64,000 nucleotides of DNA, taken from NCBI RefSeq assembly GCF_030323025.1, contig NZ_CP097329.1:465001-529000 (forward strand). Reading direction: 5' to 3'. Made by a program: the position numbers and the translations under genes. Position 1 is the first letter of the stretch, and each line of letters opens with the position of its first letter. Positions 1 through 64,000 of this stretch are shown here, piece after piece. This stretch comes from Pseudanabaena mucicola str. Chao 1806. GTDB taxonomy: Bacteria > Cyanobacteriota > Cyanobacteriia > Pseudanabaenales > Pseudanabaenaceae. The notes below the pieces were generated by a model. That model was not told the origin of the DNA and did not search any database. It was given only the letters and a program-made list of their open reading frames with translations.

Positions 1-707
1 GTAGGTCTATTAATGATTGCTTCTCTTCTTCTTCCTACTGATTCAATCATACTCTTTTGTATTTCTAGCTGAGCTTGGCGTTCTAACATACGCAACTCAT
101 GTTGACGCTGTTTGTCTGCTTCCTGTTGCCTTTGCCTTTCAGCAACTTCCCTTGCTACAGATTCCTTATTACGATACGCAGTCAGCATAGTGTCATTACT
201 TTTACTAAAGTCCTTCAAAGCTTTGTTCACTTCCGCAGAGATAGAAGTGTCAGCAGGTAACTTTTCCAACAAGAAGATTACCTCTTGATATTTGGCAAGA
301 CTCACTCGTAACTCTTCAAGGGAAAGATTGCGACTGTTATACTCCTTCACTATTTCCTCATGCAGAGACTTAGCTTTCTCAAATGAACTAAGCGCTAGTT
401 TCTCATTTTCTATTCTCTGCGTGAGTTGAGCATCAAGTTCTTTTAACTTATTCCAACGTTCTTGAGCCTTGCGATAAATATCTCCCGAACTAGGTGGAAT
501 CTTATTTAGCGTAGAAATAGCAACATCAATATTTTTCTGTCTAGCACTCAGAACATCAAGACTTGCTGGGGCGTTGTCACTGCTAATTTTAGTAGTAATC
601 TCTTCGGCAGAAGCCAAAAAACTTTCATGGATACTGCGCTGATACGCCGTATATCCAAACCAGCCAGTACCTGCAACCGCACCCAAAGAAACATTCCTAG
701 TATTCAT
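1..707 (-). CDS. Coiled-coil protein, C-terminus beyond the window
   Basis: No family recognised. A frame opens at the ATG at 705-707 (complement) and stays open for 235 codons to the left edge, so the gene is incomplete. Residues 6-22 are glycine- and aromatic-rich with little charge and could be a weak membrane anchor. From about residue 75 the protein is strongly charged and helical in character, and an Arg/Gln/Glu-rich stretch around residues 183-212 looks like a coiled coil. No catalytic motif is visible. About 275 bases without a convincing gene separate it from the decayed nuclease gene to its right. A structural or membrane-tethered coiled-coil role is inference only. Confidence 0.6.
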   Translation of the reverse strand, partial: MNTRNVSLGAVAGTGWFGYTAYQRSIHESFLASAEEITTKISSDNAPASLDVLSARQKNIDVAISTLNKIPPSSGDIYRKAQERWNKLKELDAQLTQRIENEKLALSSFEKAKSLHEEIVKEYNSRNLSLEELRVSLAKYQEVIFLLEKLPADTSISAEVNKALKDFSKSNDTMLTAYRNKESVAREVAERQRQQEADKQRQHELRMLERQAQLEIQKSMIESVGRRREAIINRP

Positions 708-983
708 GTTTTGCACCTTCAGCGCGACAACTGACATAATTATAACAATTTACAGATTATTATCGCAGCTATTTAAAATTTAGATTTAGCGTGCTTGGCT
801 AATCAATTGAGACAAACTACTGAGCGGTCACTTCATACTTAGTTGTTAAGTTATAGATTAATTCAAATCTGCTTCACTGCTACCCATCAGCGCAAAGTCA
901 CTCTATGCATGGATGACAGGATTCTTGTCATTGGGCATGGCAAAATCATCGCATACCCAATATTCTCATCAAAATAAAAACGC

Positions 984-1482
984 CTACATTCCCCCCAACA
1001 ACCTAGCCACCTGCTCTGGAGCAGGCAACTGTCCCTGTAACTCCAACAGCAAAGACGACACAATTTGATAAGTTGCAAAGCGCGATCGCCCGATTCGACT
1101 ACCGTAGCGCATACTCTACAATCGTCCGATCCTTTGACTCCAAGATCACCAGATTATGAGTCCAACCAATTTCTGCAACCATTGGTTGCAGTTTTTCTTT
1201 CGTGCGGTAGGTGACATAAAAGTTTCGCATATTCCAAATATTCCGCGCCGAAAACCCAGCCATACCATGAAACTCAACCTGCAAATCCTGAGCTAATTGT
1301 TCCACTACTGACTTACCCCAACCAGCGCTTTCTTGACGAGTAACGATTAACTCACCAATATTCCAATACAGCGCCATTAACTCTCGATTAACCGCCTTTA
1401 AAGCCTCATACTGAGCAGCACGAATCCGATGCTTCACCGCCACTAACAAACTTCGATAATCTTCTGTAACTTCAATTGCCAT
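984..1482 (-). pseudogene. Decayed DUF1016 (YhcG-like) nuclease gene
   Basis: The first 127 codons match the DUF1016 N-terminal domain: helical, with the conserved run YWNIGELI and the segment FSARNIWNMRNFY. The frame is stopped by TAG at 1099-1101 just after EYALR, where the family normally continues. Past the stop the same frame reads SNRAIA, and a shifted frame then gives ATYQIVSSLLLELQGQLP and ends LLGGM at 984-986, which is the usual family C-terminus. The gene therefore carries both an in-frame stop and a frameshift, and most of the C-terminal PD-(D/E)XK nuclease domain seen in full-length relatives is absent. It lies 31 bases after an antitoxin-like gene on the same strand. Confidence 0.75.
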
Positions 1483-1513
1483 ATCTTTAGATTGTTACAA
1501 CACTAAAGGACTA

Positions 1514-1768
1514 TCACTCAGCATCGATTCCATCCCACATTTCAGAAATTGGTCTAGTTTGTCCCGCACTAGCTTGCTGAAAAGCCCTTTTCAAACTCGC
1601 CTTCACCTCCTCAATAGGCGTATCATCAGGATCATCTTCCAATTCCTGAACTGATTCAGAAAACAACACAATCACATGGACAAGACTAGCTATGTCCTCT
1701 TCAAAAGGCTGATCCAGCAATAAATGTCCTTCGCGATCAATTGTCCCCGTGACTTCCACTGCTCTCAT
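1514..1768 (-). CDS. Small antitoxin-like protein
   Basis: An 84-residue acidic protein. It begins MRAVEVTGTIDREGHLLL, a beta-rich opening (residues 1-40) typical of small cyanobacterial antitoxins that precede RelE or PIN toxins. The C-terminal half is acidic and helical (EELDD-type composition, residues 44-84), as expected for a toxin-binding tail. No toxin gene follows: the next gene downstream on the same strand is the broken DUF1016 gene. It is either an orphan antitoxin or a partner of that nuclease. The family assignment rests on overall resemblance rather than on a diagnostic motif. Confidence 0.5.
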   Translation of the reverse strand: MRAVEVTGTIDREGHLLLDQPFEEDIASLVHVIVLFSESVQELEDDPDDTPIEEVKASLKRAFQQASAGQTRPISEMWDGIDAE

Positions 1769-1897
1769 AGATGATCTCGCTGTAATGAGAAATAAAAATA
1801 TACTATAGCCTAATCATTAAAAATCAAACGATTAACCTGATGAAATTGTTGCCCTATCAATATCGATCGCGCTGACCATTCCCCACAAAAAGCAGAA

Positions 1898-2902
1898 TTA
1901 TCCCACCTCATCCAAAAGCCTCCTTAACTCCTGCTTTAAAGCCTCTACATCAGGCAGATAAAGCTGATATCTCGATACAAAAAGCTGATTGGAAATTCCT
2001 CCCGTGGCATACTCTACTAAAATCTCATCCTTATCTCGCGCCAACACTATGCCAATCGGTTCATGATCGTCTTCCATATTCTCTTCGGCACGAAAATAGT
2101 TTAGATACATATTCATCTGTCCTATATCTTCATGCCGTACTGCCTTTATTTTCAAATCAATTAAGACAAAACATTTCAAAATACGATGATAAAACACTAA
2201 ATCGACATAAAAATGCGTGTTATTTAACGTAATTCGGTACTGTTGCCCAATAAATGCAAATCCCTTTCCCAGTTCTAGTAAGAACTTCTCTAACTCCACA
2301 ATCAACCGATTTTCTAATTCACTCTCATGGTAATTGCGATCTGGCAAATCCAAAAACTCAAACACATAGGGATCTTTCACCACATCCCGCGCTGATTCGA
2401 TTTTCTGTCCTTTCTGAGACAAGGCAAGAATCTCTGCTCGATCCTTACTCAGGGCAACTCGTTCAAACAAAGCCGAATCCTTCTGACGCTTTAGTTCCCT
2501 TACACTCCAGCGATCGCGTATGCATTGCTGCTCGTAAAACGATCTCGCTAAATCATCCGAAATCGCCAAAAGCTCCGTGTAATGCGACCAACCTAATTTG
2601 GCAGACACCATCTGCCATTTTGGATAGCTAACATAAAAGCGGCGCATATCCAAGACATTACGACGACTAAATCCCTTGCCCTAAGCTGTTTTCAAATCCC
2701 GCGATAATTGAGTTAACAACCTCGAACCATATTCCGCTCTCTCATTCCCCTTCTGCTCAAACTCCACAATGTACTGACCAATTTGCCAATAAGTTTCTAC
2801 CAAAAGCGTATTAACCTGCTCAAAGGCTCGTTGCTGGCCCTGTGTCAAGCATTCTCCAATACGAGAAATTAATTGTTGATAGGAATCGATTAGATCACTC
2901 AT
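1898..2902 (-). pseudogene. DUF1016 (YhcG-like) PD-(D/E)XK nuclease split by one stop codon
   Basis: The whole 335-codon span is a single reading frame interrupted only by TAG at 2681-2683. Upstream of the stop lies the DUF1016 N-terminal helical domain (YWQIGQYIVEFEQ, LLTQLSRDL). Immediately after it the frame reads GKGFSRRNVLDMRRFYVSYP, which continues the family without loss. The C-terminal part carries the YhcG-type nuclease domain (FIGQQYRITL, then FYVDLVFYHR and VLIDLKI). Nothing else is disrupted, so this is a very recent nonsense mutation, a readthrough site or a sequencing error. If it is real, the product is split into a 73-residue N-terminal piece and a reinitiated 251-residue nuclease domain. 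Confidence 0.8.
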
Positions 2903-2959
2903 AAATTAAATTGTTACTTTCTCAGCAGTTTAGATGGTTCAGGCTCTCTTTATGAAATA

Positions 2960-3523
2960 TCAATCTTCTAACCAACTGAACAACTCACCCACCGTAAGCT
3001 GAAACGATGATGCAAAAGATGGCACAGGCAAGCGATCGCTTTTATTCTCAAACATAGCAATCGTGCGATCGCTAAAATAGACAAATACCAATTCCTCATC
3101 GGGATCGAGTAACCATCCCATCTCTGTACCATGAGCTAAGCAATAGAGAATATTCCGAATCACTTTTGTTTGGTTCTGGTCTGGTGAGAGAATCTCAATT
3201 ACCCAATTAGGAACAGACTCAAATAGATTTGATACCTTGCCATCGTTATCCCTAGGAATGCGTTCCCAAGTAAAAACTGAGATGTCTGGAATAATCGAGC
3301 GATCGCCAAAATTACATCGCAACTCTGAATAAGCACGGGCAATCTTTTGAGGTTTGAGAGCTAGGTTGATTGCCGAGCTAAGGTCAAGCTGAACTGTACT
3401 ATGTTTCCCCTGCGGCATCGGCTTTTGGACTATCTCCCCATCAATAAATTCACAAGCGGGTTTTGTCTCTGGTAATTTCAGAAACTCTTCAAGGGTTAAA
3501 GATTTGACAGGAGTTTGAACCAT
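2960..3523 (-). CDS. Uma2 family putative endonuclease
   Basis: This 187-residue protein has the length and motif order of the cyanobacterial Uma2 family (PD-(D/E)XK superfamily). It has an N-terminal LTLEEFLKLPETKPACEFI segment, a central IIPDISVFTWE (the acidic residue after Pro), and WVIEILSPDQ, which carries the second acidic residue. The family is very numerous in cyanobacteria; nuclease activity is predicted from the fold and a biological role is not established. It is a single gene with no evident partner, divergent from topA 107 bases to its right. A second gene at 25209-25766 is clearly a paralogue (shared PKPMPQGEHS-like segment). Confidence 0.85.
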   Translation of the reverse strand: MVQTPVKSLTLEEFLKLPETKPACEFIDGEIVQKPMPQGKHSTVQLDLSSAINLALKPQKIARAYSELRCNFGDRSIIPDISVFTWERIPRDNDGKVSNLFESVPNWVIEILSPDQNQTKVIRNILYCLAHGTEMGWLLDPDEELVFVYFSDRTIAMFENKSDRLPVPSFASSFQLTVGELFSWLED

Positions 3524-3630
3524 TGCAATCGCTACTTTTAATGACGATTATAGACTATAAGCATTATCATTTATCGTCTTCATAGATTTTTAGAGCAGAT
3601 TCAAGATAAAGTTTACAGAGGTGCAAAAAC

Positions 3631-5898
3631 ATGAAAAAGCTATTACTCGTTGAATCTCCCTCCAAGTGCAAAACCATCCAAGCAATCCTTGGCAGTGAAT
3701 GGCAAGTAGAAGCTTCCTTTGGTCACTTTACGGAACTTGCTAAAGATGGTGAAGATAGCTTGGGCTTTACCATGCATTCAGATACCAACAAAATTGAATG
3801 TCGCTATCAATTGACTGAAGGTAAAGGACAACAGGTAGTTGCTAAACTACGTGATGCTGTGAAGAATGCATCAGAAGTCGTACTTGCTACCGATGGCGAT
3901 CGCGAGGGTGAGGGGATTGCATGGCATTTACAACAGCAACTGCATCTGCGTAATCCCAAACGCGCTGTCTATAACCAGATTACGCCCACGGCGGTTAAAG
4001 CAGCGATCGCCAATGCTCATCAGTTAGATTTGAACCTGATTTCGGCTCAGAGAGCGAGACAATGTTTGGATCGGTTGATTGGGTTTAAAGTTTCACCCCT
4101 TGTGCGTCGAACTAGTGGCGGTAGCTCGGCTGGTCGGGTGCAGTCGGTGGCTTTGCATATTGTCTGTCAGCGTGAACGGGAGATTACTGCTTTTGTGCCG
4201 ATTACTTACTGGTCGGTATGGACGGAATATGCTGAAGGCTTCACCGCTTTTTATGCGGGTAGTAGTGAGATTGAACCTGTGCTTGATGATCAGGATGTCA
4301 CCGATGATGCGGCGGAAGTGAATACGGAATCTACGGTGGAGTCCAAACGGGTATTGTCAGAAGCGGAAGCTACCAGAATTATTCAAGTAGCCCGCAATCA
4401 TCCCCACATCGTTCGCGAAGCTACGGGTGTCACTGCTCAGAAATCACCATTGCCGCCTTTCATCACCAGTTCGCTCCAGCAAGCTGCCTCAGTGAGATTA
4501 GGGCTATCGCCTGAAGAGACGATGAAGGTAGCTCAAGAGTTGTTTGAGGGTGTCGATTTGCCAAACGGTCGCAAGGGTTTGATTACCTATCACCGCACTG
4601 ATAGCACTAATCTCGCGCCTGAATTTTGTGCTGAGGTAAAAGAATGGCTATCAAAGCACGATCCTGATAATGTCCCCAAGAAAACTACTCGTCATCGCGA
4701 ACAGGCGACTGCTCAATCCGCCCATGAAGCGATTCGTCCTACTTATTTGAGTATTACTCCGAAAACGGTTAGAGACCATCTCAGTGCGAAGCAACATCAA
4801 CTCTATGAGTTAATCTGGCGCAGAGCCGTGGCTTCTCAATGTGCGAATGCTTTAATTCAAAAAAGTCGAGTGATTATTCAGGCTGGTTCGACGCTCTGGC
4901 AAACTAGGGGTAGTATTCTCACCTTTGCGGGTTATACGCGCTATTGGAATGATTTGAGTAAGGATAAACATATTCCTGCGTTAACAAGTGGTCAGACTTT
5001 GGCTTTGGCAAATGCAGGTTTTACGCAGAAACAAACTCAACCTCCTGCTAGGTATAGCGAGGCGAAGTTAGTGCAGGTACTAGAGCGTCAGGGTGTGGGT
5101 AGACCGAGTACGTTTGCAGCGATCGTTAAGACACTTAAGGATAGAACCTATGTGTTACTCAAAGGTAAGGTTCTCGAACCTTCGGCTTTGGGAATGTCTA
5201 CGGATGATGTGCTGCATAAAACTTTCCCTGATTTGCTCAGAGCCGATTTTACCGCAGGGATGGAGACGACTTTGGATGAAATCTCGGTGGGTAAGTTAGA
5301 GTGGCAAAGCTATTTGATTGGTTGGCATCAGTCCTATTTTCAGCCGATGTTAGCGAGGGCTTATACAAATCTCGGTGCGGATTTACAGCCAAGTAATCGT
5401 AAAAATGAGCTTTCAGATGTGGCTTGTCCTACTTGTAGTCATCCGCTCAGTAAGATTCCTTCTAAGAAGGTGAGTGGTGGGCATTTTCTCAAGTGTGAGC
5501 ATGGCTGTGAGAATCTAGTGATGTTTTGGAGCGATCGCCGTAATCAGTGGGAGATTCCTCAACCGAAGGGAGAGAATGCAGTGACGGTGGAAGTGACTAG
5601 TTTTGCTTGTCCTGTCTGTGGTAAGCCTTTGGCTAAGTTTCCATATACTAAGGATGGTGTGGATAAGGTGATGTTGAAGTGTGCGGATGTTCAGGCTCGG
5701 CAGCGCAAGGATCATGCGGATGTGGTCTTTTTCTGGTCTTCTCAGGAGAAGTGGTGGTCGAAGAAGTTTGGTGATCTAGATGAATCGGCTAAGCCGAATT
5801 TGGGTAAGGGTTCAAGTGGGAAAGAAAAGAAAGCTGGTCAGGGAAAACCTAAACAGACTGGTAAAGTGGCTAAGCCTAGTCCTAAAAAGTTGTCTTGA
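3631..5898 (+). CDS. topA: Type IA DNA topoisomerase
   Basis: DNA topoisomerase I relaxes negative supercoils through a 5'-phosphotyrosine intermediate. The TOPRIM domain opens the protein (LLVESPSK, Glu8, then ATDGDREGEG at residues 86-95 with the paired acidic residues). The active-site tyrosine is Tyr320 in GLITYHRTDS. Two C-terminal zinc ribbons follow, starting at Cys599 (CPTC) and Cys660 (CPVC), and the protein ends in a lysine-rich tail. At 755 residues it is somewhat shorter than the usual cyanobacterial housekeeping enzyme and may be an accessory copy. Its last 122 codons, starting at the HIP1 octamer at 5531-5538, recur almost unchanged at 16299-16666 fused to an mfd fragment. Confidence 0.95.
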   Translation: MKKLLLVESPSKCKTIQAILGSEWQVEASFGHFTELAKDGEDSLGFTMHSDTNKIECRYQLTEGKGQQVVAKLRDAVKNASEVVLATDGDREGEGIAWHLQQQLHLRNPKRAVYNQITPTAVKAAIANAHQLDLNLISAQRARQCLDRLIGFKVSPLVRRTSGGSSAGRVQSVALHIVCQREREITAFVPITYWSVWTEYAEGFTAFYAGSSEIEPVLDDQDVTDDAAEVNTESTVESKRVLSEAEATRIIQVARNHPHIVREATGVTAQKSPLPPFITSSLQQAASVRLGLSPEETMKVAQELFEGVDLPNGRKGLITYHRTDSTNLAPEFCAEVKEWLSKHDPDNVPKKTTRHREQATAQSAHEAIRPTYLSITPKTVRDHLSAKQHQLYELIWRRAVASQCANALIQKSRVIIQAGSTLWQTRGSILTFAGYTRYWNDLSKDKHIPALTSGQTLALANAGFTQKQTQPPARYSEAKLVQVLERQGVGRPSTFAAIVKTLKDRTYVLLKGKVLEPSALGMSTDDVLHKTFPDLLRADFTAGMETTLDEISVGKLEWQSYLIGWHQSYFQPMLARAYTNLGADLQPSNRKNELSDVACPTCSHPLSKIPSKKVSGGHFLKCEHGCENLVMFWSDRRNQWEIPQPKGENAVTVEVTSFACPVCGKPLAKFPYTKDGVDKVMLKCADVQARQRKDHADVVFFWSSQEKWWSKKFGDLDESAKPNLGKGSSGKEKKAGQGKPKQTGKVAKPSPKKLS

Positions 5899-6058
5899 CA
5901 GGTAAAATATTTATGAGGTATCACTTTATTTTAACCTAACAAGATTGATAAATCTTAAAACATTTAATACTAAAATGAGCTAGAAGTGCTATCATGCTTT
6001 GGTTTGTAAGTTTAGGATCTTGTCATTTCTTGCAAATGTATAGGTAATTTTGAGAACA

Positions 6059-9000
6059 ATGGTCGTAGGAACTAACTCTGCTAGTGAGTTATTGGAAACT
6101 GTTTATACTGCACTCCATCTTGATCAAGGTGAGCTTTTGAGTGCGGAATTTTCCCCTACCCAAGAAACTAATTTAGAACAGTGGCTAAATAAAGGGGACT
6201 GGTTATCACTTGCAAAGCAACTACAAGCCGAAAAGATTTTTTTTGTAAAAGACGATCCTGTTATAGTTTTTGCTAGCTCTAAATCTAAAAACGTTTCAGA
6301 CTTAAGAAAAATATTTAATGACGTTTGGTGCATGGCAAGACCTCAAAGGTTATTCCTCGCTACTGATGGAGAGTTAGCTGTATATGATTTGACAAAGCCT
6401 CCTGTTAGAACCGATGAAGACTGGGAAAAGAATAAACCTTTAGCCTTAGTTACAAAGATCTCTGATGTTGCTAGAGAATTAAAAAGCTATCGTCGAGGTA
6501 ATATAGAATCTGGAAAATTATTTAAAGAAAAACATTTTGGGAAAGATGATCAACGTGCGGATCAATCTCTAATTCGTAATTTAAAGATTGTTCGCGACAA
6601 TTTAACAAGCTCTATTTCAGGCAAAGAACTAGTGCCGAAATATGCTCATGCGCTGATAGGCAGATCTATATTTATTCGCTATTTAGAAGACAGAAAAATT
6701 CTTACAAAAGAGTATTTTGAGAATGTTGCAAAAAAACATAATAACCCCGAATGGAAATCAATACTTGATGCAAAACTGAACAAGCCAGACATTAATCAGG
6801 ATATGGGAAAGCGCTTATATCCAAGAGTTTTAGACAATAAAGAGTTTACATATGCTTTATTTGATCAGTTGTCAGAAGACTTTAATGGAGATATGTTTCC
6901 TTCCGATCCTGACGAGAGACAAGCAGTAGATGTTCAACATCTCAGATTACTACAAGGTTTTTTAAGAGGAGATGTAGATAGCCAACAAAGTCTCTTCTTT
7001 TGGGCATATAAGTTTGACATTATCCCTATCGAGCTAATTAGTAGCATATACGAAGAGTTTTATCTGACCACAAATGCTGATGCAGGAAATCATGGAACAC
7101 ATTACACTCCAAGCTCATTAGTTAGATTCGTTTTATCACAAGTTCTAACACCAGATTGTCTTGAAAAAAAACCTAGAATTCTTGATCCATGTTGTGGATC
7201 GGGAATCTTTCTAGTTGAAGCTTTTAGAAGAATTGTGCGATATAGCTTCTTTAAGAAAGGTAAAATGCCAAGTCCAACAGAGCTTAGAACAATTATCAGA
7301 GATCAATTAGCTGGCATTGAAATTAATGAAGAAGCAGTACGAGTTGCAGCTTTTAGCTTGTATTTAGCGCTTCTACATTTTCAAAAGCCCCCAGCAATTT
7401 GGCAACAGATTAAGAAAGGGCAACGTCTCCCCAGTCTAAAATATCAAGCTAATTCGATTAATGCTGGGGAAAAATTCAATAACTTAATTGAAGCAAATGC
7501 TTTTGATGTTGCAGAAAAAGTTAACGATGAAGATGTATTGAATAAGTTTAGTAGCAATTGTGCTGATGTTGTAATTGGAAATCCTCCTTGGGGGCAACCT
7601 AAAAAAGGTGATAAAGCAGGAGCATTTGCTTTGCAGAAAGGACTTGATTGGTGTGAACAAAACAATTATCCAGTTGGGGATAAGGAAAGATCACAGGCTT
7701 TTATATGGAAAACTCTTGATTTCCTGAAAGATGGTGGTGTTGCATCTTTACTTGTTTCTACTGGAGTATTTTTTAAACATCATGAAAATAGCCAGAAATT
7801 CCGAAATCAATGGTTATCTTCAATCAAACTAATAGAAGTTATCAACTTCTCTCATGTTAGAGATATTTTTTTTAGTGGCGCAATTTCTCCATTCGCTTCT
7901 GTAGTTTTCCAAAAATCCTCTACAGTTGATCCTCAGTATCAATTAGTGAACTATTTTTCAGCCAAGAAATCATCTCAAGCTATTCGTTTAAAGTCAGTTA
8001 TTCTAAGTTGTTCAGATCTTCAAATGGTTCACCAATCAGATTTACTTGAGAATGATAAGCTTTGGAAAATCTATTGGTGGGGCAATCACAGAGATCTCGC
8101 TTTGATCAATAATTTACAACTCAACCCGTCTCTCGCAAAATTTTGCGACCCTGAAAACTCAGGGAGGGGATTTGAAGAAGGTTCAGGACAATCATCGATT
8201 GGCAATATTTTAAACTATAAGGAACTTCCTACTAAAGAATTTAAAAAATATGGAAGCATTAATAAGAAATCACTAAAGTCTGTCCCGCTAAAAGTAAATC
8301 GCAGGGGAAAGAGTGAGGGCTTATATTTTGGAAAGCGTATTTTAGTAAAGCGTGGTATTACTCAGCAGTCTTTCCCAAAAGGACAAATTATTTCACGCTT
8401 AGAATCAGAAGAATTTTGTTTTCGGCATTCTATTTACTGCATTAAACTTGCTCAGCCAGATGATTGGAAATATAAGATTATTTTGGCAATTCTATGGTCA
8501 TCACTTTCTCGATATTATTTTTTCCTGACTACTAGTACTTGGGGAATGTGGCATCATGAAATTCATTATCAAGAATTACTAGATTTACCAATTCGGCTTC
8601 CTGATTCTCAGGAGAAAATAGATCAAATAGTTAATATAGTTGACCAACTCAACAGCGTAGATTCATCGCATCAAAAAACTTCGAGATTAAGAAATAAGAG
8701 CCAACTAGAAATAAATATTAATACAAATATACCAAATCATAAAAACTCATTGGAAGATATAACAGCTCTCGAAGATAAGCTTGATGAAGCTATATTTGAT
8801 TTATATGAACTCAGAATATCTGAGCGTGATTTGATTCGCGATATGTGCGATATTGGTATCGAATTTTTCTACAATGAAATAGAAAGTCAAGCTGTTAAAC
8901 CAGTTATAACAAGAAACCCTAAATGTAAGTATGGGCTTCTACAAACGACCTCATCTCTCAATGACTCTGATCTACCAGTTGACCTTAAAAGTTACCTAAA

Positions 9001-9382
9001 GATTTTACTAAATGCTTGGAATCGAGAATTATATCCAGAAGGCGAATTCAGTTGGCGAATAATCCCCTCTGATCAATCAACAGCAATGTTGTGTGTTGTT
9101 TTGTCTACACAAGAAGTAGGACATATTCCCCAATTTCTAGATAATGATGAGGATGCTTGGGTGACAGTCCTCAGTGAACTTAATGATGCCTTGTTAGTTC
9201 CGTACAAGAGTAATCGCGTCTATATTGATGGAATTGTTCGTGCTGTCACAGATACTGACATCATCATTATTAAACGTAATGAAAAAAGACTATGGACAAA
9301 AAGTATGGCTCGTGAGGATGTAGAGGCAACTCTTCTTCAAGCAATTAACTTACAGGAGACTAGACAGGGTATTTCAGTATGA
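6059..9382 (+). CDS. N6-adenine DNA methyltransferase (type IIG-like)
   Basis: A large class I methyltransferase of about 1,108 residues. The AdoMet-binding motif I is DPCCGSGIF near residue 376, preceded by GTHYTPSSLVRFVL. The catalytic motif IV is NPPWG near residue 508. The long N-terminal region (about 350 residues) and long C-terminal region fit the Eco57I/type IIG-like architecture, in which the C-terminus recognises DNA. I see no obvious PD-(D/E)XK triad in the N-terminus, so restriction may lie in the next gene, which overlaps by 4 bases (ATGA). The start is either ATG 6059 or an in-frame TTG at 6050; ATG is chosen because the upstream ribosome site is weak for both. Base composition is AT-richer than that of topA, suggesting separate acquisition. 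Confidence 0.85.
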   Translation: MVVGTNSASELLETVYTALHLDQGELLSAEFSPTQETNLEQWLNKGDWLSLAKQLQAEKIFFVKDDPVIVFASSKSKNVSDLRKIFNDVWCMARPQRLFLATDGELAVYDLTKPPVRTDEDWEKNKPLALVTKISDVARELKSYRRGNIESGKLFKEKHFGKDDQRADQSLIRNLKIVRDNLTSSISGKELVPKYAHALIGRSIFIRYLEDRKILTKEYFENVAKKHNNPEWKSILDAKLNKPDINQDMGKRLYPRVLDNKEFTYALFDQLSEDFNGDMFPSDPDERQAVDVQHLRLLQGFLRGDVDSQQSLFFWAYKFDIIPIELISSIYEEFYLTTNADAGNHGTHYTPSSLVRFVLSQVLTPDCLEKKPRILDPCCGSGIFLVEAFRRIVRYSFFKKGKMPSPTELRTIIRDQLAGIEINEEAVRVAAFSLYLALLHFQKPPAIWQQIKKGQRLPSLKYQANSINAGEKFNNLIEANAFDVAEKVNDEDVLNKFSSNCADVVIGNPPWGQPKKGDKAGAFALQKGLDWCEQNNYPVGDKERSQAFIWKTLDFLKDGGVASLLVSTGVFFKHHENSQKFRNQWLSSIKLIEVINFSHVRDIFFSGAISPFASVVFQKSSTVDPQYQLVNYFSAKKSSQAIRLKSVILSCSDLQMVHQSDLLENDKLWKIYWWGNHRDLALINNLQLNPSLAKFCDPENSGRGFEEGSGQSSIGNILNYKELPTKEFKKYGSINKKSLKSVPLKVNRRGKSEGLYFGKRILVKRGITQQSFPKGQIISRLESEEFCFRHSIYCIKLAQPDDWKYKIILAILWSSLSRYYFFLTTSTWGMWHHEIHYQELLDLPIRLPDSQEKIDQIVNIVDQLNSVDSSHQKTSRLRNKSQLEININTNIPNHKNSLEDITALEDKLDEAIFDLYELRISERDLIRDMCDIGIEFFYNEIESQAVKPVITRNPKCKYGLLQTTSSLNDSDLPVDLKSYLKILLNAWNRELYPEGEFSWRIIPSDQSTAMLCVVLSTQEVGHIPQFLDNDEDAWVTVLSELNDALLVPYKSNRVYIDGIVRAVTDTDIIIIKRNEKRLWTKSMAREDVEATLLQAINLQETRQGISV

Positions 9383-10203
9383 GCCGACCTCTGATTAGCA
9401 AGAAAAATTCATGGAATAATTTCGAGAAATGTGTTTTGGAAGTATTCGATATTGCATTAATGATGCTATATGAAAAACCAACTCTTCCGATAGAAGAGGA
9501 TAGTGTAAAAAGTGTTGACACTCTAAATCATCAATTAGATTGCTGTTTACCTCATGCCATCATGAAATGGGAGACGATTAATAATGCAGAAATTCCAACA
9601 ACTCCAAAACCAAATCTTCGTCAACAGCCAGATCTTAATAACAATCAAGTAATTAATGATTATGAGAGAACAAAACCTGATTTTCAATGGGAACTTAGGG
9701 ACAGAGCGGGAAGTAGGGACAATCTAAATTCAATTTTTATAAATTATGCGATTGAATGTAAGCGATTAGGGAAAGACTTATCTTCACGGAGAAATCTAAA
9801 TAAGGAATATGTTTCCAAAGGTATTCTTAGGTTTACAACAAACACACATCGTTATGGTCAATTTACTCCTTCGGGATTAATGATTGGATATGTCCAAAAT
9901 ACTGACTTACAGACTATTCTCAATGAAGTAAGCGATTTTACTTTATCTATTTCTTTACCTGAACCTTTACTTTCACCCAAAGGTTGGGAAAATGACGTTA
10001 GTAGATTAGATCATAAATTAGATAGACCAGATATTGAGCCTACACCTTTTGAATTAAGACACCTGTGGATAGATTTACGCCATCATTATCAACAACCATC
10101 AAGTTCTTCCATAAAAAAGGCTAGTACACGAAAGAAATCAACAGCGCAGAAACCTAAATCGTCAAAAATTAGACCCAATAAAGATTCTAGAGTTGCAGAA
10201 TAA
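9379..10203 (+). CDS. Putative PD-(D/E)XK nuclease partnered with the methyltransferase
   Basis: A 274-residue protein whose start codon overlaps the stop of the adenine methyltransferase gene, implying translational coupling. No family is recognised with certainty. The segment KPDFQWELRD around residues 109-118 followed by INYAIECKRLGK (Glu-Cys-Lys) is the D...ExK arrangement of PD-(D/E)XK nucleases. The C-terminal 35 residues are Lys/Ser-rich and look disordered. The context suggests the restriction half of a two-gene restriction-modification system, which is inference from operon structure and the motif. It could instead be a specificity or accessory subunit. Confidence 0.6.
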   Translation: MSRPLISKKNSWNNFEKCVLEVFDIALMMLYEKPTLPIEEDSVKSVDTLNHQLDCCLPHAIMKWETINNAEIPTTPKPNLRQQPDLNNNQVINDYERTKPDFQWELRDRAGSRDNLNSIFINYAIECKRLGKDLSSRRNLNKEYVSKGILRFTTNTHRYGQFTPSGLMIGYVQNTDLQTILNEVSDFTLSISLPEPLLSPKGWENDVSRLDHKLDRPDIEPTPFELRHLWIDLRHHYQQPSSSSIKKASTRKKSTAQKPKSSKIRPNKDSRVAE

Positions 10204-10302
10204 CAAATAAATTAGGCAACTTCAGAGATTAGAGGTTAGTCTAAATCTTATTTATAATCCTCTAACAAAATTCTTTGTTTCATGCGCCCTTAATCCCAAT
10301 CC

Positions 10303-10725
10303 ATGACATTCACAGCAGTCCTAGAGAATATAGCCCGATCGCCGATCGCCACAAAAATAGGCGAGAAACTGACAACAGCCAAAAGCATATCCCTATCAGG
10401 ACTATCCCGTTTAGGCAAAGGACTGGTTAGTACCCACCTATGTCAACAACAAACCAAACCATTAATCATCGTCACCGCCACCGTCGAAGAAGCAACCCGA
10501 TGGGCTTTACAACTCCAGTCAATGTCATGGCGCGTTTATCTATAATCCCTTGATACATTCCCCTACGAATCAGCCCAAATCGATCTAGAAACCGCTTGGA
10601 CAAGGATTGAGATATTAGCAGAACTGCTTGCCAAACCACAGCCTAACTTAGCGATCGCTACCACCATTAACGCGCTACAGCCCCATCCACCATCCACTTC
10701 GCATCTTTTTGAGCTTGCGTCATGA
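10303..10725 (+). pseudogene. mfd: N-terminal fragment of mfd
   Basis: The first 80 codons are nearly identical to the start of the mfd::topA chimera at 15335 (MTFTAVLENIARSPI...). Both resemble the N-terminus of the transcription-repair coupling factor Mfd. Relative to that copy, a net 3-base deletion at about 10544 creates TAA. The same frame then continues as SLDTFPYESAQIDLET and LLAKPQPNLAIATTINALQ before homology ends near 10700, and the frame closes at TGA 10723-10725. No downstream helicase domains are present, so this is a dead fragment rather than a gene. Its neighbour to the right is an orphan antitoxin on the other strand. Confidence 0.8.
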
Positions 10726-10740
10726 AAATTATTTTGTACA

Positions 10741-10959
10741 TTACCAATCCAGTTTATCTAGAGTTACGCCTTGTTCAATGGGTTCAGTTCGGGCTGAATT
10801 GATACTTTGAACCATTCCTTCGATTCCTCTCAGATATTCATCATCGCTGACATAATCGGATTGGTCTAAAATTTTAATTTCGTCTTTAGAGAAGCGATCG
10901 AGTAACCATAGAAATTTGTCGCTAACACTATCATCAATTTGTAGGGTGATTGTCCGCAT
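10741..10959 (-). CDS. Orphan RelB-like antitoxin
   Basis: A 72-residue protein starting MRTITLQIDDSVSDKFLWLL. This is a pattern of small cyanobacterial antitoxins with an N-terminal beta strand plus helix for DNA binding and a C-terminal toxin-binding tail (EPIEQGVTLDKLDW). A good ribosome site, AGGAG, lies 8 bases before the ATG. The RelE-type toxin that normally follows is absent: the strand downstream runs straight into the mfd fragment. It is therefore either an antitoxin left behind after loss of its toxin or a free-standing regulator. Confidence 0.65.
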   Translation of the reverse strand: MRTITLQIDDSVSDKFLWLLDRFSKDEIKILDQSDYVSDDEYLRGIEGMVQSINSARTEPIEQGVTLDKLDW

Positions 10960-11114
10960 AAGTTAACTCCTAATTTCTCTGTATAAATCACTTGCACACT
11001 GAGGTTTATAGTTTGATATCTTATCATCTCTGCCCTGAATCGCGATCGCTGTTTGACAAAAGTTGGCAATATTTGCCATAATTGAATTGTCAGAAATATA
11101 CATAACTACTAGCT

Positions 11115-11366
11115 ATGACTACAGTAAATATCTCTATTCCTGATTCTATGAAGGCTTTTATAGATGAGCAGGTTGCTAAGGGTGGCTACAGTACTACGAG
11201 TGAATATATTCGGCAGTTGCTGCGTCAAGAGGCGGAGAGGGTTGCTCAAGCGCGTTTGGAAACTTTGCTGTTAGAGGGTTTGGATAGTGGTGAACCAATT
11301 GAGATAAATGATGATTGGTGGCAACAGAAACGGATTCAACTTCTTGAGAGACTTCGCAAAAAGTAA
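11115..11366 (+). CDS. ParD/CopG-type antitoxin
   Basis: An 83-residue ribbon-helix-helix protein. MTTVNISIPDSMKAFIDEQV followed by GGYSTTSEYIRQLLRQEAER is the classic ParD pattern: a beta strand for operator binding, a helix, then a second helix entered through the TTSEYIR motif. The C-terminal part (residues 50-83) would bind a ParE toxin. No ParE gene follows; after 74 bases comes the HNH-endonuclease pair. The antitoxin is thus orphaned or acts on a distant toxin. Confidence 0.8.
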   Translation: MTTVNISIPDSMKAFIDEQVAKGGYSTTSEYIRQLLRQEAERVAQARLETLLLEGLDSGEPIEINDDWWQQKRIQLLERLRKK

Positions 11367-11440
11367 TGAGCAGTTTGCTTATTTGGATGAAGTTATAATG
11401 TATTTAATCAATCAAAATTTAGTGCTGTCTACGAGGCAAT

Positions 11441-11812
11441 ATGTCTGAGTCGATCGCTTTAGAACTTCCCGAACCTTTGGCAAAAAAAGTTAAGGAAATC
11501 GCTGCGCTCAATCGTCAGGGGATTGAGGAAATGCTGATTGAATGGATTGATCGCACTATTAATGAGATTCCCATAGATGCTTTGCCTGATGAACAGGTTC
11601 TGGCTCTTTGTAATTTGCAAATGGGTGAACAGCAGCAAAGGATTTTTAGCGATTTACAAGCTCGAAATAGTGAAGGATTGCTTAATGCACAGGAAGTTAA
11701 GAAGCTGAATGAGTTAATGCAGGTTTATCGTCATGGTTCGGTACGGAAGGCTAAGGCAATGCAGGTTGCGGTGATGCGTGGATTAATCCCTGCTTTGAAT
11801 GCTGTCTCATGA
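11441..11812 (+). CDS. Partner protein of an HNH endonuclease (copy 1)
   Basis: A 123-residue helical protein with an RHH-like opening (SIALELPEPLAKKVKEIA). It has a central acidic stretch with tryptophan and leucine, and a C-terminal helix EVKKLNELMQVYRHGSVRKAKAMQVAVMR. The same layout, including the final LNELM/LDNL...R...KA/KSQA pattern, recurs in the genes at 14551-14907 and 56054-56461, each directly upstream of an HNH gene. Its stop overlaps the HNH start (ATGA). The function is unknown. A DNA-binding antitoxin-like regulator of the HNH nuclease is the simplest reading, but this is inference. Confidence 0.65.
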   Translation: MSESIALELPEPLAKKVKEIAALNRQGIEEMLIEWIDRTINEIPIDALPDEQVLALCNLQMGEQQQRIFSDLQARNSEGLLNAQEVKKLNELMQVYRHGSVRKAKAMQVAVMRGLIPALNAVS

Positions 11813-12165
11813 GTCGTCCTTATATTTCGGTTGAGATTGATCGCAATGTTCGCAGTATGGCTAAAAACCGATGTGGCTATTGCCTTAGTCCTCAAAAGTT
11901 GGTCATGGCACGTCTAGAAATTGAGCATATCATTCCTGTTTCTAAGGGTGGCAGTAGTGAGGAGTCAAATCTTTGGTTAGCTTGTCCTATTTGCAATAGT
12001 CATAAAGCTGGCAAGATTGAGGCGATCGATCCAGTTACGAATGAGGTTGTGGCGCTATTCAATCCGCGTACTCAAGTTTGGGCGGCTTGCTTTCCCTCAA
12101 GCAACACTCAACACATTCAATTGAGTGAACAAATCCAAAATCACCTCTCTAACTACAGGTACTGA
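11809..12165 (+). CDS. HNH endonuclease, C-terminally truncated (copy 1)
   Basis: A 118-residue HNH nuclease. CGYC (residues 22-25) and CPIC (about 63-66) are the zinc-binding pairs, and IEHIIPVSKGG carries the HNH histidines. The two relatives in this window continue after FNPR...W with a domain ending in RA/V...L, but here that part is replaced after about residue 91. The last 23 codons are simply the antisense of the 3' end of the convergent cytosine methyltransferase gene (overlap 12097-12165). The nuclease core is complete, but the missing C-terminal domain makes activity uncertain. Confidence 0.8.
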   Translation: MSRPYISVEIDRNVRSMAKNRCGYCLSPQKLVMARLEIEHIIPVSKGGSSEESNLWLACPICNSHKAGKIEAIDPVTNEVVALFNPRTQVWAACFPSSNTQHIQLSEQIQNHLSNYRY

Positions 12166-13377
12166 TACCGAATTACCTAACTGACGATAAGCATGGGTAT
12201 CTTTAGGATGCAGGATAAAAGAGTCTGGAAATCCTTGTAATCTCGCACATTCTCTTGGTGTAAGTCTTCGTATTCTGCCATTATGGACTACGCCTAACTT
12301 ATGAGCATCACTAGATACAAGAGTAATCGAGATACTTTGAGGATCTAAAAACTTGAATACTTCAAAAGACATATTGCCAGCGACAGGATTATATCTACCC
12401 TCTCTCTCTTTGAGATAACCTTTGCAAATCAAACTATTCATAATCTCTGTAAGATTTTCATGATCAAAAAAGGTTTTAATTTCATCAATATTGAGCTTTT
12501 TGCCATCTTGGTGTGTACCAAATTTTTTCTTGCGCCTATTAGCAATTAACTCATTCATAAACTCAATTTCTAAATCATTACATTCCCCTTTAATTCCCAA
12601 TTCCCATGAATGGATTGAATTACCATTTCGATGATCAATTAATCGGTATCCATGGAGTTTGTTTGGATTATTGTCTGTGAATTTCAGCAATCTATTTGTA
12701 AAGTCTTGAGAACAATCATACTTAGCACTTGGATTTGCTTCTAAAATATCAGCAACAATTTTAGTTCTATTAGAATTAGAAAACAAATCAAATAATGTAA
12801 GTTGACTAAGAGATCGCTTAAATTCATGGGAATCAGTCGCACCCAAGTCAGATTTCAGAGATAAAATTGGCTGTTGATTGTAAATCCCTAAAATATATAC
12901 TCGGACACGATTTTGAGGAATGCCAAAGTTTGAACTATTTAAAATTAGATAAGACACCCCATAGTTTAAATTTTGTAATCGCTCAATAATTGTCTTGAAA
13001 GTACGTCCTTGATCATGACTAGTTAATCCCCGAACATTTTCCAGTAAAAATGCTTTTGGTTGATATTCGCTTAAAAGTTTCTCAATCTCAAAAAACAAGG
13101 TTCCTCTAGTGTCTACAAATCCTTTTTGTTTTCCAGCATATGAGAATGGCTGACAAGGAAAACCTGCAAGTAGAAAATCGAAATTCGGGAATTGCTTAAT
13201 ACTACAAATGTCACCCTCTAGCTTCTCTTTATAATTAAGCTCATAAGTCTCTTGAGCGTATTTATCTATTTCTGAAGACAATACACATTTAGTTTGAATG
13301 CCAAGCTCTTGCATCGCTTGCTCAAAGCCCAAACGCATCCCACCAATACCAGCAAATAAATCAATAAAATTAATCAT
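12097..13377 (-). CDS. C5-cytosine DNA methyltransferase
   Basis: A 426-residue methyltransferase with the family motifs in order: FIDLFAGIGGMRLGFE (AdoMet binding, residues 4-19), GFPCQPFS with catalytic Cys75, LLENVRG (residues 111-117), QNRVRV (residues 155-160), and a C-terminal RECARLQGFPDSF / QLGNSVSVPV. The target-recognition region (about residues 180-350) is unusually long and would set sequence specificity. Its start overlaps the end of the upstream nuclease gene by 8 bases, forming a type II restriction-modification operon. The 3' end overlaps the truncated HNH gene in a convergent arrangement. Confidence 0.95.
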   Translation of the reverse strand: MINFIDLFAGIGGMRLGFEQAMQELGIQTKCVLSSEIDKYAQETYELNYKEKLEGDICSIKQFPNFDFLLAGFPCQPFSYAGKQKGFVDTRGTLFFEIEKLLSEYQPKAFLLENVRGLTSHDQGRTFKTIIERLQNLNYGVSYLILNSSNFGIPQNRVRVYILGIYNQQPILSLKSDLGATDSHEFKRSLSQLTLFDLFSNSNRTKIVADILEANPSAKYDCSQDFTNRLLKFTDNNPNKLHGYRLIDHRNGNSIHSWELGIKGECNDLEIEFMNELIANRRKKKFGTHQDGKKLNIDEIKTFFDHENLTEIMNSLICKGYLKEREGRYNPVAGNMSFEVFKFLDPQSISITLVSSDAHKLGVVHNGRIRRLTPRECARLQGFPDSFILHPKDTHAYRQLGNSVSVPVVREVILDLFTQLNVLSVA

Positions 13378-14401
13378 TTAATTTTTCTTGAATGAAGTTT
13401 GCTAAAATTGCGATTTCTGCTTTTGAGTAAGCAACTGTGCAATCGCTAAAATTGCAGATAGTTCCGATAGCTGATGATCTTTGGAAATTCCCTGCACCAT
13501 CAATGACATAGGCTATCCAAAATCCATTATTGTTCATCAACCTAAAGCGATTTTCTGCTTGTCCAGATTTACGCTCAATCACACTATTGGTCGTCACCTG
13601 AAAACTAACTTCTATCCCTATTTTCTTTCCATTCTTTTGAACTACTACATCAAATGGCATTCCATCACTTTTGTCATAACCATTTAGAGTAATGGAACCG
13701 TTTCTAGTTAATTGATAATCTGGCGTTAGAAACCCTCGTAAAGTCTCTAATACATAAGTTTGAGCAATTTGTCCAAGACTATTTGTATTTGCTCCTGTCG
13801 TAATTCTGCTGACATACAAATATTTTTCACGAACATACTTATCAATTGCTATCTCATCACCGAGTAAAACACCGATTTCACATTTTTCTAAGGCAGCTAA
13901 ATGAGCAGCGTCTGAAGTTGCGCCATGCAAAAGAATCATGATCAAGTCTTTATACAATGGAGATAACGGGACTATTTTAGTGATTGAAACACCATCCATA
14001 TCTAGCTTTGTGTTTCCTATTCCACTTATAGGCAAAACTTGAAATTCATATACTTCAGTCTTTTCCCGAAAAACATACTGCATCACTCGCCGATTTGTAA
14101 CTGGATCAACGGCAAAGGTTTCTGTGAACTCTCTTCCCAATCGTTTAATTAATTCTCCTCCATAATCAGCAAGAATAACTAGATGTTTTAGAAACAAATT
14201 CGCCGACATTCCAGATGCTTGCAAAACATCAAAGATTTGATAGGGACTATCTCCCGACAGTTTTAGAATACTAATAAACCGATCTTGCGTTGCAATTAAC
14301 TTGGGAATAACACTCTCTGCGGCAACCGTTGCTTCTAATTCTTTCGGCCACCACTTGACCGCTTTTTTCTCCAGTTCTGTAAATGTACGTTTGTAATTCA
14401 A
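13370..14401 (-). CDS. Putative type II restriction endonuclease
   Basis: A 343-residue protein directly upstream of and overlapping the C5-methyltransferase, the expected position of the cognate restriction enzyme. I do not recognise the specific family. A PD-(D/E)XK-like site can be read at about residues 250-265: the acidic residue in DGMPFDVVV, then GIEVSFQ, with Lys in the spacer KNGKK. The N-terminal 60 residues (AAESVIPKLIATQDRFISIL) resemble a DNA-recognition helical region. It is assigned as a restriction enzyme mainly from operon position, so the substrate sequence is unknown. Confidence 0.7.
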   Translation of the reverse strand: MNYKRTFTELEKKAVKWWPKELEATVAAESVIPKLIATQDRFISILKLSGDSPYQIFDVLQASGMSANLFLKHLVILADYGGELIKRLGREFTETFAVDPVTNRRVMQYVFREKTEVYEFQVLPISGIGNTKLDMDGVSITKIVPLSPLYKDLIMILLHGATSDAAHLAALEKCEIGVLLGDEIAIDKYVREKYLYVSRITTGANTNSLGQIAQTYVLETLRGFLTPDYQLTRNGSITLNGYDKSDGMPFDVVVQKNGKKIGIEVSFQVTTNSVIERKSGQAENRFRLMNNNGFWIAYVIDGAGNFQRSSAIGTICNFSDCTVAYSKAEIAILANFIQEKLND

Positions 14402-14550
14402 TTTTGGATTTCCTGATTTACCTTTGATGGCAGTTTACCAAAAATTACGTCCTCACAAATCATGATGATACAAAAATGTCAAATTTTTAAGGATCGCCCA
14501 TAACAAGCTTGCTACAATAAACACAACTCACAATCTTCAAATCACAAACC

Positions 14551-14907
14551 ATGCAAATTATCCTAGAAGTCCCCGATCGCCTCGGCGAAAAACTACAAAG
14601 ATTAGGCGATCGACTCCCTGAAACCCTAGATCGCTTACTTCAAGACATTCCCACCACAGAAACGATCTCTTACCAAGACGATCGCCAAATTGTCGAACTT
14701 CTAGCAAGTCAACCCAGTCCTGAAGAAATCCTCGCCATCCGTCCCACACCAGCCTTACAAGCGCAGATGAGCGAGCTACTCGAACGCAACAAATCTGGAA
14801 GTCTTTCCCGAACTGAAGAAGCCGAACTAGATCGCTACTTACTCTTAGAGCATTGGGTAAGACTAGCTAAAGCCTATGCCTATAAACAATTACAGAAATC
14901 AGCATGA
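14551..14907 (+). CDS. Partner protein of an HNH endonuclease (copy 2)
   Basis: A 118-residue protein. Its opening, MQIILEVPDRLGEKLQRLGDRLPETLDRLL, is an RHH-like start. A linker (ELLASQPSPEEILAI) follows, then the C-terminal helix SLSRTEEAELDRYLLLEHWVRLAKAYA. The order matches the partner genes at 11441 and 56054, although sequence identity looks low. Its stop overlaps the HNH start by 4 bases (ATGA). The function is not known; the conserved coupling suggests that the two proteins act together. Confidence 0.65.
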   Translation: MQIILEVPDRLGEKLQRLGDRLPETLDRLLQDIPTTETISYQDDRQIVELLASQPSPEEILAIRPTPALQAQMSELLERNKSGSLSRTEEAELDRYLLLEHWVRLAKAYAYKQLQKSA

Positions 14908-15317
14908 GCTATGTATCAGTTCCCCTACGTCGGCTAGTCACCCAACGCGCTGAAGAACAGTGCGAGTATTGTCGATATCCTCAAGCAGCTTCTTTTTTTA
15001 CTTTTGAAATAGAACATATCATTGCTGAAAAACACGATGGCATCACCGAAGCCGAAAACCTAGCTTTAGCTTGTCCTTGCTGCAATCGTTTCAAAGGTAC
15101 TGACCTCGGTTCTATTGATCCTGAAACAATGCAGCTAACTCCATTTTTTAATCCTCGTATGCAGCAGTGGTCAGATCACTTTTGCCTAGAAGGAGGAAAC
15201 ATTCTCCCCCTCACTCCTGAAGGACGTGTCACTGCTAAAATCCTCCAATTTAACCTTCAGGAACGTGTTATCGAACGCGAACAACTCATTAGTATTGGGA
15301 AATATCCAGTACTTTAA
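14904..15317 (+). CDS. HNH endonuclease (copy 2, full length)
   Basis: A 137-residue HNH nuclease with both zinc pairs (CEYC at residues 20-23 and CPCC near 58-61) and the catalytic FEIEHIIAEKHDG. After FNPR...W it keeps the C-terminal segment GRVTAKILQFNLQERV..., which the truncated copy at 11809 lacks. Translation is probably coupled to the upstream partner gene. HNH proteins of this type are common in cyanobacterial genomes, often in multiple copies. The biological role of the pair (defence, TA-like or selfish) is not established. Confidence 0.85.
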   Translation: MSYVSVPLRRLVTQRAEEQCEYCRYPQAASFFTFEIEHIIAEKHDGITEAENLALACPCCNRFKGTDLGSIDPETMQLTPFFNPRMQQWSDHFCLEGGNILPLTPEGRVTAKILQFNLQERVIEREQLISIGKYPVL

Positions 15318-15334
15318 GAACTTCTTTAAACAAC

Positions 15335-16666
15335 ATGACCTTCACCGCAGTCCTAGAGAACATAGCCCGATCGCCGATCGTCACAAAAATAGGCGAGAAA
15401 CTGACAACAGCCAAAAGCATATCCCTATCAGGACTATCCCGCTTAGGCAAGGGACTGGTTAGCACCCACCTATGCCAACAACAAACCAAACCATTACTCA
15501 TCGTCACCGCCACCGTCGAAGAAGCAACCCGATGGGCCTTACAACTCCAGTCAATGCCATGGCGCGTCTATCTATATCAACCCCTTGATACATTTCCCTA
15601 CGAATCCGCCCAAATCGATTTAGAAACCGATTGGACAAGGATTGAGATATTAGCGGAACTACTTGCCAAACCACAGCCTAATTTAGCGATCGCTACCACC
15701 ATTAACGCGCTACAGCCCCATCTACCATCCACTCAAGTCTTCCAAAAACATAGCATCTATTTCAATATCGGTGATTCGCAATCGGTTAAATTACTTGCCG
15801 AGGCTCTGGCAAAATTAGGATATGTGGAAGTCAAAGAAGTAAAGGAATCAAAACAATGGAGCCGTAAAGGATTTAGTTTTGAAGTGTTTCCAGTTAATCG
15901 AAATCTACCCGTGCGCCTAAGCTGCAATCGCGGTACTGTCGAGAAAATCAGAGAGTTTGACCCCACTAATCCCAAAAGCTTCACTGACCTATCCAGCTTC
16001 GCGATCGCCCCTGTCGATTTGCATGAGTTTGTTACTTCTCATAAAGCCACATTGCTGAATTACTTACCCAAGAATTTTATTGTTGCCATTGATGAACCCG
16101 AACAATGTCAGAGCTATAGCGATCGCTGGTACGAAGCTGCGGATGAACTTTATCAAAATCAATCGCAAGCAGATACACCGAAACTGCATTGGGACTTTGC
16201 AAAGTGCATGACTGAGGCGAATAAGTTTCAGATGCTTCAACTTAGTAAGCGATCGCTTAAACCCAAACCAACGATCGCATCTCATCTCAACACAAACAGC
16301 GATCGCCGTAATCAGTGGGAGATTCCTCAACCGAAGGGTGAGAATGCAGTGACGGCGGAGGTGACTAGTTTTGCTTGTCCTGTCTGTGGTAAGCCTTTGG
16401 CTAGGTTTCCCTATGCGAAGGATGGTGTGGATAAGGTGATGTTGAAGTGTGGGGATGCTCAGGCACGTCAACGCAAGGATCATGCGGATGTGGTCTTTTT
16501 CTGGTCTTCTCAGGAGAGGTGGTGGTCGAAGAAGTTTGGTGATTTGGATGAGGCGGCTAAGCCAAATTTAGGTAAGGATGCAACTAGGAAGGAGAAGAAA
16601 ACTTCTCAGCGCAAACCGAAACAATCCAGTAAAGTGGCTAAGCCTAGTCCTAAAGAGTTGTCTTGA
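15335..16666 (+). CDS. Chimeric ORF: Mfd N-terminus fused to TopA C-terminus
   Basis: An open 443-codon frame made of two unrelated genes. Residues 1 to about 321 resemble the N-terminal (UvrB-like damage-recognition) region of Mfd: TALLIVTA-type ATPase-like strands, YQPLDTFPYES, then GFSFEVFPVN and EKIREFDP. Residues 322-443 are the C-terminal 122 residues of the TopA at 3631, including the second zinc ribbon (CPVCGKPLARFPYA) and the Lys-rich tail. The switch falls exactly in GCGATCGC at 16299-16306, matching the HIP1 at 5531-5538 in topA. Neither parent's catalytic centre is present. It is a recombination product whose expression is unknown; annotate with caution. Confidence 0.85.
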   Translation: MTFTAVLENIARSPIVTKIGEKLTTAKSISLSGLSRLGKGLVSTHLCQQQTKPLLIVTATVEEATRWALQLQSMPWRVYLYQPLDTFPYESAQIDLETDWTRIEILAELLAKPQPNLAIATTINALQPHLPSTQVFQKHSIYFNIGDSQSVKLLAEALAKLGYVEVKEVKESKQWSRKGFSFEVFPVNRNLPVRLSCNRGTVEKIREFDPTNPKSFTDLSSFAIAPVDLHEFVTSHKATLLNYLPKNFIVAIDEPEQCQSYSDRWYEAADELYQNQSQADTPKLHWDFAKCMTEANKFQMLQLSKRSLKPKPTIASHLNTNSDRRNQWEIPQPKGENAVTAEVTSFACPVCGKPLARFPYAKDGVDKVMLKCGDAQARQRKDHADVVFFWSSQERWWSKKFGDLDEAAKPNLGKDATRKEKKTSQRKPKQSSKVAKPSPKELS

Positions 16667-16680
16667 TAAGCAGGGCATTA

Positions 16681-17070
16681 TTAGGGTGTTGGAGCAGGTT
16701 GGATGTGCTTCCCAGCATAGAAAACAACTACTTTTAATTGAGTTTCGTCGGGAACGTAAAATACTCTATCTCCTCCAGTCACTTCATATTCCCATACGCC
16801 TCTATATTTTTTGCCTTTTAACGGAAATACCCGTCCAGGCTGTCTCGTTATTGGTGCTGTCTGTAAGTCTTTGTAGCAACGTCTAGCGTTTTCAGGATTT
16901 CGCTGGATCAGGGCTTCCCAGTCCCGATTTATGCGGCGATTTTTAGCTACTACTAGCCAAATAGTTTCTATTTTGGGTGTATTAGAAGTCTCAGGTGAAT
17001 CAGGAGTTGTCAGCTTTACTTCTGGTGGTTCGATATTTTTGTTTATCTCTTCGGTGATGTTTTCTGACAT
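16681..17070 (-). CDS. RelE/ParE-like toxin
   Basis: A 129-residue protein. The N-terminal 40 residues are acidic and Pro/Thr-rich and look disordered. Residues 42-129 have the RelE-like arrangement: a helix with NPENARRCYKDLQTAP, then strands GRVFPLKGKKYRGVWEYEV, GDRVFYVPD and LKVVVFYAGKH. Such toxins usually cleave mRNA at the ribosome. One base separates it from the upstream Phd-like antitoxin gene, so they form a TA operon. The unusual N-terminal extension may be a mis-set start, but it opens at a plausible ATG. Confidence 0.7.
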   Translation of the reverse strand: MSENITEEINKNIEPPEVKLTTPDSPETSNTPKIETIWLVVAKNRRINRDWEALIQRNPENARRCYKDLQTAPITRQPGRVFPLKGKKYRGVWEYEVTGGDRVFYVPDETQLKVVVFYAGKHIQPAPTP

Positions 17071-17071
17071 A

Positions 17072-17530
17072 TCAAGATTGCTTGATTTGAGTAAAGGCTG
17101 CTTCTAGGTCTGGATTGGCGATCGCTAAGGCGCTCTCATACCATTCATGGATAACTGCTTCTAATTCATTCCATGCTTTGTCGAAATTTTTTGTTTCTTG
17201 TAAGGCAACTGAGCGATAGGCTGAGATCACTTCATTAATAAATTCATTTAATTCGTCTGCGTCAAATACTCCAAGCCAACCATAGGGATGCTCGGCTCCA
17301 ATTTTTTGGTTTAGCAATAAACGGAAGGCTGTATTGAGAAGTTCAACAATTTCGCGGCTATGTTGGGCGGTTTTTACAAATAGAGCTACGTCTTCTCGCC
17401 GCAGTAGGGCAAAGGATTGGTCGTTGCGGGTAATGGTGATGGGATGTTCTAGGGCTTTGTCTAAGATTCTGCCTGGTTGACGATTTAGCTCGGTGGCTGT
17501 GACTAGTTCATCTGAGTAAATGGAGTTCAT
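17072..17530 (-). CDS. Phd/YefM-like antitoxin with a C-terminal extension
   Basis: A 152-residue protein. Residues 8-50 (VTATELNRQPGRILDKALEH, ITITRNDQSFALLRREDV) are the Phd/YefM DNA-binding fold, which recognises the operator of its own operon. About 90 further residues follow, helical and acidic, longer than the usual short toxin-binding tail. The RelE-like toxin gene follows after 1 base on the same strand. The extra C-terminal region may hold a larger toxin-binding surface. Confidence 0.75.
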   Translation of the reverse strand: MNSIYSDELVTATELNRQPGRILDKALEHPITITRNDQSFALLRREDVALFVKTAQHSREIVELLNTAFRLLLNQKIGAEHPYGWLGVFDADELNEFINEVISAYRSVALQETKNFDKAWNELEAVIHEWYESALAIANPDLEAAFTQIKQS

Positions 17531-17706
17531 AGTTTTTCGATTGGCAGTTTTATTTGAGCGTGTGGGGAAATTGTGGTGATTATTTGGAAGGGTGTAGTAT
17601 AAATGTACGTACTATTCTACGTTGTTTGCTTTCTAAGTCAATGGCAAGTTATTTTCTAAGTTCTAAAATTTAGAGGATAAATCAGGGCTTGGGAGTAAGT
17701 TTAGTT

Positions 17707-17991
17707 ATGATGGTTGTGATAAATCCAGTTAAATCCTTAGAAAATATGAAAGAACAAGATTTGTTAAATCGGATCTACTCTAGTCCTAGAGTGATGGTGG
17801 GAAAGCCTGTCATTAGAGGGACTCGGTTATCTGTTGAGTACATTCTAAATCTGCTGGCTCATGGTGCAACTGTGACGGAGATTTTGGATGAGTATGAAGG
17901 TTTGGTTGAGGCGGATATTAGGGCTTGTTTACTGTTTGCTTCTCGTGCGTTGGAAAGTGCAAGTTTTATGCCTTTGGCGGAGATTGCTTAG
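17707..17991 (+). CDS. DUF433 antitoxin
   Basis: A small DUF433 protein. NRIYSSPRVMVGKPVIRGTRLSVEYILNLLAHGATVTEILDEY is the diagnostic DUF433 core, with GKPVIRGTR and a winged-helix-like fold thought to bind DNA. It is usually paired with a DUF5615 PIN-like toxin, as here, where the toxin starts on the base after its stop. An in-frame TTG at 17689 would add 6 residues; the ATG at 17707 is preferred because GGGAG lies 11 bases before it. Confidence 0.85.
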   Translation: MMVVINPVKSLENMKEQDLLNRIYSSPRVMVGKPVIRGTRLSVEYILNLLAHGATVTEILDEYEGLVEADIRACLLFASRALESASFMPLAEIA

Positions 17992-18348
17992 GTGCGGTTT
18001 TTGGTAGATGAAAATACGGGTGTTGTGGTTGCGCGTTGGTTACGCAATCAAAATCATGAGGTTTTCTCAGTTTATGAGGAGGCAAGAGGGACTGATGATG
18101 ATGAAATTCTACAAAAGGCTTGGGATGAGAATTGGATTTTGATTTCTTGTGATAAGGATTTTGGTGAAAAAGTCTATCGGGAACGAAGACTACATCATGG
18201 TGTGATTTTGCTTAGGCTTGAGGATGAGCGTAATGCTAATAAAATCAATGTTTTACAAAGTTTGTTAGAAAATTATGCGGGGCAGTTAGCGGATAGTTTT
18301 GTTGTGGTTACTGAGAAACAGGTTAGATTTGCTAGGGCTTTGTCTTGA
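17992..18348 (+). CDS. DUF5615 PIN-like toxin
   Basis: A 118-residue PIN-like protein of the DUF5615 family. MRFLVDENTGVVVARWLRNQNHEVFSV supplies the first acidic residues, and TDDDEILQKAWDENWILISCDKDFGE supplies the later acidic pair and the strand with CDKDFG. The start is GTG at 17992, immediately after the DUF433 stop with no spacer, so expression should be translationally coupled. The pair is expected to be a toxin-antitoxin unit acting on RNA. The family is well known, but targets are mostly undetermined. Confidence 0.85.
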   Translation: MRFLVDENTGVVVARWLRNQNHEVFSVYEEARGTDDDEILQKAWDENWILISCDKDFGEKVYRERRLHHGVILLRLEDERNANKINVLQSLLENYAGQLADSFVVVTEKQVRFARALS

Positions 18349-18541
18349 GATGTTCAGAAAAATTTAAGGCTATGAAGTGAATCGTGATCGCTCTTTTCAA
18401 AAATTAATCCAACAGCGATCACCAGACAGTTTTTTTGTATGCTCATCAAATTTAAAAATATTTCTTACTATACAAGATGATTTTGATGAAGTATATGTAT
18501 ATTGTTATCACTAAACTCCAAGTCTCAATCAAGGGGGATAT

Positions 18542-18841
18542 ATGGCGACTCAAGGTTATGGATTTTTTATTACTGAGCCAAACGCTTATAAATCATTAGA
18601 ATGTAATATCTGCGGTGCTGAATGCCTAGTTGAGCGTAACTTGCCAGCAAAATCAGGCTTTATATCGGCTATGGCGAGGATGGATAAACCTCGTGATGAA
18701 TTTTCTTGTCCCAATCTAGAGGAAGAATGGCATAAACAGGCAGTACAACTCGTAATGGAAATAGAGAAAACTCCAAGCAAGCGTCTTGCACAACTAATGC
18801 AGAAAGATTTAGAAGATGTGTTGAATGAAAATAAAATTTAA
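18542..18841 (+). CDS. Small cysteine-rich protein upstream of the CBS/HEPN gene
   Basis: A 99-residue protein of no recognised family. It has a CNICGAEC cluster at residues 21-28 (C-x2-C-x3-C) and a further Cys in FSCPN near residue 56, which could bind zinc. The C-terminal third is helical and charged. A strong ribosome site (AGGGGG) lies 5 bases before ATG. The gene is 15 bases upstream of the CBS/HEPN-like gene on the same strand, so the two probably form an operon. A regulatory or sensor role for the larger protein is inference. Confidence 0.65.
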   Translation: MATQGYGFFITEPNAYKSLECNICGAECLVERNLPAKSGFISAMARMDKPRDEFSCPNLEEEWHKQAVQLVMEIEKTPSKRLAQLMQKDLEDVLNENKI

Positions 18842-18856
18842 TTGAGGTAATCTTGT

Positions 18857-20029
18857 ATGTTTAATAATTTGGGTGATCTAAAGAAATTGGCTGAAGAAGC
18901 AATTCTGATAGAGCATTTTGCCAGTATGAAATTAATTACAGTGCAAGCAGATGAACCAGCTATAGAAGTATTAGCTTTAATGACGGCTGATGATTTTGAT
19001 GTTATTCCTGTGGTTGAAGGAGAAAATTGGATAGGCTATATAGAAAAAAAAGATATATTAAGCCTAACCGATAATGATAGAGGTAGGTGTATTTCTGAAC
19101 TTCAAGATAAATTATTAAAGCCATTTGATAAGGCTAAATTTGTTGATCTTGATGACAAAAAAGCTAACTCTTTACAAATGGCTTTTGAACACTTTAACCC
19201 ACCTGCTATTGAGTGGTTTTTTGTTGGTAGAGAGAAACAAATCAAAGGAATCGTAACATTTGAAGATTTGGGTAAACCTGCTGTTTCTTTATACTTGCTG
19301 GCAAAGTTGCTGATGGTGGAATCTGGACTTCGCAGACTATGGGGAACATATACGAATAATCCGACTACCGATTCTCCGTCCAAAGATGGAGTTGATGGAG
19401 ATCCTAAATATTTCAGAGATGTACTCGATAAAATTGAAACCCATTGTAAAGAAGTAAAAGGTACTGATAAGCCCAACCTTCTCAAAGATTTAGGATATAA
19501 GGATGTAAAAGAGCTAGGTTCTATGAATGCTTTGCGAAATGAGCTTGCTCATGGAAGAAATATACTTTCATTTATAAACGGTTTAAAAGAAGATATCAAT
19601 CGCAACAAATTAAACGAAGCTATCAATCGCAACAAAAAAATCGATGAATTATTAACAAATATTTCCAGATTAGAAGACAACAGACCACAAATTTGGAAAG
19701 CTTATGAAAGTACGAACATAGTTAAACGCACGTTAAAAGAGGACTTCTGGGTTGGTTCAGATACAGTGGATTTGCCTCAAGATCTACTATCATCATCATT
19801 TATTTACATAATAAGTGCTGAAAATCCATCAGGAGAAGTTCTTTCAACAGACAAAAACGAAGAAAGAACTGATGCACTGCGTAATCTTCTCAATAGTCGT
19901 TGCTCAAAGAATAATGACGGAAAGTGGAAATATGAAGAGGTTATTGGTCAATCTCCTGATGGAAAATGGAAACAGGATAGCTTTGCTATTGGAGGTATAG
20001 ATGAAGATGAAGCCCGTAAGTTAACGTGA
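18857..20029 (+). CDS. CBS-domain protein with HEPN-like motif and DUF3293-like C-terminus
   Basis: A 390-residue multidomain protein. Residues about 23-140 read as a pair of CBS motifs (MKLITVQADEPAIEVLALM, FDVIPVVE, IKGIVTFEDLG); such modules bind adenosine nucleotides. Residues 185-240 are helical and contain RNELAH at 227-232, the R-x4-H pattern of HEPN ribonucleases. Residues 310-390 (FIYIISAENPSG, then NEERTDALRNLL and SFAIGGIDEDEARKL) resemble DUF3293. The final codons and stop are supplied by the end of the IS982 element at 20021, so up to a few native residues may be lost or replaced. Nucleotide-gated RNA cleavage is a hypothesis from domain order. Confidence 0.7.
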   Translation: MFNNLGDLKKLAEEAILIEHFASMKLITVQADEPAIEVLALMTADDFDVIPVVEGENWIGYIEKKDILSLTDNDRGRCISELQDKLLKPFDKAKFVDLDDKKANSLQMAFEHFNPPAIEWFFVGREKQIKGIVTFEDLGKPAVSLYLLAKLLMVESGLRRLWGTYTNNPTTDSPSKDGVDGDPKYFRDVLDKIETHCKEVKGTDKPNLLKDLGYKDVKELGSMNALRNELAHGRNILSFINGLKEDINRNKLNEAINRNKKIDELLTNISRLEDNRPQIWKAYESTNIVKRTLKEDFWVGSDTVDLPQDLLSSSFIYIISAENPSGEVLSTDKNEERTDALRNLLNSRCSKNNDGKWKYEEVIGQSPDGKWKQDSFAIGGIDEDEARKLT

Positions 20030-20834
20030 GTTCGACGAACTAAAAGCAAGCAGGAGGTAGAGCAGGCAAGCCTTTGACTTGAAGATCCAAAGCAGGTTTA
20101 GTCTCGCGATAGGAATAAGCAACTAACCCAGCCAAAAGGTTAACTAGGAAATTGAAAAAGCTGCGATGTCTTGAATGCTCAATCTGAGAAATGTTTTTCA
20201 GTTGGTCATTGACCGCCTCAATAATTGCTCGTTTGCGGAGCAAAATCTTATCGATTAGCTTGACTAGACAGTTTTTCATTTTTTTCTTACGCTTGGTAAT
20301 CAGTTCTAACCCTTGCTGATACAACTGCTCAAATAGTTTTTGGGAGATATAACCACGGTCGCCAAATAGCTTTCCAAATAGATCCTGAGTCATGTCAGGT
20401 ACAGGTTCACGGTCATCGACATTGGCGGGAGTAAGTTTAAAAGCTAGCAATTCTCCCTTGTCATTGACAATCACATGGAGTTTGAAACCAAAGTGCCAAC
20501 CAACGGAGTTTTTACCCCAATTGACCATTCCTTTGAATAGAGAGTGTAAATTAAAGTGTGTAAAGTCTGGGATATATATAGAGAGATGATCAAGACACAC
20601 AATTACCAACAATAAAACCGATGAATATCCGCAAAGAATTGCTAGACGAATTGCTGCAAGAATGTAAAACACCACCCGACCTATTCGGAGAAGGAGGAAT
20701 TCTGAAACAACTAACCACCGCATTAGTGGAACGAGCATTAGAAGCAGAATTATCAATGCATCTAGGGTACAAGAAGCACGAATCCAGACCAGAAGGACAA
20801 AGCAACAGTCGTAACGGCTATAGCCAGAAAAAAG

Positions 20835-22423
20835 GTAACTACTCAGGCTGGAGATTTGGGAAGAAATGGTTTCCAAGAAACACTTGTTTGAGAGACTCCA
20901 GAACATTAACACCTTGCTTTCTGAGAGTCGAAATATAGCCACGAATGCGACAGAACATTTGAGCGCCCTCAAGAGAGCGAAAAGTGCCAGATACTTTCTG
21001 TTTGAGTTTCATCATACGTAAATCACGTTCCGCCTGATTGTTATCAAAAGGAACACGAAAATCATACATAAAAGCTAAAACAGCCGATTGATTTTTTTGA
21101 AGACGGTCGAGTAAGTTCTTGGCTGGACTTTGTTTAAGACGACCTTTCCTTGGTGGGATATCTGGATCTATGGGAGGCGGCGGATTAGCTTTAAGTCCTT
21201 GGTCAATTAGTTCCTGATAACGTCGCTCAAAATCTGCTGATTTTTCTGAGGGTAAAGCGCTGAGTCCATCAGTTTTGGCAACTCCTATCTGGTCTTTGAT
21301 TTCAACCAATAACGAGAGCATCAACTCTGCCCATGGCTGTTGGTAACGTTCAACGATAAACGTCAATTCCCGTAAATGATGTGCATTGCACAAAGCATGT
21401 TTACAATCATATTGGGCATAACTAGATAAACCATCATGGACACTGATACCGTCAAAGTTGGGCAGAATATCCATCGCATCCATAGCTATTTGACCCCGTT
21501 TGGTATGCATAAAGTAGTAGGTTAACCCTGATGTACTTGCCACATGCAACCACATCAGTTTTCCTTTGACCCGCATCCCTGTTTCGTCAAAATGTCCTAC
21601 TTCGGCAGCTTGTATCCCCTCTTTTAGATACTGTTCTACGGTTTCTAATTGCCCATAGCAATATTCTCTTGCGTTGTAGATTGTCCCTTCCGATAGTTTG
21701 CAGTCAAATATTTCGCTGATTAGTTCCCGCACCCTCTCTGTTGGCAGTAATTGTCCCTCCATCAGATAGACTATTAATCCCTTTAGTCCTGATCCATACT
21801 GCACTACGTTGCTCACATCGGCTGGAAATTTTCCGCGATTTAATAATCCGCAGTGGTTACAGCATTTTACTTCGGCTTGATGTTCTGTTACTTTTAGGAC
21901 TATTGGTGGTAAATCATGCACTTGTCTCAAGTCCCAATTTAATATCTCTGTGCCTACTAACGAGGCTCCGCAACTTTCGCACTGGTCTACCCGATGCACG
22001 ATGGTTTCATCGATTTCTTCTCGCCACTCTAAGGTGTTGCCTTCATGCCCAATTTGTCCTCCGCTTTGCCGTTCACTTTTTCCTCGCAAGCTTTTTGTTC
22101 GCTTTCCAAATCCGTCACTTGATGGTGGTTTGCTACTGTTTTGACTATCTTTCTTTGCCTGATTTTCTAATACTTCTAATCGCTCTTCTAGTTGCTCTAT
22201 CTTGTGCAATAGTCCTTCCACCAAAGCAATAACAGCTTCTTCGCCTTGTTGATAGATCCCTCGGATCTCTTCTCTACTGATTCTTTGCTTTGGTGGACTC
22301 TCTTTCATCTCGATTACGATTCGCTCTGGCTTTATTCTTCAAATCCTACTTCTTCCTTGATTACTTCTTGGAAAATATTATTAAATCTTTAGCTTGAATT
22401 AAATCTTTAGCCTGAGTAGTTAC
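20835..22423 (-). mobile_element. IS66-family element (innermost of the nest)
   Basis: A 1,589-base element with inverted ends GTAACTACTCAGGCT (20835-20849) and the perfect complement at 22409-22423. It is flanked by the 8-base target duplication GAAAAAAG (20827-20834 and 22424-22431). Ends beginning GTAA and an 8-base duplication are typical of IS66. It carries only the large transposase, without the small tnpA/tnpB genes of classical IS66 members. It is the youngest insertion of the three-layer nest. Confidence 0.9.
20839..22308 (-). CDS. IS66-family transposase (TnpC type)
   Basis: An intact 489-residue transposase. Residues 30-60 form a leucine-zipper-like coiled coil (LLHKIEQLEERLEVLENQ), followed by the Ser/Lys linker NSSKPPSSDG typical of IS66. 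The zinc-finger segment has CESCGASL and CCNHCGLLN. The DDE core shows HFDETGMRVKGKL, GISVHDGLSSY followed by HALCNAHHLREL, and NNQAERDLRMMKLKQKVSG. Its stop lies a few bases inside the left terminal repeat. No frame damage is seen, so it may be active. Confidence 0.95.
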   Translation of the reverse strand: MKESPPKQRISREEIRGIYQQGEEAVIALVEGLLHKIEQLEERLEVLENQAKKDSQNSSKPPSSDGFGKRTKSLRGKSERQSGGQIGHEGNTLEWREEIDETIVHRVDQCESCGASLVGTEILNWDLRQVHDLPPIVLKVTEHQAEVKCCNHCGLLNRGKFPADVSNVVQYGSGLKGLIVYLMEGQLLPTERVRELISEIFDCKLSEGTIYNAREYCYGQLETVEQYLKEGIQAAEVGHFDETGMRVKGKLMWLHVASTSGLTYYFMHTKRGQIAMDAMDILPNFDGISVHDGLSSYAQYDCKHALCNAHHLRELTFIVERYQQPWAELMLSLLVEIKDQIGVAKTDGLSALPSEKSADFERRYQELIDQGLKANPPPPIDPDIPPRKGRLKQSPAKNLLDRLQKNQSAVLAFMYDFRVPFDNNQAERDLRMMKLKQKVSGTFRSLEGAQMFCRIRGYISTLRKQGVNVLESLKQVFLGNHFFPNLQPE

Positions 22424-24101
22424 GAAAAAAGTCCAAGGCGACTTTGGCATAGCCGAAATTGCAGTACCACGCGATCGCAACGGAGAGTTTGAACCCCATC
22501 TGGTGAAGAAAGGACAAAGCCGCTTGTCAGGACTAGACGAGAAGATCATTGCCCTATATGCCAGAGGGATGAGTGTCAGGGATATCCAAGGACAGTTGCA
22601 AGAAATGTATGGTGTCGAGGTATCACCAGCCCTCATTTCCAATGTTACCGATGCCGTAATTGATGAGGTGAAACAATGGCAAAACCGTCCCCTTGATGCG
22701 GTTTATCCAATTGTATTTCTGGACTGTCTAGTCATCAAAGTGCGAGACAATGGCAGGGTGATTAACAAGTCCCTGTACTTTGCCTTGGCGGTGAATATGG
22801 ACGGATACAAGGAATTATTGGGTATGTGGATTTCACCGAATGAGGGTGCAAAATTCTGGTTATCGGTACTCACCGAAATTCGTAACCGTGGGGTCAAAGA
22901 TATTTTGATTGCTTGCGTTGACGGTTTGACTGGTTTTCCCAATGCTATCGAAACGGTATTTCCTAAAACGCAGGTGCAGTTGTGCATTGTCCACATGGTC
23001 AGAAACTCGGTTGCTTTTGTACCTTGGCAACAGCGTAAGCAGGTTTGTGCCGACCTCAAGGCGATTTATGCGGCGACGACGGAATCGGAGGCGGAGTTTA
23101 ACCTTGAACTCTTTGCTGAAAAATGGGACAAACTATATCCCTCGATCTCCAAATCTTGGCGCAGTCATTGGGCGAACATTATCCCCTTCTTTGCGTTTCC
23201 TCTTGAGATTCGCAAAGCAATTTATACGACTAATGCGATTGAGTCGATGAATAGCAGTTTGCGGAAGGTGATTAAATCTCAACAGATTTTTCCGACCGAT
23301 GAGGCTGCTTTCAAGCTAGTTTACTTGGCTATGCGGAATATTTCTAAGAAATGGACTATGCCCATTCGCGATTGGAAACCTGCTCTCAATCGCTTTGCGA
23401 TCCTCTTCGAGGATCGGCTCCATCTCTAGCTTCTAGACTTTACACATTTTACTTGACAGTCTCTTTGAATACTTTGTGGGCATGGGCGCGACAGTTTACA
23501 CAGACATCGATTGGGGTTGAGTCAATGAACGATATACCTGTCACTTCCCCTTTGCGTGTATGCAGGAAGCAACATAACAACATCAATGTCCATGGCATTA
23601 ACTCCACAAATCTTGTATAACTTACCAAGTGTGGGAAAGCCTTTCGCCAAAATGGTAATACGGTCATCGTGTAGAACTCTTTGAATGTCTTGTATCCTGA
23701 CCCATGAAAGCCAATCACGATGGTCATCACTTCACTTAGTCTCATTCGTGACTGGCTTTTCCTTTCTCCTATCATTGACGGTAACATTGGTTGCTCTTGC
23801 CAGTGTTTTTCAAAACTTTGGCAGAAATCATCGACTTCACAGAAGATTTGGGTGATATCCAAGTGCGATACGATATTGTCCATATTGCTGAGGCTTTTAG
23901 TTCTTCAAACCTAGTCTCAGCTTTTCTTTTGCTTTTGTCTACTCCGTCGAACTCACGTTAAGTAAAATGTGGGATTTAGTAAATGTTTTATCAATACTCT
24001 TGAAGCAATCAATGTATTCACAAACCTAATAAATAAACTCATCATCTATTGCTATATATAAATGGTAAAGCGATCGCTACATTTATCCGTCCTTATGGCT
24101 T

Positions 24102-24285
24102 ATGCCTGACAACATCGACTACCTACAAGGCATCATCGAACGCCTCACCTTTCACTCCGATGAGACAGGCTATACCGTAGCGCGGCTAAAAGTACCCAAA
24201 GCTCAAGACCTAATCACCATAGTCGGTAACTTTGCCAACATCCAAGCAGGACAGACTCTCGCCCTAGAAGGCACATGGCGATCGC
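24102..24285 (+). pseudogene. recD2: recD2 N-terminal fragment A
   Basis: The frame starts MPDNIDYLQGIIERLTFHSDETGYTVARLKV and continues to ALEGTW, which matches the N-terminal OB-like region of the RecD2/TraA-type DNA helicase. It stops being RecD2-like exactly at the HIP1 octamer at 24278-24285, where unrelated sequence (a TA operon leader) begins. Nothing of the helicase core follows. A second, nearly identical copy lies at 24851-25034, so the two fragments form direct repeats around the TA pair. Confidence 0.8.
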
Positions 24286-24345
24286 TTCATTGGTATGAAA
24301 TTACGAAGATGTATAATATGACGATATTTATCATCGGTGAAAAAT

Positions 24346-24570
24346 ATGACAACACTCCTGCAACAAGCGATCGCTGAAATCGAACAACTCCCTCCAGAAC
24401 AACAAGATGCGATCGCCAGTCGTTTTCTAAATGAAATACGAGACGAACAAGAATGGCAAATCCGCTTTACAAATACCACCAACGATCAATGGGATTTCAT
24501 GGCAGAAATGGTACGTCAAGAAATTGCAAACAACCAAACAGTTCCCATTAAAGAAGTTTTCCCATCCTAG
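24346..24570 (+). CDS. Antitoxin of a RelE-type TA pair
   Basis: A 74-residue acidic, helical protein (TTLLQQAIAEIEQLPPEQQDAIASRFLNEI...). The QLPPEQQDAIA pattern is common in cyanobacterial antitoxins that precede RelE-like toxins. ATG 24346 is chosen over the GTG three codons earlier. The toxin gene follows 2 bases after its stop. The whole unit sits between two recD2 fragments, suggesting that it arrived or moved as a cassette. Confidence 0.7.
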   Translation: MTTLLQQAIAEIEQLPPEQQDAIASRFLNEIRDEQEWQIRFTNTTNDQWDFMAEMVRQEIANNQTVPIKEVFPS

Positions 24571-24572
24571 CC

Positions 24573-24842
24573 ATGAAATCTAGCGTAACCAACTCCTTTC
24601 GCAAACAACTGGAACAACTTCCAAAATCAGTTCAAGAGCAAGCAGACAAAGCCTATGCGCTTTGGCAAACAGATCCATATCATAATAGCCTTCAGTTTAA
24701 GCGAGTAAGTCAAAGACAACCTATCTATTCTGTCCGAATCAGTCTAAATTATCGCGCTTTAGGGCTTTGGGAATCTGACCACATTTATTGGTACTGGATT
24801 GGAACGCACAATGAATATGATGAACTGCTTAAAAGAATGTAA
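24573..24842 (+). CDS. RelE-like toxin
   Basis: An 89-residue protein with the RelE/ParE fold order: helices at residues 5-32 (FRKQLEQLPKSVQEQADKAYALW), then LQFKRVSQRQPIYSVRISLNYRALGLWE and the terminal strand YWYWIGTHNEYDELLKR. Such toxins typically cleave ribosome-bound mRNA. It lies directly downstream of its antitoxin and just before the second recD2 fragment. The length is normal for the family, with no frame damage. Confidence 0.8.
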   Translation: MKSSVTNSFRKQLEQLPKSVQEQADKAYALWQTDPYHNSLQFKRVSQRQPIYSVRISLNYRALGLWESDHIYWYWIGTHNEYDELLKRM

Positions 24843-24850
24843 TTTGGCTT

Positions 24851-25194
24851 ATGCCTGACAACACCGACTACCTCCAAGGCATCATCGAACGCCTCACCTT
24901 TCACTCGGAAGAGACAGGCTATACCGTAGCGCGGATAAAAGTACCCAAGGCTCAAGACCTAATCACCGTAGTCGGTAACTTTGCCAATATCCAAGCAGGA
25001 CAGACCCTTGCCCTAGAAGGCACATGGCGATCACGCATGGACAGATGCAGGAGTCAGAGTTAGAGGCGGCGATGGTTGCATTTAATAACAATGAGGCGGA
25101 TATCTTGCTCTGTAGGACGATTATTGAGTCGGGTTTGGACATTCCGCGTGTGAATACGATTGTGATTGAGTGGTTAGGTTGTTTTTTGAATTGA
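24851..25194 (+). pseudogene. Chimeric fragment: recD2 N-terminus joined to an internal mfd piece
   Basis: Bases 24851-25030 repeat the recD2 N-terminal fragment (MPDNTDYLQGIIERL...ALEGTWR). At GCGATCAC (25027-25034), one base off HIP1, the sequence becomes an internal Mfd helicase segment in another frame. It reads [16 protein letters not shown], then [19 protein letters not shown] and NTIVIE, and closes at TGA 25192-25194. Both parent genes are expected to carry GCGATCGC at the joint (recD2 fragment A does, and Mfd-type AIAHGQM encodes it). No functional product is expected. Confidence 0.8.
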
Positions 25195-25208
25195 AATTGA
25201 TAAAATTC

Positions 25209-25766
25209 TTACAAACTTAGTAATCCAAATACATCTTGAACTGTTAGTTCTAAATCAATCCCACTGAGAACAGGTAGCCGATCGCTATCTTTTAGTTCGA
25301 TTACGCGGCGATCGCTATCTACAGCCAAAATGTTTTCGTCTTCGACATCAATTAACCATCCGATTTCTGTGCCATATTTAGCACAATGTAATAGTTTCCC
25401 TAATACTTGTTTGTATCTCTGATCGGGAGAAAGAATTTCAATTGCCCAATCTGGATAGATTTCAAAACGGTTTGCAATTCTTCCTGATGCTATTCTGGGG
25501 ATACGTTCCCATCGAAATACTGCTATGTCTGGAACGATCGCTCTACCACCAAAAACACATCGCAATTCTGGAAAAGCGATCGCAACTTTTTGAGATTTAG
25601 CAACCTGATTGACGCTTTCACAAAGCGCACCTTGTAATAGACTATGTTCTCCTTGGGGCATAGGTTTCTGGATGATTTGTCCATCAATAAATTCGGATGC
25701 GGGTTTTGTATCTGGCAGTTCTAAAAATTCGGCTAGGGTTATGGGTTTAATGGCTGTAGCGGTCAT
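25209..25766 (-). CDS. Uma2 family putative endonuclease
   Basis: A 185-residue Uma2 protein and a close paralogue of the one at 2960-3523: same LAEFLELPDTKPASEFIDG opening, IVPDIAVFRWERIPR with the PD acid, WAIEILSPDQ with the second acidic residue, and GTEIGWLIDVED. PD-(D/E)XK fold is expected; the physiological role of Uma2 proteins is not established. It stands alone, convergent with the decayed recD2/mfd fragment, and is followed on its other side by a PIN/antitoxin pair. Confidence 0.85.
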   Translation of the reverse strand: MTATAIKPITLAEFLELPDTKPASEFIDGQIIQKPMPQGEHSLLQGALCESVNQVAKSQKVAIAFPELRCVFGGRAIVPDIAVFRWERIPRIASGRIANRFEIYPDWAIEILSPDQRYKQVLGKLLHCAKYGTEIGWLIDVEDENILAVDSDRRVIELKDSDRLPVLSGIDLELTVQDVFGLLSL

Positions 25767-25885
25767 GGTTTCACCTTTAGTTAAAACTGTGTAGTTTTAG
25801 ATCACTGCTTTCCATATATGTATTTTAACAGCGATCGCGAATTGCTTGAGGATGCTTGAAATAGACCTACATCTATTTCGATAAC

Positions 25886-26338
25886 TTAGGCGATCGCTTG
25901 CCAGTATTTGGCGTTTATAAATCTTTCCAAATGTCCCACGTTTGTTGTCGCTACTACGACAATGCGATCGCCCTGTGATTCGGCAATTAGTGATGCTTGC
26001 GCGGCAAGGATGACATCGCCATCTAGGGATTCTGGACTGGCTGTTGGTTTACCTGTCTGTCTTGCTTCTGCCCAAAATTCAGCAGCTTTCAACATCGTTG
26101 CTGTAGTCAGGGGTTGATATTCGAGCCGTGATTTCCAGTCATCTAATCTCTGTATGCCCTCTATACGCTTAGCTCTGATCAATTCTCTTCTAACTTCATA
26201 ATCAGCTATTTCTGGCAAAATTACGCGGTAATTCTTTAAAAGCAATTCTTTCATCCATTGCCGACATTCTAAATTTAGTGATGTAGCTTTAGGGTTTGTC
26301 AAAATTCCCAAAGGACCAGCATCAAGTAAAACTATCAT
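25886..26338 (-). CDS. PIN-domain toxin (copy 1)
   Basis: A 150-residue PIN nuclease-like toxin. It opens MIVLLDAGPLGILTNP (Asp6), continues with EIADYEVRREL, and in its C-terminal half has SLDGDVILAAQA and VVVATTNVGHLERF with acidic and Asn/Asp positions. It is paired with and directly follows the small gene at 26339-26689 on the same strand. Its last codons contain a HIP1 octamer at 25890-25897. A paralogue at 28494-28931 shares the C-terminal half almost unchanged but differs in the N-terminal half. Confidence 0.8.
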   Translation of the reverse strand: MIVLLDAGPLGILTNPKATSLNLECRQWMKELLLKNYRVILPEIADYEVRRELIRAKRIEGIQRLDDWKSRLEYQPLTTATMLKAAEFWAEARQTGKPTASPESLDGDVILAAQASLIAESQGDRIVVVATTNVGHLERFINAKYWQAIA

Positions 26339-26689
26339 TTAAGCTGCTTGCAATGGTCGGCTATGTTTTTGATTTTCAGGTAAGTTTTGTTGAAGACATT
26401 CGTAGGTTTCACGTTGTTCTTCAGCGTCGCCTTCTTCTACCCATTCATCAAGTAGAGCTATTAAGGCTTGGTTACGCTGCATCTGTTCTTCGGGTGTCCT
26501 TGTTGGCAATATGTAAACGCCTTCAGCATTAACGTAGGGCTGATTGGTGGGGATGGTTGGCTCTGGTTTGGTTGTGATAATTGATGAGTTGGGTTTGCCC
26601 AACCATTGCTGTAGTTGCGTAACTACTACTTCAGTAATCACTGCTTTGAGATCTTCTATGGTCAGATCTGTAATTCTTTTTTGGTTCAT
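26339..26689 (-). CDS. Antitoxin partner of PIN toxin (copy 1)
   Basis: A 116-residue protein starting MNQKRITDLTIEDLKAVITEVV, the DNA-binding-like part, with a proline-rich middle (PEPTIPTNQPYVNAEGVYIL) and an acidic C-terminus. ATG 26689 is chosen because a perfect AGGAGG lies 7 bases upstream, whereas the open frame could extend 8 codons more. The toxin ATG abuts its stop. The N-terminal two thirds are nearly identical to the gene at 28928-29281, and the C-terminus diverges, as if parts were exchanged. Confidence 0.75.
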   Translation of the reverse strand: MNQKRITDLTIEDLKAVITEVVVTQLQQWLGKPNSSIITTKPEPTIPTNQPYVNAEGVYILPTRTPEEQMQRNQALIALLDEWVEEGDAEEQRETYECLQQNLPENQKHSRPLQAA

Positions 26690-26776
26690 TTCGCACCTCC
26701 TAAGAGATCTCAAGCGTTTACTAGCTATATATTACATCATATAAATCGCTGTTTTACGATGCGATCATCTTAGAGC

Positions 26777-27124
26777 TTATGCCAAAGCATATCCAGTATG
26801 CTCTCTCACTTGAGGCGGATGAAAAGCTAGGACAATATGATCTTTGGGAACTCCTGCTGCAACTAGTTCATCAGTAATTCCATCTTCAATACCATCATAG
26901 TGAATCCAGATTTTGTCATTACGAATTTCGGCATGAACAACACATCCATGTACTCGCCGACTGTTTTCCCATCCTTCGCGCATCAGCATGAAATGGTTGC
27001 GATCGCGGCTAACGACAACGTAAGCACTCACGTCTCCATAACGATATGGAAGATCGGCATAGTATTGGAGCAAAGTTTCTAGGGTTTTGCGCCATGAGTC
27101 TAGGGTGTTATCTGTGGTTGCCAT
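26777..27124 (-). CDS. xisI: XisI-like protein
   Basis: A 115-residue member of the XisI family, known from the fdxN-element excision controlling factors of heterocystous cyanobacteria and common as XisH/XisI pairs. Motifs: YGDVSAYVVVSRDRNHFMLMREGWEN, RRVHGCVVHAEIRNDKIWIHYDGIEDGIT and DHIVLAFHPPQVR. The XisH partner that should precede it survives only as a C-terminal scrap at 27122-27175. A complete pair is present at 54875-55602. Whether such proteins act as excision factors, nuclease modules or TA-like pairs is unresolved. Confidence 0.85.
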   Translation of the reverse strand: MATTDNTLDSWRKTLETLLQYYADLPYRYGDVSAYVVVSRDRNHFMLMREGWENSRRVHGCVVHAEIRNDKIWIHYDGIEDGITDELVAAGVPKDHIVLAFHPPQVREHTGYALA

Positions 27125-27175
27125 TGAATTATGTCCTCATGATCTGGGTCAAAAACAATAAGACGAAAATCTGGT
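27122..27175 (-). pseudogene. C-terminal scrap of xisH
   Basis: Reading the minus strand just before the XisI start gives PDFRLIVFDPDHEDIIQW, which matches the usual XisH end (compare KLVIVNLSTKEITQW at the intact pair at 54875). A stop lies just upstream in the same frame, so the rest of xisH is lost. As in intact pairs, the scrap's frame runs into the xisI start. The scrap is too short to be functional. Confidence 0.6.
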
Positions 27176-27260
27176 TCTTACAATTAAAACTCAATATGTA
27201 TCAGGATAAATGATCAAGTATCACAATATTGTGATTTAATGTAGTGAAATTATCGTAGTG

Positions 27261-27317
27261 ATGGGTGTGCCGAAAGCGCAAATTATTTTCTATGAAGAGG
27301 ATTTAGATAATGGCTAA
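27261..27317 (+). pseudogene. Possible remnant of a HigB-type toxin N-terminus
   Basis: An 18-codon frame, MGVPKAQIIFYEEDLDNG, stops at 27315-27317 and overlaps the start of the XRE gene. The segment PKAQIIFYEED resembles the first strand of Gp49-like HigB toxins, which usually precede such an antitoxin. The remaining toxin would have been deleted. The match is short, so this is tentative. Confidence 0.35.
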
Positions 27318-27609
27318 GACTAGTGATGCACTTAAAATCATTGATGGTTTGACTAGTGATGATTCTGAAATGGAGAATCTGATTAGGGAAGCTTCGCTTA
27401 ATGCGATTGTGGCTCAACTTATCTATGAGGCGAGGACTGCTAGGGGTTTGACGCAGAAACAACTTGCCGATCGCGTTGGCACTAAGCAATCGGCGATCGC
27501 TAGGCTTGAGGATGCTGATTATGATGGTCATTCTCTGTCAATGTTACAGAAAATTGCTGGCGCTCTCAATCAAAAAGTTGAAATTAAGTTTTCAGCGATC
27601 GCTTCTTGA
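27310..27609 (+). CDS. HigA/XRE-type antitoxin
   Basis: A 99-residue helix-turn-helix protein. ARGLTQKQLADRVGTKQSAIARLE (about residues 45-68) is a clear XRE domain, followed by SMLQKIAGALNQKVEIKF, the usual HigA ending. It would repress its own operon and neutralise a HigB toxin. No intact toxin is present; only a short remnant overlaps its start. A HIP1 octamer encodes part of SAIAR (27493-27500). A copied scrap of this region is found at 28455-28490 at another HIP1. Confidence 0.85.
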   Translation: MAKTSDALKIIDGLTSDDSEMENLIREASLNAIVAQLIYEARTARGLTQKQLADRVGTKQSAIARLEDADYDGHSLSMLQKIAGALNQKVEIKFSAIAS

Positions 27610-27643
27610 GATGAGGTTGATGTCACCCTAAATCCCTATATTT

Positions 27644-28051
27644 TTACTTTATAATCTGTTCAATTTCTTGGCAAATTTCTTCTATAAATGGTGCATTTGA
27701 CGAAACTATATTGTTCTCCTGTTGTTGATGCTTATGATGTGGAAACGTTGATATATTTAGCTTTTGGTGATGGGGTGCATTATCATAACGAAAGATTAGA
27801 CGATCATCTTGATCCATGTATTGATAGGAATATTTACCTCTGTCAATTGATAACTCTACATCCACAAACTCTCGGATGTGCAGGATAGTTCCATCTTGAA
27901 AATATACGATACCTCTAATAAATCCAATGTAATCGGCTCTTGCTTCTGTTTCAAGCTCGAATTTCTGCACGATTGCTAAACCATTCAGAAAATTTCTAAT
28001 TCTGGCAAAATATTCTTCAATCAACAAATTCAATCTCCTTGACAATTGCAA
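27644..28051 (-). CDS. TumE (DUF6516)-like toxin
   Basis: A 135-residue protein resembling the TumE/DUF6516 family: an N-terminal helix, then ARADYIGFIRGIVYFQDGTILHIREFVDVE and KYSYQYMDQDDRLIFRYDNAPHHQ, including the YDNAPHH segment typical of the family. The family is described as a toxin of TA pairs; its target was not judged from the sequence. Its start overlaps the end of the upstream partner gene by 35 bases, implying coupled translation. The assignment is by recognised motif, not a search. Confidence 0.65.
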   Translation of the reverse strand: MQLSRRLNLLIEEYFARIRNFLNGLAIVQKFELETEARADYIGFIRGIVYFQDGTILHIREFVDVELSIDRGKYSYQYMDQDDRLIFRYDNAPHHQKLNISTFPHHKHQQQENNIVSSNAPFIEEICQEIEQIIK

Positions 28052-28337
28052 TTTTCTGTTGCAATTTTTCTAACGTCCATGCTTCTCCTAGCCATTCATC
28101 AAAGTCAAAGCTATGCTGTAGCTGATCGCTGGTAAAAAGATTGATAAATGTTTCCGTTGACCATTGATATTTTGCTTCAAATTGTTCTAGTCGTATTTGA
28201 GTTTTTTGTAGCCCTAATTCAAGACTTTGTAACCTTTTCGCAAAGTCACTTTGAATCATCTCTTTGATCGATGCTGGATGATTGGATCGCAGTTTGATAA
28301 TATTTTTAATTTTGGTGTTTATAGGCTGTGCTGACAT
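28017..28337 (-). CDS. Partner (antitoxin-like) of the TumE-like protein
   Basis: A 106-residue helical protein (SAQPINTKIKNIIKLRSNHPASIKEM, then SLELGLQKTQIRLEQFEAKYQWSTETFINLF). A strongly charged helix at residues 30-60 looks coiled-coil. ATG 28337 is chosen because AAAGGAGG lies 8 bases upstream; the frame is open for 14 more codons. The position directly upstream of and overlapping the TumE-like gene indicates the antitoxin (TumA-like). Confidence 0.6.
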   Translation of the reverse strand: MSAQPINTKIKNIIKLRSNHPASIKEMIQSDFAKRLQSLELGLQKTQIRLEQFEAKYQWSTETFINLFTSDQLQHSFDFDEWLGEAWTLEKLQQKIAIVKEIEFVD

Positions 28338-28454
28338 TCCCATTCCTCCTTTAACCAATAAAATCCACCTTTTTATCACTGCTATTATTATACAGCGATC
28401 GCCTAAATCTTCAGTATCTAACCGCGATCGCCTCTCATCAAACCCAAATAAAAC

Positions 28455-28493
28455 CGATAATCGCGTTGGTACTAAACAATCGGCGATCGCTTG
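28455..28493 (+). other. HIP1 junction between an xre scrap and a PIN gene
   Basis: Plus-strand bases encode NRVGTKQSAIA, matching the XRE antitoxin at 27310-27609. At the HIP1 octamer 28483-28490 the similarity switches to the 3' end of the PIN toxin gene (compare 25890-25897 in copy 1). The fragment is not a gene. Confidence 0.65.
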
Positions 28494-28931
28494 TCAGTAT
28501 TTGGCGTTTACAAATCTTTCCAAATGTCCCACGTTTGTTGTCGCTACTACGACAATGCGATCGCCCTGTGATTCGGCAATTAGTGATGCTTGGGCAGCAA
28601 GGATGACATCACCATCTAGGGATTCTGGGCTGGCTGTTGGTTTACCTGTCTGTCTCGCTTCTGCCCAAAATTCAGCAGTTTTCAACATCATTGCTGTAGT
28701 CAGGGGTAAATACTCTAAGCGATTTTTTAGCTGATCTAAACGTCTGATACCCGCTAGTTTGTTAGCTCTTAGTAATTCACGCCTAACTTCGTAGTCTGTA
28801 ATTTCAGGAACAATTAATCTATAACCCTTGGCAACTAATCTCTCTGACCAATAGCGGCATTCTAGTGTGGCGGGGGTGGAGTTGGGGTTTGATAGGATGC
28901 CGAGTGGGGCTGAGTCAAGTAAAACAATCAT
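28494..28931 (-). CDS. PIN-domain toxin (copy 2)
   Basis: A 145-residue PIN protein paralogous to 25886-26338. It opens MIVLLDSAPLGILSNP, and its second half (AEFWAEARQTGKPTASPESLDGDVIL... VVVATTNVGHLERF) is almost identical to copy 1, while the first half differs in many positions. The last four residues of copy 1 (WQAIA) are missing because TGG became TGA at the HIP1 junction. The pairing with the upstream antitoxin is by a 4-base ATGA overlap. Likely still functional, as the missing residues are terminal. Confidence 0.8.
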   Translation of the reverse strand: MIVLLDSAPLGILSNPNSTPATLECRYWSERLVAKGYRLIVPEITDYEVRRELLRANKLAGIRRLDQLKNRLEYLPLTTAMMLKTAEFWAEARQTGKPTASPESLDGDVILAAQASLIAESQGDRIVVVATTNVGHLERFVNAKY

Positions 28932-29281
28932 GCGGTGAGTGACAATGGACGCTCAGTTACCAATTCTTCGCCTAGAGCCTGTTGCAGATATTCCCATGTC
29001 TCTCTCTGTTCATCAGCATCTTCCTCACGATCCCATTCACTGAAAAGATCACTCAATGCTTTTGCCCTTGCTGCAATTTCTTCGGGTGTCCTTGTTGGCA
29101 ATATGTAAACGCCTTCAGCATTAACGTAGGGCTGATTGGTGGGGATGGTTGGCTCTGGTTTGGTTGTGATAATTGATGAGTTGGGTTTGCCAAACCATTG
29201 CTGTAGTTGCGTAACTACTACTTCAGTAATGACTGCTTTGAGATCTTCTATGGTCAGATCTGTAATTCTTTTTTGGTTCAT
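28928..29281 (-). CDS. Antitoxin partner of PIN toxin (copy 2)
   Basis: A 117-residue protein almost identical to copy 1 (26339-26689) through PTNQPYVNAEGVYILPTRTPEE, then different (IAARAKALSDLFSEWDREEDADEQRE). The start at 29281 has the same perfect AGGAGG as copy 1. The near-identical promoter/start region and first part, combined with a divergent end, suggest gene conversion or cassette exchange between the two loci. Confidence 0.75.
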   Translation of the reverse strand: MNQKRITDLTIEDLKAVITEVVVTQLQQWFGKPNSSIITTKPEPTIPTNQPYVNAEGVYILPTRTPEEIAARAKALSDLFSEWDREEDADEQRETWEYLQQALGEELVTERPLSLTA

Positions 29282-29428
29282 TTCGCACCTCCTAAGAGAT
29301 CTCAAGCGTTACTAGCTATATATTACGTCATATAAATCGCTGTTTTCGTTTTCGGCAAATTAAGGGCGATCAAATATAACAATATTGTGATTTAATTAAG
29401 TAGCGATCGCCTATAATTTTTCCTCCTC

Positions 29429-30651
29429 CTATTCCTCTCGAATCTTCTGCTTAGCCCCATTGATAATCTCAACATAAATCACCAAAGTTAAAAGCTGACG
29501 AGGATTAAAGCAATCTTCATATTTTCGCAATCCATATTCATAATTACGGATCGAATCATTTAATCCTAAACTTGTTGCTTCAGATGGTATCAAGGCTAAA
29601 AAATCAAAATTATTTCTGTTTTTTTCTAACTCTTGAGCAGCTTTATCAATAGCTTGCAAATCAAATTCATTAGGTAATCGAAACTCTAAGCTACCTTTTC
29701 CTTTCTTAAAGGCAATCGCACAAAGCTGATGACCTAAATCATTTTGTGCTGAATATTGTTTGATTGCAGTATCCTCAATAATTGCTCCACAATTAAGACA
29801 TTTCCCAACTCCACGACTTAGAGTAGAAAAATCATCAGGATCATAATCACCATCAGGAGTTTGAATAGAATTACCTTTGCCCTTTATACCCTTAATTAAT
29901 TCAAAATCGACCCGTTTTTCTGCAAGATTAGGAATTGGTTTAACCGCACACCATTTAGATAAATTCTGCTTTTCAGGACGCTTATAAAGCCACCAATTCG
30001 GACTAAGCGGCACAACCGACTGACAACTCGGACAAACCACAGTATGCGCCCAGAGATAATTTTGTACCTTCTCCCCATTCTGAGACGGAAAAAATCCCTT
30101 AACCGATTCTCCGCCTCATCGCCAACCCACTTAACCCACTTATCAATATCCTTCTGCAACGCCGCCCCAAACTGCAACGGAAACTCGATCGCCGCCTTCA
30201 TCGTCACCACCGCCACAGGATTCAAATCTGACGCAAACACCCGCAACCCATACCGCGCCGCCTCAAAAGGTATCGACCCACCACCCGCAAACGCATCCAA
30301 CACCGCAGGAGTCTTATCTCCCCACATCTGCTCACAAAGCTCCTGCACCCGCTTCACCCGCTCAGGAGTTGGCGGCGTTTTATATAGCCTTGTGCGTTGA
30401 TGGCGATCGCTTTTCTCAGCCTCATTTTCATTCACCCGATCCAACCCCAACAAATACTCAAACTCCTCCATACTGATATCCGCAGGCAACAGCGAACCCA
30501 ACACACTCGCCCGACTAAACGCCAACGGCTTCCGCGAATACCACCGATGCAAACCCTTAAAGGGTTTGCCCCCGTTTTCATAGTAAACCTGCTCATTCAA
30601 CAGCTTCACAGGCATAATTTTTTCGATAAAAACTGGTTTGCGATCGGTCAT
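29429..30651 (-). pseudogene. DUF1156-type DNA methylase, frameshifted and C-terminally truncated
   Basis: The start at 30651 reads MTDRKPVFIEKIMPVKLLNEQVYYENGGKPFKGLHRWYSRKPLAF, typical of DUF1156 adenine-specific methylases associated with phage defence. The AdoMet motif is LDAFAGGGSIPFEAARYG. Near the six-base A run at 30089-30094 the frame is lost; a second frame continues as SQNGEKVQNYLWAHTV, CPSC (zinc ribbon) and GVGKCLNCGAII. The frame ends at 29429 after about 400 residues in total, under half the usual length, and I see no catalytic NPPY motif. The frameshift may be genuine or a homopolymer sequencing error; the truncation is not explained by it. Confidence 0.8.
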
Positions 30652-30661
30652 GGGTAATTTA

Positions 30662-31150
30662 TTAGCGTAGATGATTAAAATTTATAATGTCAATTTGCAA
30701 GGTAGAGAGATAGTTTGATAACTTAAAGTCATCAGTCAAAACAAGATAACTACCCTTTGCGATTTGCTCAATTCCACAATCTGTAATCCCAAATCTTGTA
30801 AATTGAACTGAACTTGTCACCACATCACTAGGAACATAAACCTCAGTAAGTTTTGCTGTAGCCATTGCTAAAACATTGAAACATAAAGATTTCTCTGGGT
30901 CTGTTAGCTGTCCAATGAGATTACTAACTTCTGTTAAAATATTCGGTGTTGTAACAATCTTTTGAAAGTATCCGAGGATTTGAATAAGAAGCTCAAAGTC
31001 ATCTACATTAAACTGATTTGTGCGCTTAAACTGAGAAATACGTTTAGGATTGACTGAACCAACAAAATACAAAAGCAAAATGTTTGTATCAACTAAAATC
31101 CCTTTTTTTCTATAGCTTTCTAAGAGAGAAATAGTGTGGCGATCGATCAT
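30662..31150 (-). CDS. PIN-domain protein
   Basis: A 162-residue PIN-like protein. Acidic site residues are visible in GILVDTNILLLYFVGS (residue about 21), TTPNILTEVSNL, FGITDCGIEQIA and VLTDDFKLS. The upstream 104-residue gene overlaps by 4 bases (ATGA), so this is probably a VapC-like toxin with a non-standard partner. The pair is located between the DUF1156 gene and a Uma2 gene on the same strand, 11 bases before the DUF1156 start. Confidence 0.7.
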   Translation of the reverse strand: MIDRHTISLLESYRKKGILVDTNILLLYFVGSVNPKRISQFKRTNQFNVDDFELLIQILGYFQKIVTTPNILTEVSNLIGQLTDPEKSLCFNVLAMATAKLTEVYVPSDVVTSSVQFTRFGITDCGIEQIAKGSYLVLTDDFKLSNYLSTLQIDIINFNHLR

Positions 31151-31461
31151 AACTCACGGATTTTCATTGATTTTACTACTCCCGAATCTGACTCAATCTT
31201 AAAAATCCGATACTCTCTCTGATATCTCCGATTCTCACCTACACCACTAAGAATAGAAAGCGGATCGCGATGGGCTGGAAGAGGGCGATCGTACCCTAAT
31301 GTGATAAACCAATATTTTCCATCCTCAGATAGTTCAGTTTCCTCAAGTCGTAAATCCTGTATCTGCTCTCCCTTCTGAATCAGCAAATCCGTAATACTCT
31401 CTAAATAGGCAACTGCTTGACCTACCGCCGCTTTAACCTCAATCATTTCTGCTGTCGTCAT
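31147..31461 (-). CDS. Small partner of the PIN protein
   Basis: A 104-residue protein of no recognised family. The first 40 residues are helical (TTAEMIEVKAAVGQAVAYLESITDLL), followed by beta-rich ELSEDGKYWFITLGYDRPL and REYRIFKIES. It ends overlapping the PIN gene start, so they are probably co-translated. Its position suggests an antitoxin, but nothing in the sequence identifies a DNA-binding fold. Confidence 0.55.
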   Translation of the reverse strand: MTTAEMIEVKAAVGQAVAYLESITDLLIQKGEQIQDLRLEETELSEDGKYWFITLGYDRPLPAHRDPLSILSGVGENRRYQREYRIFKIESDSGVVKSMKIREL

Positions 31462-31530
31462 TACTTTTTCTCCAAATCTAAAATCTAACTAATATATAAA
31501 TTGTACCTAGCTTTATCTAGTCATAGCTCA

Positions 31531-32097
31531 TTAAAACTCCACATCTTCGAAAATTGCAGCGATCGCGCACTCAAAATCAATACTGGCAAACTGCACCAAT
31601 TCACCTTCCCCATAGGGTGTTAACTCCCACTTGCCGCGATCGTTAAGCCGAAAAGCCTCAACGCCAATACTCTCTGAGCCAACCAACACATATTCACTCA
31701 AGCTGGATAACTGCCGATAACGGGCAAATTTACCACCGCGATTGTACGCTTCTGTACTAGGTGACAATACCTCAATAATCAGCTTGGGATAAAATACCGC
31801 CTTAGCAGACTTGCGATCGCGATCGTCACAGGTCACCAATAGGTCAGGATAGAAAAACTCGCCACTAGGCGAAATCCCCACCTTAGCATCAGAACCCAGT
31901 ACCCGACAGTTTTTCCCACGCAAATGTGGACGCAACAAAGAAATCAAATTAGCCGCCACCATACTATGAGCGATCGTGCCACACGCCATTGCAAATACAT
32001 CACCGTTGATATATTCATAACGGATCTCTTGCTTCGCTTCCCATTCAAAATATTCATCGGGCGATAGCTTGTGATCATCAGATAAAGCGATCATCAT
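31531..32097 (-). CDS. Uma2 family putative endonuclease
   Basis: A 188-residue Uma2 protein: [28 protein letters not shown] at the N-terminus, [25 protein letters not shown] (PD acid) in the middle, and [26 protein letters not shown] with the second acidic residue. It belongs to a different Uma2 subgroup from the two other copies (2960 and 25209), judging from the N-terminus. It is a single gene; its biological role is not known. Confidence 0.85.
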
Positions 32098-32168
32098 TTT
32101 GACCTCACTGAGAGGGAATTACCCATGCTAATATCATAACATCGTTATTACAACTTGTACTAACATCC

Positions 32169-32486
32169 ATGAATGCCAAAACTTACTCACTCTCACCCGC
32201 CAAAATTGGCAACTCTTCAGGCTTTCGACTTCCTGCCTCCTTTTATCGCGATCATCCTCAGTTTAACAATGCGACTGGTTGGGTCGAGGTCGTAGCTGAC
32301 AATACATTGCTGGTAAAGCTTGAACCTGCTCCAGAGGAGGAGGAGGAAGATAACTTAATACTCAGTTTGTTTCTAGACTTTATTACCAAAGATGCTCTCA
32401 AAAATAGCGATCGCCTAGAAGCCTATACCGCAGAAATGGCTCAAGAAGATGATGAACTACTCGTAGGAGTGGAACTCGATCCATGA
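32169..32486 (+). CDS. AbrB/PrlF-like antitoxin of a YhaV pair
   Basis: A 105-residue protein whose start (KTYSLSPAKIGNSSGFRLPASFYRDHPQF) has the AbrB/SpoVT swapped-hairpin pattern. The glutamate-rich region (EEEEEDN) and acidic helix follow as a toxin-binding tail. The YhaV-like gene overlaps its end by 4 bases (ATGA). It should act as antitoxin and autoregulator. Confidence 0.75.
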   Translation: MNAKTYSLSPAKIGNSSGFRLPASFYRDHPQFNNATGWVEVVADNTLLVKLEPAPEEEEEDNLILSLFLDFITKDALKNSDRLEAYTAEMAQEDDELLVGVELDP

Positions 32487-32935
32487 GTGCGATCATCCGC
32501 GACGGATGGGAAATCTACTTCCATCGCCGTCTATTTGGCAAGCAAAGACGACAACTCAAAGCCCAAGTCAGTCAACTAAAGCTCACAATCCCACCTGAGG
32601 AGTTTGTGAAACATCCCACAGTTAAACTATTAGCTGCCGTAATGAAGGGGATCAAAGAGAAGATAGTTGTCGATCCCTTTGCACCTCAATTTACCCTTAA
32701 AGGTTCTCTTAGGCATTATGGACGACTAAAAGGCATGGGACTAAGCGATCGCCATCGTTTATTTTTTCGGGCTTTTGAATCAGGCGATCGCAAGGTGTTA
32801 ATCATTCTGTGGCTAGGATTCCCACGCAAAGAAGGGGATAAAAACGACTGTTATGAAGTTTTCTCGCGCATGGTTCGCAATGGTGATTTTCCCAACGATC
32901 TAGACCAACTATTGGCAAAAGCCGATTTTATCTAA
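32483..32935 (+). CDS. yhaV: YhaV-family toxin
   Basis: A 150-residue protein. IRDGWEIYFHRRLFGKQRRQLKAQV at the start, LSDRHRLFFRAFESGDRKVLIILWLGFPRK in the middle and CYEVFSRMVRNGDFPNDLDQLL at the end match the YhaV toxin family, ribosome-associated RNases inhibited by PrlF. The adjacent antitoxin and the normal length support the call. The family name is from motif recognition only. Confidence 0.8.
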   Translation: MSAIIRDGWEIYFHRRLFGKQRRQLKAQVSQLKLTIPPEEFVKHPTVKLLAAVMKGIKEKIVVDPFAPQFTLKGSLRHYGRLKGMGLSDRHRLFFRAFESGDRKVLIILWLGFPRKEGDKNDCYEVFSRMVRNGDFPNDLDQLLAKADFI

Positions 32936-32942
32936 TCTCGCT

Positions 32943-33371
32943 CTAATCACCTAGTAATACCCGAATCGCTTTAAGAGCATTTCTTTTAGACCCATTGGAC
33001 ACCTTCGCAAACCAATAATGCGCCTCCTCATTACTCATCGCCGTTACACCATTAGCAATATTGGCGATCCTCTCTTCCTTCGACAGTGGCTGTACCGTCT
33101 GAAATAGCAAAGCCAAACTTACCCCTGACTGTTCATCAAGGACATAGGGCGCTTGGCGATCGCATTTCAAAGTTTTTGGATCGTATTTATTTGCTTTCAA
33201 TGCAGTATAGATCGCCTGTCTAGTCAGCACCAAAGCATTACCCTTGAGCTTACCGATCCGCTTTGCCGCAGGGCGCTTTTTCTCACCCGCTTGCTTATAA
33301 GCACATTGGTATAGCTCCAAAGCAAAATTATTGTTATCGGTGGGTACAACCCTTAGTTGAAACTCTTGCAT
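32943..33371 (-). CDS. Protein encoded immediately after the DUF499 gene
   Basis: A 142-residue protein whose ATG overlaps the DUF499 stop by one base (TAATG), so translation is coupled. No family is assigned with confidence. The composition is basic at the N-terminal half (QAGEKKRPAAKRIGKLKG), and residues 95-142 are helical. In related defence loci, small proteins accompany DUF499 ATPases, and this is likely one of them. Its role is unknown. Confidence 0.55.
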   Translation of the reverse strand: MQEFQLRVVPTDNNNFALELYQCAYKQAGEKKRPAAKRIGKLKGNALVLTRQAIYTALKANKYDPKTLKCDRQAPYVLDEQSGVSLALLFQTVQPLSKEERIANIANGVTAMSNEEAHYWFAKVSNGSKRNALKAIRVLLGD

Positions 33372-36043
33372 TAGTAACTTACCCTCGCAGTTAGAGATAG
33401 GCGATCGACAGGATTACGCATTAAAGCTTGTTGTAAGATTACCAACTCATTACCATCAGTGGCGATCGCAGGTTCAAAGCTAAATGTTAGCTTGAGACTC
33501 ACATTAGCTCTGACTCCCTCAACACCAAGCAAAGCAATAATGGGGTTCTTAAAACCTTCAAAACCCCGCAACCCACCTTGATAGTCGAAACGCACAAACT
33601 GCTTGTCCATCTGAATTGTTACCTTCTGGTCAATCTCAAAGGTAAATTTACTAAAGTATGACAAAGCTGTCGTAATCTTGCGATAGTCCATCACTTGATC
33701 GACCGTAATTTCGATGCTCTGAATGTTTTTAACCTTGTAATCTGTACAGCGATCGCTAAATCCTGTAAACGCAGCATTAACAGTTCCAGACAGATCAATC
33801 GTTTCAGGCTTTACTTCAAAAATTGAAGGTGCATCATGTCCATTTGTCGCCGAACCCGTGCCAGTGGGAGTTTCATAGGAAACGATTGCGGCTCTAGTTT
33901 CCTGCTCTGCGGTTTCCCCATTGCCATAATCAGCCACAATTTTAAAAATCGTGGTTTGACTAATTTGTACCTGACGACTATCCGATGGTAAAAACTCACC
34001 AGCGATTGGTACTCCATCCTGATAAAGCTTGACCGATAACGCACCTTGCGATCGCCAACGTAAATTCACAGGTTTTGCTGATTCATTACTGGGCATCACC
34101 TGAGCAGACAACTCGATCACCCTTGGCTCTGGCGGTTTCAGGATGCCGCGCCGATATAACTCCATGCGATCGGAAAATTCAATCGTGTCTGGCAGGCTTG
34201 GCAACTTGCCATCATCACCACGAATGTAAACCTTAGCACCAACCTTTAAATCCCATTGACCTTCCTGTATACCTTTACGGATCGTTTCCCGTAACTTAGG
34301 AATATCTGCGTCCAGCAACATCTGCAAACCAAGAGATTTGGCAAATTCTTCTTTTAAAGCTTTGGTTGTCCAGTGGTCTAAACCCGCTAACCACACCTTT
34401 TGCAAAATATACGCAGGTGCAAATGCTCCCGCATCTTCTGCTCGAATCTTTTGGCAATCTTTTAAAGACTTGAGAATCACATCTTGTTGGTTCTTATTAC
34501 CCTTAACATCACTAGAAGATTCCGCAGGTAAAGTGAAATGCAGCAATCCTTTCGGTGCTTTTACAGGATCATTGGTTGGATAAAACAAATGACGGTAGGC
34601 ATTAGTTAAAGCAACCCTTACCTCTAAATCCTTTGCGCCACCCCGTTCCTTTAGTTGTTTACGCTGATTTTCTGATAAGTCCTCTTGACGATTTGGTGAC
34701 TTGAGAATGTTTTGAATGGCAAGATGCTCTTTTGTAATATCAATTGCCCGATCTAATTCCTGTTTATTTGCCACCAAGAAAAGTAACCGATTCCGAAATG
34801 TACGGAACTTACCAGACTCTCCAGTGTTATTAAAAATTTGCTCAACTAGATTAGGTGCAACATCGGTGGAAGCATTCACGGTTCCTTGGTCAAAGTCAAT
34901 TACACAAAGCGCAACATCATCAGGTTTATCGTCAACATCTCCCGAACTTTCAGGACTAGCAACTAAGGTAAAGACTTTGTTGGCAAAAATACTATCGCGA
35001 CGCGATCGCAGATGGTCTTTCGCTGTGAGATTGCCAATCTGCTCTTTCTCTTCCGCAATAATCTTATTGATCGATGGTTCTTCTTTAAAACGAGCGATCG
35101 TTGTAATCGGATCGATATCCAGATACCATGCCACGCTCGTTAATCGATCTAACACGGGTTGAATATAACTAATCTCAACTGTGGGCATCAGCAAAGCTAA
35201 ATTTAGCTCGGCACGGCGGATACCTGCGGATGTACCTTGGTTAATGGAATGCAAGAAGATAGTTCTAGCTACCCATGTCGCAAAGGGGGGCTTACCTGCT
35301 GCCTCCCATTCTTGATCGTGTATTTGGGCATGGGCAAGTTTCCCATCCGTATTAAAGATATCTGCTTGAATGGGGTTTCGCATCAATGGACGCGCTAATC
35401 TTGATGTAAAGTCACTGGTCACACCTTCATCTAAACCAATAGGAATATGGTGTGGATGAATCATCGGTATCCATACCGACATATCTTGCCAGAGATGTCT
35501 TACCAGCATTGCCAGTAGTCTCAACGCTCCCCTTGTCCTTTGAAAGCTATCAATAGAAGCAATTTTTTTGGTTAGTAAGTCAAATAGTTCTGGCGAGAAT
35601 GGATAGCTAGACTGCAATACTTGGGCATGGTTCGCATCTTTGCACCCATCAGGTAGATTTAGCCTACTGGATTTATAAACGCTTAAATAATCCTTTGCTG
35701 CAACATCAGCAGCTTTATCGTCAATACTCTTAAAAATTCGCTGCTTAACAATGTTGTAAATTTCGATATCTGTACTCGGACTAAGTACCCGTTCTTGTCG
35801 AGCCGATGTTTGCAATGCTTCCTTTAGGTCGGCGGTTTCTGCGCCAAAGGTATCCGATATTGAAGCTAGCGTGTAAACAAATACGATGTTATTGCAAGAG
35901 GCAGTTAAGTCCATCAATGCAAATAGAAAGGCAACGACTTGTTTGGATAGATCGCTATTCCCCACTGCGATCGCCCGCCGCGATGAATATACCAGCAAGA
36001 TTAGGGAAGCAAGGAAACTATCAAGCGATCGGGAATCACGCAA
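33371..36043 (-). CDS. DUF499 ATPase, N-terminus lost
   Basis: An 890-codon frame matching DUF499 ATPases, which accompany DUF1156 methylases in phage-defence clusters. Recognisable parts are SFQRTRGALRLLAMLVRHLW, the sensor-like HHIPIGL, and a beta-rich C-terminus. The N-terminal region that should carry the Walker A motif is absent. The homology begins at AIAVGNSDLSKQVVAFL (about residue 24), exactly at the HIP1 octamer 35967-35974; upstream codons are antisense to an unrelated sequence. It is therefore a truncated, probably ATP-binding-deficient gene, although it remains a long, undamaged frame. Confidence 0.75.
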   Translation of the reverse strand: MRDSRSLDSFLASLILLVYSSRRAIAVGNSDLSKQVVAFLFALMDLTASCNNIVFVYTLASISDTFGAETADLKEALQTSARQERVLSPSTDIEIYNIVKQRIFKSIDDKAADVAAKDYLSVYKSSRLNLPDGCKDANHAQVLQSSYPFSPELFDLLTKKIASIDSFQRTRGALRLLAMLVRHLWQDMSVWIPMIHPHHIPIGLDEGVTSDFTSRLARPLMRNPIQADIFNTDGKLAHAQIHDQEWEAAGKPPFATWVARTIFLHSINQGTSAGIRRAELNLALLMPTVEISYIQPVLDRLTSVAWYLDIDPITTIARFKEEPSINKIIAEEKEQIGNLTAKDHLRSRRDSIFANKVFTLVASPESSGDVDDKPDDVALCVIDFDQGTVNASTDVAPNLVEQIFNNTGESGKFRTFRNRLLFLVANKQELDRAIDITKEHLAIQNILKSPNRQEDLSENQRKQLKERGGAKDLEVRVALTNAYRHLFYPTNDPVKAPKGLLHFTLPAESSSDVKGNKNQQDVILKSLKDCQKIRAEDAGAFAPAYILQKVWLAGLDHWTTKALKEEFAKSLGLQMLLDADIPKLRETIRKGIQEGQWDLKVGAKVYIRGDDGKLPSLPDTIEFSDRMELYRRGILKPPEPRVIELSAQVMPSNESAKPVNLRWRSQGALSVKLYQDGVPIAGEFLPSDSRQVQISQTTIFKIVADYGNGETAEQETRAAIVSYETPTGTGSATNGHDAPSIFEVKPETIDLSGTVNAAFTGFSDRCTDYKVKNIQSIEITVDQVMDYRKITTALSYFSKFTFEIDQKVTIQMDKQFVRFDYQGGLRGFEGFKNPIIALLGVEGVRANVSLKLTFSFEPAIATDGNELVILQQALMRNPVDRLSLTARVSY

Positions 36044-36204
36044 GAAAATCCTCCGCGCCGCCGTGGAATGGGCAAAAGGCTTAGGCGATAAACTACGGGA
36101 GAAAAGCGAGAAAACCGCCCAAACCTGTAGCGCCGCTATGTGGCAAGCCAGTCACAACGGCGATCATGTTGCACAAGGTCAAAACTTTGCTAGGCTAAGT
36201 AATT
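35967..36204 (+). other. Protein-like fragment joined to the DUF499 gene at HIP1
   Basis: On the plus strand, from the HIP1 octamer to 36198, the frame reads ARRDEYTSKIREARKLSSD, then ILRAAVEWAKGLGDKLRE and TCSAAMWQASHNGDHVAQ. The amino-acid composition and regularity look coding, but no start is evident and I do not recognise the family. It is probably a 3' fragment of another gene, cut at the same HIP1 that truncates DUF499. Confidence 0.4.
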
Positions 36205-37119
36205 ATGAGGACTGACACGCTTTTCTATCAATTATTTAACGCCTTTCACAGCTTGCTATTTGAGCTAATCGAACGCCCGATCTCGGAAGCAGAGGGCTAT
36301 GAATTTATCTCAGTGGAAGTGAAAGAGAAAGCCTTTCGCTTTGATGGAATATTTATCCCAAAAACGAAAGACAAACCGATCTATTTAATAGAAGTACAAT
36401 TTCAGCAAAAGGAAGACTTTTACTGGGAGTACTTATCGGAAATATATCTGTATTTGAACCAATCTCGTCCAGAACAGGACTGGAAAGCGATCGCCATCTT
36501 TGCGAGGCGTAGCTATGAGCCAGAGCCAAGAAGCCATGTGCAGGAGATGCTCAACTGTCAAAGGATACAAAGAGTCTACCTAGAAGACTTGGTAGATCGG
36601 GAGACGGACTCCTTTGCGATCGCTATTGTTCAGTTAATCTTGTCTAGTGAAAGTCAAGCCGTAGCTATGGCAAGACAATTGGGCGATAAAATTGAGCAGG
36701 AAAATGATCCCGAAATTCAAGAGCAGGTATTAGAATTAATAGAGACGGTATTGGTATATAAATTTCCCAAATTAACTCGTCAGGAGATTGAGGCAATGTT
36801 TACATACAGCGATTTAAAGCAGACCCGTGTATATCAAGATGCAAAAGAAGAAGGCGAACAACGTGGTGAGCAACGTGGTTTACAGCTAGGTGAACAAAAA
36901 GGTTTAAAGCTAGGCGAACAGCGCGGACTGGTCAAAGGACAAGCTACGATGCTGCTGCGGCTGCTCAATCGCAAATTTGGACAGATTAGCCCAAGTTTGC
37001 GGGGCAAGGTAAACAAACTATCGGCAAAACAGCTAGAAAATTTAGCCGAAGCATTATTTGACTTAGAGACGATTGCTGACCTAAGTGAGTGGCTAAAGAC
37101 TCAAGGTAAAGCTAAATAG
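36205..37119 (+). CDS. Rpn family (DUF2887) nuclease-like protein
   Basis: A 304-residue member of the Rpn/transposase-like PD-(D/E)XK family: MRTDTLFYQLFNAFHSLLFELI, then KAFRFDGIFIPKTKDKPIYLIEVQFQQKEDFYWEY with the D...E-x-Q pattern, and SYEPEPRSHVQEM. Residues 213-240 hold a repeat of Gly-Glu-Gln/Leu-type heptads (GEQRG, GLQLG), and the C-terminus has the LLRLLNRKFG...L...L segment. Rpn proteins promote recombination and DNA cleavage in vitro; their role in cyanobacteria is unclear. Complete, with a good start. Confidence 0.85.
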   Translation: MRTDTLFYQLFNAFHSLLFELIERPISEAEGYEFISVEVKEKAFRFDGIFIPKTKDKPIYLIEVQFQQKEDFYWEYLSEIYLYLNQSRPEQDWKAIAIFARRSYEPEPRSHVQEMLNCQRIQRVYLEDLVDRETDSFAIAIVQLILSSESQAVAMARQLGDKIEQENDPEIQEQVLELIETVLVYKFPKLTRQEIEAMFTYSDLKQTRVYQDAKEEGEQRGEQRGLQLGEQKGLKLGEQRGLVKGQATMLLRLLNRKFGQISPSLRGKVNKLSAKQLENLAEALFDLETIADLSEWLKTQGKAK

Positions 37120-37169
37120 AGGATTTTTGAACCAATACAAAAAAGGGCAGGACAGCTAATGAAGCCGAA

Positions 37170-38135
37170 TTGCAAGGATTAGGAATGCAATTGCAAGCCT
37201 ATAACGATACGCAATTTAGGGACAAATCCAAGATTCAGTACCTAGCTGACATGGTAAATACCAACCATCCTGCCAACATTCAGCATATTCAAACAGACCT
37301 AGCCACCGTCGCCAAAGCCAATCTGAAGCAATTCATCAGCGATCGCGGTGTGATGTTGGATAAAGCTGTGCTGATAGCCGATCATATTTCTGAACAATTC
37401 CAAAAGCTGAGAGATAGCTATCGGTTAACTCAAATCCAAATCGGACAATTTGCAGGACTGAATGTGTATCTGAGTAGATTTGGCTCTGAGGTCAATGGCT
37501 CGATTGGTATGAGCATTAGTTCAGGCTATGAATTTAATGTTGATTGCCACAATCCGCATAGTTCTCTTTTGCATGTGGTGAGGAATGCGATCGCTGCCAA
37601 ATTGACTACAGCCCAAGAAACTCTCGAACGAGATCGGCAAGAGCTACCAATCTTGCAAAAGCGCGTCAGTCAGCCGTTCGATCAACTTCAGAGATACCAC
37701 GAAAAAGCAAATCGGTTAGAATTTCTCAAGCTACTGTTTGATGTAATTGCTAACGAAGCACCCGTGGATAATGACGATCAAGATCCTAATCTTGATGATG
37801 AGGAATTGACTGACTCAAGAGAAATATTTTGGCAACGTGATTCTGTAGTCGCCAAGTTGGAACCACCATCAACAGCGATCGTGGAATCGTTGAGGCGGAG
37901 ACAGTTTGAGGATTGGGTATCATGTGAGGCTGATAACTGGCTTGAACAAATCGCGCAGATTGTTAGCAATGTTGAGATTGAAATTCCTGTGAATGGCGAT
38001 CGGCTTTTGCAGTTTCTGCAACCGCAAGTATTCAAGCCGTTGTCTGAATTCATGCTTTTAGAAAGAGGAGGTAAGCAACTTGTGATTCCGCAGAAGAATG
38101 TAAATGAGGAGAGAGAACAGTTGAAATTATTCTAA
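37170..38135 (+). CDS. C-terminal part of a large helicase/methylase-like protein
   Basis: The frame opens at TTG 37170 with no stop until 38135, and open codons continue upstream to about 37130 without a good start, so it is probably a 3' remnant. IGQFAGLNVYLSRFGSE and NAIAAKLTTAQETLERDRQELPILQKRVSQPFDQLQ resemble the C-terminal segment of large plasmid-type helicase/methylases (ELPxLQxRVxQPF motif). No helicase core is present. A 49-base piece of this region (37587-37636) is duplicated at 41966-42014 between HIP1-like sites. Confidence 0.55.
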   Translation: MQGLGMQLQAYNDTQFRDKSKIQYLADMVNTNHPANIQHIQTDLATVAKANLKQFISDRGVMLDKAVLIADHISEQFQKLRDSYRLTQIQIGQFAGLNVYLSRFGSEVNGSIGMSISSGYEFNVDCHNPHSSLLHVVRNAIAAKLTTAQETLERDRQELPILQKRVSQPFDQLQRYHEKANRLEFLKLLFDVIANEAPVDNDDQDPNLDDEELTDSREIFWQRDSVVAKLEPPSTAIVESLRRRQFEDWVSCEADNWLEQIAQIVSNVEIEIPVNGDRLLQFLQPQVFKPLSEFMLLERGGKQLVIPQKNVNEEREQLKLF

Positions 38136-39384
38136 ATTGAGTAAAGTATGGGAGCAAGTTTTCGCTTTGTGAAGGCTTGTTCTTGTACTATGACTTTACT
38201 AGATAATCCTTGTAACAAGAAAGACACTATTAATGGTTAATTCATTGCCAAATATACCTTTAGCGATCGATATTGAAAGCAAAGCAGTCTTAAAAAAACT
38301 GGCAAAAGCGCATCAAGCATTGGCGGAGCTAAAAGGAGTTGCCGCCAGTATTCCCAACCAAAGTATCTTGATCAATACTCTATCTGAGATCTTGCACCAT
38401 TCTAAAAAGGGGTTGCAAAAAGACGAGAGATGTGAAAAAAAGGGCGTAGTACTAATTTAAATAACGATATGGAAAGCATCGTTAAGCACGCCCAAAGGTT
38501 AGTTTATAGCCTTCTGAGCTTTATGCCTAGTGTGTATCAAAAAGCCAGTCTGAATGCGATATTGGGACTATTTCTCGAAGCGCAGGGACATCCTTTACCT
38601 CAACATACGCAAGTAAAATCAGCCAGTTCGTTAAGTCGGTTTCAAAATCACTATAACTGGTCTACGCGGTCAGTGATTCGGATAACCCGTCAGATCATCT
38701 TAGAGCAAATCGCTCAGCATCGACCATACAAAGGGAGTCCATTGAAGATCTTGATTGACTTGACCACATTGACAAAATGCGGCAAGTTTTTGCATCTAAA
38801 TACCTCGACGGCTGACGGCTCAGCCCCATGGGTAAGGATGCTCAACGGTAAGCGAGGACTTCATCTAGTCTTACTTTATCTAGTCTACGGTGAGTGGCGA
38901 ATACCATGGAGTTTTAGAGTGTGGCGCGGCAAGGGATATGCGAGTCCATCAGACTTAGCTTGTAAATTGTTGGGAACAGTGCCAAAGCGATTAACCCAAG
39001 GCAGGAAAGTAATTGTTCTTGCTGATACTGAGTTTTGCACAGTCAAGTTTTTAAATACAGTCCGAGCAAAGGCTTGGCGAGTTGTTGTGGGCATACGCTG
39101 CAATCGTAAGCTTCAAGATGGGCGTTCGGTCAAACAACTTTATCGTCATGGCAAACGGGGGCAACAAGTTTTACTCGAAGGGCTAAGTACCACATTTACC
39201 ATCTCTTGGTTCTGGCTCAAAAGAGCTGATAGCAAACGAGAGTTACGCTTTGTGATTTCTTCTCATCCTTATTCGGGTGCTTATCTGGTGATGTTGGGTC
39301 GTAAGCGTTGGGCGATTGAGGGATTTTTCAAAACCATTAAACATCGCTTTGGTTTACATTGTTTTGGGCAGTCTACAAAACTTG

Positions 39385-40711
39385 GAGAGTGTAAATTAAA
39401 GTGTGTAAAGTCTGGGATATATATAGAGAGATGATCAAGACACACAATTACCAACAATAAAACCGATGAATATCCGCAAAGAATTGCTAGACGAATTGCT
39501 GCAAGAATGTAAAACACCACCCGACCTATTCGGAGAAGGAGGAATCCTGAAACAACTAACCACCGCACTGGTGGAACGAGCATTAGAAGCAGAATTATCA
39601 ACGCATCTAGGGTACAAGAAGCACGAATCCAGACCAGAAGGACAAAGCAACAGTCGCAACGGCTATAGCCAGAAAAAAGTCCAAGGCGACTTTGGCATAG
39701 CCGAAATTGCAATACCACGCGATCGCAACGGAGAGTTTGAACCCCATCTGGTGAAGAAAGGACAAAGCCGCTTGTCAGGACTAGACGAGAAGATCATTGC
39801 CCTATATGCCAGAGGGATGAGTGTCAGGGATATCCAAGGACAGTTGCAAGAAATGTATGGTGTCGAGGTATCACCAGCCCTCATTTCCAATGTCACTGAT
39901 GCCGTAATTGATGAGGTGAAACAATGGCAAAACCGTCCCCTTGATGCGGTTTATCCAATTGTATTTCTGGACTGTCTAGTCATCAAAGTGCGAGACAATG
40001 GCAGGGTGATTAACAAGTCCCTGTACTTTGCCTTGGCGGTGAATATGGACGGATACAAGGAATTATTGGGTATGTGGATTTCACCGAATGAGGGTGCAAA
40101 ATTCTGGTTATCGGTACTCACCGAAATTCGTAACCGTGGGGTCAAAGATATTTTGATTGCTTGCGTTGACGGTTTGACTGGTTTTCCCAATGCTATCGAA
40201 ACGGTATTTCCTAAAACGCAGGTGCAGTTGTGCATTGTCCACATGGTCAGAAACTCGGTTGCTTTTGTACCTTGGCAACAGCGTAAGCAGGTTTGTGCCG
40301 ACCTCAAGGCGATTTATGCGGCGACGACGGAATCGGAGGCGGAGTTTAACCTTGAACTCTTTGCTGAAAAATGGGACAAACTATATCCCTCGATCTCCAA
40401 ATCTTGGCGCAGTCATTGGGCGAACATTATCCCCTTCTTTGCGTTTCCTCTTGAGATTCGCAGGGCAATTTATACGACTAATGCGATTGAGTCGATGAAT
40501 AGCAGTTTGCGGAAGGTGATTAAGTCTCAGCAGATTTTTCCGACCGATGAGGCTGCTTTCAAGCTGGTTTACTTGGCTATGCGGAATATTTCTAAGAAAT
40601 GGACTATGCCCATTCGCGATTGGAAACCTGCTCTCAATCGCTTTGCGATCCTCTTCGAGGATCGGCTCCATCTCTAGCTTCTAGACTTTACACACTTTGC
40701 TTGACAGTCTC
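39385..40711 (+). mobile_element. IS256-family element copy 2
   Basis: A 1,327-base element with ends GAGAGTGTAAATTAAAGTGT and the imperfect complement. It sits within the IS4-like transposase gene, flanked by AAAACTTG repeats (39377-39384 and 40712-40719). It is nearly identical to copy 1 at 20540-23463 but without an inner insertion, so it is the intact reference copy. Confidence 0.92.
39466..40677 (+). CDS. IS256-family transposase (intact)
   Basis: A 403-residue mutator-type transposase. [20 protein letters not shown] begins the N-terminal domain; the DDE residues lie in [22 protein letters not shown] and [24 protein letters not shown] and [12 protein letters not shown] are typical of the family. 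It starts 81 bases inside the left end, as does copy 1. No frame damage is visible, so it could be the active source of both copies in this region. Confidence 0.95.
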
Positions 40712-41909
40712 AAAACTTGGAGTTTTTCGTTGGCTAATTCTATCTCTGATTGCTTATCTTTTGGCTCACTGGAGTACTCAATGGTCGCCACCTCCTGTCT
40801 TGGACTGGAAGGCTGCCTCTGATTTGACACTTTCTGTTTTATTCCCTTCTGTCCTTTGGTTAAAACTCCTCCGATACATCCGAATTAATGCTGATATTGC
40901 TGCTCGTTATGGTTTTAAAATTGTTCTCAAACCCATTCCTACTTAAAGCTTTTGGGAATGGTGCAAGATCTCAGCTATCTTTGCAAGAAGCGAAAGATAG
41001 TTCAGCAATTGAAAATATCATCACAACCCATGATGATCTGTATCGAAGCGATAGCCTTGCCGAGCAGTTTGTCAGTGTCGCCGCAAAAGAGGTATACAAC
41101 TATGCCACAGCCTTGCGAAACGGATTTACACAAGTTAAGCAGACAGGACTATTGACGAATAACGACATTCTCAAAATACACGCTTGCATAGAAGAAAATC
41201 GTGCTGGTTATCGCAAGCTATCTGGTACTGCATTGAAGAACGATCAGACAGGAGAGACAGTTTATACCCCGCCTCAGCTTTATGACCAAATAGTAGCTTT
41301 GATGAGCAATCTCGAAAAATTTATAAACGATGATACTCTCTGTGACTGGGATGAACTTACCAAAATGGCAGTAATCCATCATCAGTTTGAAAGCATACAT
41401 CCGTTTTATGATGGAAATGGTAGAACAGGAAGAATTATCAACATCTTATATCTAGTCAAGCAAGGCTTACTCGGTAGTCCCGTCCTGTATCTTTCACGCT
41501 ATATCAACCAATATAAAAGTGATTACTATCGTTTGTTGCAAGAGGTTCGCACTGAAGGAAATTGGGAAGACTGGCTGCTATTCATGCTGGAAGGGATTGA
41601 ACAGACTTCTCGACAAACGATAGTGTTAATTCAGAGCATTAGGGATTTGATGCAGCAATACAAAATAAGACTACGAGGAGAACTGCCAAAAATCTACAGT
41701 CAAGATTTGCTCAACATTATTTTTAGCCATCCCTACAGCAAAATAGAATTTGTTGTTCAAGGGCTAGAGGTGACGCGCATTACCGCAACCAGATATTTGG
41801 ACGAGATGACCCGCATAGGATTGATGAGCAAGCAAAAACTGGGACGAGATAACTATTACATCAACATTGCCCTGTTTAACTTGTTGGGTAATGTGCATGA
41901 AAAGTGAAG

Positions 41910-41944
41910 TTTTCTATACATATTGTAAAAACCTGTATAGAAAA
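41910..41944. promoter_or_regulatory. Palindromic hairpin immediately after fic
   Basis: TTTTCTATACA (41910-41920) and TGTATAGAAAA (41934-41944) form a perfect 11-base inverted repeat with a 13-base loop, and a third TTTTCTATA-like half follows at about 41953. It lies 3 bases past the fic stop. It could be a terminator or an operator for a regulator. The symmetry is clear, but the function is not. Confidence 0.55.
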
Positions 41945-41965
41945 ATGAGCTTTTCTATATATATT

Positions 41966-42014
41966 GATCGCTGCCAAATTGACTACAGCCCAAGAAACTC
42001 TTGAACGCGATCGC
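41966..42014 (+). repeat. Duplicated scrap of the helicase-like gene between HIP1-like sites
   Basis: Bases 41966-42014 repeat 37589-37636 almost exactly (encoding AAKLTTAQETLERDR). They start within a GATCGC derived from HIP1 and end at the HIP1 octamer 42007-42014. The segment is not a gene and is a direct repeat about 4.4 kb from its source. Confidence 0.75.
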
Positions 42015-42091
42015 ACTATATTCCTAAGTATGTTAGCTTTATACTATGTGATTTTATGACTAAAACTACTACTCACGGCTAGGAATGAATA

Positions 42092-42301
42092 ATGCTAGAA
42101 GTTACCTTGTCACAACATTATCAGATTTCTATCCCACAGGAAATTAGAGATTTGTTAAATTTACAAGTGGGGCAGAAGTTTTCGGTTGTTTTAAAAAACG
42201 ATTCAATTACACTTGTCCCTAAATCTTCTATCCAATCATTCCGAGGTATCTTAAAGGGAGCTAATACTCACAATGTACGCGATCGCAGTGAAAGAGTATG
42301 A
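42092..42301 (+). CDS. vapB: VapB-like antitoxin (AbrB fold)
   Basis: A 69-residue AbrB/SpoVT-type protein: VTLSQHYQISIPQEIRDLLNLQVGQKFSVVL is the classic swapped-hairpin DNA-binding fold. It is followed by a short tail. It overlaps the PIN gene by 4 bases (ATGA), as typical of VapBC operons. It should autoregulate the operon and neutralise VapC. Confidence 0.85.
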   Translation: MLEVTLSQHYQISIPQEIRDLLNLQVGQKFSVVLKNDSITLVPKSSIQSFRGILKGANTHNVRDRSERV

Positions 42302-42678
42302 AGTTTCTTGTTGATACTTGTGGATGGTTAGAGTGGTTGACTGATGGTGTATTGGCTGATGAGTTTGCTCCCTACTTAAACGATCCCGATAATTTGATTA
42401 TTCCGACTTCCATACAATATGAGTTGCATAAATGGATATGCCGCGAACGTGATGTGGTATTGGCGATGCAAATCATTGAACTCACTCAGCAATCTACTGT
42501 AATTCCGTTGACTCAATCTCTGGCGTTACTTGCTTCGGAATTATCACAAAAGCATAAATTGAGTTTTGCGGATTCAATTATCTATGCAACAGCCCAGCAA
42601 GAGAATGTTAAGCTTATTACATCAGATAATCATTTTGAAGGGTTGCCTGATGTAATTTATTTCTCTAAAAAGTCTTGA
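42298..42678 (+). CDS. vapC: VapC-like PIN toxin
   Basis: A 126-residue PIN ribonuclease. The acidic residues are in MKFLVDTCGWLEWL, PTSIQYELHKW, LSFADSIIYATAQQ and LITSDNHFEGLPDV. VapC proteins cleave specific RNAs such as tRNAs. The arrangement with the upstream AbrB-type antitoxin is complete, and the lengths are normal. Expected to be functional. Confidence 0.9.
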   Translation: MKFLVDTCGWLEWLTDGVLADEFAPYLNDPDNLIIPTSIQYELHKWICRERDVVLAMQIIELTQQSTVIPLTQSLALLASELSQKHKLSFADSIIYATAQQENVKLITSDNHFEGLPDVIYFSKKS

Positions 42679-42799
42679 ACTTACACTTAGATCGCTAAGG
42701 TAACAAATTTTATTCTAAAAATTAGATAAATTACATTTCATAAATGTACGCTACAAGATCGGCGATCGCACTGTACATTAACTAGAAAGTAAATAAAGG

Positions 42800-43066
42800 T
42801 TAGTCTTCTCCATATTCATTTTTTAATTCAATCAATTTTGTGATTGAGTCTATGCACTTTGAAGAGACATACTCGTATCCCATTTGTGCGGTCTTTAAGT
42901 TTATCAAATCATCTTTATCTATTGTTTTATTAAACTTAGCTCGTGCTTCATCAACCTTAGCACTTTGCTCTTCCAATACCTTACAGGTGAGCAGGCTAAA
43001 CAGCCTGATGATGAGCCTGAATATCTTAGCCTTGAGCAGCTTGAACAGCTTGATGGTGAGATTCAA
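42800..43066 (-). CDS. Possible fragmentary protein
   Basis: An 88-codon frame of uncertain reality. The C-terminal part (VLEEQSAKVDEARAKFNKTIDKDD, residues 31-55, and the following helix) looks protein-like. The first 30 residues are antisense to the plus-strand remnant at 42983-43135, so the true 5' end is probably lost. No family recognised. It may be a decayed gene rather than a CDS. Confidence 0.3.
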   Translation of the reverse strand: MNLTIKLFKLLKAKIFRLIIRLFSLLTCKVLEEQSAKVDEARAKFNKTIDKDDLINLKTAQMGYEYVSSKCIDSITKLIELKNEYGED

Positions 43067-43135
43067 TTTGCTGCGGTTGTTACAGGAGATATCGACCTAC
43101 CTCCTGAGATTCAAGAAATTGATAATCTGCTGTAA
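42983..43135 (+). pseudogene. C-terminal gene remnant
   Basis: The plus strand from about 42983 reads EQAKQPDDEPEYLSLEQLEQ, then GEIQFAAVVTGDIDLPPEIQ, ending IDNLL and a stop at 43133-43135. The acidic, regular composition suggests a genuine protein C-terminus whose upstream part has been lost. I do not recognise the family. Taken with the neighbouring fragment, the stretch 42679-43294 holds no intact gene. Confidence 0.4.
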
Positions 43136-43294
43136 AAAAACTTTGTCTCATGTCAAGGGGGCAAGTGCGATCGCCAATCTTGTAGCGTGAGTTGATGAAA
43201 TGTAACGGACTTGTTTTATCTTAACGAAAACAATCTATTCGGAAAAGTTTCTGGTCAGTTATAATGCCAGATAAGGATCTAGGAATTGATAATC

Positions 43295-43570
43295 ATGGCA
43301 GTCCGTCAACCCCGCTATAGCAAAGAAGAATTCGCCCAACGTGGCGATCTAATTTATCAAACGCAAATACGCCCACAAGTCGAAGCAAGTAATCATGGCA
43401 AAATAGTTGCTATTGACATTGAGACAGGAGATTTTGAGGTAGCTAATTCACCGATGTTAGCAGTTGATAAACTTTATGAACGTAAGCCCGATGCTCAACC
43501 TTGGGTGATTCGGATAGGACATAGAGCTGTCTTCCGTTTTGGCAGTCGCAGCCTCAGAAAACCCGTATGA
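43295..43570 (+). CDS. Small protein coupled to an aspartic protease
   Basis: A 91-residue protein (AVRQPRYSKEEFAQRGDLIYQTQIRPQVEAS...). The first third is helical; the rest is beta-rich (GKIVAIDIETGDFEVA and WVIRIGHRAVFRFGSRSL). No family recognised. ATG 43295 is chosen as the more usual start over the in-frame ATG at 43286. The protease gene overlaps its stop (ATGA). It may be an antitoxin-like partner or a substrate. Confidence 0.6.
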   Translation: MAVRQPRYSKEEFAQRGDLIYQTQIRPQVEASNHGKIVAIDIETGDFEVANSPMLAVDKLYERKPDAQPWVIRIGHRAVFRFGSRSLRKPV

Positions 43571-43938
43571 TGTTCGGTTTTGTCAATAATAATTGTGAAG
43601 CAATTATCAAAGTTGCAGTGGGTCGTATCGGTTCACCCAAAATAGCTATTGATGCTGTCATTGATACAGGATTCACCAGCTTTTTGTCTTTACCGCTTTC
43701 TGTCATCACAGATCTTGGATTGCCTTGGCACTATCGAGATATTGGCACATTAGGCGATGGGAGCGAGGTCGTTTTTGAAATATATAAAGCTTCTGTAATC
43801 TGGGATGGTCAAGAGCAAATTATTGATGTAGCGGCTTCTGATGCAGATCCGTTAGTAGGAATGGGTTTGTTGTATGGTTTTAAACTTCAGATTGAGGCAA
43901 TTGAAGGTGGGCGCGTTACAATCGAAGCCTTGACTTAG
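43567..43938 (+). CDS. Clan AA (retroviral-type) aspartic protease
   Basis: A 123-residue single-domain aspartic protease. The catalytic motif is VIDTGFTSFLSLP (residues about 33-45) and the flap strand follows. The C-terminal strand DADPLVGMGLLYGFKLQI holds the conserved DxLLGM-like element of the clan. Such short proteases act as dimers. Cyanobacteria have several in pairs with small partners; substrates are unknown. Its ATG overlaps the previous stop by two bases. Confidence 0.85.
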   Translation: MMFGFVNNNCEAIIKVAVGRIGSPKIAIDAVIDTGFTSFLSLPLSVITDLGLPWHYRDIGTLGDGSEVVFEIYKASVIWDGQEQIIDVAASDADPLVGMGLLYGFKLQIEAIEGGRVTIEALT

Positions 43939-44024
43939 CTTCAGTTCCGAGAAGTTATCCGCGATTCTTTTCAGGATGCATTCCGATGCTCAGAGCTTGT
44001 CAAAATTCCTTAGCAGGAGTTTTA

Positions 44025-44528
44025 ATGAAAATTAAATTAAGGAAAAGGATTGAACCAATGAGCTTGAAATACAATCTGTCAGATTTACCAACTGGAAGTG
44101 AATCAAGGCAGAGCCATGTAGAATTTATTCGCGTGAATCTAGAGCTACTGCTAGCCGTAGCATGGAATGGCTACGAAAGCGAAGGAAGAGGAGCAATCGT
44201 CATTGACGTAAGCCTATCCAAAGCATCACAAATTGGCATAAATCTATATCAACGTTGGCTAAACTCGGAGAGCTATGGTAGCTATCTGAGTCTCACCACT
44301 GTCAAGAGAATAGCCACAGAATCAGGCTATCCAAATCCCTTTCAAGGAGAAGAAAAGAGGCAAATCAACGAATACAAGCCAGAAAAGCAAGTAGTAGTAT
44401 GTTTCATCCGTTCCGATGGCGGATTTAGCTCCTATGTAATCGCCCATCCATTTCTAACCGCAAAACAAGCTTACGAAGCCAATAAATCAAGGCTAGAAAC
44501 CGAGTTTGCCGTGGATTCACCCACCTAA
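44025..44528 (+). CDS. Hypothetical protein upstream of the MoxR cluster
   Basis: A 167-residue protein of no recognised family. ATG 44025 is chosen because a strong AGGAG ends 5 bases upstream, though ATG 44058 is also possible. Central motifs include VEFIRVNLELLLAVAWNGYESEGRGAIVIDV and a C-terminal FIRSDGGFSSYVIAHP. It is followed by a good terminator hairpin (44556-44588), so it is probably transcribed separately from the downstream cluster. Confidence 0.6.
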   Translation: MKIKLRKRIEPMSLKYNLSDLPTGSESRQSHVEFIRVNLELLLAVAWNGYESEGRGAIVIDVSLSKASQIGINLYQRWLNSESYGSYLSLTTVKRIATESGYPNPFQGEEKRQINEYKPEKQVVVCFIRSDGGFSSYVIAHPFLTAKQAYEANKSRLETEFAVDSPT

Positions 44529-44555
44529 AACTTGCAACAATTCTAACCACCCAAA

Positions 44556-44588
44556 AGCCTCCTGATTTCAATCGGGAGGCTGCTTTTT
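44556..44588 (+). terminator. Rho-independent terminator
   Basis: AGCCTCCTGAT and ATCGGGAGGCT pair as an 11-base stem (with one G-U) around a TTCA loop, followed by GCTTTTTT. It ends the transcript of the hypothetical gene 44025-44528. This is a canonical structure. Confidence 0.85.
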
Positions 44589-44884
44589 TATGGAAATAAA
44601 TATGTCATCAAATCGAACCAAAAGTATCTTGTGCGGGCTGTTGCTATTAGCGATCGCCATCCATCCAGACCAACATCACCTTGAAGAAAAGCATCCAAAA
44701 ATCATCCATATCCAACGGAAAAGAAGGAAGAGATTGGCTATTAGCCATTAGCTGTTAGCTAGATTCCAGAATTAATGCATAACTTTCCAAAATCCAACCT
44801 TTCTCCTCAGCCAAAATCTACAACTCCCCAAAAGCTAACAGCTAAAAGCTAACAGCTAAAAGCTAATTGCCAAGAGCCAAAAAC
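44589..44884. repeat. Gap with heptanucleotide tandem repeats
   Basis: No gene is evident in these 296 bases. They contain five 7-base AGCTAAN units at 44833-44867 and an inverted set of related TTAGCT units near 44742-44762. Short tandem heptanucleotide repeats (STRR) are known in cyanobacterial intergenic DNA. They lie directly upstream of the gene at 44885. Confidence 0.75.
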
Positions 44885-45931
44885 ATGAACACCGCCACCA
44901 TAATCGCCACCCAGCAAGCATTGATCGACAAAGGAGCCGAATATTTAGGCGACCTAATCGCATGGTCAATCAGTGCCGAAACCAGACTCAGCGAAACCAC
45001 CTTGAAACGAGCTGCCGAGCAAGTCAACCTCGACTTCAGCTATCTCCCCGAAAGCCCCAACAAACTGAGCGCCTTTAAAAATGCCCGCACCAAAACCCAG
45101 ACCCAACTGAGCAACCACAATCTCCTCATCCGTCAAATCTCTAATAACGGCGTACTAGTCTATGGATTTGTCCTCGAGAATAAGAACGAAAAAGACAAAA
45201 AGCTTCGCTATAGCCAACTCGCCTCCTATAGCTTCGATAAAAGCAACGAAACTACCCAGTGGAACCGAGAAGACTGGAGCCAAGAAAATGAATCCCTGAT
45301 CGACATCGCTAGAACCACCTTTGACAAATGGTACGCATGGAGCCAAGAAATCACCAGCAAAGAAATCCGTGCCATGCTGACCGAATTTGTGAAGAAAGCT
45401 GGAGTACCATTTCGAGAACGAGGCGAAACATACTTTGTCGCTCGTAGCTATCGACTAGAACTAACCGCCTTCCGCGAACTACTGCCACTGATTCACAAAG
45501 AAAACAACATTCGCTGGATGCCGATCGCAGGCATAGGCGACATGGACATCATCGCCAGACAATCTCTAGAGAAAGAAGTGCAAACGATGTCCCATTATCT
45601 AGACGAACTGCTAGACCCAGAGAAAGTCTCCGAGACCAAAGACAGCACTCTGAAGAACCAACTTAAGGTATATCGGGAAGTGGAAGACAAAACCAAAATG
45701 CTTTCCGAGTTACTGCAATTTCGCTCCGATGCACTAACCGACAAACTCACCAAACTGCGTCAACGTTGCCTGAACGTACTGGATGAAATGGCAACCAGTG
45801 TAACCGATATACCAGAAGAACAGTTCCATCAAACAGAACAGATTATCTCTACCCCAGAAGCAACCATCTCCGAACCAGTAGAAACAACAGCAGAAGTTAG
45901 CGAAGACAATCTCTTTGACCTTGGCTTCTAG
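44885..45931 (+). CDS. DUF6744-like protein of the MoxR cluster
   Basis: A 348-residue protein. Motifs include GDLIAWSISAETRLSETTLKRAAEQ at the N-terminus, YFVARSYRLELTAFRELLPLI in the middle and a helical, charged C-terminal part (RREVEDKTKMLSELLQF-like). It resembles the DUF6744 family as I recall it, which is found next to MoxR ATPases; this is not verified. ATG 44885 is preferred to an in-frame TTG at 44867. The MoxR gene follows after 69 bases. Possibly a substrate or adaptor for the ATPase. Confidence 0.55.
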   Translation: MNTATIIATQQALIDKGAEYLGDLIAWSISAETRLSETTLKRAAEQVNLDFSYLPESPNKLSAFKNARTKTQTQLSNHNLLIRQISNNGVLVYGFVLENKNEKDKKLRYSQLASYSFDKSNETTQWNREDWSQENESLIDIARTTFDKWYAWSQEITSKEIRAMLTEFVKKAGVPFRERGETYFVARSYRLELTAFRELLPLIHKENNIRWMPIAGIGDMDIIARQSLEKEVQTMSHYLDELLDPEKVSETKDSTLKNQLKVYREVEDKTKMLSELLQFRSDALTDKLTKLRQRCLNVLDEMATSVTDIPEEQFHQTEQIISTPEATISEPVETTAEVSEDNLFDLGF

Positions 45932-46000
45932 CGAAGAATCGCGGGAGTAGCCAAAGCGCTACTCCCCATTCAATCATCAAGAAATGAGAGGAACTTAGAA

Positions 46001-47065
46001 ATGATCGCCACCGAAATCGCCCAGACCAATGGACATATCACCCCCTTAACCGTAACCCCAAAATCAGCCTTAGCAAAACTGCAACAACTGCGAGAAGAAC
46101 TGAAAAGTGTATACCTAGACCGCAGCGAAGCGATCGACCTAATCTTGGTGGGACTGCTAGCCAAAATGCATATTTTCCTAGGAGGCAAACCCTGCACAGG
46201 CAAAACCGAACTTGCGAAAGCAGTCTCCGATGCAATCACAGGAACCACCTTCTTCCATTACCTGATGACCAAAACAACTGTTGCTGAAGAAGTATTAGGC
46301 GCACCCGACCTTGCTGAATTACAAAAAGGCAAATTCGTGCGCGACACCGAAGCCATGCTTCCTGAAGCGCACCTAGCCCTGATGGATGAAATCGGCAAGG
46401 CAAATAGCATTGTCCGCAACTCCGCACTAGGACTGATGAACGAACGGGAATTTCTCAACGGCAAAACCAAACTGCAATCACCATTAATCACCATGATTGG
46501 TTGCTCCAACGAACTCCTAGATGGAGAAGAAGACGGAGCATTCTGGGATCGGCTGAGCCTGAGGTACATAGTCTATTATCTAGGCGATGAAGACCTGCGA
46601 ATATTACTGCTTCGCAAGACCAGCAACATCGCCGCACCGCAGATTACCACCATGCTCAGCCTAGCCGAACTAGAGCAAATGCAAACCGCCGTGAAAAACG
46701 TGACATTCCCTGCCCCAGTGATCGATTCATTGATTGACCTGCAACGGGAACTGAAGAAAGAAAACCTGATTGTCAGCACCAGAAAATACGTGCAGATCGT
46801 CACCATTCTCAAAGCCTATGCCTACCTGCAAGAAGAAGCCGAAGTCAGCGAAGACAGCTTCGAGATTCTCAATCATGTAATTTGGAATCATCCCAGAGAG
46901 CAAGCACTGATTAGAAAAATTGTTGCCAAAGTGGGCAATCCCGTGAACATCCAAGCCCAAGAAATCCTCACCGCCATCACCGAAAAGCTTTCAGACTTAG
47001 GTGCCTGTCCCACCTTTGGCACAAAGAAACAACAAAACGATTGGGCAACGGCACTGGTCAGTTAA
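46001..47065 (+). CDS. MoxR-family AAA+ ATPase
   Basis: A 354-residue AAA+ ATPase. Walker A is GKPCTGKT (residues 62-69), Walker B is LALMDEI (about 126-132), with the sensor-like IGCSNELLDGEEDGAFWDRL and the C-terminal VSTRKYVQIVTILKAYAYL lid. MoxR ATPases act as chaperones, usually with a VWA protein encoded next; here no VWA gene follows, and a transposase remnant lies 3 bases downstream. The gene itself ends naturally with TAA at 47063. The cluster may have lost its VWA partner through IS activity. Confidence 0.85.
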   Translation: MIATEIAQTNGHITPLTVTPKSALAKLQQLREELKSVYLDRSEAIDLILVGLLAKMHIFLGGKPCTGKTELAKAVSDAITGTTFFHYLMTKTTVAEEVLGAPDLAELQKGKFVRDTEAMLPEAHLALMDEIGKANSIVRNSALGLMNEREFLNGKTKLQSPLITMIGCSNELLDGEEDGAFWDRLSLRYIVYYLGDEDLRILLLRKTSNIAAPQITTMLSLAELEQMQTAVKNVTFPAPVIDSLIDLQRELKKENLIVSTRKYVQIVTILKAYAYLQEEAEVSEDSFEILNHVIWNHPREQALIRKIVAKVGNPVNIQAQEILTAITEKLSDLGACPTFGTKKQQNDWATALVS

Positions 47066-47068
47066 GGC

Positions 47069-47539
47069 GTGAGAGAAGTAAAGCCCTTGTTATGTGAAGA
47101 AGGATATCGCCAAGCAATGGTAGGTACGATTAGCTTGTATGACCAAGAAGGAGAAAGACAACACACAACTTACATTGCTGCGGCTCCAGAATATGGACGA
47201 GAGACTTTTTTAGGACGACTGCGACGGGAAGTTGAGACTGTCAAACAATTGTATCCCAACGCGCATTATCAAGGTTTAGCTGATGGTGCTCCCGAAAACT
47301 GGGTTTTTCTGAATACTGTAACCGATACCCAAACATTGGACTTTTATCATGCCACCCAGTACTTAGACAAAGCAGCTAAGGCGATTTATCCACACGATGA
47401 ACAGGCTCAAAAAGCTTGGATGGATACTCGTTGTCACAGCCTTAAACATGACGTTGGGGCTGCATCAAGGATACTCGCAGAAATGCAAACTATTCAACCC
47501 AAGCGTATTTCTCAATTTGTTTCACAAACGATTGTCTAG
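47069..47539 (+). pseudogene. ISKra4-family transposase fragment
   Basis: The frame reads EGYRQAMVGTISLYDQEGERQHTTYIAAAPEYGRETFLGRLRREVETVKQLYPNAHYQGLADGAPENWVF and TLDFYHATQYLDKAAKAIYP, typical of ISKra4 family transposases. The N-terminal and C-terminal parts are missing. Terminal repeats were not found. The 3' end overlaps the convergent BASS gene. It is a dead remnant. Confidence 0.75.
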
Positions 47540-48410
47540 CAATTAAGCGAATCACTACAAATAGAGATAAACTCGTTACTACAATCACACTGATAATCGC
47601 AGGATCTTCAAAGTTTGTACCCGCAACGATTAATGCTCCTGCAATATTGCGCTGAGCCGTGCCTACACCAAGGGTTAACCTTGTGTCGAGATTAGGTCCA
47701 CCGAGCAGATATCCTACGGCAAAGGCGACGATGATAAAAATAGCGATCGCTAAAACAATACCGCTTTTGGCTAGGACAATCAGACTATTGAATTGCAATG
47801 AAAGTGATGAAGCTAAACCCAATATGAGCGCAAAGTTAGTAACTCGACGTAGGAATGGAACGATACTAGTGGCGATCGCCTCAAAGCGGGATCTAATCAA
47901 TAGCCCAATCGCTAAGGGAGGTAATAGGGACACAAATAGAGGCTTCGCAACTTGCCAAGGGCTTATTCGCACACCATCTAAAACTAGGGGTAAGACAATT
48001 GGCATAAAGATTGCGGAGGCAAGCATTAATACCATCATCAATCCTGCGGCAAAGGCAAGGTTCCCATTTACCATTTGCGCTAACTTCGGTAACACAGGGG
48101 GACCAGCCGCAACCGCAAGGATTGTAAAGCCAATCTTAATCGGTTCACTTACGGGTACAAAGTGCAGTAGTCCTAGAACTAAAATCGGTACAATTACAAG
48201 GTTTGCGATCAGAGATCGAATGACTAACCGCCAATTGCGAAGAGGTTCGATAATCTGGGGAACGGTGAGACTTAATCCTGTAGCTAGCAACATCGCTAGA
48301 ATAAATAGCAAAAATGACAATCGATTAAGGAAGATAAAGTCGATTTTGTGGAAGTAGAAGTCTAGCTGTTGGATCAGATTAGGATTGAGACGAGATAATA
48401 ATTCGTTCAT
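47490..48410 (-). CDS. BASS-family (bile acid:sodium symporter-like) transporter
   Basis: A 306-residue membrane protein with about nine hydrophobic segments (e.g. FLLFILAMLLATGLSL and FTILAVAAGPPVLPKLAQMV). GPPVLPKLAQM and LGVGTAQRNIAGALIVAGTNF correspond to the two crossover segments of the BASS family. Family members move organic anions with sodium; the substrate here is not evident. The last residues (KQIEKYAWVE) overlap the transposase remnant and may differ from the original ending. The gene is otherwise complete. Confidence 0.8.
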   Translation of the reverse strand: MNELLSRLNPNLIQQLDFYFHKIDFIFLNRLSFLLFILAMLLATGLSLTVPQIIEPLRNWRLVIRSLIANLVIVPILVLGLLHFVPVSEPIKIGFTILAVAAGPPVLPKLAQMVNGNLAFAAGLMMVLMLASAIFMPIVLPLVLDGVRISPWQVAKPLFVSLLPPLAIGLLIRSRFEAIATSIVPFLRRVTNFALILGLASSLSLQFNSLIVLAKSGIVLAIAIFIIVAFAVGYLLGGPNLDTRLTLGVGTAQRNIAGALIVAGTNFEDPAIISVIVVTSLSLFVVIRLIARQSFVKQIEKYAWVE

Positions 48411-48777
48411 AGAGAATTAGGGGATTGATGATTTGAGGGGAATCAATGGCAGAATTTCTTGGGGGGAATGAGCAATAGCATCAGCACCATGATTGTTTAA
48501 CTCTTCTATAGAGCCATAGCCATAGGTGATTCCGATCGCAAAAACTTGATTTTGCTTTGCGCCAATCACATCATGGGAGCGATCGCCGATCATCACGGTT
48601 GCTTTAGCATCAAGATTTTCCGTCAGCAAAATATGACGAATCAATTCACATTTAATGCTGCGTGTACCATCTAATTCACTGCCATAGATGCCATCAAAGA
48701 GCGCAGACAACTCAAAATGTTCGACAATCCGTTTCGCATATACATGGGGTTTAGAGGTTGCTACATAGGTTTGATAG

Positions 48778-50033
48778 CTGAGATCTTGCACCATTCCCAA
48801 AAGCTTTAAGTAGGAATGGGTTTGAGAACAATTTTAAAACCATAACGAGCAGCAATATCAGCATTAATTCGGATGTATCGGAGGAGTTTTAACCAAAGGA
48901 CAGAAGGGAATAAAACAGAAAGTGTCAAATCAGATGCAGCCTTCCAGTCCAAGACAGGAGGTGGCGACCATTGAGTACTCCAGTGAGCCAAAAGATAAGC
49001 AATCAGAGATAGAATTAGCCAACGAAAAACTCCAAGTTTTGTAGACTGCCCAAAACAATGTAAACCAAAGCGATGTTTAATGGTTTTGAAAAATCCCTCA
49101 ATCGCCCAACGCTTACGACCCAACATCACCAGATAAGCACCCGAATAAGGATGAGAAGAAATCACAAAGCGTAACTCTCGTTTGCTATCAGCTCTTTTGA
49201 GCCAGAACCAAGAGATGGTAAATGTGGTACTTAGCCCTTCGAGTAAAACTTGTTGCCCCCGTTTGCCATGACGATAAAGTTGTTTGACCGAACGCCCATC
49301 TTGAAGCTTACGATTGCAGCGTATGCCCACAACAACTCGCCAAGCCTTTGCTCGGACTGTATTTAAAAACTTGACTGTGCAAAACTCAGTATCAGCAAGA
49401 ACAATTACTTTCCTGCCTTGGGTTAATCGCTTTGGCACTGTTCCCAACAATTTACAAGCTAAGTCTGATGGACTCGCATATCCCTTGCCGCGCCACACTC
49501 TAAAACTCCATGGTATTCGCCACTCACCGTAGACTAGATAAAGTAAGACTAGATGAAGTCCTCGCTTACCGTTGAGCATCCTTACCCATGGGGCTGAGCC
49601 GTCAGCCGTCGAGGTATTTAGATGCAAAAACTTGCCGCATTTTGTCAATGTGGTCAAGTCAATCAAGATCTTCAATGGACTCCCTTTGTATGGTCGATGC
49701 TGAGCGATTTGCTCTAAGATGATCTGACGGGTTATCCGAATCACTGACCGCGTAGACCAGTTATAGTGATTTAGAAACCGACTTAACGAACTGGCTGATT
49801 TTACTTGCGTATGTTGAGGTAAAGGATGTCCCTGCGCTTCGAGAAATAGTCCCAATATCGCATTCAGACTGGCTTTTTGATACACACTAGGCATAAAGCT
49901 CAGAAGGCTATAAACTAACCTTTGGGCGTGCTTAACGATGCTTTCCATATCGTTATTTAAATTACTACTACGCCCTTTTTTTCACATCTCTCGTCTTTTT
50001 GCAACCCCTTTTTAGAATGGTGCAAGATCTCAG
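48778..50033 (-). mobile_element. IS4-like element copy 2 (intact)
   Basis: A 1,256-base element with 19-base perfect inverted repeats identical to copy 1 and the 4-base duplication ATAG (48774-48777 and 50034-50037). The host gene is a HAD phosphatase. In the orientation of the element, the target in both copies is CTAT, hinting at target preference. The transposase frame is unbroken. Confidence 0.93.
48806..49948 (-). CDS. IS4-like transposase (intact)
   Basis: A 380-residue transposase. ILIDLTTLTKCGKFLHLN (first Asp), KVIVLADTEFCTVKFLN (second Asp) and RWAIEGFFKTIKHRFGLH (Glu, the YREK-like segment) are the DDE site. The N-terminal VKSASSLSRFLNHYNWSTRSVIR is probably DNA-binding. The C-terminal region is hydrophobic, as common in this group. 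It appears active. Closer family placement (IS4 versus IS701) needs comparison. Confidence 0.92.
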   Translation of the reverse strand: MESIVKHAQRLVYSLLSFMPSVYQKASLNAILGLFLEAQGHPLPQHTQVKSASSLSRFLNHYNWSTRSVIRITRQIILEQIAQHRPYKGSPLKILIDLTTLTKCGKFLHLNTSTADGSAPWVRMLNGKRGLHLVLLYLVYGEWRIPWSFRVWRGKGYASPSDLACKLLGTVPKRLTQGRKVIVLADTEFCTVKFLNTVRAKAWRVVVGIRCNRKLQDGRSVKQLYRHGKRGQQVLLEGLSTTFTISWFWLKRADSKRELRFVISSHPYSGAYLVMLGRKRWAIEGFFKTIKHRFGLHCFGQSTKLGVFRWLILSLIAYLLAHWSTQWSPPPVLDWKAASDLTLSVLFPSVLWLKLLRYIRINADIAARYGFKIVLKPIPT

Positions 50034-50335
50034 ATAGCCTTCTGCACGAATAGAGGCAATAGCCTCAGGGATTTCGGGATAAAGCTCATTTTCAAATAAG
50101 CCGACGGTTGAGAAGCGATCGCGATATAAAGAAATGGCACGATTAATCAAAACCTGATCCTCAGTTTCTAGCAGTTTTGCAAAACTTACGGTCAATGGTG
50201 GACCAATACACCACAGCAATTCATCGGTGGTTGGCGGTTGGCTGCCAAGTTGGGCGATCGCATATTGAATGCAGGTTGTAATCCCAATCTTCGGATCGGT
50301 CAGGGTTCCGTCGAGATCGAATAAAATTGCTGCCA

Positions 50336-50728
50336 TTAGATTTTAAACTGCTCATCGATGGGAACTTGATAGCCATTAGCAAGGCGATTAGTGGAATTTG
50401 CAGCCGCAACGATCGCTAGTAACTCACCTCGAACTTTTTCGGTTAAGCCTTTAGCACGGGCGGCGGAAGTGTGGGAGGCGATACAGTATTCACAGCCATT
50501 GGTAACGCTAACAGCGATGTAAATCAATTCCCTTGTCAGGGGATCAATCTCACCTTCACCACCCATGACCTCCTTGAGGGTTTCCCATGTGCGACGGAGA
50601 GTGGGGGGATGATTGGCAAGAGCTTTCCAGAAATTGTTGATATATTCGGTTTGGCGAGTGGTGCGAATATCGTCATAAACTGCGCGTACTTCGTCACTAG
50701 CAGATTCGTATTCGATTAGATTAGTCAT
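50336..50728 (-). CDS. AhpD-like carboxymuconolactone decarboxylase-family protein
   Basis: A 130-residue protein. Its CEYCIASH at about residue 78-85 is the CxxC...H motif of AhpD-like alkylhydroperoxidases, acting in peroxide reduction or in enzyme-bound disulfide chemistry. ELIYIAVSVTNGCEYC and VRGELLAIVAAAN are the flanking helices. Its stop and the start of the HAD gene share one base, so the two were an operon. Complete. Confidence 0.85.
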   Translation of the reverse strand: MTNLIEYESASDEVRAVYDDIRTTRQTEYINNFWKALANHPPTLRRTWETLKEVMGGEGEIDPLTRELIYIAVSVTNGCEYCIASHTSAARAKGLTEKVRGELLAIVAAANSTNRLANGYQVPIDEQFKI

Positions 50729-50743
50729 AGTAATAAATATGAT

Positions 50744-50772
50744 TTAGGGAATGAGCAAAGCTCATTCCCTAA
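50744..50772. terminator. Perfect 13-base hairpin between sulfatase and AhpD genes
   Basis: TTAGGGAATGAGC and GCTCATTCCCTAA form a perfect 13-base stem around AAA. It lies between the AhpD start and the sulfatase stop. No clear T run follows, so it may be a weak terminator, an attenuator, or a protein-binding palindrome. Confidence 0.6.
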
Positions 50773-50787
50773 TTTGGTGTTTTGGGG

Positions 50788-53208
50788 TTACAACAAATCG
50801 ACTTTAAGCTGCTCTAAATTGCCCGTGAACTTAAAGGGAACTTGATAGCTATCCACTACAGGCGTACCCGTATCTTGACCAATATCAAAGGTATCATCAA
50901 TGCCAAAACGAGCCGCTACGGTTTTCTCAATCCGACCTTCCGCAACCTGCTTGTCATTGATAAAGATCTTGCCCGTGCCACCAGCACCGATCGCACCACC
51001 ATCGGCAGTGAAATCAAAGCGGATCTTGGACTTGCCGATCGCGATCGGTTGCGAAGATTGAATCGTGGTGCGATCGCTATTGAGATAGTTATACACAAAA
51101 GTAGGTTTATTATCCTTCAAGAACAAACTCCAACCTGCAAATCTTCCGCCTTGGGTGGCTAACACACCCTCAGCACCAGCTTTTGCCGTATCCACATCGG
51201 CAGTGATGCTAAAGGAACGATTTTTAATATTCGGAGCGCTGGTTTCAGGAATACCGACTACGGCGGTGTAGTAGGTAAAGCTATCGCGTCCATCATTGAT
51301 ATTAGGACGATGTTCCACTTCAAAGCGTTGATAGAGGCGATCGTCGAGAGGAAACACCTTATGCTTCTTTGCTTCCTTTTGGAAGAGGCTTTGGAGTTCT
51401 GCTAACTTCGCAGGATTCTCTTTGGCTAGATCCTTGGATTCACTGAAGTCATTAGCAACATTGTAGAGTTCCCATTTATCTTCATCGAAACTGGTTTTAG
51501 AAACAAGTTCCCAAGGTAAACGTCCATGACGCGCCGCCGCAACCCAACCGTTATCATAAATGGCACGATTGCCCAGCATTTCAAAATATTGAGTTTTGTG
51601 GTGAGAAGGAACCGCAGGATCATCAAAGGAATAAACCAGACTGGTTCCTTCGATGGGCTGTTGTTTCGCGCCATTGACCACTTCAGGAGTCTCAATACCT
51701 GCCGCTTCGATAATTGTCGGTGCAATATCAATTACATGATGGAATTGACTACGAATACCACCCTTATCCTTAATGCGATCGCCCCAAGCAACAACTAAGC
51801 CATTCCGAGTACCACCAAAGTGCGAAGCAATTTGCTTAGTCCATTGAAAGGGGCTATCACCCGCCCAAGCCCATGCAGCATGGTAGTGATTGAAGGTTTT
51901 AGGACTGCCCAAATCATCGAGAGCCGCTAAAAACTCTTCGGTGGTTTCCTTCACACCATTAAAGGTTTTAATTTGGTTTAATTCACCTGTCAAACCGCCT
52001 TCGGCACTCGCGCCATTATCGCCAGCGATGAAAAAGACTAGAGTATTGTCCAATTCACCTAACTGCGCGATCGCGTCGATCACGCGCCCAACCTGAGCAT
52101 CGGTATGGCTAAGGAAACCTGCAAATACTTCCGCTTGACGAGCATAGATTTTCTGCTCCGTTGGCGATAGAGAATCCCAAGCAGGAATTTCCGCAGGACG
52201 AGGTGTGAGTTTCGTGTCAGGAGGAATAATGCCATTGGCAATCTGCCGCGCAAAAACTTCTTCACGAACTTTATCCCAACCTTGATCGAACTTGCCCTTA
52301 TATTTATCAATCCATTCCTTGGGGGCATGGTGGGGCGCATGGGTTGCACCTGTGGCAAAGTAAGTGAAGAAAGGTTTATCAGGAGCGATCGATTGCTGGG
52401 TGCGAATCCAGTTAATCGCATGGTCAGTCAAATCATTAGTGATGTGATAATCAACGCGATCGCGAGATTTTTCCACATACTTAGTATTCTCAACCACCGA
52501 TGTATTCCATTGATCGGCTTCACCGCCTAAAAATCCATAGAAGTAATCAAATCCTAAATGAGTCGGCCAGCGTTCAAAGGGACCGACAGCGCTAGTTTCA
52601 TTGGCAGGTGTATTATGCCATTTACCAAAGGCGGCGGTATTATAGCCATTGCTGCGTAATACTTCGGCGATCGTGGCGGCACTGCGAGGGAGAATGGCGG
52701 TATATCCGGGGTAGCCCGTGGCGATTTCGGTGACTACGCCTGTACTTACAGAATGGTGATTGCGTCCTGTCAGTAAAGCGGCTCTAGTGGGAGAGCAGAG
52801 CGCTGTGGTGTGGAACTGGTTGTAACGCAATCCCTGCGAAGCTAATCGGTCTAAATTGGGAGTGTCAATTAGTCCACCAAAGGTGCTAGTTTGTCCAAAA
52901 CCTACGTCATCAAGGATAACTAGCAGCACATTGGGAGCCTTTGCAGGTGCTTTAATGGGTTTAGGAAAGTCGGGTTGTGATTCCTTATAAGTTGTGCCAA
53001 TTTTGCCCTTGAAAGGTGGTTGCGGTAATGGCAAGGTGTCGCCATAGTCCGCTAAGGCAGGTAAAGGGAGGATGCTAGAAAACATTAAGGCGATCGCAGT
53101 TAAAAAACTGATTTGTTGGGCGATCGCTTTTTTAGTTTCCCATTGCAAAATAAACTTAAGAGAGATTTTTGGAAAATCTCTCTTTGAAGAATTTGTAACT
53201 TTTGTCAT
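50788..53208 (-). CDS. Secreted arylsulfatase, formylglycine-dependent
   Basis: An 806-residue sulfatase that hydrolyses sulfate esters. [19 protein letters not shown] holds the metal-binding Asp pair. [18 protein letters not shown] has the C-x-P-x-R motif, where Cys (about residue 138 of this start) is converted to formylglycine. [18 protein letters not shown] and [16 protein letters not shown] follow. A signal peptide ends at [10 protein letters not shown] (about residue 53), so the enzyme should be exported. ATG 53208 is used; the frame opens 17 codons earlier. An activating enzyme is encoded at 59878-60873. The long C-terminal region (residues 600-806) is beta-rich, as in larger bacterial arylsulfatases. 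Confidence 0.92.
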
Positions 53209-53356
53209 TATTGTCTCAAACAAAGACCAATAGTTACAGTTATCACGAGGCTTTAGCAAAAGTCGGTCGTCGAGAAGACATCATTGATAAACTAGCGATC
53301 GCGGAAATCCTATTAAAACTTGCTATCCTAAATCTAGACACGAATTCAAAGTATTC

Positions 53357-53980
53357 ATGATGCCAATACTAGCCGTTACTGATACTGTCACCACAATTGC
53401 GGAAGCAGAACAAAAGTTTGGCTTGGGTCGTAGTGAATCGAAGGATTTTTTTACGGAATGGTATGACCATTTACCAAAGGTTAATTCTAGCGATCGCGCC
53501 AATCTAGAGATTCTGTGGCAGCGTTATATTTATCATCGGTCTGGTGGACATTTGCTAGAGAGTACGGTGATGCTCTTGCTGGTTTCGCCATTACTCACGA
53601 TCGCTGGTTTATACGATCCTCCTTTTCGGATTAAGGCTGAGGAGTCGATTGCGATCGATGTTGCTGATAGTGAAGAAACTCTACAAGGTCGCATCGATGT
53701 GTTGGTATTGCGCGATCGTCTGTGGATTATTGTTTTGGAGTCAAAGAAAACAATGCTGTCGATTTGGTCTGCTTTGCCGCAAACTTTGGCTTATTTGATG
53801 CCGAGTCCAAATGGAGATCGCCCGAATTTTGCGATGTTGACGAATGGTGATGATATTGTGTTTGTAAAGCTAGAGGGTAAGCAATATGCAATGTCTCAGG
53901 TTTTGGCTCCTCTGGTTAATCGGGGTGACTTAGAGGTAGCATGGCAAGTTTTACGCAAGATTGCAGAAATAGAAGTTTGA
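53357..53980 (+). CDS. PD-(D/E)XK restriction-endonuclease-like protein
   Basis: A 207-residue protein. GRIDVLVLRDRLWIIVLESKKTMLSIW (residues about 115-141) carries a D...E-x-K nuclease motif of the type found in HsdR N-terminal regions. SGGHLLESTVMLLLVSPLLTIAGLYDPPFRIKAEES precedes it. The family is common in cyanobacteria as a single gene. The role is unclear; it could be a nuclease of a defence module. Complete. Confidence 0.75.
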   Translation: MMPILAVTDTVTTIAEAEQKFGLGRSESKDFFTEWYDHLPKVNSSDRANLEILWQRYIYHRSGGHLLESTVMLLLVSPLLTIAGLYDPPFRIKAEESIAIDVADSEETLQGRIDVLVLRDRLWIIVLESKKTMLSIWSALPQTLAYLMPSPNGDRPNFAMLTNGDDIVFVKLEGKQYAMSQVLAPLVNRGDLEVAWQVLRKIAEIEV

Positions 53981-53993
53981 TGTTTGGATGTTA

Positions 53994-54299
53994 TTAAGCA
54001 GGTTGTTTTTCTTGAACAGTTACCGAGAGTTTTAGCCCTAATTGGTTTAGTAATTTAGCAATAGTCATTAACTCACTGGGCTGTTGGTTTAGAAGTAGTT
54101 GGGGGTTGAGATCTAAATTCAGCTTATTGTTTTTTGAATTGTTAGTAATATCTTGTTGAGCTTCTGCAACATTTTTCAAAGCCAATAAAATATGTTCAAA
54201 GTCACCATCTTCTATGACTGCATCTAGGTAAGCGGCAGCTTCTAGAGGATCTTTTAAGGACTCAATTAGGTAAGAATGATAACTTTTATAGGTTGGCAT
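53994..54299 (-). CDS. HigA-like antitoxin
   Basis: A 101-residue addiction-module antidote. YHSYLIESLKDPLEAAAYLDAVIEDGDFEHILLALKNVAEAQQ is the shared N-terminal domain of these antitoxins, which normally continue with an XRE helix-turn-helix. Here the C-terminal region (QQPSELMTIAKLLNQLGLKLSVTVQ) is present but shortened. The toxin gene is upstream on the same strand and overlaps its start by 14 bases. The toxin-first order is typical of HigBA. Confidence 0.75.
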   Translation of the reverse strand: MPTYKSYHSYLIESLKDPLEAAAYLDAVIEDGDFEHILLALKNVAEAQQDITNNSKNNKLNLDLNPQLLLNQQPSELMTIAKLLNQLGLKLSVTVQEKQPA

Positions 54300-54630
54300 T
54301 TTCTCTCCTCTGAAAGTCTACCCAGTAATGCTTTGCTTTGATGATATCTTGATTTTGGGTGCTTTTGTCACCGCCACATAGCAAAAGAACTATGGTTTCT
54401 CCTGCTTGAGCAAAATATATGCGATAACCTTGTCCATAGTCAATCCTGAGTTCCATGACTCCTGAACCAACGGGTTTATAGTCTCCAAAGTTTCCATTTT
54501 CAACTCGATCAAGCCGTGCTTTAATTCTAGCTCTTGCTTGGCGATCGCGTAGTGACTCTAACCAAAGTTCAAAGGGACGCTCGTCGTTTTCAGTTGTGTA
54601 AAAGATCACCTCTTGCGGACGTGCTTCCAT
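54286..54630 (-). CDS. HigB/RelE-like toxin
   Basis: A 114-residue toxin of the Gp49-like RelE group: EVIFYTTENDERPFELWLESLRDRQARARIKARLDRVENGNFGDYKPVGSGVMELRIDYGQGYRIYFAQ and VLLLCGGDKSTQNQDI. It starts at 54630 and overlaps the antitoxin. Such toxins cleave mRNA. Complete and normal length. Confidence 0.85.
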   Translation of the reverse strand: MEARPQEVIFYTTENDERPFELWLESLRDRQARARIKARLDRVENGNFGDYKPVGSGVMELRIDYGQGYRIYFAQAGETIVLLLCGGDKSTQNQDIIKAKHYWVDFQRRENANL

Positions 54631-54698
54631 GAAACTGTATTGCTTATAAAATGAAACTTTTTAATTTTGTCATGGAACTGGAGACTTTTTGTCTTTTG

Positions 54699-54785
54699 TT
54701 AGGAGATCGCTCTTGTTGCTCCTGCGGCGATCGCTAAGCGTTGGTACAATGCTTCTGGTATTTGTAAAGTAACAGTTTCAGACAT
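54699..54785 (-). pseudogene. 5' scrap of an HNH partner gene
   Basis: MSETVTLQIPEALYQRLAIA, then AGATRAIS and a stop: the first 22 codons match the partner gene at 56054-56461 and stop matching near a GCGATC at the same place as a HIP1 octamer in that gene. It is a small fragment with no function expected. Confidence 0.75.
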
Positions 54786-54874
54786 GTTTTTTGCAAATAT
54801 TTGAGATCGTCCAAAAATATCAATAGGGTTATTATAATATATTCAAGAAAATAAGAATTTGAGGAGTAAATAAT

Positions 54875-55309
54875 TTGCCAGCTAGAGACTCCATCCATGA
54901 TGCTGTAAAAGAAGCAGTTATTAAAGATGGATGGGAAGTTACTGACGATCCCTATGTTATTTCCTATGGCGATCGCTTTTTATTTGTGGATCTTGCGGCA
55001 AGTGGCTTTATTGGAGTTCGGCAAGGAAATAAACAAATTGCGATTGAAATTAAGCAGTTTCGAGGTCAGTCTCAAGTTGTTGATTTAGAGCAAGTGATCG
55101 GGCAATATTCTTTGTATCGCATCTTGCTTAACCAGATTGACCCAGAGCGTGATCTCTATCTGGCAATTTCTGAGGCGACTTATGGCGATATATTTGATGA
55201 GCCAATTGGTAAACTAGCGATCTCTGAAATTCCGTTAAAACTTGTTATCGTAAATCTAAGCACTAAGGAGATAACTCAATGGATACCATCAAATCCTATC
55301 AAGCAGTAA
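54875..55309 (+). CDS. xisH: XisH-like protein
   Basis: A 144-residue XisH family protein: MPARDSIHDAVKEAVIKDGWEVTDDPY at the start and FLFVDLAASGFIGVRQGNKQIAIEIKQFRGQSQVVDLEQVIGQYSLY in the middle; the E-x-K (AIEIKQF) is a PD-(D/E)XK-like signature. The TTG start at 54875 is supported by GAGGAG 8 bases upstream. Its end overlaps the XisI start by 31 bases. The XisH/XisI pair is named for fdxN-element excision control, although these proteins are widespread outside that setting. Confidence 0.9.
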   Translation: MPARDSIHDAVKEAVIKDGWEVTDDPYVISYGDRFLFVDLAASGFIGVRQGNKQIAIEIKQFRGQSQVVDLEQVIGQYSLYRILLNQIDPERDLYLAISEATYGDIFDEPIGKLAISEIPLKLVIVNLSTKEITQWIPSNPIKQ

Positions 55310-55602
55310 TCAAGCAGGTAATTAGTGAGTATGCTAAGTTGCGTCCTTCTCATGGCAATATCCATTTGGAGCCGATATTTGATGATGTGAATAGTCGCTA
55401 TGCGCTGATGCAGTTTGGTTGGGATCGGGAGAGACGGGTGCGGGGTAATTTGATTTATGTGAGTATTAAGGATGGGAAAGTTTTGATTGAGTATGATGGA
55501 ATTGAGGGGGGAATCACTCAAGATTTGATTCAAAGGGGGATTCCTGAGCAGGATATTGTACTTGCGTTTCTGCACAAATTTGAGACGATCAGTGTAAGGT
55601 GA
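55279..55602 (+). CDS. xisI: XisI-like protein
   Basis: A 107-residue XisI: SYQAVIKQVISEYAKLRPSHGNIHLEPIFDDVNSRYALMQFGWDRERRVRGNLIYVSIKDGKVLIEYDGIEGGIT and DIVLAFLHKFETI. It overlaps the XisH gene by 31 bases, implying coupled translation. The pair is complete, unlike the remnant pair at 26777-27175. Confidence 0.9.
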   Translation: MDTIKSYQAVIKQVISEYAKLRPSHGNIHLEPIFDDVNSRYALMQFGWDRERRVRGNLIYVSIKDGKVLIEYDGIEGGITQDLIQRGIPEQDIVLAFLHKFETISVR

Positions 55603-55622
55603 TGTAATACGGTAAGTTTTTT

Positions 55623-56048
55623 TCAACTTTCTGGTGGATGCCAACCAATTGTAAACCAACGTTTACGAGTAGCGACAATGACGGCATTATTCATCCGTAA
55701 AGCGATAACTGTTGCACGCCCGATCGCTGTTAAACCTTCAACTTGAGAGGCATCATTATTCCATTGAAAATGCTCCTTCCAATTTTGTTGTCGGGGATTA
55801 AACAACGCTACGAGTTCGCCTGTTAATGGATCGATCGCTTCTGTGGTGTCAGATTTGTATTCATTGCAAGTTCGACAGGCAAGACATAGGTTTTCAGTTG
55901 TATTCAGTCCTCCTTTTGAAACTGGTTGAATATGATCGATTGTCATAGGCATACCGCTATTTGCTTCAGTTGTGAGGCAATAGCAGCAACGCTTACGGTC
56001 AATTGATTCTATTTGCGATCGCAGATTTTGGGAAATATAGCCTGACAC
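55623..56048 (-). CDS. HNH endonuclease (copy 3, full length)
   Basis: A 141-residue HNH nuclease with zinc pairs CCYC and CRTC and the catalytic TIDHIQPVSKGGLNTTENLCLAC. After FNPRQQNW it continues with GLTAIGRATVIALRMNNAVIV and ends RKRWFTIGWHPP, the complete C-terminal domain. The partner gene is directly upstream (5 bases between). The three HNH copies in the window share this plan, but only this one and the copy at 14904 have the C-terminal domain. Confidence 0.87.
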   Translation of the reverse strand: MSGYISQNLRSQIESIDRKRCCYCLTTEANSGMPMTIDHIQPVSKGGLNTTENLCLACRTCNEYKSDTTEAIDPLTGELVALFNPRQQNWKEHFQWNNDASQVEGLTAIGRATVIALRMNNAVIVATRKRWFTIGWHPPES

Positions 56049-56053
56049 AAAAT

Positions 56054-56461
56054 CTACCCTGCTAGTCTGGGAACACTATGTCCGCGCCATTTGAGGATTG
56101 CGGCGGCTTGGGATTTGCGTAACATGAAGCGATCACTATCTTTACGGAGGTTATCTAATTCCAGTCTTTCAGAATCAGTAAGTGTTGTATCTTGTTGTTT
56201 TGACAATAGGGATTCGTATCGTTCCATTTCTAATTGAGTTTTTTGGCTACGAGCAATTTGCCATAGTGAATCGTCATCAAGTCGATCTAAGCTGGCAAGG
56301 TCGGTTTGAAATTCTTCGGGTACGTCTTTCCATGTTGGGGGGCTGCCAATTTGTAAGGCTTGTAAAATTACGTCTTCTAGCGATCGCTGTGTTGCTCCAG
56401 CCGCGATCGCTAGGCGTTGGTACAGTGCTTCTGGTATTTGTAAAGTAACTGTTTCAGCCAT
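56054..56461 (-). CDS. Partner protein of an HNH endonuclease (copy 3)
   Basis: A 135-residue protein. ETVTLQIPEALYQRLAIAAGATQRSLEDVILQALQ is an RHH-like DNA-binding start. A central region (WKDVPEEFQTDLASLDRLDDDSLWQIA) follows, and the C-terminal LTDSERLELDNLRKDSDRFMLRKSQAAAILKWRG matches the other copies in layout. Two 5' scraps of this gene lie at 54699-54785 and 57427-57485, both broken at the HIP1 (56403-56410 here). The function is unknown; an antitoxin-like regulator is plausible. Confidence 0.7.
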   Translation of the reverse strand: MAETVTLQIPEALYQRLAIAAGATQRSLEDVILQALQIGSPPTWKDVPEEFQTDLASLDRLDDDSLWQIARSQKTQLEMERYESLLSKQQDTTLTDSERLELDNLRKDSDRFMLRKSQAAAILKWRGHSVPRLAG

Positions 56462-56541
56462 ATTTTTCTCGGTAGGTTAACTCATCTTTATTTTATAGTC
56501 TATAATCATAGATAACGTTGATTTTGAGGCTAAGTACTAAT

Positions 56542-56751
56542 ATGGCTGTAGCTAAAAAAGTTAGTCAAGAAAAACCAAGTAGTACTAGTAAGAAATCTGC
56601 TGGTGCTAAAAATCCTTCTCGGAAAAAAAATTTAAGCCGTAAGGAGAAGTTGGAGTTGATTAGAAAAGCTAATCAACTTCTAGAAAGTGTTTGGGATAAG
56701 ATTTACGATTCTCATCAACAGCATTCATTAGAAGCTGATCGCTATGTATAG
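56542..56751 (+). CDS. Small lysine/serine-rich protein
   Basis: A 69-residue basic protein (AVAKKVSQEKPSSTSKKSAGAK then KKNLSRKEKLELIRKANQLLESVWDKIYDSH). The N-terminal part looks disordered, the C-terminal part helical. ATG 56542 is used. It is followed within 6 bases by a DUF6883 gene and then DUF4926, so the three are probably an operon. No family recognised. Confidence 0.55.
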   Translation: MAVAKKVSQEKPSSTSKKSAGAKNPSRKKNLSRKEKLELIRKANQLLESVWDKIYDSHQQHSLEADRYV

Positions 56752-56756
56752 AAGGT

Positions 56757-57107
56757 ATGATCTTAAAAGAAATAGTTGCAGAAGTTTTGATTGATCCTCA
56801 AAAATTAACTAGCTATGCTCTTAATCCCAAAAGTTTAAAAGGAGCAGATAAAGCACTCATGTTTAGAGCGTATCTCGGATTTACACAGCAAAATTATCAA
56901 TTACTCTTAACTCAAATTCGGGATAAAGTAATGGAATCGGAAGCTAAGTTAGGTGTTTGTGATGAATATGGGCAGAGATATCAAGTTGATATATTGATCG
57001 ATGGAGTAGAATTTGATCAGCAAGAGATTGTGCGGACGGGATGGATTGTTAAACCTAATGAAGATATTGCAAGGTTTGTGACTGCATATATTCGGAGTCG
57101 AAAATGA
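56757..57107 (+). CDS. DUF6883 protein
   Basis: A 116-residue protein: LIDPQKLTSYALNPKSLKGADKALMFRAYLGFTQQNYQLLLTQI then EYGQRYQVDILIDG and QEIVRTGWIVKPNEDIARFVTAYI match the DUF6883 pattern. These proteins occur with DUF4926 in TA-like or toxin-immunity-like pairs; the activity is unknown. It overlaps the DUF4926 start by 4 bases. Confidence 0.75.
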   Translation: MILKEIVAEVLIDPQKLTSYALNPKSLKGADKALMFRAYLGFTQQNYQLLLTQIRDKVMESEAKLGVCDEYGQRYQVDILIDGVEFDQQEIVRTGWIVKPNEDIARFVTAYIRSRK

Positions 57108-57421
57108 TTAAGCCAGAGTTGTTTGATGCGATCGAACTTTTAGTTGATTTGCCAGAGGTAAATATTAAGGCTGGTGAGATCGGTACGATTGTTGAGAAGT
57201 ACGATGATCGCGCCTATGAGGTGGAATTTGCCAATAATGATGGTGAAACTTTGGCTCTCTTAGCTTTGACTGTTGATCAGTTTATTGTGGTGTGGAAGAA
57301 TGAAACTCAGGACTGGATACCTCTCGGCGATCGCATTGCAGCGATATTTCAGATGTTGTCAGAGGATCGACAAAAACAAGTTTTAAATTTTACTCGTTCC
57401 CTCTATAAAACATCTGCATAG
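57104..57421 (+). CDS. DUF4926 protein
   Basis: A 105-residue protein: LFDAIELLVDLPEVNIKAGEIGTIVEKYDDRAYEVEFANNDGETLALLALTVDQFIVVW is the DUF4926 core, an SH3-like beta barrel. The C-terminal helix (DRIAAIFQMLSEDRQKQVLNFTRSL) is an extension. The overlap with DUF6883 implies a functional pair. Just downstream a HIP1 octamer starts a scrap of an HNH partner gene. Confidence 0.8.
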   Translation: MIKPELFDAIELLVDLPEVNIKAGEIGTIVEKYDDRAYEVEFANNDGETLALLALTVDQFIVVWKNETQDWIPLGDRIAAIFQMLSEDRQKQVLNFTRSLYKTSA

Positions 57422-57426
57422 AAGAT

Positions 57427-57485
57427 GCGATCGCTAGGCGTTGGTACAATGCTTCTGGTATTTGTAAAGTAACTGTTTCAGCCAT
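57427..57485 (-). pseudogene. 5' scrap of an HNH partner gene
   Basis: MAETVTLQIPEALYQRLAIA, nearly identical to the start of the gene at 56054-56461, ends at the HIP1 octamer 57427-57434. The next codons are unrelated. It is a duplicated fragment without function. Confidence 0.8.
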
Positions 57486-57659
57486 ATTTTTCTCAACAAC
57501 GTTAAATTTAATTTTCGCTAATTTCTACTAATGATTCACTTGCAGTTGAATTTCTAAGGATTGCTGTTGATAAATAGTCATCCATCTAGATAGTCATTCA
57601 AATTTTCTTCTCTATGTCTCAGTTCCTCTTTACAAAATCTCATATACGCAAAATAGTTT

Positions 57660-59084
57660 CTATTGCTTTCGTTCTATCAAACTTCGTGTCATATCCTCAA
57701 TGATATCTTTTTCCAAGGTAAAACCATTGAATATTTCAAATAAAGGTTGTACAGCGTCTTGCACATAATTTGACACGTTTGAAATAGGTGTATCAAGAGG
57801 TACATTAACAAAGGTAATACATTCATCTTGATCAGCAGAACGACCTTGCAAACTTCCAAGACGCATCCAAAGATCGCTGTGTGCCCAACAACTAAGTTTT
57901 CGATTATTTAGCTTAGTCCACTTGAAAGCAAAAGCAAGAGAAGTTTCTTCTGGTAAACAACCAAGTGCTTTTGCAAAGTGTATACCAACAGCAATTATCT
58001 CGGCTGTCTGCTTGATTGGGAAACCAACATCTAACTCTTTCAGTGCTTGAGGTGACTTGTCGCTCCTTCCCATATCATCCCTATGTGCACGACTCAGGAA
58101 AAACTGTCCTTGAGGAGAAAGTCTCATAAATTCAATATCATCAAACCATTCAGATTGAAGACTTATCAATAATGCTTCCCATCCTCCGTCAATTACATAA
58201 GGACTATAATCTCCACCTAACGGTCTACTATCTAACCATACAGGCCAACCAGTATAGTTGGGATTACTAGACCTTAACAAATTAAGAAACTCGTCATTAG
58301 GTCTATGAGGTGGTACTGTACCCTTCAAAATCAACCCTACTTCCGATACACCATGGTTGGGTAAATTATGAACGTTTTGCTTTTTCAATCTCTGTTCATA
58401 GTGTTGCTCACTCTCTTGAAGATACTCTCTCAGCAAGTCATCATTAGATATTTCTGGTTTAATACTTCCAGTAATTGCAGTAGCTAAAATATGTACTTGA
58501 TCTGAACTTATTCCACTAAGCTGTCTTCTTATAAAACGACCAATATCTGCTTCACGATTATCAAAACAAATTTCCATAAGACTAGACCAATCTTTCGATT
58601 TTGCCTGTGTTGTGCTTGGAGTGTTGTTGGAAGATAGCGATCGTATATAGACGGTATCTTCTCGGATTAACGGTTTACTTTGCTTATCTTTATCTTTAGA
58701 GAAAAGATCTGATTTTGCAACTACAGGAGTTTTAACACCAGTAGGAATAACGATTACTGGAAACTCTTGACCATCACGTTGTGGGAAATCTATATTGATT
58801 TCAAAAAGCTCAGAAGAGTACTTAGATATTGCTCCTTGAATTTTGTCAATATTAAACATTTGTCTCACATTGCTTGGCGCATTATCAAGAATTGGCTCTA
58901 AAGTTTTGTCGTCAAAACCAATCACCATGTAACCACCATTGTTATTACGCATAGCAAGAGCGGTTTTAATAATTTTTGCAATCCCATCAGGTTGATCGGG
59001 ATCAATCCATGCTTTCATTTCTACAAAAAGATTTTCTTGAGGATGCTGGATTAACTCTTGTGTTCGTTCAGAACTGACTTCCAT
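57660..59084 (-). CDS. AlbA_2 (Schlafen-type) domain protein
   Basis: A 474-residue protein. The N-terminal ENLFVEMKAWIDPDQPDGIAKIIKTALAMRNNNGGYMVIGFDD is the AlbA_2 domain found in putative transcriptional regulators and antiphage proteins. The middle (VYIRSLSSNNTPSTTQAKSKDW) is typical of the family's second part, and the remaining 300 residues are of unknown function. The gene is single and complete. No partner was identified. Location in the TA/defence island suggests a defence or regulatory role, by inference. Confidence 0.75.
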   Translation of the reverse strand: MEVSSERTQELIQHPQENLFVEMKAWIDPDQPDGIAKIIKTALAMRNNNGGYMVIGFDDKTLEPILDNAPSNVRQMFNIDKIQGAISKYSSELFEINIDFPQRDGQEFPVIVIPTGVKTPVVAKSDLFSKDKDKQSKPLIREDTVYIRSLSSNNTPSTTQAKSKDWSSLMEICFDNREADIGRFIRRQLSGISSDQVHILATAITGSIKPEISNDDLLREYLQESEQHYEQRLKKQNVHNLPNHGVSEVGLILKGTVPPHRPNDEFLNLLRSSNPNYTGWPVWLDSRPLGGDYSPYVIDGGWEALLISLQSEWFDDIEFMRLSPQGQFFLSRAHRDDMGRSDKSPQALKELDVGFPIKQTAEIIAVGIHFAKALGCLPEETSLAFAFKWTKLNNRKLSCWAHSDLWMRLGSLQGRSADQDECITFVNVPLDTPISNVSNYVQDAVQPLFEIFNGFTLEKDIIEDMTRSLIERKQ

Positions 59085-59150
59085 AAATTGAAATAGCTTG
59101 ATTTAGAATCGATTATAGCTTGATCGACAAATAGTATGGGTAAAATTCAT

Positions 59151-59218
59151 CTCTACCTTACTCCCCTTAAGACTTTTACCGCGATTATTTTTATCTACAA
59201 GGCTCTGTTAGCGATCGC
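59151..59218 (+). repeat. 68-base direct repeat, left copy
   Basis: It begins CTCTACCTTACTCC, includes TTTATCTACAAGGCTCTGTT and ends at the HIP1 octamer 59211-59218. The right copy at 59806-59873 is the same length with roughly one base in five different. The two flank the RelBE-type pair 59307-59785. Confidence 0.7.
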
Positions 59219-59306
59219 GCTTAAGGATGACAAAAGGAGATCGCCCCTAAACGAGTAAAGCTTATAATAATAGCAACTCATAGATAATTCATCGGCACTT
59301 AAACCT

Positions 59307-59516
59307 ATGCTACAACTCCAAGAACAATACATCACCAACGCTCAAGGCGATCGCATAGCCGTTATCCTTGATATAGCCGCTTACCAAAAGTTACTTGAAG
59401 AAATGGATGAGTTTCTTTGCTGGAAGGGATATCAACAAGCAGTTGAAGAAACAGACCCAGAACTTGCCAATGGCGATTTTATAACCCTAGATCATTACCT
59501 TGCAACTGAAGCATAG
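59307..59516 (+). CDS. Antitoxin of a RelE-type pair
   Basis: A 69-residue protein: LQLQEQYITNAQGDRIAVILDIAAYQKLLEEMDEF is the Phd-like N-terminal strand-helix. The C-terminal part is acidic (EETDPELANGDFITLDHYL). It lies 8 bases before a RelE-like toxin. The pair sits between two 68-base direct repeats. Confidence 0.75.
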   Translation: MLQLQEQYITNAQGDRIAVILDIAAYQKLLEEMDEFLCWKGYQQAVEETDPELANGDFITLDHYLATEA

Positions 59517-59524
59517 CAAGCATC

Positions 59525-59785
59525 ATGAGTTATCAAGTCAACTTACCAAAAGCTGTCCAGAAGCAACTAAACACATTACCACAAGAACTCAAACAACGGA
59601 TTTTAAAAGCCCTAGTGCAGTTACAAGAAGAACCTAGACCAGCCAACTCATTACAAATGAAAGGAGGACAAGGCTTTCGATTGAGAATTGGAGACTATCG
59701 CGTTTTGTATGAGATTGACGACAGCAGCCAAATCGTCAACCTGAGACGCATAGGACATCGCCGTGAAATCTATCAAGATTTGTAA
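59525..59785 (+). CDS. RelE-like toxin
   Basis: An 86-residue RelE toxin: YQVNLPKAVQKQLNTLPQELKQRILKALVQLQEEPRPANSLQMKGGQGFRLRIGDYRVLYEIDDSSQIVNLRRIGHRREIY is a textbook family member, including the GDYRVLYEID strands and the C-terminal HRREIY. mRNA cleavage on the ribosome is expected. Complete, with its antitoxin upstream. Confidence 0.92.
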   Translation: MSYQVNLPKAVQKQLNTLPQELKQRILKALVQLQEEPRPANSLQMKGGQGFRLRIGDYRVLYEIDDSSQIVNLRRIGHRREIYQDL

Positions 59786-59805
59786 AATATTGCACGATCG
59801 CCTAT

Positions 59806-59873
59806 CTCTACCTTGCTCACATTCTGACTTTTGAAGTGAGTATTTTTATCTACAAGGCTCTGTCAGCGATCGC
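59806..59873 (+). repeat. 68-base direct repeat, right copy
   Basis: It begins CTCTACCTTGCTCACA and ends at the HIP1 octamer 59866-59873, matching the left copy at 59151-59218 with several mismatches. It overlaps the region just before the FGE stop. Confidence 0.7.
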
Positions 59874-59877
59874 AAGA

Positions 59878-60873
59878 TTATTCAGTAGCCAGAACCAATC
59901 GAAACCCAATATGAGTAGTTCCTGTATCAGGAGATTCTGACTCCCGCGCCGCAGGACGATAACGACTACAGTAATTGGGAGCGCAGAGATAGGAACCACC
60001 TTTGATCACATGCAAAACTGACTCATCAGGCTTTTTCGGATCGAAACTTTTATGGTGATCGCTAGCGATCAGATTACGTTGATATGCCATGCGATCGTGT
60101 CCAAACTCAAAGAAATCAGAAGTCCATTCCCAAACATTACCAGTCATATCATAGAGACCGTAACCATTAGGAGGGAACGAACCAACAGGCGCTAAACCTT
60201 TATATCCATCAGCTTTAGTATTAAAAAATGGAAAAATCCCCTGCCAAGTATTCGCTTTCTTCTCTGAGTATTGATCGCCCCAAGTATAGGTCGTACCATC
60301 TAATCCCCCTCGTGCTGCGTATTCCCATTGCGCTTCTGTGGGAATTGATTTGCCAATCCACTTTGCATAGGCTTCAGCATCTTTATAGGCAATATGCACA
60401 ACAGGATAATTATCCTTCCCCTTAATAGAACTATCTTTTCCAAAAGGATGCTGCCAATTTGCACCCACTGTCCAACTCCACCAACTCAGAAATGGTACTT
60501 GCTGAGCATTCTCCTTAGGTGGTTGAAAAACTAAAGAACCTGCTAAGCGTTGCTCATCAGGTAGATCGGGAAATTCTTCTTTTGACAAAGGAATCTCGGC
60601 AATAGTCTTGTAACCAGTCGCCTTCACAAATTTAGCAAATTCAGCATTAGTGATTTCATGCTGATCCATACAAAAACTGCTTACGCTGACATTATCGGCG
60701 GCTTTCTCCTCAGGAAACCGATCGCTATCCGAACCCATCCGAAAAGTGCCACCATGAATAAACACCATCCCTTCAAGACAAGAATTAGCGGCAAAAACTG
60801 GCGGTGCGATCGCGAAAAGGCAGACAAGTAAAAAGTAAAAAGTAAAAAGTAAAAATTTATTCAACACCATCAA
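59878..60873 (-). CDS. Formylglycine-generating enzyme (sulfatase-modifying factor)
   Basis: A 331-residue FGE-sulfatase family protein. The catalytic pair is Cys297 and Cys302 in GGSYLCAPNYCSRYRPAAR, the signature of true FGEs that oxidise the sulfatase cysteine. FIHGGTFRMGSDSDRFPEE, WIGKSIPTEAQWEYAARGG and GNVWEWTSDFF are family motifs. The N-terminal 28 residues form a signal peptide ending VFA, so it may act in the periplasm or co-translationally. The signal is encoded partly by AGTAAAA heptanucleotide repeats (60827-60854). Its natural substrate in this window would be the sulfatase at 50788. Confidence 0.92.
   Translation of the reverse strand: MMVLNKFLLFTFYFLLVCLFAIAPPVFAANSCLEGMVFIHGGTFRMGSDSDRFPEEKAADNVSVSSFCMDQHEITNAEFAKFVKATGYKTIAEIPLSKEEFPDLPDEQRLAGSLVFQPPKENAQQVPFLSWWSWTVGANWQHPFGKDSSIKGKDNYPVVHIAYKDAEAYAKWIGKSIPTEAQWEYAARGGLDGTTYTWGDQYSEKKANTWQGIFPFFNTKADGYKGLAPVGSFPPNGYGLYDMTGNVWEWTSDFFEFGHDRMAYQRNLIASDHHKSFDPKKPDESVLHVIKGGSYLCAPNYCSRYRPAARESESPDTGTTHIGFRLVLATE
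60827..60854 (+). repeat. Four 7-base AGTAAAA units inside the FGE signal peptide
   Basis: AGTAAAA occurs four times head to tail within the first codons of the FGE gene (minus-strand TTTTACT). It is a cyanobacterial STRR-type repeat, here in coding DNA. Changing the number of 7-base units would shift the reading frame. Confidence 0.8.
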
Positions 60874-60892
60874 TCACCCAAACCCCAAACAC

Positions 60893-60943
60893 CAATCACC
60901 AATCACCAATCACCAATCACCAAAAAGCCAAAAGCCAAAAGCC
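60893..60943 (+). repeat. Heptanucleotide tandem repeats upstream of FGE
   Basis: Four CAATCAC units (60893-60920) and three AAAAGCC units (60923-60943) lie between FGE and the SDR gene. Both are 7-base STRR-like repeats. No function is evident. Confidence 0.85.
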
Positions 60944-60952
60944 ATTCCCAAA

Positions 60953-61702
60953 TTACCAATACTGCGTCGTCGGACGAATCAAAATCTCATTCACATCAAC
61001 TCGTTCTGGTTGACTGACGGCATAGGCGATCGCATTGGCAACATCTTCCGCTTCTAGAGGCGTAATTGATTTGCGGAGTGCTTGACTTTTTTCGTAGGCA
61101 ACGGGATCGGAGATATGCTGATCGATTTCTGTATTGACCATTCCAGGTTCCACAACCGTGACGCGAATATTTTGTGGTGTCACTTCCAATCGCAAGGCTT
61201 CAGAAAAGGCATTCACGCCCCATTTCGTTAAGTTATAAAGCCCAATTCCTGCGCGGACAGTACGACCTGCTACGGAGGAGACGTTCACAATATGTCCAGA
61301 CTTCTGTTCTAAAAACGTTGGTAGGACTGCGTGAGTGGCATATAAAACCCCAAAGATATTCACATCGATCATTTTGCGCCAATCATCGGTATTTGCATTG
61401 GCGATTTGTCCCACGATCGCAATTCCTGCATTGTTCACCAGAATATCAATCCGTCCAAAAGTCTCTTTAGTTTTAGCGATTAAGTTCTGTACTTGCGCCT
61501 CATCGGTGATATCGGTAACTACTTGGAGAACTTTGCCGCCCGATGCTTCAATTTTTTGAGCAACTTCATTGAGTTTATCGGTGCGTCTAGCAGTGATCGC
61601 CACATATGTACCTTCCTCTGCTAAGGCGATCGCAGTAGCAGCACCGATACCTGCGGAAGCACCTGTAATAATTGCGACTTTGCCTGCTAATTTTTGGGTC
61701 AT
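60953..61702 (-). CDS. Short-chain dehydrogenase/reductase
   Basis: A 249-residue classical SDR. Cofactor motif TGASAGIG (about residues 14-21), NNAG, and catalytic Ser/Tyr/Lys as VSSVAGR and YNLTKWGV. PGMVNTEI follows. Substrate unknown; NADP preference is likely from ITARRTDKLNE (the ARR after the second strand). It is a single gene; the promoter region lies in 61703-61982, which holds no other gene. Confidence 0.92.
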   Translation of the reverse strand: MTQKLAGKVAIITGASAGIGAATAIALAEEGTYVAITARRTDKLNEVAQKIEASGGKVLQVVTDITDEAQVQNLIAKTKETFGRIDILVNNAGIAIVGQIANANTDDWRKMIDVNIFGVLYATHAVLPTFLEQKSGHIVNVSSVAGRTVRAGIGLYNLTKWGVNAFSEALRLEVTPQNIRVTVVEPGMVNTEIDQHISDPVAYEKSQALRKSITPLEAEDVANAIAYAVSQPERVDVNEILIRPTTQYW

Positions 61703-61982
61703 GGGAAATCCTTGCTTATAATTTACGGTATCTACATATTAATACCGTAGTATTTTGGATTTGGTATGTCACTAGGGTGACAAAGAGCAATCAACAAACA
61801 ATCAAAAAACATAAGAGTTTAGACAGCAGAATATTTAGTTAAACTAATAATTAGGTTTACAGAAAAAATGTAGCCTGGATGACATTGGTTTTGAATAGGT
61901 CTATGGCAGACTGATAGCAATAATCTACGGTAAGTCAATCGGAAAACGAGAGTATTGTCGATAGTAAGGAGTTAACAAAACT

Positions 61983-62282
61983 GTGATTGAGCTTGTCAGT
62001 GCTACCCGTTGCATCCAATGTAATATCTGCGTCTCCGTATGTCCTACGAATGTTTTTGAGCGTGTTGTCAATGCTCCTCCTGTGATCGCGCGGCAAAGTA
62101 GTTGCCAAACCTGCTTTATGTGCGAGTTGTATTGTCCTGTCGATGCTCTGTATGTGGACTCGAATGCCAATGAGCATGTAGTTGTGGATGAAAAGACTCT
62201 CATTGCCTCAGGAGTTCTCGGCAGCTATCGCAAGAGTATTGGCTGGAGCAAAGAGAAGGTTCCTGCTTTAGCAACATCGTGA
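61983..62282 (+). CDS. 2[4Fe-4S] ferredoxin-like protein
   Basis: A 99-residue ferredoxin with two cysteine clusters: CIQCNICVSVCP (residues 10-21) and CQTCFMCELYCP (residues 39-50). Such small ferredoxins transfer electrons between reductase partners. The GTG start at 61983 is preceded by AAGGAG about 11 bases upstream. Position next to a flavoprotein and an ABC binding protein suggests it passes electrons to the flavoprotein subunit, as the beta subunit of an AprAB-like reductase does. This is inference. Confidence 0.9.
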   Translation: MIELVSATRCIQCNICVSVCPTNVFERVVNAPPVIARQSSCQTCFMCELYCPVDALYVDSNANEHVVVDEKTLIASGVLGSYRKSIGWSKEKVPALATS

Positions 62283-62324
62283 ATTTAGTAGAACAGTCGA
62301 TCGAAAATTTAAGAGGTGTGGGTA

Positions 62325-63389
62325 ATGCAACCCAAATCTGGACATAGAATTTTACCGATATTTGCACCGAAATGGACAAAATCAGCGATCGCGGCGATCG
62401 CCATCCTTTCTTTGACCCTAGCTACAAGTGGCTGTAGCACAGGCACAGTACAAGCAACTAAAGATGCCGATGCACCCAAGGTCGCCGCCGCCAAGCAAAC
62501 ATCTACGGAATCTGTGGTACTCCGAGTTGGATTTATTAGCTCTGAAAGCAAGATTCCCATTGGTCCCGAAGGTTGGGCTTTAGAAAAAAATTGGTTAGTT
62601 CCTGAACTCAAGGAATTTGGAATTACCGAAGTAAAATTTGTGCCTTTTGTCGGCGGTCCCCCTCTAAATGAAGCGATCGCAGGTAATCGTCTTGATTTAG
62701 GAATGTATGGAGATACTCCTGCATTAGCTGGGCGATCGGCAGGTCTGAAGACCGTCATCATCAATCAAAATCGTGTTGGTAATGATGCCTATTTAATCAC
62801 TAAGAAAAATGGTGCGAAAACTGTAGAAGAGTTAAAGGGCGAGAAAGTTGGCGTTACCAAAGGAACCTATTTACATCGTTATTTACTGGGTCGATTAGAA
62901 AAAGCGGGCATTACTAAGGATGTCAAGCTCGTACAGGTTTCCACTGCGGATTCTAAAGCAGCTTTAGAACGTGGTGATATTGCCGCTTATCCCTTTTCGA
63001 TCGCGATCGGCTTAGAGTTAATCGCGCAGGGCTACCCTGCGATCGATCAAGCCAAAAATCATAAGGAACTGGTTGGTTCAGGTGTGACTGTGATCACTGA
63101 GGATTTCTTGAAAAAGAATCCTCGGTTTGCCGAGAAGTGGGAAAAGATTCGTCTCAAAGCCTTAGAGGATATCAAAGCAAATCCTGATGCTTTCTATAAG
63201 TTTGCATCTAAGGCAAGTGGATATTCTGACGAAGTCATCAAACAGGCTTATCCCATTGAGCTATTCACGCAAGAATCCTTTCCTGCGGAAGGTTTGCACC
63301 TACTCAATTCCACTAAGCAGTTTCTCGCCGATCAGAAGTTGTTAAAAACCAACTTTGAGATTAAAGAATGGCAGTCGCCTAGTTCTTAG
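62325..63389 (+). CDS. ABC transporter substrate-binding lipoprotein (sulfonate/nitrate/taurine type)
   Basis: A 354-residue protein. Signal sequence AIAAIAILSLTLATSGC gives a lipoprotein cysteine at residue 37. VVLRVGFISSESKIPIGPEGWA, FVPFVGGPPLNEAIAGNRLDLGMYGDTPAL and KGEKVGVTKGTYLHRYLLGRL are typical of SsuA/TauA-like binding proteins. ATG 62325 with AGAGG 8 bases upstream is preferred over a GTG 9 bases earlier. It follows the ferredoxin by 42 bases. The permease and ATPase genes are not in the window. Confidence 0.9.
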   Translation: MQPKSGHRILPIFAPKWTKSAIAAIAILSLTLATSGCSTGTVQATKDADAPKVAAAKQTSTESVVLRVGFISSESKIPIGPEGWALEKNWLVPELKEFGITEVKFVPFVGGPPLNEAIAGNRLDLGMYGDTPALAGRSAGLKTVIINQNRVGNDAYLITKKNGAKTVEELKGEKVGVTKGTYLHRYLLGRLEKAGITKDVKLVQVSTADSKAALERGDIAAYPFSIAIGLELIAQGYPAIDQAKNHKELVGSGVTVITEDFLKKNPRFAEKWEKIRLKALEDIKANPDAFYKFASKASGYSDEVIKQAYPIELFTQESFPAEGLHLLNSTKQFLADQKLLKTNFEIKEWQSPSS

Positions 63390-63390
63390 A

Positions 63391-63473
63391 GATCCCCCCC
63401 AGCCCCCCTTAAAAAAGGGGGGAGAATTTTTTCTATCTTCTTCCCCCTTTTTAAGGGGGATTGAGGGGGATCA
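63391..63473. repeat. C/G-run inverted repeat
   Basis: The stretch has two palindromic blocks, CCCCCCTTAAAAAAGGGGGG and CCCCCTTTTTAAGGGGG, plus flanking GATCCCCCC and GGGGGATC. It resembles a small dispersed cyanobacterial repeat (MITE-like). It could also terminate the binding-protein transcript before the flavoprotein gene. Confidence 0.7.
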
Positions 63474-63512
63474 AAACCGTCAACCGTAGATTACTTAATC
63501 AAGGAAAACATT

Positions 63513-64000
63513 ATGTCTAGCCAAACCAAAACTCTTTCTGAAATCAATTTAGAAGCAGATGTATTAGTTATCGGTGGTGGTCCCGCAGGTACTTGGTCAG
63601 CATGGAGTGCTGCTCAAAGTGGCTCAAAGGTGATTCTCGTAGATAAGGGCTATTGTGGAACCAGTGGTGCTGCCGCCGCCGCAGGCAATGGCGTATGGTA
63701 TATTCCCCCCGATCCAGAACAGCGCGAACAAGCAATGGCAAGTCGGGAAGCGATGGGCGGATTCTTAGCCGATCGCAATTGGATGCAGCGCGTACTCGAT
63801 CGCACCTATGACAATGTAAATACCTTGGCTGATTGGGGCTATCCTTTCCAAATCGATAACGATAGTCAACCAATTAAGCGATCGCTGCAAGGTCCTGAAT
63901 ACTTGCGCTTAATGCGGAAAAAGATTCGCAAAGCAGGGGTGGAAATTCTGGATAACAGTCCTGCTTTGGAATTGCTGGTTGATAACGAAGGTACGGTAGC
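63513..64000 (+). CDS. FAD-dependent reductase/dehydrogenase flavoprotein, incomplete
   Basis: The first 162 codons of a flavoprotein that continues beyond the right edge. ADVLVIGGGPAGTWSAWSAAQ is the FAD-binding GxGxxG fold, followed by VILVDKGYCGTSGAAAAAGNG, typical of the fumarate reductase/succinate dehydrogenase/AprA group. A good ribosome site (AAGGAAAAC) lies before ATG 63513. With the ferredoxin and the sulfonate-type binding protein it probably forms an operon for sulfur-compound metabolism. The exact substrate cannot be read from this part. Confidence 0.85.
   Translation, partial: MSSQTKTLSEINLEADVLVIGGGPAGTWSAWSAAQSGSKVILVDKGYCGTSGAAAAAGNGVWYIPPDPEQREQAMASREAMGGFLADRNWMQRVLDRTYDNVNTLADWGYPFQIDNDSQPIKRSLQGPEYLRLMRKKIRKAGVEILDNSPALELLVDNEGTV

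What the first reader, a model, noticed from the sequence alone, without database searches (positions are those of the whole stretch)
15335..16666. Open mfd::topA chimera joined at HIP1
A 443-codon open frame fuses the Mfd N-terminal region to the last 122 residues of TopA, with the switch exactly in GCGATCGC that is also present in topA at 5531-5538. Keeping the frame open through the junction is notable. It could be an inert product or a new DNA-binding protein (damage-recognition-like fold plus a zinc ribbon).
Basis: seen in the sequence. Interest (0 to 1): 0.65.

Follow-up and report, generated by a model that had tools for sequence, protein, structure and literature searches.

The report
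Recombination scar fusing two plasmid genes
The open mfd-topA fusion is real, but it looks like a joint left where two defence-gene cassettes bordered by plasmid-type topA and mfd genes were joined end to end, and its open reading frame is probably an accident because a sibling strain has the same joint out of frame.

Summary
The 443-codon ORF at 15335-16666 is real: about 316 codons of a plasmid-type Mfd joined to the last 122 of TopA. The junction has three parts. Mfd homology stops at about 16267-16271; a ~30-bp filler follows; TopA starts at HIP1 16299-16306. The filler is a unit of a HIP1-spaced intergenic repeat of Pseudanabaena. A same-species MAG carries the same joint at the ends of two contigs behind different cargo. 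That filler holds two consecutive repeat units, so the closed form is probably older.

In Pseudanabaena, topA and mfd frame an exchangeable slot (23 of 23 loci: same strand, topA first, 1.3-10.9 kb), often filled with defence genes. The chimera has an mfd-side cassette upstream and a topA-side cassette downstream, so it marks the joint between two such modules. Selection on the fused protein is not supported; the substitution test points weakly to relaxation but has little power. The chimera is ordinary; the topA-cargo-mfd slot with HIP1 joints is the more interesting finding.

The parts
15335..16666 (+). mfd'::'topA chimeric ORF, 443 aa
15335..16271 (+). mfd' half (UvrB-like N-terminal module of a plasmid-type Mfd)
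   Evidence: BLASTN/TBLASTN to full-length copies; PF17757 UvrB_inter residues 142-227; PDB 2b2n match
16249..16256 (+). HIP1 of mfd, the probable original mfd-side breakpoint
16268..16298 (+). filler: unit of a Pseudanabaena HIP1-spaced intergenic repeat
16299..16306 (+). HIP1 of topA, topA-side breakpoint
16298..16666 (+). topA C-terminal tail (122 codons plus stop)
3631..5898 (+). intact plasmid-type topA, left edge of the module array
   Evidence: Toprim and Topoisom_bac; 97% to plasmid TopA
5899..10302 (+). cassette A: type IIG restriction-modification enzyme plus 274-aa partner; fills the whole topA-mfd slot, as in G012 (L053, 95.9% over 4,380 bp)
10303..10698 (+). mfd' remnant, 132 codons, in-frame TAA at codon 81
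10699..15334 (.). cassette B: small genes, BanI-type restriction-modification pair (12097-14401, - strand), DUF-HNH pair (14551-15317, + strand) abutting the mfd start
16667..18003 (.). topA-side cassette (129-aa and 152-aa genes and the next small gene), same DNA as follows topA in L048 and L062 (1,337 bp, 95-96%)
25012..25170 (+). C-terminal mfd remnant (residues 804-856)
   Evidence: also in the sibling MAG, L125 11565-11723

Best explanation
The ORF is a recombination joint, not a gene that evolved for a purpose. In Pseudanabaena, plasmid-type topA and mfd border an exchangeable cargo slot in the order topA, cargo, mfd (shown). In this species such modules have been joined end to end, so the mfd end of one meets the topA end of the next: topA-cargo-mfd'::'topA-cargo-mfd (order shown within contigs; the complete array in the sibling is inferred). 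The original joint ran from the HIP1 in mfd, through two units of a HIP1-spaced intergenic repeat, into the HIP1 in topA, and was out of frame (shown in the sibling; that it is ancestral is inferred). In the window's copy the mfd half was later overwritten by recombination with another mfd copy, crossing over at CCCAAA. That changed the filler length and by chance put topA in frame (inferred). The product, if made, would be a stand-alone Mfd UvrB-like module with a floppy basic tail, most likely non-functional. Whether the first joint came from unequal crossing-over, fusion of two plasmids or loss of plasmid backbone is not resolved.
For: Same joint with an identical second filler unit at the ends of two contigs of a same-species MAG, behind different cargo, out of frame and ending ...HKQRSP*. 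The sibling filler matches two consecutive units of repeat arrays in other Pseudanabaena. 23 of 23 topA-mfd loci have topA upstream of mfd on one strand with 1.3-10.9 kb between; where cassettes differ, the change lies close to the topA stop and the mfd start. The 843 bp ending one base before the chimera's ATG precede mfd in L038, L043, L048, L050, L062 and L125; the DNA after its stop follows topA in L038, L046, L048, L062, L070 and L071. Intact topA lies upstream of the joint on the same strand in both the window (9.4 kb) and L107 (6.1 kb); the sibling also has an intact mfd. A second HIP1 joint occurs in an mfd remnant of the sibling (L125 167-174). The mfd copies look like a recombining pool: 51.8% of informative site pairs are incompatible, and the three chimeras are not a clade. 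Private changes in the three chimeric mfd halves are 6 synonymous:18 non-synonymous against 67:80 in 22 intact copies.
Against: The substitution test is weak: Fisher p = 0.075 for the mfd halves, 0.034 after adding the window's topA tail; singly p = 0.19, 0.08 and 1.0. The broken remnant at 10303 (3:2) and five truncated copies (14:12) look like intact genes, so the test has little power. No in-frame stop has appeared in the aligned ~310 codons of any of the three chimeric mfd halves, although conversion from intact copies would keep them open. The sibling is a draft MAG; its two joint contigs end inside the topA tail and share their last 141 bases, which contain the whole joint, so the out-of-frame filler is effectively one observation, and the order of its modules beyond each contig is inferred. 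Of 7 distinct mfd' endpoints looked at, 2 fall at HIP1 (the joint as in the sibling, and L125); the window remnant/L124, L043, L058/L061, L060 and L062 do not. The reciprocal topA'::'mfd joint was not found in 26 genus genomes with one exact 20-base pattern. One origin for the three chimeric mfd halves is not ruled out by the tree, which is poorly resolved.
Confidence: 0.8

Rival explanations
1. The fused 443-aa protein is functional, a new DNA- or UvrA-binding protein made of the Mfd damage-recognition module and the TopA tail.
For: The frame is open; the mfd' half is complete enough to fold (ten-residue mean pLDDT 63-93 over residues 1-310) and resembles the separately solved Mfd N-terminal fragment 2b2n; it starts 17 bp after the HNH gene, as intact mfd does in plasmid ABRG53a, so it could be transcribed.
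Against: Out of frame in the same-species copies; no other in-frame copy seen among 57 relatives (listing cut short), 26 genus genomes or the species genomes scanned with one pattern; private changes 2 synonymous:8 non-synonymous in the window's mfd half (not significant alone); residues 307-345 and 386-442 modelled below pLDDT 50; only a three-Cys ribbon remains.
Confidence: 0.05
2. What is kept is not the fusion but the truncated Mfd N-terminal module, acting for example as a UvrA-binding decoy; the topA tail is incidental.
For: Three chimeric mfd halves and truncated copies in L043, L058, L060, L061 and L062 have no in-frame stop within the aligned mfd part; pairwise dN/dS is 0.15-0.19 among the chimeric halves, and private changes of five truncated copies (14:12) look like those of intact genes; the UvrB_inter domain is retained.
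Against: The dN/dS values are inherited from intact parents and close to those of intact pairs (median 0.13); the remnant at 10303 has a TAA, and TAG codons lie within the longer matches of the L062 and L043 copies; cut points differ between copies; exchange with intact copies explains open frames.
Confidence: 0.08
3. The joint formed by loss of plasmid backbone between mfd and topA of one circle, or by fusion of two plasmids, rather than by unequal crossing-over into a tandem array.
For: The plasmids of ABRG5-3 and CCNP1313 that carry the pair are circular, with topA and mfd on one strand, so a joint from mfd onward to topA would remove the backbone; plasmid fusion at HIP1 is described for Synechococcus (passages of PMC9239245 and PMC4390886).
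Against: The window and sibling hold an intact topA upstream of the joint, and the sibling also an intact mfd and a second contig with the joint, which suits an array of modules better than one collapsed circle.
Confidence: 0.3
4. Assembly artefact.
For: topA and mfd copies are similar enough to confuse short-read assembly.
Against: The joint with the same filler occurs in a single-contig 4.53-Mb genome and in a separate MAG; the filler is not part of the 23 mfd or 11 topA copies compared.
Confidence: 0.02

Closest known systems
HIP1-associated recombination in cyanobacteria (Akiyama 1998; Robinson 1997, as cited in PMC4390886 and PMC9239245; passages of those two read, the originals not seen)
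   Same: Breakpoints at GCGATCGC; joints between replicons or excision between HIP1 sites
   Different: Here the joint carries repeat units between the two HIP1 sites, and it lies between two gene-bordered cassette modules
Defence hotspots or islands bordered by core genes (for example Pseudomonas aeruginosa core defense hotspots, PMC10250203; search listing and start of abstract only)
   Same: Variable defence cargo between two conserved genes, exchanged with flanks kept
   Different: Borders are plasmid-borne second copies of housekeeping genes (topA, mfd), several per cell on different plasmids, and modules become joined through a fusion of the two border genes
Mfd N-terminal UvrB-homology module (PDB 2b2n)
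   Same: Domain content of the mfd' half
   Different: Arises from truncation and carries a foreign tail; no evidence that it acts on its own

Membership tests
Transcription-repair coupling factor (Mfd) | UvrB-like N-terminal module | tested here: met
   PF17757 at residues 142-227; PDB Mfd matches
Transcription-repair coupling factor (Mfd) | RNA polymerase-interacting domain, translocase motor and TRCF domain | tested here: not met
   Present in two intact plasmid-type Mfd proteins (PF02559, PF00270, PF00271, PF03461; L039 and L125) and absent from the chimera
Type IA topoisomerase (TopA) | Toprim and Topoisom_bac catalytic domains | tested here: not met
   Found in window 3631-5895 and not in the chimera
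TopA zinc ribbon | Four Cys ligands | tested here: not met
   Cys 348, 351, 372 only in the tail, with His383 possible; a three-Cys-one-His site is not excluded
HIP1-mediated recombination joint | Breakpoint within GCGATCGC on both parents | tested here: inconclusive
   topA side exact; mfd side at HIP1 in the sibling copies but 11-15 bp past it in the window copy
Defence hotspot with conserved borders | Different cargo between the same two border genes | tested here: met
   23 of 23 slots; PADLOC matches in 6 of the 9 slots from which large proteins were scanned with it (E limits 1e-5, 1e-15)
Defence hotspot with conserved borders | Cargo active against phage | not testable with these tools
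   Needs experiments

The most novel reading that the evidence does not exclude
Pseudanabaena plasmids use their spare topA and mfd genes as recombination arms of an integrase-free cassette platform. Defence cassettes are swapped by homologous recombination within the two border genes, and HIP1-anchored mfd'::'topA joints let modules be added end to end into arrays, each joint then serving as a new exchange site. The chimera is the reusable joint of that array.
Probability: 0.3. Interest if true: 0.62.

Novelty: new variant of a known kind. Interest (0 to 1): 0.37.

Why it matters
As a protein the chimera is probably nothing. As a scar it shows how cyanobacterial defence cassettes can be stacked: two spare housekeeping genes frame a slot, and breaks at the abundant HIP1 palindrome join one slot to the next. 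That would make a testable case for HIP1 shaping rearrangement, a role that is unsettled (PMC4390886, passages read), and it gives a way to find further defence genes by looking between topA and mfd on Pseudanabaena plasmids.

Tried and rejected
Single HIP1 switch: rejected by the parental alignment. Filler from elsewhere in the same genome: no other match within 3 mismatches in G000, though looser matches to HIP1-rich DNA exist. Selection test by pairwise dN/dS: uninformative because values are inherited from the parents, so private changes were used instead, and these have little power, since the broken remnant scores like an intact gene. Common origin of the three chimeric mfd halves by tree: poorly resolved, 1 of 24 inner branches well supported. 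Reciprocal topA'::'mfd joint: 0 of 26 genus genomes with one exact pattern. Viral collection: the 21-base topA HIP1 tail found in 0 contigs. Literature: Pseudanabaena/plasmid/topA/mfd (20 of 37 papers listed), transcription-repair coupling factor with cyanobacteria, plasmid-encoded and topoisomerase (no paper holds all four), defence hotspots (15 of 230 listed) and defence islands with cyanobacteria and topoisomerase (12 of 47 listed): no listed title describes this slot; that covers only the held library, these terms and the rows shown. The ABRG5-3 announcement (PMC5805894, whole text) says only that plasmids a and b share many homologous hypothetical proteins. Passages of PMC5101192 mention HIP1 once and neither mfd nor topA. 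Twenty other window ORFs were scanned with Pfam; no plasmid-transfer family appeared, so whether the window is an integrated plasmid stays open.

Full report
Observation. The ORF 15335-16666 (443 aa) exists. Its first ~315 codons match plasmid-type Mfd at 88-92% and its last 122 codons are TopA residues 634-755. The window is part of a 4.53-Mb single contig, G000:C1:465001-529000. The same DNA occurs as a shorter mfd remnant at 10303-10698 and as the 3' end of intact topA at 5530-5898. The genome's ordinary mfd is elsewhere (C1:1889980, 38% identical).

Junction. In most of 23 mfd copies the sequence here reads ...GAGCGATCGCTTAAACCCAAAGCCAATATTTTT with small variations; 19 of 23 have HIP1 at this place (L040, L045, L047 and L078 do not). 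The window follows it through ...CCCAAA and then reads CCAACGATCGCATCTCATCTCAACACAAACA before topA begins at AGCGATCGCC. So the topA side breaks at HIP1, but the mfd side does not quite. The filler belongs to a HIP1-spaced intergenic repeat: 6 of 26 genus genomes hold it within 3 mismatches, including G000 and the sibling, and the arrays in L045, L086 and L088-L090 show the units in the same succession. HIP1 is very common here: 87 sites in the window against 0.55 expected.

Same joint in a sibling. G058, labelled same species, has the filler and joint exactly on two contigs, C62 (15,870 bp) and C96 (5,884 bp). A scan of the species genomes (GTDB r220 set of 84,980 species) for the topA HIP1 tail not preceded by G returned two contigs, of those same lengths, in the MAG Pseudanabaena sp. 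M53BS1SP1A06MG, so I take G058 to be that MAG; the pattern is exact, and the tool may leave out the window's own genome. The sibling joint reads ...GAGCGATCTCTCATTCCCCAAACCAACGATCGC..., which is mfd's HIP1 followed by two consecutive repeat units (the first unit recurs within 2 mismatches in G012). There the mfd frame runs into ...HKQRSP and a TAA. The two contigs share their last 141 bases, which hold the whole joint, as assembly graphs do at a repeat, so the filler is one observation entered from two different mfd copies. Because the sibling filler is two neighbouring units of the known arrays, I read it as the older state, and the window copy as later overwritten from an intact mfd across CCCAAA (inference).

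Frame. Joining every HIP1 of three intact mfd genes to every HIP1 of topA gives in-frame fusions in 7 of 18, 9 of 24 and 9 of 24 cases. The pair used here is out of frame when joined directly. An open frame in one of the copies needs no selection.

Context. Loci were taken from relatives of the genus and from complete plasmids of Pseudanabaena sp. ABRG5-3 and P. galeata CCNP1313. Joints apart, every locus in the TBLASTN table with both genes on the fetched stretch has topA upstream of mfd on one strand: 23 of 23, leaving out L057, a duplicate of L056, and plasmid pPg_01, where the pair spans the record's start. Some of the 23 have a decayed border gene (topA in L043 and L056; mfd cut short in the window, L043, L058, L060, L062, L063 and, by the joint, L107), in part because contigs end. 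The slots measure 1,314-10,867 bp, and where cassettes differ the change lies close to the topA stop and the mfd start codon. Cassettes recur across slots: the window's slot 5899-10302 is also the slot of G012 (95.9% over 4,380 bp), and a PstI-type fused restriction-modification gene occurs in L050, L052 and L058. PADLOC matched large proteins in 6 of 9 slots scanned (window, L050, L053, L054, L060, L107; none in L045, L051, L055); the L054 and L107 helicase matches and the L060 repeat-protein matches may be to shared domains rather than to whole systems, and two cargo proteins in front of the C96 joint had no match. Pfam adds caspase proteins in L038, L046 and L063, a CHAT protein with a MoxR-like ATPase in L045 and a dynamin-like GTPase in L039. 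In PLSDB this Mfd type (60% identity or more) was found in 6 of 158 matching records, all six Pseudanabaena.

Why this is a module joint. The 843 bp before the chimera, ending one base before its ATG, is the unit with the DUF-HNH pair that precedes mfd in L038, L043, L048, L050, L062 and L125 (shorter pieces in L061 and L063). The 961-1,337 bp after its stop is what follows topA in L038, L046, L048, L062, L070 and L071. So the chimera sits exactly where one module's mfd end meets another's topA end. In the sibling, C62 is collinear with window 1-5898 (97%) and carries intact topA, cargo, then the joint. C96 carries other cargo and the joint. C108 matches window 10485-15319 (98.9%). C151 carries an intact mfd and then window 24845-32924 (99%). 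The window itself keeps, to the right, only an mfd C-terminal remnant at 25012-25170. A second joint exactly at an mfd HIP1 is present in C151 (L125 167-174), where the window and C108 continue as mfd. Against a general rule, the five other distinct mfd' endpoints looked at are not at HIP1.

Selection. Private changes in the chimeric mfd halves: window 2 synonymous and 8 non-synonymous, C62 1 and 7, C96 3 and 3; 22 intact copies together 67 and 80 (Fisher p = 0.075 for the three pooled). Adding the window's topA tail (0 and 1; 27 other tails 19 and 18, first 85 aligned codons) gives p = 0.034. Two copies cut by contig ends (L046, L049) were left out of the intact baseline. The controls that should be relaxed are not: the broken remnant gives 3 and 2, five truncated copies 14 and 12. 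So this is weak evidence for relaxation and none for selection on the fusion. Pairwise dN/dS is no guide, since it is inherited: 0.15-0.19 among chimeras, median 0.13 among 231 intact pairs.

Recombination. Across 27 mfd copies 51.8% of pairs of 132 informative sites fail the four-gamete test, with slightly fewer failures at short range (8 of 500 permutations as low); repeated mutation can add to such failures. The three chimeric halves do not group (0% of 200 bootstrap trees), but the tree is nearly unresolved and does not rule out one origin.

The protein, if made. AlphaFold2 with a 24-row alignment gives mean pLDDT 69.7. The Mfd module (1-304) is mostly confident; residues 307-345 and 386-442 are below 50. 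Only three cysteines remain in the tail. I would expect at most a stable fragment with no Mfd motor.

Verdict. The chimera is a real but probably inert recombination scar whose frame opened by chance. The slot and the HIP1 joints are the part worth following.

Noticed in passing
L125 (G058:C151) 167-174: An mfd remnant with the same TAA as window 10303-10698 breaks off exactly at an internal mfd HIP1 into other DNA, while the window and L124 continue as mfd: a second HIP1 joint.
   Followed up: partly
L043, L058, L060, L061, L062: Truncated mfd copies ending at different codons, with the frame open over the aligned mfd part; L058 and L061 share the same cut and following sequence.
   Followed up: partly
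P. galeata CCNP1313 plasmids NZ_CP112875 to NZ_CP112879: Five plasmids of one strain each carry a copy of the topA-mfd pair (decayed in NZ_CP112876); why several spare copies are kept is unexplained.
   Followed up: no
A1 alignment, plasmid-type versus chromosomal-type Mfd: Plasmid-type Mfd differs from chromosomal Mfd in the UvrB_inter region (RLSCNRGTVEKI against RIDWFGDEIERI), so its partner contacts may differ.
   Followed up: no
window 38380-39387 and 49030-50037: Identical 1,008-bp inverted repeats 9.6 kb apart; the second overlaps a transposase gene.
   Followed up: no
window 25886-26713 and 28494-29305: A duplication (86% and 99% identical blocks) of two small genes.
   Followed up: no
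window 50788-53259 and 59878-60873: A sulfatase and a formylglycine-generating-enzyme-like protein lie 6.6 kb apart on the same strand.
   Followed up: no
window 11441-12096 and 14551-15317: Two similar-looking DUF-HNH gene pairs border the BanI-type restriction-modification genes; in the sibling the first HNH frame is shorter (118 against 137 aa) and overlaps the methyltransferase gene (L124).
   Followed up: partly
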